Assembly: GCA_027491235.1 (NCBI GenBank)
Contig: JAIXWO010000017.1
Coordinates: 1-37,039, forward strand
Reading direction: 5' to 3'
DNA length: 37,039 bases
Origin: Sphingomonadales bacterium
GTDB taxonomy: Bacteria > Pseudomonadota > Alphaproteobacteria > Sphingomonadales > Sphingomonadaceae
Shown: positions 1 through 37,039 of the stretch, piece after piece
Layout of the letters: every line of letters starts with the position of its first letter
How positions within the stretch are numbered: the stretch's first letter is position 1
Notes under the pieces: generated by a model
Told to the model about the DNA's origin: nothing
Databases searched by the model: none
Seen by the model: only the letters and a program-made list of their open reading frames with translations
Translations under genes and position numbers: made by a program

Positions 1-114
1 GCGGGTTTTCAGGGGATCTGTCGGATCGGCAGGGGTTTGCCGGGGGAGGAAGAAGCCGTCCGCTTTTGGGGGGGACGGAAAGTCGACAGGGGGTTGGCAG
101 GAATCAGTGAAGTG

Positions 115-297
115 TCAGATCGCGGGGTAATCTGTTGCTCGGTTGACCATTTCTTCTATCGAACGACACTGATCCAAAAGCTCAGTGAACTGCGGCTGGC
201 CCACCGGCAGCAGGCCGTCCTCAAGCATGGCAGCATAGTCTTCGGCTAATGCTGTAAGCGATGCCCCTTCAGGGATCAATTTGAGAAACTCGTTAAC
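115..297 (-). pseudogene. AbiEii-like nucleotidyltransferase toxin, C-terminal remnant
   Basis: The open frame downstream of the DUF6088 gene continues with a stretch (LTALAEDYAAMLEDGLL, then FTELLDQCRSIEEMVNR) that, from memory, resembles the C-terminal end of AbiEii/AbiGii nucleotidyltransferase toxins, which normally follow DUF6088 antitoxins. A full toxin is about 300 residues; only about 60 remain here and no start codon lies at the junction. The nucleotidyltransferase core (GS...D-x-D) is absent. I infer an internal deletion that removed the toxin and left its tail directly after the antitoxin stop. The alternative is a short unrelated reading frame, since an ATG further upstream at 363 would give an 82-aa ORF overlapping the antitoxin gene. 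Confidence 0.45.
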
Positions 298-871
298 TGA
301 CAATACGCGCCATCCAGCTGGGTAAAGCGCCACGAACTGCCTGAATCGCCTGCCATTCTTCATCTGGCAACTGCATTTGCAGGGTGCCGATTGCCGAGGA
401 AGCCCGATCTGGGCCTAACCATGCCAAGGCACGAATCGCCATGCCGGCAGGACGCTTGCCCAGAATCAGTTTCCAGCGGCTACCATGCTTGAGTTCTACG
501 GCTCTATTCCCCAGATGAAGCACTCGGGAAGGCCCGGAAGTCAGGAAGACTTCGCGTATCGGCATTTGGGTGGTCAGACCCAGCGCATTTGCCTCAGCTG
601 CACCACTGGCCACGATGACTTCACCGCTGCCGGCTTCGACGGCCGCAATGATTGCCTCTGTCGACGGCGGGCGTGGCCCAAACCGTCCATCCAATGGGAT
701 CGCGTAACTACCGCGCCCGATTCGCAAAAGTTTGCCCTCCCGGGCCATACGCGCCAGCGCCTGATCCACAGCGGCACGTGAAGCCAAATGCAGAAATTGT
801 TTAGGCGAAACCATCCCACCCTCGGGCAAGGCCTGGACGGCAGACAAAATTGATTCGGTGAGATGACTCAT
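293..871 (-). CDS. AbiEi-type antitoxin / DUF6088 family transcriptional regulator
   Basis: The 192-aa protein has an N-terminal winged-helix-like segment (about residues 15-60, with GGMVSPKQFLHLASRAAVDQ followed by LLRIGRGSYAIP) and a C-terminal part typical of DUF6088 proteins (VASGAAEANALGLTTQ, ending LPSWMARIVS). These are type IV antitoxins that autoregulate their operon. The start at 871 is chosen over an upstream in-frame start (955) because AAGGAG lies 8-9 bases before it and it begins at the usual family position. A 28-bp palindrome just upstream (887-914) is a likely operator. The partner toxin appears deleted (115-297). Family recognition is from memory of motifs; I am fairly sure of the family and less sure that it is still functional. 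Confidence 0.75.
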   Translation of the reverse strand: MSHLTESILSAVQALPEGGMVSPKQFLHLASRAAVDQALARMAREGKLLRIGRGSYAIPLDGRFGPRPPSTEAIIAAVEAGSGEVIVASGAAEANALGLTTQMPIREVFLTSGPSRVLHLGNRAVELKHGSRWKLILGKRPAGMAIRALAWLGPDRASSAIGTLQMQLPDEEWQAIQAVRGALPSWMARIVS

Positions 872-886
872 GGCAGCAACTCCTTT

Positions 887-914
887 TGTCAGAAGTTTAT
901 ATAAATTTCTGACA
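887..914 (-). promoter_or_regulatory. Palindromic operator/promoter of the DUF6088 gene
   Basis: TGTCAGAA at 887-894 and its exact reverse complement TTCTGACA at 907-914 flank an inner palindrome TTTATATAAA (896-905), with one mismatched pair between them. The whole site is 28 bp with 26 symmetric positions, and it lies 16-43 bases upstream of the ATG at 871. AbiEi-type antitoxins repress by binding inverted repeats in their own promoter, so this is a natural autorepression site. The AT-rich core could also hold the -10 element. Confidence 0.65.
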
Positions 915-996
915 TATGGCAAAGTTTTGGCGGTCAATTCAATGTCCCTGACCACCTTAATATTTTGACAAATTTGGTGGACTCAAGCGATGAAGT

Positions 997-1012
997 TAGC
1001 TAGAACTAGCTA
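997..1012. promoter_or_regulatory. Inverted repeat upstream of the antitoxin-toxin pair
   Basis: TAGCTAG (997-1003) and CTAGCTA (1006-1012) form a perfect 7-bp inverted repeat around two A bases, ending 27 bases before the ATG of the Phd/VapB gene. Type II antitoxins usually bind such palindromes with their toxin to repress the operon. A TTGACA (965-970) lies upstream, but I see no well-spaced -10 box. Confidence 0.45.
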
Positions 1013-1039
1013 GAAGTAATTCAATCTTCCGGGGCAGCG

Positions 1040-1279
1040 ATGGATCCGATCAATATTCATTCAGCGAAAACACAGTTGTCCAAACTCATCGAAGCGGCTG
1101 AACGCGGCGAGGAAGTCATCATTGCCCGAGCGGGCACACCGGTGGCGAAGCTAGTCACCCTGCAAAACCCGAAGCCGGTGCGCAAAGCAGGCAGCATGAA
1201 AGGCCGTTTCGAGGTACCAGACAGCTTTTTTGATCCACTCCCTGAGGACATCCTCGATGCCTTCGAGGGCAAAGTGTGA
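1040..1279 (+). CDS. Phd/YefM-family antitoxin (VapB-like)
   Basis: The 79-aa protein begins INIHSAKTQLSKLIEAAERGEEVIIARAGTPVAKL in short, the classic Phd/YefM fold: an N-terminal dimerisation and DNA-binding region that starts with a beta strand, then a helix (KTQLSKLIEAAERGE) and a beta hairpin (VIIARAGTPVAKLV). The C-terminal half (residues 47-79) is acidic, with PLPEDILDAFEG, as expected for the toxin-binding tail. The stop overlaps the GTG start of the following PIN toxin gene by 4 bases, so the two are translationally coupled. The inverted repeat at 997-1012 is a plausible autoregulatory operator. Confidence 0.9.
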   Translation: MDPINIHSAKTQLSKLIEAAERGEEVIIARAGTPVAKLVTLQNPKPVRKAGSMKGRFEVPDSFFDPLPEDILDAFEGKV

Positions 1280-1653
1280 ATTTTCTGCTGGATACGCCTA
1301 TTTACCTTTGGTGGCTGATTGATTCCCCTGCCCTGCCGAAACAAGCGCATCGGATGATCGAAGATGCCGATCAGGTCTTTGTGAGCGTGGTGTCGTTCTG
1401 GAAGGCCGGCATCAAATGGCGCGCCGGTAAATTGCCGGTGTCACCAGAGGTCATGGCCGAGGGCATGACCCAGAACGGTCTCATCACCTTGCCGGTGAAC
1501 CTCGCGCACACGCTGCAGTTAAGCCAGCTGCCCGATCATCATCGCGACCCGTTTGACCGCATGCTGGTCGCACAGGCGATGACGGAGCCGATGTTTTTGC
1601 TGACCTCGGATCGGGCGCTGGCGGATTATGGGGATTTGGTGCGTTTGGTTTAA
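1276..1653 (+). CDS. VapC-like PIN-domain toxin, probably catalytically impaired
   Basis: The 125-aa protein has the length and motifs of type II VapC ribonucleases: first acid in LLDT (Asp6), the segment VSVVSFWKAGIK (36-47), RDPFDRMLVAQA with Asp91 and Asp94, and LTSDRALADYG with Asp112. In this family the second motif normally reads W-E-I-x-I-K with a metal-binding Glu. Here that position is Lys43, encoded AAG at 1402-1404, one transition from GAG. The residue after DT, usually His, is Pro8. Loss of the Glu should weaken Mg2+ binding, so the toxin may be dead while the antitoxin persists. The start is GTG, overlapping the antitoxin stop. Confidence 0.88.
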   Translation: MNFLLDTPIYLWWLIDSPALPKQAHRMIEDADQVFVSVVSFWKAGIKWRAGKLPVSPEVMAEGMTQNGLITLPVNLAHTLQLSQLPDHHRDPFDRMLVAQAMTEPMFLLTSDRALADYGDLVRLV

Positions 1654-1727
1654 CCGGAGACGACAGCTAACGTGTGTATCGATTTCTCCTGCGCTAGCCG
1701 AGAACACAGCAGCGGATCAATTGGTAC

Positions 1728-3821
1728 CTAACTGATGTATTGCTTCAACAAATAAGCCACCATATCTTGCGAGATATTAGCCTGCGCTAGCATGGCCATC
1801 GCACCGTTCTGCCTTATTTGCGCAGAGGCCAGCGCGGTGGTCTCTGCGGCAAGATCGTAATCCATGATGTTGCCGTACGCGGTTGTAGCGGCTACCGTGG
1901 TTGTACCCACATAATCGCTTTGATAGCCAAGAACATTTTCCTGGGCCCCAACCAGAGCTTGATAAGAGGACACCATATCGATCGCGTCTGCCAGGACAGC
2001 TAAAGCATTGCTGCCACCCGTCTGGGTTGAAATATCAAGCTCCGATACGCGCGTGTCATCCGATGAACCACCATAGGTTCCGGCAACAAAACCCAGCGTT
2101 GTGAAATCGCTGTATCCCTCGGTACCAGCATCAACCGTAAACGTCGCGTCAGAGTACAGTTTTACTGTCGCGATATAGGTCGAAGCATTCGCCGCGGTAG
2201 TGGCTGCTATGCCAGAAATCCCGATCGCAGCTCCGTTGCCGGTATTCGTGGCAATCGAAATATTTCTGCCATCTGATGCGGTCAGAGTGACGCCGCTACC
2301 GTTGTTTGATGCGGTGACGCCCGTGCTGCCGGTGTAGGTATTCAAGAGTGTAACCACGCTACTAATGGTGGAGCTCGCCGTCAGGCCGGCAGTAATCGTT
2401 TTACCGTTCAGATAGATCGTGCTGACAGCAGCCGCCGAAAATCCCGTGCCCACGACGACATTCGGATTGGCTTCGGCAGTGACGCCCGTCAGCGATGTCT
2501 GGCGGTTGATCGCTGCGGCCATCGCGATTGCGCTGGATGCTTTCGTGGAGGAAGTCGCGGTCGCATCCGAAGCGGTGTCATCCGACGTAAACGTCGCCCC
2601 AATAGCGTAGCCGTTGATCGTCAGATCACCCCCAGAAAGCGCAGTAGGTGCTGAAGTGGAGGCTGCGCGCTTTTTTGTGGAGAATTGAGCGACGTTGCTG
2701 TCGTAGGTGCCTATGTCGAAACCTGCATTGGCGATCGTGCCGCCCACATTGCTGCTAATGACAATATCGGTCTGATCCAGACTTCTGAGGGTAAAGGTAC
2801 CTGCATAGGTGCCTGCAGCGCCCACGCCAGTGTTTGAAGCCGTCAGGTTCGCACCATCAAATGCCACAGTAATGTTACGACCATCATCGGCCGTCAATGT
2901 CACCCCAAGCGTGGAACTGTAGGTATCGGTCGCAGTAACTCCTGTCTGGCCGCTATTAAGATTGATTGCCGACACGACAGCGGCACGATTGGTCGCGTAA
3001 TCATTACTGGCGGCCAATGTGAGCGAAATCGCTGTCCCATTGATCGTCATCGTTCCTGCCGTACCCGTTCCGCTGGCGGTCATAGCGCTACCAGAAAGCG
3101 TTGTCTCACCCACATCTGCCTCTACATTGGTGTAACCAGTCATGAGATTGATTGCCGCCGCTTTTGCGATTGCGCTGCCCGAATTCGACGCAAAGGAGTA
3201 GCCGTCATAGGATGAAAGTGATGCGGCGATCGTGTAGCCATTGATCAGCAGATCCCCGGACGCCAATGCCGTGGTCGAACCACCCAGAGAGGTAAGCGCC
3301 AAAGGGCTTCCCGTGCCTAACGCTGAGGAAAGTACCGAGGAAAAATTCAAGGTTGTCGTATCACCTGAATTGATTCCGGTTTGTACTTTGATATAGGGCG
3401 TATCGCCGTTGAGCAGTGATGTACCGTTGTACTCTGCACTAGCTGCAATCGAGTCGATCTCATCCATGTACGTCTTAAGCAGCACCTGATTACTAGTCCG
3501 AGTCGCGGCGCTGGTGGTTCCACTGGCTGACGACGTCGCCAGTGTTTTCATGGTGGTCAGTACGGTCGCGATCTCCGACAGTGCCGAATCGGCAATTTGT
3601 ACCGCTGAAATGCCGGCATTGATGTTGTCGGTCGCCTTCGCATAGGAGGCGATCTGCGACTTCCATCGGTTGGCTATCCCCAGCCCTGCGGGATTATCTT
3701 TTGCACTGTTAATCGCCAGCGTCGTGCTGATGCGCTCGCTCGCTTGCGAATACGCCTTCGTTGCCGTCGAATAGGCATTCGAGGCAATCATGGCGTTGAT
3801 ATTGGTATTAAGAGACAACAT
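1728..3821 (-). CDS. Divergent flagellin paralogue with repeated surface modules
   Basis: The 697-aa protein carries a flagellin-type N-terminal domain (residues 1-about 150: LSLNTNINAMIASN, SAKDNPAGLGIANRW, NINAGISAVQIADSAL) and a C-terminal domain (MDYDLAAETTALASAQIRQ, AMLAQANISQDMVAYLL). Both ends depart from the usual LNRxxxxLSSG and SRIxDADYA patterns, so this is an alternative filament protein. The middle holds Flagellin_IN-like modules, two of them with GDL-INGY-I then SAIA-AAAIN (near 3110-3265 and 2450-2640). The middle is very rich in Ser, Thr, Ala and Gly, the usual O-glycosylation surface. I prefer the ATG at 3821 over 3830 because GGGGG lies 9 bases before it. No convincing sigma-28 promoter is visible upstream. 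Confidence 0.88.
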   Translation of the reverse strand: MLSLNTNINAMIASNAYSTATKAYSQASERISTTLAINSAKDNPAGLGIANRWKSQIASYAKATDNINAGISAVQIADSALSEIATVLTTMKTLATSSASGTTSAATRTSNQVLLKTYMDEIDSIAASAEYNGTSLLNGDTPYIKVQTGINSGDTTTLNFSSVLSSALGTGSPLALTSLGGSTTALASGDLLINGYTIAASLSSYDGYSFASNSGSAIAKAAAINLMTGYTNVEADVGETTLSGSAMTASGTGTAGTMTINGTAISLTLAASNDYATNRAAVVSAINLNSGQTGVTATDTYSSTLGVTLTADDGRNITVAFDGANLTASNTGVGAAGTYAGTFTLRSLDQTDIVISSNVGGTIANAGFDIGTYDSNVAQFSTKKRAASTSAPTALSGGDLTINGYAIGATFTSDDTASDATATSSTKASSAIAMAAAINRQTSLTGVTAEANPNVVVGTGFSAAAVSTIYLNGKTITAGLTASSTISSVVTLLNTYTGSTGVTASNNGSGVTLTASDGRNISIATNTGNGAAIGISGIAATTAANASTYIATVKLYSDATFTVDAGTEGYSDFTTLGFVAGTYGGSSDDTRVSELDISTQTGGSNALAVLADAIDMVSSYQALVGAQENVLGYQSDYVGTTTVAATTAYGNIMDYDLAAETTALASAQIRQNGAMAMLAQANISQDMVAYLLKQYIS

Positions 3822-3954
3822 AAGTGCCATCCCCCGAATTCACAAAAACCGCGTTGAGAAAACCACGGTCATCTGCCGCGCCAACCGAAGATAACGGAAG
3901 GAACCGATTGGCCAATGCCAATGCAGTTAGAGATGCTGCGTGCCTGATTTTCAT
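3808..3954 (-). CDS. Possible 48-aa signal-peptide-like small ORF overlapping the flagellin start
   Basis: An ATG at 3954 has a reasonable ribosome-binding site (GAGGA, 8 bases before) and opens a 48-codon frame. Its N-terminus looks like an export signal: basic MKIRH followed by a hydrophobic stretch and SSVGA-A as a possible cleavage site. The frame stops at 3808, just inside the flagellin gene that starts at 3821, so translation could be coupled. It resembles no protein I know. It may be a leader ORF, the stub of a truncated gene, or chance. Confidence 0.25.
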   Translation of the reverse strand: MKIRHAASLTALALANRFLPLSSVGAADDRGFLNAVFVNSGDGTYVVS

Positions 3955-4255
3955 GATGAAGATCCTCGCCATTGGCCAGATTTGGAGCGAGGTTAGCAAG
4001 AAAAAACAGCAACTCGAAAAACTTTAGCGAAAATTACATGTTTTACGGTCATTTACGCAAATTACGCTTGCAGACGCTAAAGTTTTCAAAACTTCGGTAA
4101 CGCTTGGGAAGGAATTTTCAAAATGCTACGGATGACCCACCAATAAACGCCTCGATGACGCAAAAATTTGGGATGCACCCTAAAGAAAAATGAATCGCGG
4201 CCGATTAGCCAAGATATGACTGCGTCAGGCGAAATGATTGGTGATGAATTAACCC
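3831..4255. other. Intergenic region between flagellin and a small plus-strand gene
   Basis: Apart from the possible 48-aa ORF (3808-3954), little can be supported here. AAACTTTA at 4019-4026 would be a perfect minus-strand sigma-28 -35 element, but the sequence at the proper spacing (4000-4007) is an A-run and not a GCCGATAA-like -10, so I do not call a promoter. A short palindrome AAGTTTT-c-AAAACTT lies at 4080-4094. Confidence 0.4.
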
Positions 4256-4477
4256 ATGCTCACGATTGAAAAACCCAGACCCGAGTTTGAGCTTGCGCTA
4301 CGCAGCAGATATCCCTTTGCCGACATGCTAGTGGGGGATAGCTTTTTAATAACGGATTATCGCAAGGCAGAGAGTGCCCGTATTTCAGCCATCCACTTCG
4401 CAAAGCGCCAGCAGGACGAGTGGAAATTCACGATGCGAAAAATGCGGGACGGCTGGCGCCTTTTCCGTATCGCTTAG
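4256..4477 (+). CDS. Small protein resembling phage/mobile-element hypothetical proteins
   Basis: The 73-aa product has RYPFADMLVGDSFLI, SARISAIHFAKRQ, EWKFTMRKMRDGWRLFRIA. From memory, the pattern (K/R)YPF-x-(E/D)M-x-VGDSF, then an Ala-rich helix, then KFTVR and W-R-(V/I) at the very end, recurs in short proteins of unknown function in phages and genomic islands. No catalytic motif is visible. The ribosome-binding site is weak. It stands alone, oriented opposite to the neighbouring flagellar genes and next to the 22-bp repeats, which fits a mobile-element origin. Function unknown. Confidence 0.55.
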   Translation: MLTIEKPRPEFELALRSRYPFADMLVGDSFLITDYRKAESARISAIHFAKRQQDEWKFTMRKMRDGWRLFRIA

Positions 4478-4839
4478 GGTAATACTGGTAGGTACTCTGA
4501 ACGAGGGCAAACTTCCCAGACTGGCGAGCTAGCATTCCGTAACTATCGGACTTTATTTCCGGAATTATCGGGCTTTGATTCCGAAATTTACGGCCCATGA
4601 TTCCGGGATTTACGGCACATGATTCCGGAATTTACGGTGCAATCCAGCCATGGGCGCCCGTTCTCTTATACCCAAGAGGAAGCGAACCGCGCCTTGCTGA
4701 AGTGCTGCAAGACACGCCCGTAGATAATGCCGCTCGGAGATCGGATTTGGGCGGTACCGCTTTCATCGCTTTGGGGGCAGTGACAGCATCGGTAGGCAAC
4801 ACTGTCAGATCGCCAAATATAGACTGATCTACCCGCGCC
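4478..4839. other. Intergenic region with tandem repeat, no supported gene
   Basis: This stretch separates the small plus-strand gene from the Sel1 gene. It contains the five-copy 22-bp repeat (4532-4641). The remainder has one plus-strand open frame (4597-4827) that begins inside the repeat, lacks a ribosome-binding site and shows no recognisable features, so I leave it out. Confidence 0.5.
4532..4641. repeat. 22-bp tandem repeat, five degenerate copies (possible IS21-type end)
   Basis: Five adjacent 22-base units start at 4532, 4554, 4576, 4598 and 4620. The last three share the form TGATTCCG-(G/A)-(G/A)-ATTTACGGC with minor changes; the first two are more diverged but in register. Arrays of similar 20-25 bp units with an ATTCCGG...CGGC core lie at the ends of IS21-family (istA/istB) elements, where the transposase binds. 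No istA or istB gene is present, so at most this is a solo end or relic. There are no unique spacers, so it is not a CRISPR array. Confidence 0.75.
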
Positions 4840-5541
4840 TCACTCCGGACAATCCTGATAAGCACTTCGCAAACAAAGTGCAGCCAGCTCCATGGCCTCA
4901 GATTTTTTTTCTTGTCCCAGACCCTTGCTGGCCTTATCTAGCAGCGCCGTGGCCTGAGGTTCGCCATTGAATCGAGCGATCTCAGCCCAAACCAACGCTT
5001 TGGCAGGTTCTTTGCGCCAGCCCTCGCCCGATAAATAGACAGACGCGGCCATGAGCTGTGCCGCTGGATGACCTTTGCGAGCGGATTTCAAATACCAGGA
5101 AAGCGCAACGGCGCCGTCTTTCTTCACGCCTAAACCTGAGCGATAGGATTCGCCCAACATGTACTCGGCCTCGGTATACCCAGCAGTCGCTGCAGAAGAA
5201 AACCACTTATACGCAACATCGTGATTGCGCGAGATGCCTCGACCGTGGTGATACAGGGTACCTAGGTTGTACTGCGCCTCCGGCAAGCCCGCTTCCGCCG
5301 CGCGGTTGTACCAGCTGTACGCATCCGAATAACTCTGCACGACGCCAAGTCCATGCTCGTATAAATAACCCAGATTGTTCTGTGCACGTGGGTCGCCCTT
5401 GCTGGCAGCTTTGCGCAATGCGCGCTCAGCCGTTGCATAGTGGCCGCGCTCAATAGCTTTCATTGCAACGCCGATATCTGCCTGTGCAGTACTGCAAACT
5501 AGCAGCACCAGCAAGGTAGATAATCTGGCGATCGCTCTCAT
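4840..5541 (-). CDS. Secreted Sel1-like repeat protein
   Basis: The 233-aa protein starts with a signal peptide (MRAIARLSTLLVLLVCSTAQA, cut near residue 21), so it should be periplasmic. It then carries about four to five Sel1-like repeats of about 36 residues with the motif A-x-x-x-LG-x-x-Y-x-x-G-x-G and AxxWYxxAA (for example AQNNLGYLYEHGLGV, AQYNLGTLYHHGRGI, AEYMLGESYRSGLGV). The C-terminus has three Cys or so near CLRSAYQDCPE. Sel1 repeats are protein-binding solenoids. The start overlaps the stop of the preceding gene (ATGA at 5538-5541), making it the last gene of a three-gene operon. The specific partner is unknown. Confidence 0.88.
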   Translation of the reverse strand: MRAIARLSTLLVLLVCSTAQADIGVAMKAIERGHYATAERALRKAASKGDPRAQNNLGYLYEHGLGVVQSYSDAYSWYNRAAEAGLPEAQYNLGTLYHHGRGISRNHDVAYKWFSSAATAGYTEAEYMLGESYRSGLGVKKDGAVALSWYLKSARKGHPAAQLMAASVYLSGEGWRKEPAKALVWAEIARFNGEPQATALLDKASKGLGQEKKSEAMELAALCLRSAYQDCPE

Positions 5542-5786
5542 GCGAGCTTGCGTACGGTCGTCGGTGTGGGAGATTCGCTGCAGCCAGTGGCGGCCGCAGG
5601 TTTGCGCATGAAACCCTGACAGCGAAGGCCGTCAGCGCGCAGTACTTCGATGGCCGGGAGAATGCGGCTTTTAAAGCCCATCAGTCGGCAGGAATACGGC
5701 ATCTTGGGATCCCAGCTCACGGCGAAGTGGCGACACTGCCAGCAGTTAGGCGCCTCTTCCTGTTCGGTGAGCTTCGGAGTATTCAT
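5538..5786 (-). CDS. Small conserved cysteine-motif protein, function unknown
   Basis: The 82-aa protein contains NCWQCRHFAVSWDPKMPYSC, then GFKSR and LRADGLRCQGF. The four Cys (CxxC, a third about 14 residues on and a fourth later) could bind a metal such as zinc or an iron-sulphur centre. I recognise the pattern as a short conserved proteobacterial family of unknown role. It overlaps both neighbours by 4 bases (ATGA), so it is translationally coupled in the operon 6022-4840. It has no signal peptide or membrane segment, so it is probably cytoplasmic. Confidence 0.75.
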   Translation of the reverse strand: MNTPKLTEQEEAPNCWQCRHFAVSWDPKMPYSCRLMGFKSRILPAIEVLRADGLRCQGFMRKPAAATGCSESPTPTTVRKLA

Positions 5787-6022
5787 TTCTTGTTACGTCG
5801 TTTGTTCTGATAGTCATTCCAGGCACGAAAAGTCACGGCCGCGAGAACCCCCGCCAACATCAAGACACCGAGCATCGCCTGAAAAAACTCACCCAGCGTC
5901 ATGTCGGGTGGTAGAAAGCGCTCGGGGTGCAGCACTACCGTTACCAGAAACAGCCCGATCGAAATCAGCAAAATACGAAGCAGCCGAAATACGATTCGGC
6001 TGCGCTTGTCATTGTTGTCCAT
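5783..6022 (-). CDS. Small two-helix membrane protein
   Basis: The 79-aa protein has two hydrophobic segments (about residues 14-32, LLRILLISIGLFLVTVV, and 46-64, FFQAMLGVLMLAGVLAAV) separated by a short polar loop with HPERFLPPD, and a very basic tail (NDYQNKRRNKK). It is probably an inner-membrane protein with the basic tail in the cytoplasm. GAGG lies 5 bases before the ATG. It is the first gene of the operon with the cysteine-motif and Sel1 genes, lying between two flagellin genes. I do not recognise the family. Confidence 0.7.
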   Translation of the reverse strand: MDNNDKRSRIVFRLLRILLISIGLFLVTVVLHPERFLPPDMTLGEFFQAMLGVLMLAGVLAAVTFRAWNDYQNKRRNKK

Positions 6023-6096
6023 ACCAGCCTCGGAGCGACCTACGCTACTGCCCGTATTTTGTCACAGGCTGAGAGGACACGCTGGCTGGATTTTTG

Positions 6097-6119
6097 GTCC
6101 GGCTAGCGTCACGCCGGAC
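6097..6119. other. GC-rich hairpin after the giant flagellin gene
   Basis: GTCCGGC (6097-6103) pairs with GCCGGAC (6113-6119) around a 9-base loop, immediately 3' of the giant flagellin stop. On the minus strand no T-run follows the stem, so it is not a standard intrinsic terminator. It may protect the mRNA 3' end or slow transcription. Confidence 0.4.
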
Positions 6120-6123
6120 GGGA

Positions 6124-9100
6124 TCAGCCGCCCAGGAGTTTGAGTACGGTTTGCTGGCTCATGTTCGCTTGTGCGAGCACTGAGGTTGCTGCCTGTTGCA
6201 TGATTTGGGTCTTGGCCATTTCAGTTGATGCTGCCGCATAGTCGGCGTCTTCAATCTGACTGCGGGAGGCGGACAAGTTCGTCGACACGTTCGAAAGATT
6301 ATTGATCGTGTGCTCGAGTCGGTTCATTACCGCACCCATCGTCGCCCGGGTCGCATTGACCTTATCCATGGCGGTATCGAGTAGTGCCAACACCGACGAT
6401 GCGCCTTCACGCGTATTGATGCGTGTACGTCTTTGCTCAACATTAAGATCGACATCGCCTGTAATCTCACCTGTGATCGGACCACCTTTACCGAAATCTG
6501 CAAGGTCAATCGTGATCATCTGGTTGGAACCTGAACCTACCTGGAAGGCCAGTCGACCCACGCGCGGTGGATCGAGGTCAGTACTGGCGCGACCGCCAAA
6601 AGTACCTGCCTGGAATCCCAGTGAAGCGAAATTGCTATCGTCCCCAAATCCCTTGACGCCAGCAGACACCGTGAATGGTTTGCCGTTGGCTCGCACCAAA
6701 GCCTCTTGATCCGAAGGTGGTGCACCGATCGGCGATGGCAGCCCGATAGGCAGCAGTGCTGGATCAGAGATCATGCGTACGGTGCCATACAGGGTCTTTG
6801 CACCAAGTGCCTTGTTACTCACGTAAACAGGGGCACCATTATCATCGGAATCTTTGGCAGCTCTCAGACCAATTACGTCGTTGTCGCCCACACTGTTTGC
6901 AGTGACGGATTCAAGCTTGAGTGTGGCGTCATCTGAATCAACTGCCGCCCCGGTCAGACTGAAAGGCGTACCTGCAATCGTTGAGGTGATCGTGATGGTC
7001 GTACCACTGTCATAACTGACTTCGACATTTCTGATCTCGCCGGCATCAATTTTTTCCTGAATTTTCTGGAACAGGGCCGACGCAAGATCCGCACCATTCG
7101 CAGTACCAACATCGGCATCCGATGTAATCGTAACGCCATTAATCACCACAGTCGCGGTATCAGAAGCGGCAGCATCAGCACCCAAAACAATACGCGACAC
7201 CTGTTCTACAGAACCACCTTTTTCAAGTCCAAAGCTGGCGGCAGTAAGATCTTTCACGCCACCATCAAACCAGACCGAGACGTTACGGCCATCAGACTCA
7301 AGTGTTACACCATTGCCATTATCACTCGCGGTCACGCCATGTTGACCAACACGCTCATTGATGGCATCAATAACCTTGGCTCTACGTTCAGATCCCGTCT
7401 CGCCTTTTTTAAAGTCAACCTCAATCGTCGTGCCGTTGACGAACAAGCTGTATGTTCCTGAATCCGGATACGCTGTGTACGTACTCAAACCCTTGCTTAC
7501 CACGGGGTTTGCCTGGGCTCGAACACCCGTCTCCGAGCTGTGTGAATTGATCGCAGCAGCCAGAGCGATTGCACTTGAGCTGGAGTCACTGCTAGCAGCC
7601 ACACTGTTCGAAACGGTATCATCTGCTGAGGAAGTGGCGCGAATTTTGATGCCGTTAATAACCAGGTCGCCCGCATTCAATGGCTTGAAATTTGCCGGTA
7701 CATTTTTGGCAATCGTTTGCGTTGGCATGGTGGCATCAACGCTATCGGTTTCAACCGAATAGGTAAATGGGGTTCCGGCTGTATTGGCTGTTAGGGTTAA
7801 TTCACTGATGCTGCGCCCAGCCGAGGCAGTCACGCCCATCACATCTGCTTTCAGATTAATAGCCTCTACAAGAGCATCCCGAATATCTTGTGCAGTTTCT
7901 ACAGCTGGTGCATCCACCTCCACTTCGAAGGTATAACCGTTAATCGTTGCGGTAAATATTTCTCCATCAACCAAAGCACCGTCATCAATGGTGATTGCTT
8001 CAACCTGAGCCTGAGGCATGATCACCGGAGCGCGCGTATCTGTATTGAATACCGATTGGTTTTTGGTGAAATTACCCTCTATCAATCCCGCTCGCGTGAT
8101 GTCACCAGTGGCCGATGATGTCAGAACAACGGGTGCCTGTACGCGCGATTCCAGCGACACCGTACTACTCTGAACCCCTTCGCGTAATCCGATACGCTGC
8201 CCGAAAGTGTTTGAATTCGAATCCGTTTCGAAGCGCACTTCAATGTTACGACCATCGGTTGCCAGAAGCGTAATGCCCTGAGAATCAAATCCTGTATCAA
8301 TCGCCTTTACGCCTGTACGATCAGTGATCGCATTAATTGCTGCGACAACACTAGATCGGGTCTGGCGAGTATTGTTCAATGTGGTCGTGATGTCCGCACT
8401 GGCAAATCCGTTAATAAATACGGTACCACTCGCAACAGACTCCGCAGACATTGAGCGGCCAGTCAATACGTTCTCATTGACTTTGGCATAAACGCCGGTA
8501 CCAGGAAGCATGGTTGAATGGGTACGCGTCGTTTCGACCAGGCTCGTAAGTCCGGTCGACCCGGGCGACATCGTCAGCTTTGCGACATCGCCCTCGTTCG
8601 CTGCAAAGTCAATGACTAGCGTAGTGCTGCCTGGTGCATATCTAACGCTACGGCCTGACTCAGCGCCAAAAGCAGTACTCGCGTTAAGCGTTGCGGCAAT
8701 CTTGGCAGTCGCTAGTACTGAGGTACTTTCCGCTGAAGTAATTTGAACCGCAACTCCCCCCACGACCACGGTACCGGGGATAGGCGTGCCGGAGATTGCA
8801 ATGGTTTGTGTTTCACCCGCAGTGATTCCGGAATCACGTGCGCGACGGTTAATCGCAGCCGCTTTGGCTATTGCACTGCCTGAGGCGTTATTCGGCGGCG
8901 ATAACAGATCATCATCAGCGCTGGATGCACCAATCTCGATACCATTGATTTGCAAGTCACCTGCACGTAACGAGGGAATACTGCCGGCGACATTGACCGA
9001 TAAGGAGACTGCCCGGCTGCTGATGTCTTCCGCATCACCGTCGGAATTTCTAAACGTGTAGGTCAGGGAACCCGATAAAACGCTCGCATTGAAATCATCT

Positions 9101-10146
9101 TCATCACTAAAAGAAATTGTGCCATTCACGGTATCCAGCACGCCTGTCATGGTAATTTCTTCACCCGACTCCGCAATGAATGTCGCGGTTGCAACATCGC
9201 CCGATCCAGGGTATTGGATAGTCAAGGAGCCGCTTTTAAGGAAATTTCCGCTATTGGTAAAAGTCTCTTTTGCGTTGGTAATCGCATTGCGGTAAGGCGT
9301 ATCTGCATTCGTATAAGTCAGATCGCTAGGCGGGTAGACAGCAATTTTATCGACATCACCATCGCTCGCTGTATAGGTAAACGTTAAGGTATCCGTACCG
9401 TCGAACTCCACAGTACGACCGGAATCCACCGAAAACTGATCGTCTTCACTAAGCTTTTCTGCGATAAAAGTAAGATACGAGGACAAATCACCGTCATCAA
9501 AATCATCTGCAGTCACATTGATTTCGACGCCTGCAATGGTAATAAATCCCGTCGATGTAGCGGTTGATGGCGTGCCCGCAAAGACAACTTCCTGAACCTC
9601 ACCAACCCCATCGCCCTCATCTGTACCCGCTAATGTTCGAACGGTCGTGGGGTTAATCAGCACACTGCCAAACTGGCTTACCGAAGTCGCCTTAAACACC
9701 GGCATCTCACCTACCCGCTCACCTGCCGTGCCGTTGAGCACGGGGAAACCGTTCCATTCGGTGACATCGGCGATCCTGACAATTTCCTGCTTGAGTTGCT
9801 GGAATTCCAAGTCAAGATAGCTTCGCTGTTCATTGGCGTTGGTGTCGTTGACTGCCTGAATGGCGAGCTCACGCATACGGATCATCATGTCCGTAATTTC
9901 GTTGGTCGCACCTTCTGCAGTCTGAATCAGATTGATGGCGTCACCCGCATTACGAACCGCCTGGTTCAGACTACGAATCTGATGTGACATTCTCGTAGCG
10001 ATCGCCATGCCAGCCGCGTCGTCACTGGCGCTGTTAATTCGCTTGCCCGTGGACAGCTGCTCCATTGCCTTCGACATGCTTCCTTCGGTCCGCTTCAGCG
10101 CTGACTGCGAAAAAAGTGCTTTGGTGTTTGTATTGATAACTGCCAT
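6124..10146 (-). CDS. Giant flagellin (1340 aa)
   Basis: The N-terminal domain (about residues 1-165: AVINTNTKALFSQSALKRT, LSTGKRINSASDDAAGMAIATRM, MRELAIQAVNDT) and C-terminal domain (about 1245-1340: ATMGAVMNRLEHTINNLSN, ASRSQIEDADYAAASTEMAKTQIMQQAATSVLAQAN) are canonical. Between them lie about 1080 residues of Ser/Thr-rich surface domain, where common flagellins have 200-300. The insert is modular: GDL-INGI units near 7640 and 8940, and a second module (ITIAGV-I-VT ... TLTFTYTASDGDV) near 9325-9555 and 8555-8785 that also occurs in the FliD of this locus. AAGGAG lies 9 bases before the ATG. A weak sigma-28-like site is at 10322-10348. The filament would be thick and heavily decorated. Confidence 0.93.
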   Translation of the reverse strand: MAVINTNTKALFSQSALKRTEGSMSKAMEQLSTGKRINSASDDAAGMAIATRMSHQIRSLNQAVRNAGDAINLIQTAEGATNEITDMMIRMRELAIQAVNDTNANEQRSYLDLEFQQLKQEIVRIADVTEWNGFPVLNGTAGERVGEMPVFKATSVSQFGSVLINPTTVRTLAGTDEGDGVGEVQEVVFAGTPSTATSTGFITIAGVEINVTADDFDDGDLSSYLTFIAEKLSEDDQFSVDSGRTVEFDGTDTLTFTYTASDGDVDKIAVYPPSDLTYTNADTPYRNAITNAKETFTNSGNFLKSGSLTIQYPGSGDVATATFIAESGEEITMTGVLDTVNGTISFSDEDDFNASVLSGSLTYTFRNSDGDAEDISSRAVSLSVNVAGSIPSLRAGDLQINGIEIGASSADDDLLSPPNNASGSAIAKAAAINRRARDSGITAGETQTIAISGTPIPGTVVVGGVAVQITSAESTSVLATAKIAATLNASTAFGAESGRSVRYAPGSTTLVIDFAANEGDVAKLTMSPGSTGLTSLVETTRTHSTMLPGTGVYAKVNENVLTGRSMSAESVASGTVFINGFASADITTTLNNTRQTRSSVVAAINAITDRTGVKAIDTGFDSQGITLLATDGRNIEVRFETDSNSNTFGQRIGLREGVQSSTVSLESRVQAPVVLTSSATGDITRAGLIEGNFTKNQSVFNTDTRAPVIMPQAQVEAITIDDGALVDGEIFTATINGYTFEVEVDAPAVETAQDIRDALVEAINLKADVMGVTASAGRSISELTLTANTAGTPFTYSVETDSVDATMPTQTIAKNVPANFKPLNAGDLVINGIKIRATSSADDTVSNSVAASSDSSSSAIALAAAINSHSSETGVRAQANPVVSKGLSTYTAYPDSGTYSLFVNGTTIEVDFKKGETGSERRAKVIDAINERVGQHGVTASDNGNGVTLESDGRNVSVWFDGGVKDLTAASFGLEKGGSVEQVSRIVLGADAAASDTATVVINGVTITSDADVGTANGADLASALFQKIQEKIDAGEIRNVEVSYDSGTTITITSTIAGTPFSLTGAAVDSDDATLKLESVTANSVGDNDVIGLRAAKDSDDNGAPVYVSNKALGAKTLYGTVRMISDPALLPIGLPSPIGAPPSDQEALVRANGKPFTVSAGVKGFGDDSNFASLGFQAGTFGGRASTDLDPPRVGRLAFQVGSGSNQMITIDLADFGKGGPITGEITGDVDLNVEQRRTRINTREGASSVLALLDTAMDKVNATRATMGAVMNRLEHTINNLSNVSTNLSASRSQIEDADYAAASTEMAKTQIMQQAATSVLAQANMSQQTVLKLLGG

Positions 10147-10321
10147 TCTGGTTTCTCCTTCCGGCTCCAGGGTCTCGCTTGAATGATTTCGGGTCGCTAC
10201 CCGTCAACTACATTTCAAGCAAACCCTATGCCAGATAAAAACTCTATTTTATTCAGGTGGTTACAAGAATTCAGGGTGAGCTTAAATCCCCGGCAAATCC
10301 AAAGTGGCAAAATCTGTCGAT

Positions 10322-10348
10322 ATTCCGGCAGCTAATTGCCATTATTAA
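10322..10348 (-). promoter_or_regulatory. Weak candidate sigma-28 promoter of the giant flagellin gene
   Basis: On the minus strand TTAA is followed after 15 bases by GCCGGAAT, about 175 bases upstream of the ATG at 10146 and just after the stop of the TPR gene. The same TTAA-N15-GCCG arrangement is present in the much better site of fliC (23700-23726). Only 5 of 8 bases match GCCGATAA, so this is tentative. Confidence 0.35.
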
Positions 10349-10356
10349 ATAAATAA

Positions 10357-10833
10357 TTAAATCACCTGATCGTGCTGAGCCTGAACGGCGCAAAGCCCAA
10401 GTGCTTCTGCCAACGCGTCATATTCTTTAAGCAACTCAGGGTGCTCGGGGAACAAGGACAAGGCAATACCTGCAGCCTCAAAGGCTTCTGCCAGATCCAG
10501 ATTGCAGCGCAAGGAGCGGATCATCATCGAGTGGGTAAACACCGTCGCCTGCCCGCCCTGCATTTCGATCAACTGCTTCAAAAGATCAACCGCTTGCGGC
10601 CAGTCTTCGCGGACTACCGCCAGCAAAGAAGTAATCGCAAGGATGTCTTCGCTATCTGGATAAAGCGCAAGACCGGCATCACCCAACGCATAAGCCAACG
10701 CATCTCTGTCCTCACCCATTAGTGCCTGAATAGCCATTCTGATTTCCTGTGGTGAAAAACGTGATATCTGCATAGCGCTGAAAGCTTTTCCGCTTTCCGC
10801 GTTAGTAATGAGTTCCTGAGCGAGATTGGCCAT
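10357..10833 (-). CDS. Small TPR-like protein, sigma-54-controlled, next to the giant flagellin
   Basis: The 158-aa protein is all-helical by appearance, with TPR-like helix pairs (SPQEIRMAIQALMGEDRDALAYALGDAGLALYPDSEDIL in short; WPQAVDLLKQLIEM; LAEAFEAAGIALSLFPEHPELL). I do not recognise a named family. The start at 10833 (MANLAQEL) is chosen because AAGGAG lies 9 bases before it; the longer frame begins at TTG. Upstream is a near-consensus sigma-54 promoter (10916-10931), the class that drives early and middle flagellar genes in polar flagellates. Position before a flagellin suggests a flagellin-binding or flagellin-modification helper, since TPR domains bind flagellin or its chaperone in other systems; that is inference. 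Confidence 0.75.
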   Translation of the reverse strand: MANLAQELITNAESGKAFSAMQISRFSPQEIRMAIQALMGEDRDALAYALGDAGLALYPDSEDILAITSLLAVVREDWPQAVDLLKQLIEMQGGQATVFTHSMMIRSLRCNLDLAEAFEAAGIALSLFPEHPELLKEYDALAEALGLCAVQAQHDQVI

Positions 10834-10915
10834 GAAAAAAGACTCCTTAAGCAACGAATTGGGGCAACATAACGTGTCGATGTTGACTTACAAGATGACT
10901 TGCGAAGCACCATTA

Positions 10916-10931
10916 AGCAAAATGAATGCCA
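10916..10931 (-). promoter_or_regulatory. rpoN-dependent promoter: Sigma-54 (-24/-12) promoter of the small TPR gene
   Basis: The minus strand reads TGGCATTCATTTTGCT. It has GG and GC separated by exactly 10 bases and matches the sigma-54 consensus TGGCAY-N5-TTGCW at every conserved position except the purine after TGGCAY. Transcription would start about 70 bases before the ATG at 10833. Sigma-54 promoters need an enhancer-binding activator, typically FleQ/FlrA and FleR/FlrC in flagellar systems. Confidence 0.75.
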
Positions 10932-11233
10932 ATGATCGCGACACCCCATCCCTTTCAATACTGCTCAATTTGCCGAGTCGAGGGGTATCCACACAACGCT
11001 CAATTTATGTAGATAAAGCGCAAACGCGAAAAGTTAGAGTGGGTAGCGGCAAGAAAGTGGCAAGACTTTGCCATGGCGGCCAATATTTTCCCTCTCTATG
11101 CCACGCAGGACCTGGACAAAAAAAGAATTAACCGCCACATGAAATTCAAGAAAAAACAGCACCTTGAGAGAAAAACCATATCAGGCACACTTTCTGCTAA
11201 GCATGTTCGCAAACCAACTTGGGTTGTCGAAAA
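10932..11233. other. Divergent intergenic region upstream of the pse operon
   Basis: This stretch lies between the sigma-54 promoter of the TPR gene and the first pse gene. It holds a 16-bp palindrome (11058-11073). I see no convincing sigma-70 -35/-10 pair for the pse operon, and no supported gene; the short plus-strand frames here have no ribosome-binding site or recognisable features. Confidence 0.4.
11058..11073. promoter_or_regulatory. Perfect inverted repeat upstream of pseB
   Basis: TGGCAA (11058-11063) and TTGCCA (11068-11073) form a perfect inverted repeat around GACT, about 160 bases before pseB. It looks like a regulator-binding site. It also resembles a sigma-54 core, but GG and GC are 9 bases apart on both strands and not 10, so I do not call it a promoter. 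Confidence 0.4.
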
Positions 11234-12277
11234 ATGGACATGCGAACAAAACATCAAAACCGGGATATCTGCGACCGATCGATATTGATCACGGGCGGCA
11301 CCGGATCATTTGGCAAGGCTTTTGTCCGTGCCGTTCTTGATCATTGCCCGAAGGTCAAGCGACTAGTTGTATTCAGCCGTGACGAACTTAAACAGTTCGA
11401 GATGCAGCAGGAATTCCCTGTAGACCAATACCCAGCGTTGCGATTTTTTATTGGCGATGTGCGCGATGAGCGCAGACTTCGCCGCGCTCTCGAAGGTATC
11501 GACACCGTGGTTCACGCTGCCGCACTGAAGCAAGTCCCGGCTGCCGAGTACAACCCCTTCGAATTCATCAAGACCAACATCATGGGTGCCCAGAATCTGA
11601 TTGAAGCCTGCATGGACATGGGCATCAAACGTGTGGTGGCGCTGTCGACAGACAAAGCGGCTGCTCCGATCAATCTTTATGGCGCCACCAAGTTGTGCAG
11701 CGATAAGCTCTTCGTCGCTGGAAACAATTTCCGAGGTGAGCGCGATCTACGCTTCTCCGTAGTCAGATACGGCAATGTCATGGGCTCGCGCGGTTCAGTG
11801 ATTCCATTCTTTCTACAAAAGGCAAAGAGCGGTCTTCTACCGATCACAGATCCAAACATGACTCGGTTCAACATATCACTCGAAGATGGTGTGGAGATGG
11901 TTCTTTGGGCCCTCGAGCATGCGTTGGGTGGTGAAATTTTTGTACCAAAAATTCCTTCATATCGCATATCGGATGTCGCCGAAGCAGTGGGGCCGAATTG
12001 CACGCACAAAATAATCGGTGCAAGACCTGGCGAAAAATTGCATGAAGAAATGATCACTACAAGTGATAGCCCAAACACAGTCGATTTGGGTCAGTACTTT
12101 GCAATCCTTCCAGCAAACGCTTCAATGAGTATCGATCGATATTTAGAAAAACAGTCCGCAGCAGTTGTTGATCCAAAATTTTCTTATAACTCAGGAAGTA
12201 ATCCCGATTTTTTGAACGTTGAGCAGATTCGCAACCTAATACGCGACCATATAGATCCGGCATTTTCGCCAGCATGA
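11234..12277 (+). CDS. pseB: UDP-GlcNAc 4,6-dehydratase (inverting), PseB
   Basis: PseB catalyses the first step of pseudaminic acid synthesis: UDP-GlcNAc to UDP-2-acetamido-2,6-dideoxy-beta-L-arabino-hex-4-ulose, by a short-chain dehydrogenase mechanism in the cytoplasm. The 347-aa protein shows the NADP-binding ILITGGTGSFGKA near residue 18, GDVRDERRL, the catalytic Thr139-Asp140-Lys141 and Tyr149-x-x-x-Lys153 (numbered from 11234), and RPGEKLHEEMI typical of the family. The start is uncertain: ATG 11234 and ATG 11240 are both possible and neither has a good ribosome-binding site. The next gene overlaps by 4 bases. It is the first gene of a nine-gene operon. Confidence 0.93.
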   Translation: MDMRTKHQNRDICDRSILITGGTGSFGKAFVRAVLDHCPKVKRLVVFSRDELKQFEMQQEFPVDQYPALRFFIGDVRDERRLRRALEGIDTVVHAAALKQVPAAEYNPFEFIKTNIMGAQNLIEACMDMGIKRVVALSTDKAAAPINLYGATKLCSDKLFVAGNNFRGERDLRFSVVRYGNVMGSRGSVIPFFLQKAKSGLLPITDPNMTRFNISLEDGVEMVLWALEHALGGEIFVPKIPSYRISDVAEAVGPNCTHKIIGARPGEKLHEEMITTSDSPNTVDLGQYFAILPANASMSIDRYLEKQSAAVVDPKFSYNSGSNPDFLNVEQIRNLIRDHIDPAFSPA

Positions 12278-13491
12278 GCAGACGACATCACATACCCTAC
12301 GGCCGTCAAGATGTCAGCGAAGAAGATATCGCTGCAGTCGTAGAAGTATTGCGTAGTGACTGGCTGACCCAAGGCCCAGCCGTTCCTGCTTTTGAGCGCG
12401 CAGTCGCTGAATATTGCGATGCCAAGCATGCAGTTGCCGTAAATAGTGCCACCTCGGCTTTGCATATTGCCTGTCTCGCGCTAGGCATAGGCAAAGGCGA
12501 TCTCGTCTGGACAACTCCAAACACCTTTGTCGCTAGTGCAAACTGCGCAAGATACTGTGGCGCGGACGTAGATTTTGTCGATATTGATCCGGCAACTTAT
12601 AACCTTAGCATCGACGCTCTTGCGGAGAAACTAACGAATGCAAAAGCCAAGGGGCGCTTGCCGAAACTACTGATCGCCGTACATTTCGCAGGTAGGTCCT
12701 GCGATATGGAAGAAATTCATAAGCTCAGCTTGAAATATGGATTCAAGATTATCGAAGATGCATCACACGCTATAGGCGGGCACTATCAGCATCAGCCAAT
12801 AGGTCATTGCCAGTACAGTGACATCAGCATATTCAGTTTTCATCCGGTGAAAATCATCACGACGGCTGAAGGTGGGATGGCGACGACCAATAGTACAGAG
12901 CTGGCCAATCGTATGAAACTACTACGTAGCCACGGCATCACTCGCGAAAAAACAGAATTTATCCATTCCGATCAAGGCGCCTGGCACTACGAGCAACACC
13001 TTCTCGGATTCAATTATCGAATGACAGATTTGCAGGCAGCCTTGGGGTTATCGCAAATACAGCGTCTGGACACATTTGTCGCAAGACGAAATCAGCTTGC
13101 ACAGATGTACTCAGATCTACTATGTGACCTACCTCTAATACTACCTGCTAAAAGCAGCCCTGATTCACTATCAAGCTTTCATTTATATGTAATCTTGATA
13201 GACGAAGATCGTACAAAATTTAGCCGGCGCGAGCTTTTTGAAAATCTACGCGAACAAGACATTGGTGTAAACGTACACTACACGCCCGTACATTTGCAGC
13301 CTTATTATCGTGAGCTCGGATTCAAGTCAGGTGACTTTCCCATGGCTGAATCTTACGCAAACAAAAATTTAAGTCTTCCTCTTTTTCCCTCAATGAATGA
13401 TGCTGATTTAGTGAGCGTTGCCACGTGTTTGCGCAGCATACTCTGCGAGCCCTCTGTTTCCAAGGATTATCACGATGCCTATCTATCCTGA
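12274..13491 (+). CDS. pseC: PLP-dependent aminotransferase, PseC
   Basis: PseC converts the PseB 4-keto product to UDP-4-amino-4,6-dideoxy-N-acetyl-beta-L-altrosamine with glutamate as amino donor. The 405-aa protein belongs to the DegT/DnrJ/EryC1 family. It starts IPYGRQDVSEEDIAAVVEVL, has NSATSALHIACLALGIGKGD for phosphate binding, EDASHAIGG, and the Schiff-base lysine Lys193 in FSFHPVKIITTAEGG. The C-terminal part has YTPVHLQPYY, typical of these sugar aminotransferases. It overlaps pseB by 4 bases (ATGA) and runs 17 bases into the next gene. Confidence 0.94.
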   Translation: MSRRHHIPYGRQDVSEEDIAAVVEVLRSDWLTQGPAVPAFERAVAEYCDAKHAVAVNSATSALHIACLALGIGKGDLVWTTPNTFVASANCARYCGADVDFVDIDPATYNLSIDALAEKLTNAKAKGRLPKLLIAVHFAGRSCDMEEIHKLSLKYGFKIIEDASHAIGGHYQHQPIGHCQYSDISIFSFHPVKIITTAEGGMATTNSTELANRMKLLRSHGITREKTEFIHSDQGAWHYEQHLLGFNYRMTDLQAALGLSQIQRLDTFVARRNQLAQMYSDLLCDLPLILPAKSSPDSLSSFHLYVILIDEDRTKFSRRELFENLREQDIGVNVHYTPVHLQPYYRELGFKSGDFPMAESYANKNLSLPLFPSMNDADLVSVATCLRSILCEPSVSKDYHDAYLS

Positions 13492-14524
13492 CCTGCGTAC
13501 TGCTCACGCCAATATGCAAATGAAGTCACACCTCTACAGGCCGACCTCATTCTGGGCGCACGCCTCGGAACAAATTTCGGAGGAAATAGAATCGGGGGGT
13601 GTTGAGAATTTCAGGCGACTACCCACACCTATGGGTTATTTTGTACCTAACTATGGCTCACCCACCAGTGGCTTCACACCCGCGCAGGTCAATCGCCTCA
13701 AGGAAGTGGTCGCAAATGAATTTCCAGAACAAAAGAAATCCCAGCTTGCTTTGAATCAGTATCTTGACGGTTACCAATCAGCGTTGGCTGATTATCGGGT
13801 CATGCTGGCCGCAGACAATCCTAGACAGATACCTTACATTCATCAGTTTTCAGAAAGTCAATTCGGCCATCCTGTCGAGCAATTTGAATTCGATGGAAAG
13901 CGCTACAGTCGTTCATCGCTGAATTACCTGCTCGGTTTGACCCTGCTGAAAAAGTACTTAGGCAACGATGAAATCAAAACAGTTCTGGAGGTCGGCGGTG
14001 GATTCGGCACACTCGGCGAGATCCTAGCCCAGTCCGGAATTACACATCTCAGATATATTGATATTGACATCCCGCCTACTCAGTTTGTCGCAGAACGCTA
14101 TCTAGCAGCTGCCCTGGGTCCAGAAAATGTATCTGGCTTCAATGATACGGCGCAATTTGAAGACATCGGAATTGGGCAGCTTAAGAAAACTTCCGTTCTC
14201 TGCTCGTGGCAGATTGAAAATTTACAGCTCAAAGTCGACTTATTCGTGAACTTTATCTCGTTCCAAGAAATGGAACCTGAAGTCGTAAAAAATTATTTAC
14301 AGCATGTAAAGCGACTCGACACAAAATGGGTTCTCCTGAGAAATATGCGCGAGGGAAAACAGAAACTAACCGCTACTTCAACTGGGGTAAAGACGCCCAT
14401 CAAGAGCGCTGACTATATTGCGATGCTGGATGGCTATGAACTAGTCGAGACTAATGTACATCCATTTGGATTCGAAACGGTCGATGGCTTCCACTCAGAG
14501 CTTTTGTTATTCAAGAAAAAATGA
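13475..14524 (+). CDS. Putative sugar O-methyltransferase (NanM-like family)
   Basis: The 349-aa protein carries a class I SAM-binding motif VLEVGGGFGTLGEIL in its middle (near 13990), then YIDIDIPPTQFVAERYL and FVNFISFQEMEPEVVKNYL. The long N-terminal part before the SAM domain and this spacing match the family annotated as putative sugar O-methyltransferase, common in surface-sugar clusters. I choose the ATG at 13475 because AAGGA lies 8-9 bases before it, giving a 17-base overlap with pseC. Lying between pseC and pseF, it probably methylates the nonulosonic acid or its precursor. The exact acceptor is not visible from sequence. Confidence 0.8.
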   Translation: MPIYPDLRTAHANMQMKSHLYRPTSFWAHASEQISEEIESGGVENFRRLPTPMGYFVPNYGSPTSGFTPAQVNRLKEVVANEFPEQKKSQLALNQYLDGYQSALADYRVMLAADNPRQIPYIHQFSESQFGHPVEQFEFDGKRYSRSSLNYLLGLTLLKKYLGNDEIKTVLEVGGGFGTLGEILAQSGITHLRYIDIDIPPTQFVAERYLAAALGPENVSGFNDTAQFEDIGIGQLKKTSVLCSWQIENLQLKVDLFVNFISFQEMEPEVVKNYLQHVKRLDTKWVLLRNMREGKQKLTATSTGVKTPIKSADYIAMLDGYELVETNVHPFGFETVDGFHSELLLFKKK

Positions 14525-15225
14525 GTGTCACCGCAATCATTCTTGCTCGGGCCGGAAGCAAACGAATACCACACAAGAATACCCGGAGCTTCCGTGGTAA
14601 ACCTTTGCTCGCCTGGCCTACGCGTGCGGCCTTAGCTTGGGGTCAGTTTGATCGAGTGCTAATCAGCACAGACTCAGAAGATATCGCTGCTTTGGCAGCT
14701 TCACTGGGTGCAGAACATGCTGGACTACGCAAAGATACGACTGCCTCCGATACGGCAACGACATCTGAAGCCCTACTGGAATGCGCACATAGACTTCAAC
14801 AAGAAGATCGCCTCCCGGATTATCTATGCTGCATCTATGGGAGCGCTGCCTTCATCGATTCAGCAATGCTTTGGACGGCGTTTGAAAAACTGAAGAATGA
14901 GAATTTTGATACAGTTTTTCCAGTAGTGCGTTTTGCATATCCAATCTGGCGCTCTCTGCAAAGATCGACCGAGGGGGAAACGACATTCATCTGGCCAGAA
15001 CATACGCAAAGCAGATCTCAGGATCTGCCTGTTGCTTATCACGATGCCGGCCAGTTTTACATCGTTCGTAGCACGATTCTCTTGAAGACAGGTTCAATTA
15101 TTGGCGGTCGCACAGGCAGTATTGAACTCGCTGAAAGCCAGTGTCACGACATTGATAACTTCAGTGATTGGGAAATAGCCGAAATGAAACATTCCCTACG
15201 CTTCCAATCTGAGACTGATTCCTGA
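14521..15225 (+). CDS. pseF: Pseudaminic acid cytidylyltransferase, PseF
   Basis: PseF activates pseudaminic acid with CTP to CMP-pseudaminic acid, the sugar donor used for glycosylation. The 234-aa protein has the CMP-sugar synthetase signature at its N-terminus: AIILARAGSKRIPHKNTRSF with GKPLLAW, plus ISTDSEDIAALAASLGAE, and later DAGQFYI and DIDNFSDWEIAEM, typical of the NeuA/PseF group. The start overlaps the preceding methyltransferase by 4 bases. In the N-terminal loop, Ala-Gly replaces the more common Gly-Gly. Confidence 0.92.
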   Translation: MSVTAIILARAGSKRIPHKNTRSFRGKPLLAWPTRAALAWGQFDRVLISTDSEDIAALAASLGAEHAGLRKDTTASDTATTSEALLECAHRLQQEDRLPDYLCCIYGSAAFIDSAMLWTAFEKLKNENFDTVFPVVRFAYPIWRSLQRSTEGETTFIWPEHTQSRSQDLPVAYHDAGQFYIVRSTILLKTGSIIGGRTGSIELAESQCHDIDNFSDWEIAEMKHSLRFQSETDS

Positions 15226-15231
15226 GCAGTT

Positions 15232-16227
15232 ATGCAAAAGAATATGAGCTTTCTTTTCAGATTCGATGCCAATGCAAGTATAGGCAACGGACACTTAGTT
15301 CGCTCATTGATGCTGGCACGGCAGTTGCGTCTTCGCGGCCATAGAACGCATATTTTAAGCCATCCATTACCTTTTTCTCATGCTGCTTTACTAGATGATC
15401 ATGTTTTTCACGAGATTACAGATAGCCAAAGCGAAGGCCTGCATGAGATAAAAGTTATTGCGGAAAAATTGACCATTGACTGCCTCATTATTGACAGCTA
15501 TTCGCTTGACTTTGAATTTGAGAAGCGAGCTAGATCGTATGTAAATCACATAATGGTGATTGATGATCTGGGCAATCGCCGACATGATTGCGACTTACTT
15601 TTAGATCAGAACATATCGAACGCTATACAAAATAACTATACAGATCTTGTGCCATCGCACTGTAAAATTTTGCTGGGACTGGACTATCTGCTTGCCCGTG
15701 AAAGTTTTTATCACCACCACCCTGAAATCCGCTCAGGAACCATGGTTTTTCTCGGTGGCGGCGATCGTAGTGCCGTATTAATAAACTTGAAGGATCGGCT
15801 CGACACAACCAGCATAGCCCGGCCATTACATTTGTTAACGACATCCGCTTACCGGATAGCAGCTAATGAGATTGCTAGGCTCTCCAGTCAGAATGACTGC
15901 ATATTACATACTGATTTACCTGACACAGCGCCACTGTGTCGCAGCGTCGAATACGCTGTTGTCCAATGTGGGTTCATTGCCTACGAACTCGCACTGGTAG
16001 GCACACCCACGCTGATCATTTATAACACGCCAATTCAGCGGGAAGTTGCCCTTGCACTTGAGAACAAGGGCAATGCAGTCTCATTCAATGAGATTGATCT
16101 TGATAAGCCAGAGCAGTTGAAGACTTCAATAGATCGATTGAAAAAACTGAAACCCACACCTTTGAATGTCAGCCTACGAAATGGCACAGCACGGGTGATT
16201 GAATATTTAGAGGCTCTGTATGATTGA
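15232..16227 (+). CDS. pseG: UDP-sugar hydrolase, PseG
   Basis: PseG removes UDP from UDP-2,4-diacetamido-2,4,6-trideoxy-beta-L-altropyranose to give the free sugar for PseI. The 331-aa protein has the family's N-terminal motif FRFDANASIGNGHLVRSLMLA, in which the GxGH histidine is the catalytic residue in known PseG enzymes, LIIDSYSLD, VIDDLGNRRHDCDLLLDQN, and a C-terminal GT-B-like segment (VQCGFIAYELALVGTPTLII). Two in-frame starts (15232, 15244) are possible. The gene follows pseF after 6 bases and overlaps the next by 8. Its substrate normally requires PseH acetylation, yet pseH is absent here. Confidence 0.9.
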   Translation: MQKNMSFLFRFDANASIGNGHLVRSLMLARQLRLRGHRTHILSHPLPFSHAALLDDHVFHEITDSQSEGLHEIKVIAEKLTIDCLIIDSYSLDFEFEKRARSYVNHIMVIDDLGNRRHDCDLLLDQNISNAIQNNYTDLVPSHCKILLGLDYLLARESFYHHHPEIRSGTMVFLGGGDRSAVLINLKDRLDTTSIARPLHLLTTSAYRIAANEIARLSSQNDCILHTDLPDTAPLCRSVEYAVVQCGFIAYELALVGTPTLIIYNTPIQREVALALENKGNAVSFNEIDLDKPEQLKTSIDRLKKLKPTPLNVSLRNGTARVIEYLEALYD

Positions 16228-16828
16228 AGATCTTCAATCGCATTATAAAAATCTTTTCATCCAGCATGGCGACAGTGCTGAAGCCGTTCAATATGCCTCG
16301 CGAGAGTCACAAGAAAGACGCTTCAAATTCTTGGTGGAAGTCGGCGATCTGAACGGTAAGTCTATACTTGATTTTGGGTGTGGCACTGGACAACTATATG
16401 CTTATCTTCAGACCCAAGGAATTACAGTGAGCTATCATGGCGTCGAAATTGTTGACGAGTTCATTGAGCTTTGTCAAGGCAAGTATCCTGCTCAAAGTTT
16501 TGGGAAAATTGATGATTTTGAAGGCAAGAATTTTGACTACGTTTTTGTTTCCGGAGTTTTTAATAATCTTATAATAAATAATCGAGAATTTTATCAGTCA
16601 ACATTAAAAAAACTCTTTGAAATGACCCGTATAGGTCTGTCATTCAATATGATGAGTGCCTACGTTGACTATCAGGATCCCGGTCTTTTCTACGAATACC
16701 CTGAGAATGTTTTTAGTTTTCTTAAGAAAGAAATTACACCTTATGTTTCCCTTCGTAATGACTACGAGGTAAAAACTGGCGTCATTCCTTTCGATTTTAC
16801 CGTTTATGCCTACCGGGGCGGAAAGTGA
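16220..16828 (+). CDS. Class I SAM-dependent methyltransferase
   Basis: The 202-aa protein has SAM motif I (ILDFGCGTGQLYAYL, near residue 50), then YHGVEIVDEFIELC as motif II and DYVFVSGVFNNLI as the post-I region. It is a compact single-domain methyltransferase. It occupies the position where pseH is often found in pse operons, but it has no GNAT features. It overlaps pseG by 8 bases and shares a GTGA overlap with the FAD oxidoreductase gene. Acceptor unknown; a sugar intermediate or the finished nonulosonic acid is the natural guess. Confidence 0.8.
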   Translation: MIEDLQSHYKNLFIQHGDSAEAVQYASRESQERRFKFLVEVGDLNGKSILDFGCGTGQLYAYLQTQGITVSYHGVEIVDEFIELCQGKYPAQSFGKIDDFEGKNFDYVFVSGVFNNLIINNREFYQSTLKKLFEMTRIGLSFNMMSAYVDYQDPGLFYEYPENVFSFLKKEITPYVSLRNDYEVKTGVIPFDFTVYAYRGGK

Positions 16829-18042
16829 AAGTTGCTGTAATAGGCGGCGGTTACACGGGCTGCATGGCAGCCTTTCATGCGCACACACTCGGCGCACAAG
16901 TAAGTCTTTACGAAGTTGAAAGTGAATTAGGTGGCGTATTACGCGATGTTGTTTTTGAGGGAAAAAATTTTTTCAATGCTTGCCAGTATTTGAGAAACCA
17001 AGCATATGATTTCGAGGATGTCAGTTTTTCAGAACATTTGATTCAATTCGACCATCATTATGGATCACTCACCCGATTGGGTAATAAGCACGCGCGCCTC
17101 GTTGACGATTGTGCACAGCCTGTATTAGATGGTGAAGCAGTACTTTCAAATAATCCTGTTGTAAACCAATCCGCATGGGAGCGCTTGCTTGCTTACGGCT
17201 CGCGTTCAGCAGATCTAATCCGCTGGGCATCGCGCTTCGGAAGCTTAAACCAGCTTGATTACCGCTGCCTTGTACCCATGCAGCTTTCACGTGTTTACTT
17301 TGCAGAAGATCCATGTCTTGATGAAAAGAAGAACAAAGACCCCTTAGCCGATGAGCTACTCGCCCTACCGCGTAGGCTGCGAATTCCGGAAAGTTCGATA
17401 GAGACAGCCTTTCTGCCAAATAAAGGATTTAATAAATTTTTCGCCAATCTTAAGGAGACGCTGATCAACATAGGTGTTAGTGTAAACACCGATACACCCG
17501 TAAAGTTGCAGCGTAGCGAGGACGTCGTTTCTCTCACCTCTCGAGGAGAGAGACTGAAGTTTGACAAGGTAGTTTGGACAGCAAACCCAATACCTTTACT
17601 AAGCCGTATTTTCAATGTGAAGCTGACCACTCCATCTATTCCGATGAAGTTGATCGTCGGCGAATTCAGCACGTCGCTGCCTGTCGTTCCTTATTACTGG
17701 CAGATTTTTGATGTGGATATCTCGGTTACAAGAGTCTATGTTTACGAACTGGAGGGTCGTTCGTGCTTCTCAGTAGAGGCCTTTGCAGGCGATAGCGATG
17801 AAAAAACACTAATGGATGTGAAGTCAGTTTTTGATCAGCTGCCACTCCCATCAAGGTATACTATTTTTGGCATCGAACATCAGCGTCGTCATGTAAATTT
17901 TTCCTCAGAAGAGCTGCATTCTATAGAATCAGTATCGCAAGATTTTCCCTCACTTGGGATTATCCCGGGTGCATGGACGCAGTATGGGCGCGAAGAAAAA
18001 GTGCAGTCAATTAATTGCAAAATCAGTGAGGCCATTAGATGA
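16825..18042 (+). CDS. FAD/NAD(P)-dependent oxidoreductase in the pse operon
   Basis: The 405-aa protein begins with a Rossmann dinucleotide-binding motif (VAVIGGGYTGCMAAFHA) followed by an acidic strand end (YEVESELGG), the layout of FAD-dependent amine-oxidase and protoporphyrinogen-oxidase-like enzymes. KVVWTANPIPLLSRIF and a C-terminal IIPGAWTQYGR-E-KVQS fit the same superfamily, where the last segment closes the FAD site. The start is GTG, in a 4-base overlap with the methyltransferase gene. It is not part of the standard pathway, so it suggests an oxidised or otherwise altered sugar, or a redox step that supports it. The reaction cannot be read from the sequence. Confidence 0.75.
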   Translation: MKVAVIGGGYTGCMAAFHAHTLGAQVSLYEVESELGGVLRDVVFEGKNFFNACQYLRNQAYDFEDVSFSEHLIQFDHHYGSLTRLGNKHARLVDDCAQPVLDGEAVLSNNPVVNQSAWERLLAYGSRSADLIRWASRFGSLNQLDYRCLVPMQLSRVYFAEDPCLDEKKNKDPLADELLALPRRLRIPESSIETAFLPNKGFNKFFANLKETLINIGVSVNTDTPVKLQRSEDVVSLTSRGERLKFDKVVWTANPIPLLSRIFNVKLTTPSIPMKLIVGEFSTSLPVVPYYWQIFDVDISVTRVYVYELEGRSCFSVEAFAGDSDEKTLMDVKSVFDQLPLPSRYTIFGIEHQRRHVNFSSEELHSIESVSQDFPSLGIIPGAWTQYGREEKVQSINCKISEAIR

Positions 18043-18755
18043 CAACATGCGCCATCATGCAGCCCACCTATTTGCCTTGGGCCGGCTACTTCGCTCTTGC
18101 AAGCAAGTCTGATGTATTCATTTTTCTTGACGATGTTCAGTTTGAACGTCGCTCGTGGCAAAACAGGAATCGAATTCTACAAAATGGGGATGCGCGACTA
18201 CTGACGATTCCAGTGAAAAAAGCTTCCCAGACCGCGACTCTGGAAAATATTGAAGTCTCAAGAGATGAGAAGTGGCAGATCCGACACCTCCAAGCTATTC
18301 GTTCAGCTTACCCCTCGCTATTTGATTCGGCCTCTGAAATGTCATTATTCCTTGACCAGCTTGCTTCTGAAAAAACTGACAAGCTAGCTGACTTTACAAT
18401 CGCGTTAATTACAGAATTGTTTCGATTATTGGAAATTAATTGTAAAACGATACGCGCCTCGTCGCTTGCCTGCGGTGGCAAGCGAAGCGAGCATCTTGCA
18501 CAATTGTGTAAGTCGGTGAATGCGGACGTCTATCTTTCCCCCGAAGGATCTCGAGATTATTTGCAAGAGGATGGCTTTGAATCTTTGGCAAACATTCCAC
18601 TGAGATTCCATTCATTCACACCAATGCCCTATCAACAACGGCACGCTGCTACATTTATTTCACATCTTTCGATTATTGATGTCATAGGTAATGCTGGCTT
18701 GGAGTTTGCCAGGCATTATTTACGAAACGGAGCATCACATGCACATGACCATTGA
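18039..18755 (+). CDS. WbqC-family protein
   Basis: The 238-aa protein opens with the WbqC-family signature: MQPTYLPWAGYFALASKSDVFIF in two parts (QPTYLPWAGYF, then DVFIFLDDVQFERRSWQNRNRI). VYLSPEGSRDYL and FHSFTPMPY further on are also typical. WbqC-like proteins are found in O-antigen and surface-sugar clusters; their biochemical role is not settled as far as I know. It overlaps the oxidoreductase by 4 bases and runs 17 bases into pseI. Together with the preceding genes it takes the place of pseH, so an acyl- or amino-group-modifying role on the 4-amino sugar is conceivable but unproven. Confidence 0.85.
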   Translation: MTTCAIMQPTYLPWAGYFALASKSDVFIFLDDVQFERRSWQNRNRILQNGDARLLTIPVKKASQTATLENIEVSRDEKWQIRHLQAIRSAYPSLFDSASEMSLFLDQLASEKTDKLADFTIALITELFRLLEINCKTIRASSLACGGKRSEHLAQLCKSVNADVYLSPEGSRDYLQEDGFESLANIPLRFHSFTPMPYQQRHAATFISHLSIIDVIGNAGLEFARHYLRNGASHAHDH

Positions 18756-19791
18756 TGGCGTGCCAATTGGCAGGGATTACCCGCCATTTATCATTGCTGA
18801 AGTCTCGGCAAATCACAATGGTAGTCTCGATCGTGCCAGAGATATTCTGGCTGCGATTAAGGGCTCCGGCGCACAGGCTGCGAAAATACAAACTTTTACT
18901 GCTGACTCGCTTACGATTGATTGTAATAGCCCGGAATTTCTAATTGATGATGGCATTTGGAAAGGCAGGACGCTGTTTGACCTTTACCGAGAGGCGGCAA
19001 TGCCGCTTGAATGGAACAAGCTTCTTTTTGAAGAGGCCCGTCGGCTGTCTCTCACTATTTTCAGCTCACCATTTGATCATGCCGCTGTTGATTTGTTGGA
19101 AGACCTTAACGCCCCTGCCTATAAAATTGCATCGTTCGAGGCAGTCGATTTACCTTTGATCCGGTATGCGGCGAGCACTGGAAAACCTCTCATCATTTCA
19201 ACTGGGATGGCCAGTGCCGAAGAGATTGGCGAGGCGATTGCCTCGGCGCGTGAGGGTGGCTGTGAACAACTCGCTATTTTGCATTGTGTCAGCGGCTACC
19301 CGGCTCCTGCATCTGACTACCATCTCAGAACACTGCCGGATATGTCCGAGAGATTCGGTGTGGTGACTGGTCTATCCGACCACACACTTGACAACAGTAC
19401 CGCTATTGCAAGCGTCGCATTGGGTGCGTCCATCATTGAAAAACATGTCACTTTAGATCGCAAGGGTGGCGGACCGGACGATTCTTTTTCACTGGAACCA
19501 CCAGAACTGTCGCGGCTCTGTCGTGACGCGCTTACTGCATGGCAGGCGCTAGGCAGCATTAACTACCAAAAAAAATCGAGTGAAGCAGGTAACGTTCAGT
19601 TTCGTCGCTCGCTTTACTTCGTCAAAGACCTGAAGCAAGGTGAGCTGATTACGCAGGACGCGATACGAAGTATCCGGCCTGGTTTCGGCATTTCACCAAA
19701 ACATCAGGATCAAGTCGTGGGTAGCTGCGTGACCACAGACATCGTCCGTGGCACTGCAGTCCAATTTTCCCATTTCCAAGCATCAGAATGA
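18739..19791 (+). CDS. pseI: Pseudaminic acid synthase, PseI
   Basis: PseI condenses 2,4-diacetamido-2,4,6-trideoxy-L-altropyranose with phosphoenolpyruvate to pseudaminic acid. The 350-aa protein has the NeuB-family TIM barrel (FIIAEVSANHNGSLDRA, AAKIQTFTADSLT, FSSPFDHAAVDLL, ISTGMAS, GLSDHT, IEKHVTLDR, GPDDSFSL) and a C-terminal SAF/antifreeze-like domain (RRSLYFVKDLKQGELIT to the end). I choose ATG 18739 because GGAG lies 6 bases before it; the open frame extends further upstream within the WbqC gene. Last gene of the pse operon, ending 19 bases from the convergent glycosyltransferase gene. Confidence 0.94.
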   Translation: MHMTIDGVPIGRDYPPFIIAEVSANHNGSLDRARDILAAIKGSGAQAAKIQTFTADSLTIDCNSPEFLIDDGIWKGRTLFDLYREAAMPLEWNKLLFEEARRLSLTIFSSPFDHAAVDLLEDLNAPAYKIASFEAVDLPLIRYAASTGKPLIISTGMASAEEIGEAIASAREGGCEQLAILHCVSGYPAPASDYHLRTLPDMSERFGVVTGLSDHTLDNSTAIASVALGASIIEKHVTLDRKGGGPDDSFSLEPPELSRLCRDALTAWQALGSINYQKKSSEAGNVQFRRSLYFVKDLKQGELITQDAIRSIRPGFGISPKHQDQVVGSCVTTDIVRGTAVQFSHFQASE

Positions 19792-19810
19792 AGCCGCTCA
19801 GATAAACTGC

Positions 19811-21460
19811 TTAGGGTGCCTCAGCCCTTAAGTCGCCCGCGATAATAGGCAGTAAGTCGACTGCAACCTGACCGTTCTCCGGCAGGTAGCACTTCGTCAG
19901 CGGGAAAAACGGGTAGCGTTTGGTGCCGAGATGAGGCCATCCCTGATTTCCAGCGAAAATCGCCCTTACAGGTACGCCAACTGCACCTGCCATCGTGTTG
20001 ACGGCAGTTGCTACTGTTACCACCTCATCAAGACATGACATTAGTGCAAAAACATTATCCAAATCATTTTGCAGATTTAAGTCAGCCCACCGAAGAATTT
20101 TGATATTGAATTTTTCTTCGACCGCGAGAATTTCGTCTTCGCATTTACCATACTGCAAATTCACCAATTGAATCCCCGGCACGGCAAAGATGTCTTCCCA
20201 GGCGTCCAGCGTTGTGTAGCCGGAGTTTCGCGTGGGCTCAATGACGCCGCTTCGCCAGCATATGCCCACCAGACGCTTTTTCTCACCACTTGGTACCACC
20301 TCTGCGATGCGGTCTCGATAAACTTGTGCGCGCTCCGGATCGACGACAATATAGGGAACCGATCGGTCGAAATCCTCAATTTTCTGACGGAAAATGCCGC
20401 ACAGTGAACCCACAGGTATTTGATAATCGTAATCGTGGTGATAGGCCGGTAATCCAGGCTTGTTGTAGTAAGCAACATCGCGGAAGTGAAATTCGGGGAA
20501 CGATCGGGCCAAACTCTTGATCAATCTCGTTTCGCACTCAACAATCACCCTACCACCGATACCGACCAGCTCTTTCAGGCAGGTGGAAAACATTAGTTCG
20601 TCACCCAAGCCCTGCTCGCGCCAGACCATCAGTGTCTTCCCATTCAAGGGCTGCCCATTCCAGCGCGGCTTCTGAAAACTGCGCTGTGGTCGACGACCTC
20701 GATTCTGATCAATATGGGAGCTGAACCCGCTCTCAAGATGACTCCAGCCTTCGGCCAGACGTCCAACTTTCAGATACTGAAAGCCGAGATTGTGACGAAG
20801 TGCCTGAATATTGCCCTCATCGTGTTTAGCCTCGGCAACGCGTAGAATTTTTTCTAACAACTCGATAGCCTCATTGATTTTGCCCTCACCCGCCAAAATC
20901 AGCGCCAGATTCGCATTGGCAGTGCCGTGACCCGGCTGAAGGGCAATCACTACCTCGAACGCGGCTTTGGCTTGCTGATTCAAACCGAGCGCGCTCATGG
21001 AGGCACCGAGATTGTTGTAGCCATTCGGGTCGGTGGGACACTTTTCTATCGCCGCCATGGCAAATTGTGCCGCCTCCTGATGGCGTTTTGCCTGAGTCTC
21101 GACCGAATGAAGGTTGTGCAAAATCTCGGCACGATCGGGGAAAGCTGCTCGCATTTGCGTCAAAAGCGCCCTCGCCTCGGTCAGTTTTCCAAGACGCATC
21201 AGGATCACCGACATCATCATGCCGACATTCAGATCTTCCGGCATCAAACGGGCCAATTCAGCCGCGTAACCGTAGGCCTCGCCGAGATTTGACAGATCCA
21301 TGTTCAGATACGCGAGACTGGAGAGAGCCTCGACATTCTTATTGTCTTTTTTATAAATTTTTTCGTACATGGTACGCGAGAACAGAAAATCGCCGCGAGC
21401 CTTGGCCTGTCTAGCCTGGGTCAATCTTCCGTCGGTGCTGCTGTGCTTTCGAGTGCTCAT
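19811..21460 (-). CDS. TPR-glycosyltransferase fusion, candidate flagellin (pseudaminic acid) glycosyltransferase
   Basis: The 549-aa protein has about six TPR units (residues about 20-240, e.g. AEILHNLHSVETQAKRHQEA, NGYNNLGASMSALGLNQQA) followed by a GT-B glycosyltransferase domain of the heptosyltransferase (GT9-like) type: VWREQGLGDELMFSTCL near residue 285, VGICWRSG, and C-terminal VVTVATAVNTMAGAVGVPV, the nucleotide-sugar site. This is the architecture of Caulobacter FlmG, where the TPR part binds flagellin and the GT part adds pseudaminic acid. It sits between the pse operon and fliC, and no Maf-type transferase is present in the window. The start has no good Shine-Dalgarno sequence. 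Role inferred from architecture and context. Confidence 0.85.
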   Translation of the reverse strand: MSTRKHSSTDGRLTQARQAKARGDFLFSRTMYEKIYKKDNKNVEALSSLAYLNMDLSNLGEAYGYAAELARLMPEDLNVGMMMSVILMRLGKLTEARALLTQMRAAFPDRAEILHNLHSVETQAKRHQEAAQFAMAAIEKCPTDPNGYNNLGASMSALGLNQQAKAAFEVVIALQPGHGTANANLALILAGEGKINEAIELLEKILRVAEAKHDEGNIQALRHNLGFQYLKVGRLAEGWSHLESGFSSHIDQNRGRRPQRSFQKPRWNGQPLNGKTLMVWREQGLGDELMFSTCLKELVGIGGRVIVECETRLIKSLARSFPEFHFRDVAYYNKPGLPAYHHDYDYQIPVGSLCGIFRQKIEDFDRSVPYIVVDPERAQVYRDRIAEVVPSGEKKRLVGICWRSGVIEPTRNSGYTTLDAWEDIFAVPGIQLVNLQYGKCEDEILAVEEKFNIKILRWADLNLQNDLDNVFALMSCLDEVVTVATAVNTMAGAVGVPVRAIFAGNQGWPHLGTKRYPFFPLTKCYLPENGQVAVDLLPIIAGDLRAEAP

Positions 21461-21564
21461 GGGAGTGTCATAAAATTGGCATCACGTTGAATAAAGCAAA
21501 AAACGCACCTGAATTAAATTAACATTTAAATAACTAAAAACAAAATCTTATTCACCCATCTGAA

Positions 21565-21598
21565 AGAAAAAACCCGCAGAGCTTGCACTCTGCGGGTT
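21565..21598 (-). terminator. Intrinsic terminator of fliC
   Basis: An 11-bp perfect stem (AACCCGCAGAG at 21571-21581 with CTCTGCGGGTT at 21588-21598) and a 6-base loop are followed on the minus strand by TTTTTT and more T-rich sequence. It lies 27 bases after the fliC stop and separates fliC from the TPR-glycosyltransferase gene downstream. Confidence 0.93.
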
Positions 21599-21624
21599 CT
21601 GACCAGCTTGCCTCAGTTTGCTGT

Positions 21625-23559
21625 TTATTGCAGCAGCGAGAGGACAGACTGTGGTGCCTGGTTGGCCTGTGCCAGCATCGCGGTTGCAGCTTGCTGGATG
21701 ATCTGCGTCTTCGCCAACTGCGTGGTCTCCGTTGCGTAGTCAGTATCCTTGATACGGCTACGGGACTGCGCAGTGTTGGTGACGATGTTATCCAGGTTAT
21801 TCACCGTGCTGACCAGTCGGTTTTGGAAAGCACCTAGCTTGGCGCGGCTTGACGATATCTTCTCGATCGCATTATCAATGGTCTTGATCGCCGAAGTCGC
21901 CGAAGCTTCCGTCAACACGTTCGTGCCACTCAGTGAGGTACCACCACCGCCCGTACCGTAGGTCGCTGTATTCGTGTCGAAGTCAGCAGCACCAACATTC
22001 ATCTCACGCAAACCGTGGGAAGCATAACCACCCAGACCTGGCGCATCCGAAGACAGCTCATCACCCAGATCGATCGATATTGGGGCGTTGTTGAGCGAAT
22101 TCAGTCTGATCACCGTAGCGCCAGAATCATCAGAATAAACATCAGACCAGACACCTGTCTCGGAAGCAAAGCTGTTGATGAGATCAACCTTCTTGACCAG
22201 GGTATCTGTTGACTGACCCGAGCGCCAGATATCCACACCGTTAATCTTGACTTCGCCTTTGGCCCACTCGGTGTCTGTTCCAGTCATCGCTGCACCAACA
22301 ACCGTGTAGGCGTCGGTGACAGCTTCATTACCATCTTCAGTGCGGAAACCTTGGGTACGTACCAGTCCCAGGGATGCGAGAGCAGCCGCTTCGTCGGTTC
22401 TGGTGGCGCCGAGTGCGATGGCTGTAGTTCCGATCGAGATAGGCTGCCCATTCGTCGCTTCGAGCTTCAGGAAACCCTGGAACTGACGACCAGCACCTGT
22501 GGCAAAGCCGCTTCGACCATCATAAATCTCACCACCCGCAGTGGCTGAGGTGTCGGACACCGCGATGGTTGCACCAGAGTTGTTAAACAGCACCAGCTTG
22601 CCATCTTCGTTCAGCTTAGCCTGCACTGTCGAGGCACCACCCACCTGGTTAATCTTGTTGACCAGATCAGCCATACCGGTAGTTTCACCTACCTTGTACT
22701 CTATCGTCGAGCCCGAATCCAACAGCGTGACCGTGATCTGGAAGCTTGCATTGCTCAAAACACCGGTACCCGCCGTCTTGGCAACGACTTCATTGAATCC
22801 ACTTGCGGTAACACCCGCGTTACTACGGTTAATCGAGGTAATTACGTCATTGATGTCGAGTGCGGAATTACCAGCGCTGGTGCCCGAATTGTAGCCAGAA
22901 GTATCGCTCTTGATGATATCAATGACCGTACCGTTGATCACCAGGCTCATCGAAGTTGCCGTGGCAAATGACTCGCTAATGACCATTTCATCATCAGTGA
23001 AACCAAGACGACCGCCGATAATTACATTATTCGTTGCGCTGGAATTACCCATGCCCAGATCTTTGGTGGCAACGGAAGCAATACCCACCTTCATGATCTG
23101 ATCAGATTTATCGCCGATCTGCAGTGTCTTGTCTTGGAACGAGCCATCAAGCAGGTTGATGTTGTTGAACTGCGTCGTCTTGGCGATACGATCAATCTCT
23201 TGCTTGAGCTGATCAACTTCATCATTCAGTGCTTTACGGTCAGCAGAGTTGTTCACACCGTTGACAGACTGAACTGCGAGTTCGCGCATACGCTGGAGCA
23301 TATTCGTGACTTCGTCCATCGCACCTTCAGCTGTCTGCATCAGCGAAATACCATCATTCGCATTGCGGATAGCCATCGAAAGGCCACGAACCTGGGAGTC
23401 CATACGTGTGCTGATCGACAGACCAGCAGCATCATCTTTAGCGCTATTGATACGGCTACCGGTCGAGAGACGCTGCATGGCAGTCTCAAGAGCACGGTTG
23501 TTTTTAACGATCGAATCCTGCGCGACCATTGACTTGACGTTAGTGTTAATTACAGACAT
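21625..23559 (-). CDS. fliC: Flagellin (main filament protein)
   Basis: The 644-aa protein has canonical flagellin ends: SVINTNVKSMVAQDSI, AMQRLSTGSRINSAKDDAAGLSISTRM and MRELAVQSVNG at the N-terminus (about residues 1-155); ISSSRAKLGAFQNRL, SRSRIKDTDYATETTQLAKTQIIQQAATAMLAQAN at the C-terminus (from about 555). The central 400 residues are a Ser/Thr/Gly-rich surface domain with a Flagellin_IN-like unit (KINGVDIWRSG). TAGGAG lies 8 bases before the ATG. A clear sigma-28 promoter (23700-23726) with a leader of about 130 bases and a strong terminator make it a monocistronic, late, highly expressed gene. Of the three flagellins it looks the most standard. Confidence 0.96.
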   Translation of the reverse strand: MSVINTNVKSMVAQDSIVKNNRALETAMQRLSTGSRINSAKDDAAGLSISTRMDSQVRGLSMAIRNANDGISLMQTAEGAMDEVTNMLQRMRELAVQSVNGVNNSADRKALNDEVDQLKQEIDRIAKTTQFNNINLLDGSFQDKTLQIGDKSDQIMKVGIASVATKDLGMGNSSATNNVIIGGRLGFTDDEMVISESFATATSMSLVINGTVIDIIKSDTSGYNSGTSAGNSALDINDVITSINRSNAGVTASGFNEVVAKTAGTGVLSNASFQITVTLLDSGSTIEYKVGETTGMADLVNKINQVGGASTVQAKLNEDGKLVLFNNSGATIAVSDTSATAGGEIYDGRSGFATGAGRQFQGFLKLEATNGQPISIGTTAIALGATRTDEAAALASLGLVRTQGFRTEDGNEAVTDAYTVVGAAMTGTDTEWAKGEVKINGVDIWRSGQSTDTLVKKVDLINSFASETGVWSDVYSDDSGATVIRLNSLNNAPISIDLGDELSSDAPGLGGYASHGLREMNVGAADFDTNTATYGTGGGGTSLSGTNVLTEASATSAIKTIDNAIEKISSSRAKLGAFQNRLVSTVNNLDNIVTNTAQSRSRIKDTDYATETTQLAKTQIIQQAATAMLAQANQAPQSVLSLLQ

Positions 23560-23699
23560 GTTAGTTACTCCTAAATGAAAATCAACTTTTCAAAAAAGGC
23601 TGTGCTGCAACAACACCGTCGTCAACATTGCATCTTGTCGGACGCGGCTTGCTCTTGCATCAGTCTCACAGAAAGTCTTGTTTCCTTCTGTTAAAGCGT

Positions 23700-23726
23700 G
23701 AATCGGCTGCGATTCTTAAAACTTAA
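23700..23726 (-). promoter_or_regulatory. Sigma-28 (FliA) promoter of fliC
   Basis: The minus strand reads TTAAGTTT, 11 bases, GCCGATTC, against the enterobacterial consensus TAAAGTTT-N11-GCCGATAA (7 of 8 and 6 of 8). It lies between the flaG stop and fliC, about 140 bases before the fliC ATG. Confidence 0.85.
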
Positions 23727-23740
23727 TAGCTAAACCACAC

Positions 23741-24124
23741 TTAAAGCTCTTCATTGAAGATAATTCCCTTCATATCCTCAATGCTGTGCGCCATTTTTAC
23801 GGCCGCTTCGCTCGGGATCTGACGAACGACCTCGCCTGAATTTGTATTTTTAACAACAATAATGAACTTGTTAATACGCTCATCCAACGAGAAATGCAGA
23901 TCACGCCGAGTATCTTTCACCATCTGATTCAGACGCTCGATCATTTCCTGCATCGCTTCACGTTGCTGCTCGGGATTAAACTTAGGTTTGGCAGCTTGTT
24001 CGGTCTTGGCTGGCATCGAGGGCCTGAGAGGCACTTGATTGGCAGGGATACTTTTCGCTGCCTGCATATCCTCCCGCACGCCAGCTTGCATCGCAGTTGT
24101 GACTGATTTCAGAAGATCGCCCAT
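23741..24124 (-). CDS. flaG: FlaG-family flagellar protein
   Basis: The 127-aa protein ends with the FlaG pattern: LNQMVKDTRRDLHFSLDERINKFIIVVKNTNSGEVVRQIPSE in pieces (LHFSLDE, FIIVVKNTNSGEVVRQIPSE, then MKGIIF). The first 60 residues are polar and probably flexible. FlaG influences filament length in other bacteria. I choose ATG 24124 since AGGGG lies 8 bases before it; the longer frame starts at GTG. Between the octapeptide-repeat gene and fliC. A candidate sigma-28 promoter lies at 24217-24243. Confidence 0.9.
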   Translation of the reverse strand: MGDLLKSVTTAMQAGVREDMQAAKSIPANQVPLRPSMPAKTEQAAKPKFNPEQQREAMQEMIERLNQMVKDTRRDLHFSLDERINKFIIVVKNTNSGEVVRQIPSEAAVKMAHSIEDMKGIIFNEEL

Positions 24125-24216
24125 ACAAAACACCCCTTTTGGAATTCAACACCTACAAGTCATGCGAGTGGCCGGTTATCCCGAGCCTGATCAGAAAACC
24201 TTCATGCTTATTCGAT

Positions 24217-24243
24217 GATTCGGTCTGGGGGCGGCAAACTTTA
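24217..24243 (-). promoter_or_regulatory. Candidate sigma-28 promoter of flaG
   Basis: The minus strand has a perfect -35 element TAAAGTTT (24236-24243), 11 bases, then ACCGAATC (24217-24224), which keeps the CCGA core of the -10 but not the rest. It lies 93 bases before the flaG ATG. GGGCGGC and GCCGCCC flank the -35 as a 7-bp stem, so this could also be a hairpin. Confidence 0.5.
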
Positions 24244-24506
24244 GCCGCCCGGACGATGAAGAACAGTAAAGCCCCAACAAGTTGTCTTTTTTATTCTTGC
24301 AGCAACTTTTCTTAGGGTCGTCCTCCTATCCGGAATGAGACCGCTGCGCCTCAATAGATGCCAGTGGAAGGCGGCTGGCTCGCTTGAGCCAAGTGGGTCA
24401 GCAAGGGACTAGGCATACCCACGAGGTGGTGGCCGGTTGGGCCACCACCCACTAGATGAGCGAATTGCGTCAGTCGACGTATCGACGCCGAGGTCTGTTA
24501 AGCCTG
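24244..24506. other. Intergenic region between flaG and the octapeptide gene
   Basis: The stretch from the flaG promoter candidate to the octapeptide gene's stop has no supported gene. It contains a strong GC-rich hairpin (24425-24449) and a smaller one (TGGCTC 24376-24381 with GAGCCA 24386-24391). No T-runs follow either stem on the minus strand. Confidence 0.5.
24425..24449 (-). terminator. Strong hairpin after the octapeptide-repeat gene (possible terminator)
   Basis: GGTGGTGGCC (24425-24434) pairs perfectly with GGCCACCACC (24440-24449) around a 5-base loop, 58 bases after the octapeptide gene's stop. The stem is strong, but no T-tract follows on the minus strand, so termination would not be of the standard intrinsic type. 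mRNA 3'-end protection is the alternative. Confidence 0.4.
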
Positions 24507-27500
24507 TCAGTAATTCAAATATTGAATCAAGCTGGCAGCTTGCAGCGCGTCAATCTGATCGGAGGTCAGACTTAGAATCTGCGTTGTCGTCAACGCTGCC
24601 ACTTGCACCGAACTGAGATTGTCAACGACACCCGTCGTAATACCCTGCAGGAAGTCGGTGCTCAGTTGCGCAACCTGAGTCGCATCAAAGCCTGCTAACT
24701 GATCTGAGCTCAGGATTCCGCCTTGCGCAGAAGTCAGAGAGGCGAGCTGTGTCTCGCTCAGCTTGCTTAACTGCGCTGTACTGAGTTTTTCGAACAAGGT
24801 CGAATCTAGGCTACCGAGCTGGGTAGTCGTCAGTGCGCGGATTTGTGCCGTACCCAGCTGGCTGATCTCGTCGGTACCTATCTGGTTGAGATCCTCCGTC
24901 TCGAAAGATGCGATCTGCGCCGTTGTCAGCTTGACGAGCTGATCCGAGCTCAATGCAGCGACTTGGTCACTGGTCAAACCAGCGATCTGCGCGTTTGTTA
25001 GGCCACGCAACTGCGTTGTAGAAAGCTTCTCGATTGCATCAGTGAGCAGAGAGTTCAGTTTTGCTACCGTCAAGCTACCCACCTGGCTCGACGTCAATCC
25101 AGCAATCTGGTCGGTTGTCAGAGCGCCTAACTGATCCGATGTTAAGTTGTTAAGCTGACTGCTGGTGAGTTTGGATATCTGGCTTGTCGTCAATCCACCA
25201 AGTAGTCCGGTATCAAGCGCAGCCAACTGGCTTGTCTTCAACGCGACTATCTGAGCCGTACCCAATGCAGCAATCTCATCCGATGACAGCGCGTTCAAAT
25301 CTTCTGTCTCGAGGGCAGCAACCTGAGCAGTGGAAAGCTTGACTAGCTGGTCAGATCCAAGTGCCCCGATCTGATCCGATGTCAGTCCAGCCACCTGAGC
25401 CGTGGTCAGGCCTCGCAGCTGAAGTGTCGATAGATTCGCAATAAAATCAGACGACAGTGAGGCCAGCTTCGCCACCGTAACTGAAGCCAGCTGGGCTGAT
25501 GTCAAACCAGCCACTTGGTCAGTCGTCAGAGATTCGAGCTGCGCGCTGGTCATGCTATTAATCTGACTGCTGGTAAGCCTTGAAACCTGCGATGTTGTCA
25601 TTGCCGACAACAAGGCAGTGTCAAGTTTTGGAAACTGTACCGTTGTCAGTGCCGCTACCTGAGCGGTGCCGAGAGCAGCAAGCTCATCAGACGTCAGCGC
25701 GTTGAGATCTTCGGTCTCGAATGCTGCGATCTGTGCCGTCGAAAGCTTCGTCAGCTGATCTGAACCAAGCGCGGCTACCTGATCCGACTTCAGTCCGACA
25801 ACCTGTGCTGTCGTCAAACCACGCAATTGTTCTGTGCTCAACTTCGACACAAAATCAGTGGACAGAGCTTGAAGTTTGCTGACTGTAAGAGCTGCAATCT
25901 GCGCAGAGCTCAAACCACCGACCTGAACAGTTGTCAACACATCGAGTTGTGCGGTCGTCAAGTTGTTAAGTTGGTCAGTCGTCAGACGGCTGATTTGGGC
26001 TGTGCTCATGGAGGACAGCAAGGCCGTATCCAAAGCGGCGAGCTGGGCAGTTTTCAGTGCGGCGACCTGCGCGGTGCCCAAAGCATTGATTTCGTCAGAA
26101 CTGAACTGATTTAAATCATCTGATTCAATTGCGGCAACCTGTGCAGTCGAGAGCTTTTCAATCTGAACCGAAGTAAGCGCCGATGCCTGATCTGTGGTCA
26201 GAGCAGCGATCTGAGCAGCAGTAATTCCAGCCAGTTGCGCGCTCGACAAATTAGCGATGAAATCAGATGACAAAAGAGCCACCTTAGATGCCGTCATATT
26301 TCTGATTTGCGCAGACGATAAACCTGCCACCTGATCGGTCGTCAATGCGGCTAACTGGTCTGATCCAAAATTGTTCAACTGGTCACTCGTTAGCCTTGAA
26401 ATCTGCGCGCTAGTCATTGCAGCCAGTAGTTCTGTGCTCAGAGTCGAGATTTGACTGGTCTTAAGTGCGGCTATTTGTGCTGTAGTGAGCTGAGTTATTT
26501 CGTCTGAAGCGAATAAGTTCAGATCGTCAGAGCCCAGTGCGCCAAGCTGTGCTGTACTGAGATTCGAGACTTGGCTCGACGTTAAAGCAATAATTTGATC
26601 TGAGGTAAGACCATTGATGTGATCCGTAGTGAGCCAACGAATTTGTGAGCTATTCAAAGCTGCGATCACATCACTGGACAGTGCCGCAACCTTAGCCACT
26701 CCCAATGTTGAGACTTGCGCTGATGACAAACCAGCCACTTGCGCAGACAACAAATCACCAATACGCGAAGCACTCAAGCTGTTGAGTTGTGCACTCGTAA
26801 GTTTGTTAACCTGAGCTGACGTCATTGCAGCAAACAAATCGCTACCAAGATTAGACAAATGAGCGTTAGTCAAAGCACTCACTTGCTGGGTAGTGAACGC
26901 CGCAATTTGATCTGATGTCAGGAAATTTAGCTGGGTCGATGACAAATTATTGATTTGCGCCGTAGACAAACGCACCACCTGCGCAGTCGTGAGAGAGCTC
27001 AGCAGCTCTGTTGCGAGATTATCGAGCTGCGTATTTGTCAATACTGATACCTGCAGTGTTGACAGCGCCTGAATCTCGTCCGAGCTGAACTTGTTCAGAT
27101 CATCAGATTGCATCGTAGCGATCTGTGCCGTGGTCAGCTTAGAAATTTGCGCCGAAGTCAGTGCCTCTGCCTGCTCCGTCGTCAAACCAACGATCTGATC
27201 CGTCGTCAGGCCTGCCAACTGAGCCGCAGATAAGGCTGACACTGCATCTGTTGAAATAGTCGCCATATTGGCAACGGTGAGCTTACTCAACTGGGCTGAA
27301 GTCAAGCCTACAATCTGAACCGAAGTTAATGCACTAAGTTGGTCTGTGGTCAGGTTGTTGAGCTGACTTGTACTTAGTCTAGAAACTTGTAGCGTGGTCA
27401 GTGCACTCAGCAACGACGTATCCAGAGCGGCAAGCTGAGATGTCTTCAATGCACTGATTTGCGCCGTTGTCAGAGCAACCACTTGATCCGAGGCAAGTGC

Positions 27501-29576
27501 GTTGAGCTGGTCGGACGACAAATTAGAAATCTGACTTGTGCTGAGGCGAATCACCTGAGCCGTGCTGAGGGCACCGAGCAACTCAGTCGCAAGCTTGTTC
27601 AGCTGGGCAGTTTTTAATGCCGAGATCTGGGCAGCACTCATCGCCTGAATTTCATCAGAACTGAACTGATTCAAATCATCACTCTCCAGCGCGGCGATTT
27701 GCGCGGTGCTCAAGAGAGCTATCTGCACGCTAGTCAATGCCTGCGCTTGATCTGTGGTCAACCCAACGATCTGCTCAGTCGTAAGACCCTGCAACTGTGT
27801 CGTGGTCAGCTTTTCAATCGCGTCGGATGAAAGGAATGCCAGGTTGGCTGCGGTCAGCCTACCAATCTGAGCAGAGGTCAAACCAGCAACCTGATCGGTT
27901 GTTATGGCACTCAGCTGATCGGACGTTAGACTATTTAGCTGGCTGCTGCTCATCTTCGAAAGCTGCAAGCTGGTCAACTTGCTCAGCATTTCAGTAGCCA
28001 GCGACGCCAACTGCGTGTTCCTAAGTGCCGCAACCTGGGCGGTCGTCATAGCAGCGAGCTGATCGGAGCTCATCTCATTGAGCTGCCCAGTTATGAGATT
28101 TGAAATTTGCGCAGTACTTAGCCGTACCACTTGAGCGGTTGTGAATGAAGTAAGTAACTCTGTTGCAAGGTTATTGAGTTGCGAGCTTGTCAGAGCAGCC
28201 AACTGCGAATTAGTTAATGCTTGTATCTCGTCAGATGAAAATTGATTCAGATCTTCTGATTCAAGGCTCGCAATCTGCGAGGTGCTCAGTGCGCTGATCT
28301 GAACTGAACTTAACGCAGCTGCTTGAGCTGAGCTAAGACCAACAATCTGCGCTGTCGTTAAACCGCGAAGCTGAGCTGTACTGAGAACAGCGATCGCATC
28401 TGTTGCAATCAAGCTGAGCTTACCAACATTTAAGCTTCCAAGTTGCGCTGAAGTGAGACCACCCGCCTGAACCGAACTCAAAGCGGCTAGCTGATCGGAA
28501 TTCAGACTATTCATCTGACTCGAGCTTAGCCTGGATAACTGCAATGTTGTGAACTCGGTAAACAATGTGCTGTCGAGCGCCTCAAGCTGCGATGTTTTGA
28601 GTGAAGAAACCTGCGCGGTCGTTAACGCACTAATTTGGTCAGAACTCAAAAAATTCAGCTGATCCGAGCTCAAGTTAGCCACCTGTGCCGTCGTCAGTTT
28701 ATTCACTTGCTCTGTCTTTAGCGAACTCAACAAGTCAGAATTCAGCGCATTCAGCTGGGTTGTTTTCAAGGCTGCGATCTGGACCGAAGAAAGAGAACGG
28801 ATCTGATCTGATTGCAGCAAATTCAAAGCCTCTGTGGTGAGATTGTTGATCTGGGCCGTAGTCAATTTCCCGAGCTGATCAGTAGTAAAAGCGCTGATCA
28901 GCGATGCATCCAGATTATTCAGTTGCGAGCTACCCAAAGCTCGAACCTGATGAGTTGCTAATGCCGCTATTTCATCCGAGGTGAACTGATTCAAATCTTC
29001 AGTTTCCAGCGCTGCAATCTGGCTGGTCGTTAAAGTCGCGATTTCGTCAGAAGTCAGTGCACCCACCTGCGCGGTAGTCAGCTTCGCTATCTGTGTCGTT
29101 GATAGCCGGATCATCTGGGCGCTACTGAGTGCAAGCAAACCATCCGTCGTTATCGACGATATGACATTGGTAGAAAGGCTGGCAATCTGGGCTGTGGAAA
29201 TATAGCTAGCCGTGGTGTCAAGTGCAGCTACCTGACTGGTACCAAAATTATTAATCTGCGTATAGGACATGACAGCAAGTTGCCCCTGCCGCATCCCGGT
29301 AATCGCTGTGGTGGTGATAGCAGATATCTGGCTGTTAGTAAGCTTTTTGATTGCATCGGACGAAATGGCACCCAGCTGGTCTGAGTTAAACAGGGCCATT
29401 GCCTGAGTACTTATTACAAAACTGTCCCCCTTGATCGCCCTGATTTGCTCAGTCTTAAGCGCAGCCACCTGGCTAGTCTTGAGACCGGCCAGATCTGAAG
29501 ACCTTAAGCGACTCATTTGGGCCGTGGTCAAATCTGCAACCGAAGCGGCCGACATGTTGGTAAAAATGGAGGACAT
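24507..29576 (-). CDS. Giant octapeptide-repeat protein (1689 aa) in the flagellar locus
   Basis: After about 189 residues of the same repeat with two one-residue slips, residues 190-1685 are 187 octapeptides in perfect register, consensus L-(S/T)-(S/T)-x-Q-(I/L/V)-x-(A/G/N). There is no signal peptide, membrane segment or cysteine, and no recognisable enzyme domain; the protein ends LIQYLNY. AAGAGG lies 5-6 bases before the ATG. Proteins with long LTTAQIAAL-type repeats exist in databases with uninformative names, but I know of no function. The pattern S/T-x-x-Q followed by hydrophobics suits short capped helices in a solenoid; a beta-solenoid like ice-nucleation proteins is an alternative. 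The gene lies between fliD and flaG/fliC, with a candidate sigma-28 promoter. Confidence 0.9.
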   Translation of the reverse strand: MSSIFTNMSAASVADLTTAQMSRLRSSDLAGLKTSQVAALKTEQIRAIKGDSFVISTQAMALFNSDQLGAISSDAIKKLTNSQISAITTTAITGMRQGQLAVMSYTQINNFGTSQVAALDTTASYISTAQIASLSTNVISSITTDGLLALSSAQMIRLSTTQIAKLTTAQVGALTSDEIATLTTSQIAALETEDLNQFTSDEIAALATHQVRALGSSQLNNLDASLISAFTTDQLGKLTTAQINNLTTEALNLLQSDQIRSLSSVQIAALKTTQLNALNSDLLSSLKTEQVNKLTTAQVANLSSDQLNFLSSDQISALTTAQVSSLKTSQLEALDSTLFTEFTTLQLSRLSSSQMNSLNSDQLAALSSVQAGGLTSAQLGSLNVGKLSLIATDAIAVLSTAQLRGLTTAQIVGLSSAQAAALSSVQISALSTSQIASLESEDLNQFSSDEIQALTNSQLAALTSSQLNNLATELLTSFTTAQVVRLSTAQISNLITGQLNEMSSDQLAAMTTAQVAALRNTQLASLATEMLSKLTSLQLSKMSSSQLNSLTSDQLSAITTDQVAGLTSAQIGRLTAANLAFLSSDAIEKLTTTQLQGLTTEQIVGLTTDQAQALTSVQIALLSTAQIAALESDDLNQFSSDEIQAMSAAQISALKTAQLNKLATELLGALSTAQVIRLSTSQISNLSSDQLNALASDQVVALTTAQISALKTSQLAALDTSLLSALTTLQVSRLSTSQLNNLTTDQLSALTSVQIVGLTSAQLSKLTVANMATISTDAVSALSAAQLAGLTTDQIVGLTTEQAEALTSAQISKLTTAQIATMQSDDLNKFSSDEIQALSTLQVSVLTNTQLDNLATELLSSLTTAQVVRLSTAQINNLSSTQLNFLTSDQIAAFTTQQVSALTNAHLSNLGSDLFAAMTSAQVNKLTSAQLNSLSASRIGDLLSAQVAGLSSAQVSTLGVAKVAALSSDVIAALNSSQIRWLTTDHINGLTSDQIIALTSSQVSNLSTAQLGALGSDDLNLFASDEITQLTTAQIAALKTSQISTLSTELLAAMTSAQISRLTSDQLNNFGSDQLAALTTDQVAGLSSAQIRNMTASKVALLSSDFIANLSSAQLAGITAAQIAALTTDQASALTSVQIEKLSTAQVAAIESDDLNQFSSDEINALGTAQVAALKTAQLAALDTALLSSMSTAQISRLTTDQLNNLTTAQLDVLTTVQVGGLSSAQIAALTVSKLQALSTDFVSKLSTEQLRGLTTAQVVGLKSDQVAALGSDQLTKLSTAQIAAFETEDLNALTSDELAALGTAQVAALTTVQFPKLDTALLSAMTTSQVSRLTSSQINSMTSAQLESLTTDQVAGLTSAQLASVTVAKLASLSSDFIANLSTLQLRGLTTAQVAGLTSDQIGALGSDQLVKLSTAQVAALETEDLNALSSDEIAALGTAQIVALKTSQLAALDTGLLGGLTTSQISKLTSSQLNNLTSDQLGALTTDQIAGLTSSQVGSLTVAKLNSLLTDAIEKLSTTQLRGLTNAQIAGLTSDQVAALSSDQLVKLTTAQIASFETEDLNQIGTDEISQLGTAQIRALTTTQLGSLDSTLFEKLSTAQLSKLSETQLASLTSAQGGILSSDQLAGFDATQVAQLSTDFLQGITTGVVDNLSSVQVAALTTTQILSLTSDQIDALQAASLIQYLNY
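24522..29009 (-). repeat. 187 in-frame 24-bp units with 7/17/24/31-unit higher-order structure
   Basis: Every 24 bases encode one octapeptide, with no insertion or deletion over 4488 bp. A marker octad, LE(T/S)(E/D)DLNQ or a close variant, recurs at octads 1, 32, 56, 80, 104, 121, 138, 155 and 172, whose upper coordinates are 29009, 28265, 27689, 27113, 26537, 26129, 25721, 25313 and 24905. The spacings are 31, 24, 24, 24, 17, 17, 17 and 17 octads. They differ by multiples of 7, and a 7-octad (56-aa) sub-unit is repeated within the longer ones. Repeats are well diverged at the DNA level, largely through synonymous changes. Confidence 0.95.
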
Positions 29577-30079
29577 ATGAACCTCTTAATCTTCAAGACA
29601 ACAAAATGTGTCTATGAATCTATTAAAATAATTTTCTAAAAAACAAGTCTCTGCGTTAGTTAGCCAGACAACTTGAAAATTAATTATCGTTTTTTTAATA
29701 CAACGGTCGATACGGCAAAAATTCCTCGTTCGGATCCTTGTTCGACAGATCTTTTAAAACCTTTAGTCAGCAACCAAAAGAAATCCGGCAGTGCTGCGCA
29801 CGGCGCTTGGTCATAGTCGATTTAATTAGCGGAAATACAATTTTCGTTGAATGAAGGCCGAAGCAAGCACCAAAACTTGTCTTTATTAGTATTTTTTTGA
29901 TGCCGCTCGAAAAAAATATTCGATTGATTACTACTGGGGGCGCATACGTTGAAAAATACGTATATATTTTGCAATGCAGCAGGTTTTAGATAAAAGTATT
30001 GAATTCAACGATCAAAAAACGGATAGTTGAACCGATAGCGTTTTCATAGCAAACCTATTTTTAAGAAGACTGAGCGTTT
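29577..30079. other. AT-rich divergent intergenic region
   Basis: About 500 bases lie between the divergently transcribed octapeptide gene and the GT41 gene. The composition is much more AT-rich than the neighbouring genes. A candidate sigma-28 promoter faces the octapeptide gene (29739-29765). For the plus-strand gene I see no good promoter or strong ribosome-binding site. No ORF here can be supported. Confidence 0.5.
29739..29765 (-). promoter_or_regulatory. Candidate sigma-28 promoter of the octapeptide-repeat gene
   Basis: The minus strand reads TAAAGGTT (29758-29765), 11 bases, GTCGAACA (29739-29746). The -35 matches TAAAGTTT at 7 of 8 positions and the -10 matches GCCGATAA at 5 of 8, with exact spacing. 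It lies about 165 bases upstream of the ATG, similar to the leader length of fliC. Confidence 0.45.
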
Positions 30080-31888
30080 ATGCCGACTAATGCCTCTCCA
30101 ACATCCATGGATATCAATTCGATATTGGAAGCAGGCAGGAAGCTCGAAAGCTGCGGTGCCGTATCTCAAGCTATTGAGCTGTTTCGGGAATGGTTGAAAG
30201 TCAACGCCAATATCGAATTGTCGTTTCTTATATGGTATGAATTTGGCCGGCTGCTGCAGAAGGAGGGAAACTATCCCAAAGCAGAGAGCTCGTTTCGCGC
30301 CGCCCTGGAACAAAAGCCGCAATTCGTAGAGGCCTTACTGGCGCTCGGAAAATCCCTGGAATCACAAGGCAAACTGGATCAGGCAATAGCTATCTGGCAA
30401 TCCGCCATTCCCTCTGAAGCCCTTCAAATCGATCTGCTTAATAATATTGCAAGATTGATGGACCAAACGCATCGACCAGAGGACGCTGAACTCGCATTAG
30501 TGCGCAGCCTAAAATTAGATAACAAGCAAGATGCCGTCGTAACAACCCTTTTGCAACAAAGGCAGAAACTATGCCGTTGGCCAGTCATCTCCACAGAAAT
30601 CTGTGCTGATATTGAATTTCAGAAGGAGCACATCGGACCCCTGATGTCATTGGCATTAACTGATGATCCGACAGAAAATCTAGCTTCAGTTAACCGCTTC
30701 CTGAAAAGTAAACAGCTCGACAAGATTTCACCAAGCTCGATAAAACGTGGCCAATTTTATAGAGGCCATACCAAAATCCGAGTTGGCTTCCTCTCTGCAG
30801 ATTTCAGGCTACATGCCACCAGTATTTTTTTCGCCCCACTGATCGAAGGCCTGGACAGAACGCAATTCGAGATTTACCTGCTGGACATCACCACCGCATC
30901 AGACTCGGTTTTTGAAATGCGCAAGCGCTTGATCAGCGTGGCCGATCAGCATGTTCCACTTCAGGATCTCGATGACGAAAGGGCGATCAAGCACATACAG
31001 GAAATGGAAATCGATGTTCTGGTTGATCTGGCCGGACTCACTGCAGGCGCGCGTCCGGCAATAGTTGCAGCACGCGCAGCCCCCTTGCAGATGGCCTATA
31101 TCGGCTTTCTTGCCAGCTGTGGCATGCCCTCCGTAGACTACATCCTGACGACCAAGGATCTCTTCCCAAAGAAAAAGCAAAAGGGCTTCACTGAAGAACC
31201 TCTGTATCTGGCGGGCACCTATCTGGTCGTCGACCCTGCAACAGAATTGCTGCCGGGTGTCACACGTGCTCAATTTAATCTGCCGGAGCAAGGCATGATC
31301 TATTGCGCGCTTCTGAATTCATACAAAATCACCCCCGAGATGTTTGGCGCCTGGATGAATATTCTGCGAGCAGTACCAGACAGCGTGCTTTGGCTGGTGG
31401 ATGAAAACCCGACAACTCGCCGAAATCTGGAATCTTATGCGAGTGCACATGGTATCGATCCAGGCAGATTACATTTCAGCCAAAGAGTCCATCCGGCACA
31501 ATACCGGTCACAACTGGCGCTTGCAGATTTATTTCTGGACACGTCGCCTTATGGAAATGGCGCCACAGCCCGCGATGCCGTGATCGCGAATTTGCCGATC
31601 CTGACTAAGCCCGGCCGAACCATCATGTCAAGATTGTCCGCTCATGTAATGAAATCAATGGGTCTCACCGAACTTATCGTTGACGACATCGCCTCTTATG
31701 AAGCACGGGCGATTGAACTCGGCAATAACCAATCAATGGTAAAAAAAATCAAAACAAAGATGCTGGCGGCCAGAGCAAGCAGCCTACTTTTTGATAAAGA
31801 AACATTTACCAAAAATTTCGGCGACGCCATTTTATTGGCCGTCAATCAGACGCAACATCAGCCGACAACGTCAAAAAAATCTTCATAG
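30080..31888 (+). CDS. TPR-containing O-GlcNAc-transferase-like (GT41/SPINDLY) glycosyltransferase
   Basis: The 602-aa protein has TPR units (about residues 15-150, e.g. WYEFGRLLQKEGNYPKAESSF, VEALLALGKSLESQGKLDQA) followed by a GT41 catalytic region: RVGFLSADFRLHATSIFFAP near 235, DVLVDLAGLTAGARP, QMAYIGFLASCGMPSVDY, LHFSQRV, LFLDTSPYGNGATARDA, LTKPGRTIMSRLSAHVM and GLTEL. These are the conserved stretches of bacterial OGT-like enzymes, which add a sugar to Ser/Thr of proteins in the cytoplasm. The His in DFRLHA corresponds to the catalytic-site His of the family. It is the first gene of a plus-strand cassette with 31903 and 32858. The likely acceptors are flagellar proteins. Confidence 0.92.
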   Translation: MPTNASPTSMDINSILEAGRKLESCGAVSQAIELFREWLKVNANIELSFLIWYEFGRLLQKEGNYPKAESSFRAALEQKPQFVEALLALGKSLESQGKLDQAIAIWQSAIPSEALQIDLLNNIARLMDQTHRPEDAELALVRSLKLDNKQDAVVTTLLQQRQKLCRWPVISTEICADIEFQKEHIGPLMSLALTDDPTENLASVNRFLKSKQLDKISPSSIKRGQFYRGHTKIRVGFLSADFRLHATSIFFAPLIEGLDRTQFEIYLLDITTASDSVFEMRKRLISVADQHVPLQDLDDERAIKHIQEMEIDVLVDLAGLTAGARPAIVAARAAPLQMAYIGFLASCGMPSVDYILTTKDLFPKKKQKGFTEEPLYLAGTYLVVDPATELLPGVTRAQFNLPEQGMIYCALLNSYKITPEMFGAWMNILRAVPDSVLWLVDENPTTRRNLESYASAHGIDPGRLHFSQRVHPAQYRSQLALADLFLDTSPYGNGATARDAVIANLPILTKPGRTIMSRLSAHVMKSMGLTELIVDDIASYEARAIELGNNQSMVKKIKTKMLAARASSLLFDKETFTKNFGDAILLAVNQTQHQPTTSKKSS

Positions 31889-31902
31889 CGGCCATACGCA
31901 AC

Positions 31903-32733
31903 ATGAAAAAGATTTACGTCCACCAGATTTTTTATGACTCAGAATCACGAGCCAAAATCCAGCCCGGCTTTATTCCGATCGACAATACCAATAGCGCGCA
32001 TCGTGACTGGTTCGAGTTTTGGGTAATACTGAATTTTCTTAGAAATAATCCCTTAGAAGAAAATGCCTGGTATGGATTTTTGTCACCGAAATTCCTTGAA
32101 AAAACTGGCATTGACTCCACCGCAATTTTGCAAGCAATCGAGGCGAATTATGATTCTATGGACATTGCTGTGTTCAGCACCGCCTGGGATCAACTTGCCT
32201 ACTTTATTAATCCTTGGGAGCAAGGTGAAGTTTGGCACCCCGGCCTCACCGCCCTGACGCAAGGTTTTTTAGCAGATCACGGCTTCACCACAGATCTAAG
32301 AAATATTGTGACTGACTCTGCCAATTCAGCTTTCTCAAACTATGTGATCGCAAAAAAAGAGTTCTGGATGACCTGGTACGATTTGGCGGAAAAATTCTTT
32401 GCTTATGTGGAAACCAATGCAGAACAGCATCCGGAGTTTACAAAAACCACAAGCTATGGTTCCAACATAAATCAGTACCCAATGAAAACCTTCATCCAGG
32501 AACGATTTACCAGTCTTATTATGGCCGCCGGTAATTACAAAGTGCTTTTCGCAGATCAGAGCAGCAGCCGCCCTATTTTTTCTCGAATATTCAGCGATGA
32601 TTCAAAAACAAGGAATATGCTTCAGACCTGTGATTTGATGAAATCAAAGTACCGTGAAACTCTGGATCCGGCATATCTGGACATGTATTGGCGAATACGT
32701 AAAGGAATTTCATACTACCCACCCGTGATGTAA
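31903..32733 (+). CDS. Conserved protein of unknown function next to glycosyltransferase
   Basis: The 276-aa protein has IYVHQIFYDSESRAKIQPGFIPIDN, then HRDWFEFWVILNFLRNN and AWYGFLSPKFLEKTG. From memory, similar proteins with a (D/E)WFEYWPI-like motif and YGFFSPKF-KEKTG occur beside glycosyltransferases in surface-sugar clusters; I cannot give a reaction. PWEQGEVWHPGL and a long helical region follow, without SAM-binding or nucleotide-binding loops. It starts 14 bases after the GT41 gene and is presumably co-transcribed with it, so it may act on, or with, the sugar transferred by that enzyme. Confidence 0.7.
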   Translation: MKKIYVHQIFYDSESRAKIQPGFIPIDNTNSAHRDWFEFWVILNFLRNNPLEENAWYGFLSPKFLEKTGIDSTAILQAIEANYDSMDIAVFSTAWDQLAYFINPWEQGEVWHPGLTALTQGFLADHGFTTDLRNIVTDSANSAFSNYVIAKKEFWMTWYDLAEKFFAYVETNAEQHPEFTKTTSYGSNINQYPMKTFIQERFTSLIMAAGNYKVLFADQSSSRPIFSRIFSDDSKTRNMLQTCDLMKSKYRETLDPAYLDMYWRIRKGISYYPPVM

Positions 32734-32857
32734 AACGAAAAACCGTCCTATTAAAAGCTATATTGAGCTACAGACACCATACGCGCTGATGCCAGCAGCG
32801 ATCGTTCGGAGCGCGACTGAAGATAACTGTGCACGATAAAGCACATCGGAGAATGAC

Positions 32858-33628
32858 ATGATCAGTAAAAAAAATACATTTGCCGCTATTCACGACAAAA
32901 AACAGGGGAAAGCCAGTGATAAATGGGAGTCGTATCTTGAGTTCTACGACGAGCTGTTTACACCCCTGAAAAAAAATCCGATCACGATGCTGGAAATCGG
33001 CGTACAGAACGGAGGGTCGCTGGAAACTTATGCCGAGTATTTCACAAAAGGCAAAAAATTTGTGGGCTGCGATATCAACGAGCGCTGCAGGAATTTAAGT
33101 TACGAAGATGAGCGAATCGCAGTCGTGGTGGGAAACGCGAATACTGAAGCAGCAGCCAGTGAAATCCTTCAACACAGCAATGATTTTTCCATCATTATTG
33201 ATGATGGATCGCACGTATCTTTAGACATCATCAACTCATTTTTGATTTACTTCCCTGCCTTGCAACCAGGAGGCATTTACGTCATCGAAGATACTCATAC
33301 GCTTTACCATCAGGCTTTTGGCGGTGGAATTACCAATGAAAGATCTGCGATTGCTTTTTTCAAGAAACTTGTCGATGTCGTCAGCTTTGAGTGGTGGCAT
33401 GAAAGCTCCACGATTCAAACACATTTATCAACTTTTTTCTTGCAAAATATTCCGGAATTTATCACCGATGGATGGATTGAATCTGTAGAGTTTCGAAATT
33501 CGGTCATCGTGGTAAGAAAATCAAAAAAAGCCGGACATAACAAACTAGGGCAGCGCATCATCCGAGGCGCCGATTTCTCGGTTAACCCTCTGGACTCAGC
33601 GGCTATTCAGAATCACAAGCCATTCTGA
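32858..33628 (+). CDS. Class I SAM-dependent methyltransferase (CmcI/macrocin-type)
   Basis: The 256-aa protein has SAM motif I in MLEIGVQNGGSLETYAEYF (residues about 45-65), FVGCDINERC, and FSIIIDDGSHVSLDIINSF followed by LQPGGIYVIEDTHT. The IDDGSH...GGxYVIED signature is typical of the cephalosporin-hydroxylase/macrocin O-methyltransferase-like group, often sugar O-methyltransferases with a metal-binding Asp-Asp. GGAG lies 6 bases before the ATG. It ends the cassette that begins with the GT41 gene, so methylation of a transferred sugar is a reasonable guess. Confidence 0.85.
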   Translation: MISKKNTFAAIHDKKQGKASDKWESYLEFYDELFTPLKKNPITMLEIGVQNGGSLETYAEYFTKGKKFVGCDINERCRNLSYEDERIAVVVGNANTEAAASEILQHSNDFSIIIDDGSHVSLDIINSFLIYFPALQPGGIYVIEDTHTLYHQAFGGGITNERSAIAFFKKLVDVVSFEWWHESSTIQTHLSTFFLQNIPEFITDGWIESVEFRNSVIVVRKSKKAGHNKLGQRIIRGADFSVNPLDSAAIQNHKPF

Positions 33629-33660
33629 CCGGGCATGTAAATAAACCCGCTTATCAACTT

Positions 33661-33692
33661 CATTTCATGCCTAGGGAGACAGGCATGAAATG
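33661..33692. terminator. Perfect 12-bp inverted repeat between convergent genes
   Basis: CATTTCATGCCT (33661-33672) and its exact reverse complement (33681-33692) flank an 8-base loop. The site lies between the convergent methyltransferase and fliD genes, ending 33 bases from the fliD stop. No T-run follows on either strand, so it is at best a bidirectional barrier or 3'-end protecting hairpin. Confidence 0.45.
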
Positions 33693-33725
33693 CGTGGCAG
33701 CCAAAACTACTTCATTCCTAATGAA

Positions 33726-35879
33726 TTAATTTTTACTGCCGTTCATCGCATCAAATGAGGATTTCAGACGCGCCATCGTGCTATTGGCCTGGCCGACGAA
33801 GCCGTCGAGGATCGAAAAGGTCTTCGTATAGCGCTCGAGCAGTTTTTTCATCCGCTCATCCAGCTTTTCGAGATCTAGTTTGTAACGATCAACATCCTTT
33901 TGGGCACTGAACGCCTGCGATTGAATATACCCGGTTGGCCGACTGATCTCTGTGATGCGCTTCACCGCATCGCCAGCCAGACCCTGGGCAGCGCTTGTGA
34001 AAGAGCTTTTGGTCTCAGTATTGTTAGTAAGAAAAGTGACCACATCTTCAAAATTTTTTGAAGTCGCTTCGGAGAACTTACTTTGATCAAATTGTAAAAC
34101 ACCTGTTTTATCTACTGACACACCCAAGTCACGCAAGGCTCGATAACTTTTGCCTGGGGAGCGTGAGTCCTCAAGAAACAGTCCACGCAACTGGGTTTTT
34201 ACTAACCTGATCGTGGAGTCATTGGCCAAAGAACCGCTATAGACATCCTCAGGATCGTCTTTGTTTTTAGGGCCTGAAAGAATAGCAAAATCAGACATTG
34301 CATCATTGTATGATTTGACCAGAGCAGCAACTTTTTCCTTCAAGGCTGCGGTATCCCGACTTAATGTAATGACCGCAGGCGCGTTTGCCTGGGTTACATT
34401 CAGCAAATCAATTTTCAAGCCTGAGACGGCATCACTCACCACATTTTCAGAGCGAAAAATAGTTACTCCATCAATCACTAACTCGGCATCACCTGCAGAT
34501 TGAAGGCGATTTGAAAAATTGAGTGTGGTCGCTGAGGTTCTGGCTACATAAGCTTGCGACACTGTTTCAACAGGATCGGCTATCACGTCAGCTGAGATTT
34601 TGGTCGGGTCATCTGGCGTTATCGAAAATACTAGGCTTGCATCACCATCTGCCTCTGTGTAATCCGCTTGCAAACTGCCATCAGACCCTATTGAAAAACG
34701 TCCGGGTGCAGCAGCATTTAGCGCATCTTTAATATTTTGCGTAATATCAGTAGAATTAGCCGCGGCAGCAATAGGGATAGTTACGGGTGAAAAAGCGAGT
34801 GACCCACCGGGATTAATCGTGACAGTCCCGGCTTCAGTGGCATTACCAAACGTCCATTTTTGCTTCTTGGTGGCGCCTGTTGTTAGCTCAGCACCTGCAA
34901 CAAACGACCTGGTTGTGGCCACCCCGGTGATTGAATTCGACGCGTCGGTATAGACCTCGGTCGGCACATTTCCCTCGGTAGCCGCATAAGTTATGGTGAG
35001 GGTTCCATCGTTGTTATTTGTGAAAATCCGGCCGCTGCCTCCCGCTTTGAGCGCATCAGCATCAAGCGCGGCCTTTACTTTGGCGGCCACTGCCTCTTTC
35101 GTGTCACCTTGAGTAACGTTCACAGTGACCCCTGCGATCGCCAAGGATCCCGTATTCATGGCACCACGAAAACTAATAGTCTGCCGTTCACTGACTCCCG
35201 TACCATCGTCGGTCGTAAAGCTAAAACTGTTCTTCGCGCCCGTGGGACCGGTTACAACAATTTGGTAAGGGGAAGCGCTTCCATCGCCGGTATTGACCAG
35301 TTGAGCGTTCAAGCCAATATTGGCATCTTTAATCGCCTGAACAATTCCCTTGGGCGTGGTTTTCCCGTCCGGAATTTCGATACCTTGTGACTTGCCGTCC
35401 ATATTCAGACGCAAAATGAAGCGATTGCCGCTATTCAGGGAAACGGTTTCAGACGCAAATCTCGGCGACAAGCTACGCTGCGGTTGCGCCCGAGACTTTA
35501 CTTCGATCTCATGAACACCGGGTGAGGCGCCAGTGGTAGACGTCACCGTAACAGCCGATTGCAAGCTGCTGGTTGCGGTCACCAAGTCGACCTTGGAGGG
35601 TGACTGCAGTGATTCAAATGCTGTTTTGACCATATTCAGCGATGCCAGCATCGCTGAGTAACCAGATATTCTGGACTCACTTTTGGAAATATTTCGGTTG
35701 ATGCTGTCTACACGTGGTGCCTTTTCTGCATCCACCAGATTTTGGGCGAGCGAACCCATGTCGACGCCAGAGCCGGTACCCAGCTTGGTAATGAGACTGG
35801 TCGCAGCACTCTTTGTTGCCTTCGATGCTGCGCTAGTCGATGATGCTGAATTAGAAACTGATCCAGTCGTTAGTGCCAC
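33726..35879 (-). CDS. fliD: Flagellar cap protein FliD, enlarged
   Basis: FliD caps the filament and helps flagellin subunits insert. The 717-aa protein has the FliD N-terminal domain (ITKLGTGSGVDMGSLAQNLVDAEKAPRVDSINRNIS in pieces, residues about 30-70), a central TLNFSNRLQSAGDAELVIDG and the FliD C-terminal domain (ALKEKVAALVKSYNDAMSDF ... YTKTFSILDGFVGQANSTMARLKSSFDAM). Common FliD proteins have about 450-480 residues; the extra length is an insert with two related modules (about 34950-35155 and 34605-34840) also found in the giant flagellin. The start is GTG, with AAGGA 7 bases before it. A strong sigma-28 promoter lies 55 bases upstream. Confidence 0.95.
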   Translation of the reverse strand: MALTTGSVSNSASSTSAASKATKSAATSLITKLGTGSGVDMGSLAQNLVDAEKAPRVDSINRNISKSESRISGYSAMLASLNMVKTAFESLQSPSKVDLVTATSSLQSAVTVTSTTGASPGVHEIEVKSRAQPQRSLSPRFASETVSLNSGNRFILRLNMDGKSQGIEIPDGKTTPKGIVQAIKDANIGLNAQLVNTGDGSASPYQIVVTGPTGAKNSFSFTTDDGTGVSERQTISFRGAMNTGSLAIAGVTVNVTQGDTKEAVAAKVKAALDADALKAGGSGRIFTNNNDGTLTITYAATEGNVPTEVYTDASNSITGVATTRSFVAGAELTTGATKKQKWTFGNATEAGTVTINPGGSLAFSPVTIPIAAAANSTDITQNIKDALNAAAPGRFSIGSDGSLQADYTEADGDASLVFSITPDDPTKISADVIADPVETVSQAYVARTSATTLNFSNRLQSAGDAELVIDGVTIFRSENVVSDAVSGLKIDLLNVTQANAPAVITLSRDTAALKEKVAALVKSYNDAMSDFAILSGPKNKDDPEDVYSGSLANDSTIRLVKTQLRGLFLEDSRSPGKSYRALRDLGVSVDKTGVLQFDQSKFSEATSKNFEDVVTFLTNNTETKSSFTSAAQGLAGDAVKRITEISRPTGYIQSQAFSAQKDVDRYKLDLEKLDERMKKLLERYTKTFSILDGFVGQANSTMARLKSSFDAMNGSKN

Positions 35880-35933
35880 TTTGAGATCCTTTTATTCACG
35901 AAATCACCTACGACTAACACTGCCGGTGATTGG

Positions 35934-35960
35934 ATATCGGCCGATGAAGCATTTTCTTTA
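35934..35960 (-). promoter_or_regulatory. Sigma-28 (FliA) promoter of fliD
   Basis: The minus strand reads TAAAGAAA, 11 bases, GCCGATAT. It has the exact TAAA-N15-GCCGAT arrangement and 7 of 8 matches in the -10. It lies between flgL and fliD, about 55 bases before the fliD start. Confidence 0.9.
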
Positions 35961-35976
35961 GTCAAGCAGCTTATGC

Positions 35977-36900
35977 TCAACGTATGTAATCAAACAAATT
36001 CAGCTGCGAAATCTTCGCAAAGCTGCTTTGGGCTGCTTCGAGCGCCAGCATGTCCTTGTTCATTTTGGTAATTGCCTCAGCGTAGTCCGTATCCTCGGAC
36101 TGCGATAGCGTACTTTTCATACGCAGCATGTTTTCCTCTGCCAGATCAATCTGGTTGTCGAGCTTGTTGACTGATGCTCCAATACTGGCCAGGCTGTCCG
36201 ACAAACCCTGCTGCAAGGTTTCGACTTCACCTACTGCGCGGCGGATATTGACGCCGTTATTCGATTGCAGTGCGGCCGACAAATCGTCGATCACCTGAAA
36301 AAATCCCACGGCAACCGGTTTACCGTCATTACCCATACGTATCATTTTGTCGAAAGGACGTGTGCCAGCGCGATTGGTATCGACCGAAGATTGATCTGCA
36401 ATCCCTGCGACGCTGACAGTCTGATCGCCCGTGTAAACCAGCTTGCCATTTTCATCGGTGTCAAATGCTGCCTTACCAACCCGCGTGCCAGAGAAGATGT
36501 AATTGCCATCGATATCTTGGGTATTGGCCAGGGAAAGTAGCTGATCACGCAGCTGACGTATTTCTATGTCAATCGATTTACGGTCATTGGCGCCATAGGT
36601 GTCATTTCCGGCCTGTACAGTCAGTTCTTTCAGCCGAATCAGCACTGTGCTGGCGTTATCGACCGCTGTCTCCTGCTGCGACATCTTGTCTTTGATTTGA
36701 TTGATGGTGCTGACGTAGTTTTCCTGCCTGGTGATCGCTGATTTCAATCGGGTGATCTGCGCTGACTGATCCGGCGCATCACTAGCCTGGTTGATTTTTT
36801 TTGTCGTCGTCAGTTGCATCTGGGTTTTCGCAAGCCTGTCCTGCGTAATACCCATCTGCGCGATGGCACGATCAAACTTCAGATTGGTCGACATTTGCAT
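35977..36900 (-). CDS. flgL: Flagellar hook-filament junction protein FlgL
   Basis: FlgL (HAP3) joins hook-associated FlgK to the filament. The 307-aa length is normal. It is flagellin-like at both ends: STNLKFDRAIAQMGITQDRLAKTQMQLTTTKKINQASDAP in part, LKELTVQAGNDTYGANDRKSI and the conserved GNYIFSGTRV near residue 140, then EDTDYAEAITKMNKDMLALEAAQSSFAKISQLNLFDYI at the C-terminus in pieces. AAGGAG lies 9 bases before the ATG at 36900. The gene follows flgK after 16 bases, the usual flgKL arrangement. Confidence 0.95.
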   Translation of the reverse strand: MQMSTNLKFDRAIAQMGITQDRLAKTQMQLTTTKKINQASDAPDQSAQITRLKSAITRQENYVSTINQIKDKMSQQETAVDNASTVLIRLKELTVQAGNDTYGANDRKSIDIEIRQLRDQLLSLANTQDIDGNYIFSGTRVGKAAFDTDENGKLVYTGDQTVSVAGIADQSSVDTNRAGTRPFDKMIRMGNDGKPVAVGFFQVIDDLSAALQSNNGVNIRRAVGEVETLQQGLSDSLASIGASVNKLDNQIDLAEENMLRMKSTLSQSEDTDYAEAITKMNKDMLALEAAQSSFAKISQLNLFDYIR

Positions 36901-36916
36901 TACTTAGAACTCCTTG

Positions 36917-37039
36917 TTAGCGGCTGGCCTGGAGAATCGAATCGAACAGCGTTCCAGCGACCTGAATCGTTTTTGCAGCCGCCTGATACGCTTGCTGAAA
37001 CCGAATCAGGTCTGCAGCTTCGCCATCGAGCGTGACACC
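36917..37039 (-). CDS. flgK: Flagellar hook-associated protein FlgK, 3' end only
   Basis: The minus strand of the last 120 bases encodes VTLDGEAADLIRFQQAYQAA, then AKTIQVAGTLFDSIL and a stop at 36917-36919. This is the standard FlgK C-terminus (V-LDEEAA-LIRFQQAYQA-AKVI-TA--MFD-LL), the helix that packs with its N-terminus in the hook-filament junction. The gene continues beyond the window edge. It is directly upstream of flgL. Confidence 0.93.
   Translation of the reverse strand, partial: GVTLDGEAADLIRFQQAYQAAAKTIQVAGTLFDSILQASR

Follow-up and report, generated by a model that had tools for sequence, protein, structure and literature searches.

The window analysed here, the whole stretch of 37,039 nucleotides, carries on its minus strand (24,507–29,576) an open reading frame for a giant protein of 1,689 amino acids built of octapeptides and lying among flagellar genes, which raises the questions of what kind of protein this is, what orders its repeats into longer units and what it does at such a place. 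The Pfam search assigned it to PF20080 (ALTTAQ repeat, function unknown) with an E-value of 2.3e-284 and 917 bits at a cut-off of 26.4; no model was matched in the NCBIfam scan of the same protein. The family is already named in Pfam, and what is described anew here are its super-unit rule and its gene partners. The open-licence PMC papers searched included none with the name ALTTAQ or the accession PF20080 and nothing relevant by title on HeliScrew or on octapeptide, solenoid, screw or GT41-type I combinations. Ten Pfam families matched the repeat protein at E ≤ 1. CAAP1, Sigma70_r4_2, SWC7 and EF-hand_11, which were over their whole-protein cut-offs with no single stretch at E 1, were rejected as repeat artefacts, and the remaining matches besides PF20080, among them DUF5865 with one stretch at E 1, were discarded as below the cut-offs. 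The flagellin N-terminal domain PF00669 was not among the Pfam matches.

The protein was laid out in octads, and a run of 187 octads without a slip at residues 190–1,685, as counted in a sequence-only reading of this DNA, was confirmed. The single register reaches further back, to residue 127, which gives 195 octads at residues 127–1,686 (24,519–29,198, minus strand), the last of them (QAASLIQY) degenerate. Residues 1–126 (29,199–29,576, minus strand) also consist of octads, as judged by eye from the layout and from a model of residues 1–300, in which the register slips twice by eye, at about residues 54 and 126; no signal peptide was apparent by eye in this N-terminal part and no other domain was seen there. 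Of the 187 octads, 132 have Q at position 4, 175 have I, L or V at position 5 and 153 have L at position 8; S or T occupies position 1 in 132 and position 2 in 166. Serine and threonine make up 457 of the 1,689 residues; cysteine is absent, proline and tryptophan occur once each, and there are 63 more acidic than basic residues.

The fold was predicted with AlphaFold2 (AF2), using five companion rows in the input for residues 1,151–1,430. The resulting model had a pLDDT of 91.7 and a pTM of 0.79, values to be read with the overconfidence that AF2 can have on repeats, and showed a helix of 4–6 residues in 34 of 35 octads and no strand. Short helices without strand were again predicted for residues 1–300 (mean pLDDT 77.6, pTM 0.60; the remaining four models ranged from pLDDT 73 down to 39). 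Searches of the PDB by sequence matched entry 9zem, a chain named HeliScrew4, with E-values from 1e-14 to 3e-19 (3e-19 with a profile); leucine-rich-repeat matches in these searches were dismissed as leucine-periodicity noise on account of the strand-free model. Foldseek returned seven matches below E 0.001, all of them mesothelin and all with low TM-scores (0.23–0.37), including one at E 7e-6 and TM 0.37; mesothelin was absent from the 27 profile-search matches at E 10. One short helix per octad is very probably the fold of the repeat protein. The array had also been likened to ice-nucleation proteins, and an ice-nucleation-like or other beta-solenoid protein would share eight-residue repeats with longer fidelity and the name ICE nucleation protein that some public records bear. 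However, the ice-nucleation family was absent from the ten Pfam families, both models (residues 1,151–1,430 and 1–300) are helical and free of strand, and the sequence match is to HeliScrew4. The likeness was accordingly dropped, and the ice-nucleation and beta-solenoid readings, which we consider highly improbable, were rejected as far as the family scan and the predicted fold allow. The annotation 'ICE nucleation protein' is found for an ALTTAQ record in Cereibacter and is a shared name only.

Above the octads stands a longer order. A search for xDLN markers found them at residues 193, 441, 633, 825, 1017, 1153, 1289, 1425 and 1561, exactly at the spacings of 31, 24, 24, 24, 17, 17, 17 and 17 octads given before. 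On the minus strand they delimit one super-unit of 31 octads (residues 191–438; 28,263–29,006; about nine superhelical turns), three of 24 octads (residues 439–1,014; 26,535–28,262; about seven turns each) and four of 17 octads (residues 1,015–1,558; 24,903–26,534; about five turns each), the last group including the modelled residues 1,151–1,430. The five positions of the 17-octad unit said to lack the Q consensus were found at 0, 1, 4, 10 and 11 in all four complete units, and the 24-octad units have non-Q octads at 0, 1, 4, 11, 17 and 18 in all three, the third having three more. LL-type octads are spaced 7 apart in the longer units, and a 7-octad block matches the next block at 46–64% identity in three of the four, which supports a change of length by 7-octad blocks; the unit at residue 439 had no 7-octad block match of at least 45% identity to the next block. 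The self-match of octads was 0.45 at a lag of 17 octads against a median of 0.31, and between super-units (17-octad core) the identity was 47–69% for protein and 50–65% for DNA. The fixed internal faces that the sequence-only reading had proposed for the array are supported. Taken by themselves, the five non-Q positions argue only weakly for one face: all lie within 7 of the 17 angular slots (~0.04 by hand count, for one preset frequency). The one-face case is built on period and lag analyses.

For the period analysis each octad was taken as one sample, with features including non-Q, acidic position 3 and charge. In the repeat protein these three peaked at 3.41–3.42 octads with a power of 29–37 (34–37 for two of them) against a shuffle 99% level of 9–10; the shuffles destroy the super-repeat, so that peak strength is overstated in a repetitive array and it is the dominant harmonic that counts. 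The value of ~3.4 octads per turn derives from sequence alone and not from model coordinates. Among 23 proteins, 16 had a highest peak at 3.37–3.45 octads that exceeded the shuffle level in one or more of six features, the seven without such a peak being four from G124/G164 and three from Pseudomonas; peaks near 17/2, 17/7 or 2.0 octads were also present. When lags were analysed in these 23 proteins, the best period was 3.38–3.45 in 16 (above the shuffle level in 11 of them) and 8.45–8.53 (three proteins; half of 17), 8.98, 5.49, 4.45 and 3.53 in the other seven. In 36 family members (two near-duplicates having been left out beforehand, and some proteins ending at the edge of the fetched stretch) the dominant super-repeat lags, 48–272 amino acids, gather around integer multiples of 27.15 residues. 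The mean cosine is 0.89, and the highest value among 2,000 random octad-multiple sets was 0.45; the 48-amino-acid lag of two of the 36 proteins showed no whole-turn fit. The relatives in all these period and lag analyses are not statistically independent.

Super-repeat lengths are thus likely to be whole superhelical turns, 17 octads corresponding to five turns and 7 octads to two, so that spacings of 17+7n octads would keep the faces aligned. The 17+7n arithmetic noticed earlier holds, and the lags of the 36 relatives at multiples of 27.15 residues explain it better by whole turns. Of the three-level order of 8, 56 and 136–248 residues that went with it, the spacings stood, and the hierarchy is better described as an octad, a superhelical turn of ~27 residues and whole-turn multiples; some relatives keep whole turns yet break the octad arithmetic, lags of 134 and 217 residues being 4.9 and 8.0 turns and neither an octad multiple. 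A regularity of this kind could also be a by-product of tandem duplication, the lags of 17, 24, 10 and 7 being inherited from one ancestral array, and all members are homologous, 7 and 17 being common to many of them. Such inheritance as the whole explanation appears unlikely, though, given that the non-octad lags are also near whole turns and that charge and acidic features recur near 3.4 octads in arrays of several super-unit lengths.

Two further loci were compared. The locus L009 is the same as the window (99.996% DNA identity over 22.5 kb). The sister locus L010 has a DNA identity of 78–86% and the same gene order over the stretch compared (flgK, flgL, fliD, methyltransferase, 276-aa protein, GT41, ALTTAQ, flaG, flagellin). 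The L010 orthologue of the repeat protein has equal length, no indel and 91% protein identity, and since dN is 0.048 and dS 0.535 this comparison indicates that the protein is under purifying selection, in support of the earlier proposal of selection on a continuous solenoid. Each super-unit is 85–96% identical to its L010 counterpart and at most 74% identical to any other L010 unit; because each is nearest to its own counterpart, the super-units are old and have kept their identities.

The repeat gene is flanked by flaG-flagellin on one side and GT41-fliD-flgL on the other, and a pseudaminic-acid cluster is close by. It forms a head-to-head 504-bp divergent pair with a gene for a TPR protein with a GT41 (O-GlcNAc-transferase-like) glycosyltransferase domain (30,080–31,888, plus strand; PF13844, E 5.5e-60), a recurrent partner of ALTTAQ genes and the proposed modifying enzyme. 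Further along the plus strand follow a 276-aa protein (31,903–32,733; unmatched in Pfam and NCBIfam at E 0.001) and a methyltransferase-like protein (32,858–33,628; PF13578 just over the cut-off) for which glycan modification is possible. A partial homologue of the 276-aa protein comes after ALTTAQ-GT41 in Rhodovastum. On the minus strand lie the FliD flagellar cap (33,726–35,879; 717 aa; NCBIfam matches all FliD/hook-associated protein 2, below their cut-offs) and a FlgL-type hook-filament junction protein (35,977–36,900; PF00669 match; named from sequence). On the other side, likewise on the minus strand, are FlaG (23,741–24,133; PF03646, E 5e-22), a flagellin of 644 aa (21,625–23,559; PF00669, E 7.7e-50) and a TPR protein of 549 aa (19,811–21,460; TPR models only), which we tentatively take to be an FlmG-type flagellin glycosyltransferase. 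The pseudaminic-acid cluster with further genes (11,219–19,791, plus strand; PseB, PseC, PseF and PseI over NCBIfam cut-offs) and a giant flagellin-like protein of 1,340 aa (6,124–10,146, minus strand; PF00669, E 2.2e-41) complete the set. Type I exporter genes were not seen in the window.

The host of this contig bears on how relatives are to be counted. Three larger contigs (C5, C9, C22) of the assembly that holds the window (G000) have a GC content of 60–62% against 49% for the window contig, and C9 bears a flagellar cluster of its own. Tetranucleotide frequencies of the window contig correlated at r 0.86–0.93 with nine stretches of the MAG G799 against 0.77–0.79 with C5, C9 and C22 (0.86 with C4), and a 60-kb G799 contig continues with fliF, fliG, fliH, fliI and fliJ (read by eye). 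The window contig is probably mis-binned in G000, its likely host being G799, which like G800 is labelled Oxalobacteraceae. ALTTAQ was found in 1 of 60 and 1 of 397 relatives of G000, the sole positive being G000 itself, and because the contig is probably mis-binned these kinship tallies are uninformative for it. In the family of G799, ALTTAQ occurred in 45 of 294 genomes, G799 and G800 included.

The GT41 gene is a recurrent neighbour. Among 20 ALTTAQ genomes at least 18 hold GT41, and in at least 10 of the 20 (G000, G405, G426, G104, G132, G100, G093, G136, G195 and G164) it shares a contig with the ALTTAQ gene or match and is no more than ~11 kb away from it; the two PF13844 matches of G000 were taken as pieces of the window gene. 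G176 possibly has GT41 within 25 kb of its ALTTAQ match, seven fragmented genomes have their listed GT41 on contigs other than that of ALTTAQ, and GT41 was absent among the matches listed for G252 and G446. The G252 match was rejected as a true ALTTAQ array, with only 29 pattern matches in a 4,152-aa ORF. The class-wide search found ALTTAQ in 5 of 385 genomes, G000 included; of the other four, G954, G979 and G1042 have GT41 within 5 kb and G925 has none, and extra ALTTAQ copies in G979, G954 and G405 are without GT41 nearby. Plasmid records matching ALTTAQ numbered 63 and those matching GT41 93 (60 of each listed). At least 27 of the 63 hold both among the matches listed (by eye), 26 of these 27 within 10 kb and 11 of them Cereibacter near-duplicates; the other 33 listed ALTTAQ records had no GT41 among the matches listed. 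When 22 replicons chosen as holding both (17 of the 27 plasmid records and 5 genomes) were viewed, the two matches were within 10 kb of each other in 21, the exception being UR115, of which one of three GT41 places was viewed. By annotation, two Shinella, Thioclava and Roseateles plasmids had no GT41 within 10 kb of ALTTAQ. Of the 45 ALTTAQ-bearing genomes in the G799 family 22, mostly high scorers, were examined: GT41 was present in 21, ALTTAQ positions were visible in 17, and in 16 of these 17 (not G1266) both lay on one contig within 25 kb, eight of the 16 having a single GT41 gene. G799 itself has the window GT41 gene and one more. The partnership is strong as genomics and the glycosylation chemistry is what we only infer; on this co-occurrence, GT41 would probably modify ALTTAQ rods.

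Exporters are a second recurrent partner. Seven of 13 genomes (G426, G104, G132, G100, G093, G136, G195) have a HlyD-family gene no more than 5 kb from an ALTTAQ gene or match, and ABC and HlyD genes adjoin the ALTTAQ gene in Cereibacter and two Pseudomonas plasmids (three named plasmids) and also in G954, G1042 and G1438; G799 has type I HlyD homologues elsewhere in its genome. In Cereibacter sphaeroides 2.4.1 a plasmid-borne ALTTAQ gene stands beside GT41, and the annotation of strain MBTLJ-20 puts ABC and HlyD next to it. Judged by these gene neighbourhoods, the chance that the repeat protein leaves by type I export is about even. The same neighbourhoods suggest that it could be a type I-secreted, glycosylated surface or biofilm adhesin situated inside a flagellar-glycosylation island and no flagellar part at all: GT41 and HlyD/ABC adjoin ALTTAQ with no flagellar genes seen in the Cereibacter and two Pseudomonas plasmids and likewise in G426, G104, G954 and G1042, no flagellin was found within 50 kb of the ALTTAQ match in the other 19 of 20 genomes among the matches listed, and in Rhizobium CCGE531 the ALTTAQ gene is in a curli-gene neighbourhood. 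This is a plausible reading to which we give roughly one chance in three, and against it stand the flagellar place that the window and L010 retain despite DNA divergence to 78–86% identity and a distinct paralogue in the G799 family, which has a 134-aa super-unit of its own and lies after fliR, facing flgL-flgK.

That separate paralogue, of 2,648–3,343 aa, was present in eight fetched loci. It is preceded within 90 bp by an ORF of 275–341 aa, identified as FliR by Pfam in both cases tested, and FliP was confirmed by Pfam in two of the loci. Downstream, BLAST identified FlgL in three of the eight loci and FlgK in five, a FlgL-sized PF00669 match lies close to the paralogue in seven of eight, and two more genomes have such a match on the contig that carries ALTTAQ. 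No GT41 was found beside these fetched flagellar-locus copies. In Rhodovastum, ALTTAQ-GT41 is near the flagellar export genes flhB-fliR-flhA. Taken with the window gene between flaG and fliD and the paralogue directly after fliR, this place would also suit a substrate of the flagellar export gate or a ruler, that is, a rod which measures or caps the filament from within the export channel. But a folded rod is hard to thread through a channel, many relatives accompany type I exporters, and an LAA[KR] tail in seven of eight flagellar-locus copies (G1393 ends in LAAAK) is common to G1438b, which stands beside ABC/HlyD, suggesting one route; we regard the export-gate reading as improbable. The tail also occurs in G1399b and not in G1399a. 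A flagellar role, somewhat short of an even chance, is the reading we tentatively favour, with the repeat protein as a flagellum-linked, exported and probably O-glycosylated ALTTAQ fibre, a proposal put forward at the same tentative strength.

A mechanism can be proposed for this flagellum-linked fibre. Each octad would form one short helix and ~3.4 octads (27 residues) one superhelical turn, which is its well-supported part, so that 195 octads would give roughly 57 turns and a rod of roughly 55–60 nm at an assumed rise of ~1 nm per turn. With super-units of whole turns, the odd octads (non-Q, acidic) would stay on the same face of the rod. The paired GT41 may add sugars to Ser/Thr in the cytoplasm, the rod may then exit through a type I exporter or, with lower probability, through the flagellar export gate, and once exported it may coat or join the flagellar filament or the cell surface. 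More broadly, and with less assurance than for the flagellar role, ALTTAQ proteins may form a class of alpha-screw fibres not described before, extracellular and glycosylated, with a turn of ~27.15 residues, super-repeats quantised in whole turns that keep one face aligned, and dedicated GT41 and exporters, of which the sub-class at flagellar genes would decorate or sheathe the filament. A family whose members now bear annotations such as heme utilization, ice nucleation or hypothetical would thereby become a testable system, made up of a rod whose turn can be predicted, the glycosyltransferase paired with it and an exporter. To our knowledge bacterial GT41 enzymes seldom have known substrates, and ALTTAQ rods, with hundreds of Ser/Thr, would be candidates. 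The whole-turn rule would in addition offer a direct way to study how long solenoids can evolve while their faces stay untwisted.

Several known systems resemble parts of this picture. HMW1/HMW1C and the serine-rich repeat adhesins are repetitive exported proteins with their own cytoplasmic glycosyltransferase and exporter; they differ in fold and export route and are likened here by gene set-up only. HeliScrew4 (PDB 9zem), a chain of 120 residues that its name alone suggests to be a design and that was compared by sequence, has the same octad sequence pattern as the repeat protein. Mesothelin (ARM/HEAT-like) is reported in PMC10035497 as a glycosylated and adhesive protein whose 24 short helices stack in nine layers as a right-handed solenoid; it gave the best Foldseek matches to the model of the repeat protein, at low TM-scores, and it is eukaryotic, with irregular repeats. 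The flagellar sheath of Magnetococcus MO-1 is described in PMC7175107 as a glycoprotein of more than 350 kDa around the flagella, calcium-dependent and helical, which encloses the flagellar bundle. Its protein was set aside as a relative and is only a parallel by description, that of a large glycoprotein at flagella.

The contig under study (G000:C11; window 1-37039, its entire length) was probably mis-binned in the assembly G000 in which it is filed, since both its sequence composition and a 99.996% match link it to another metagenome-assembled genome, G799. A separate flagellar cluster with a GC content of 62% was present in G000, and matches to the type I exporter component HlyD on two other contigs of this assembly (C24 and C27) had the same scores as those in G799.

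Small genes at the contig end (window 293-1653) may encode an antitoxin of the AbiEi type and a toxin with a PIN domain, which they resemble. Two very large flagellin-like proteins of 1,340 and 700 aa were encoded at 6124-10146 and 1728-3830 of the window, with their flagellin ends separated by long inserts. Close to fliJ in G799, the likely host, a 332-aa protein (L091 5764-6762) contained imperfect YGDAxxMxxSRGGND repeats that by eye appear RTX-like.

Among the matches listed for the family f52 genomes G100, G160, G164 and G187, two genomes had approximately 50 matches apiece to the O-GlcNAc-transferase-like glycosyltransferase GT41, and further genomes of this family carried GT41 inside ORFs of 2,300-3,800 aa. 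The ALTTAQ-repeat genes of Roseateles XES5 and Shinella H4-D48 (L070 6426-9638, L071 5714-8991) shared a neighborhood of katG and a peroxide regulator, without annotated GT41. A protein matching the repeat (25% identity over 96% of the query) was also encoded on plasmid CP117533.1 (13402-16290) of a Spiroplasma endosymbiont, a wall-less bacterium. In public annotations the Cereibacter ALTTAQ protein (L061 11998-16683) is named an ICE nucleation protein, and others are named heme utilization proteins.
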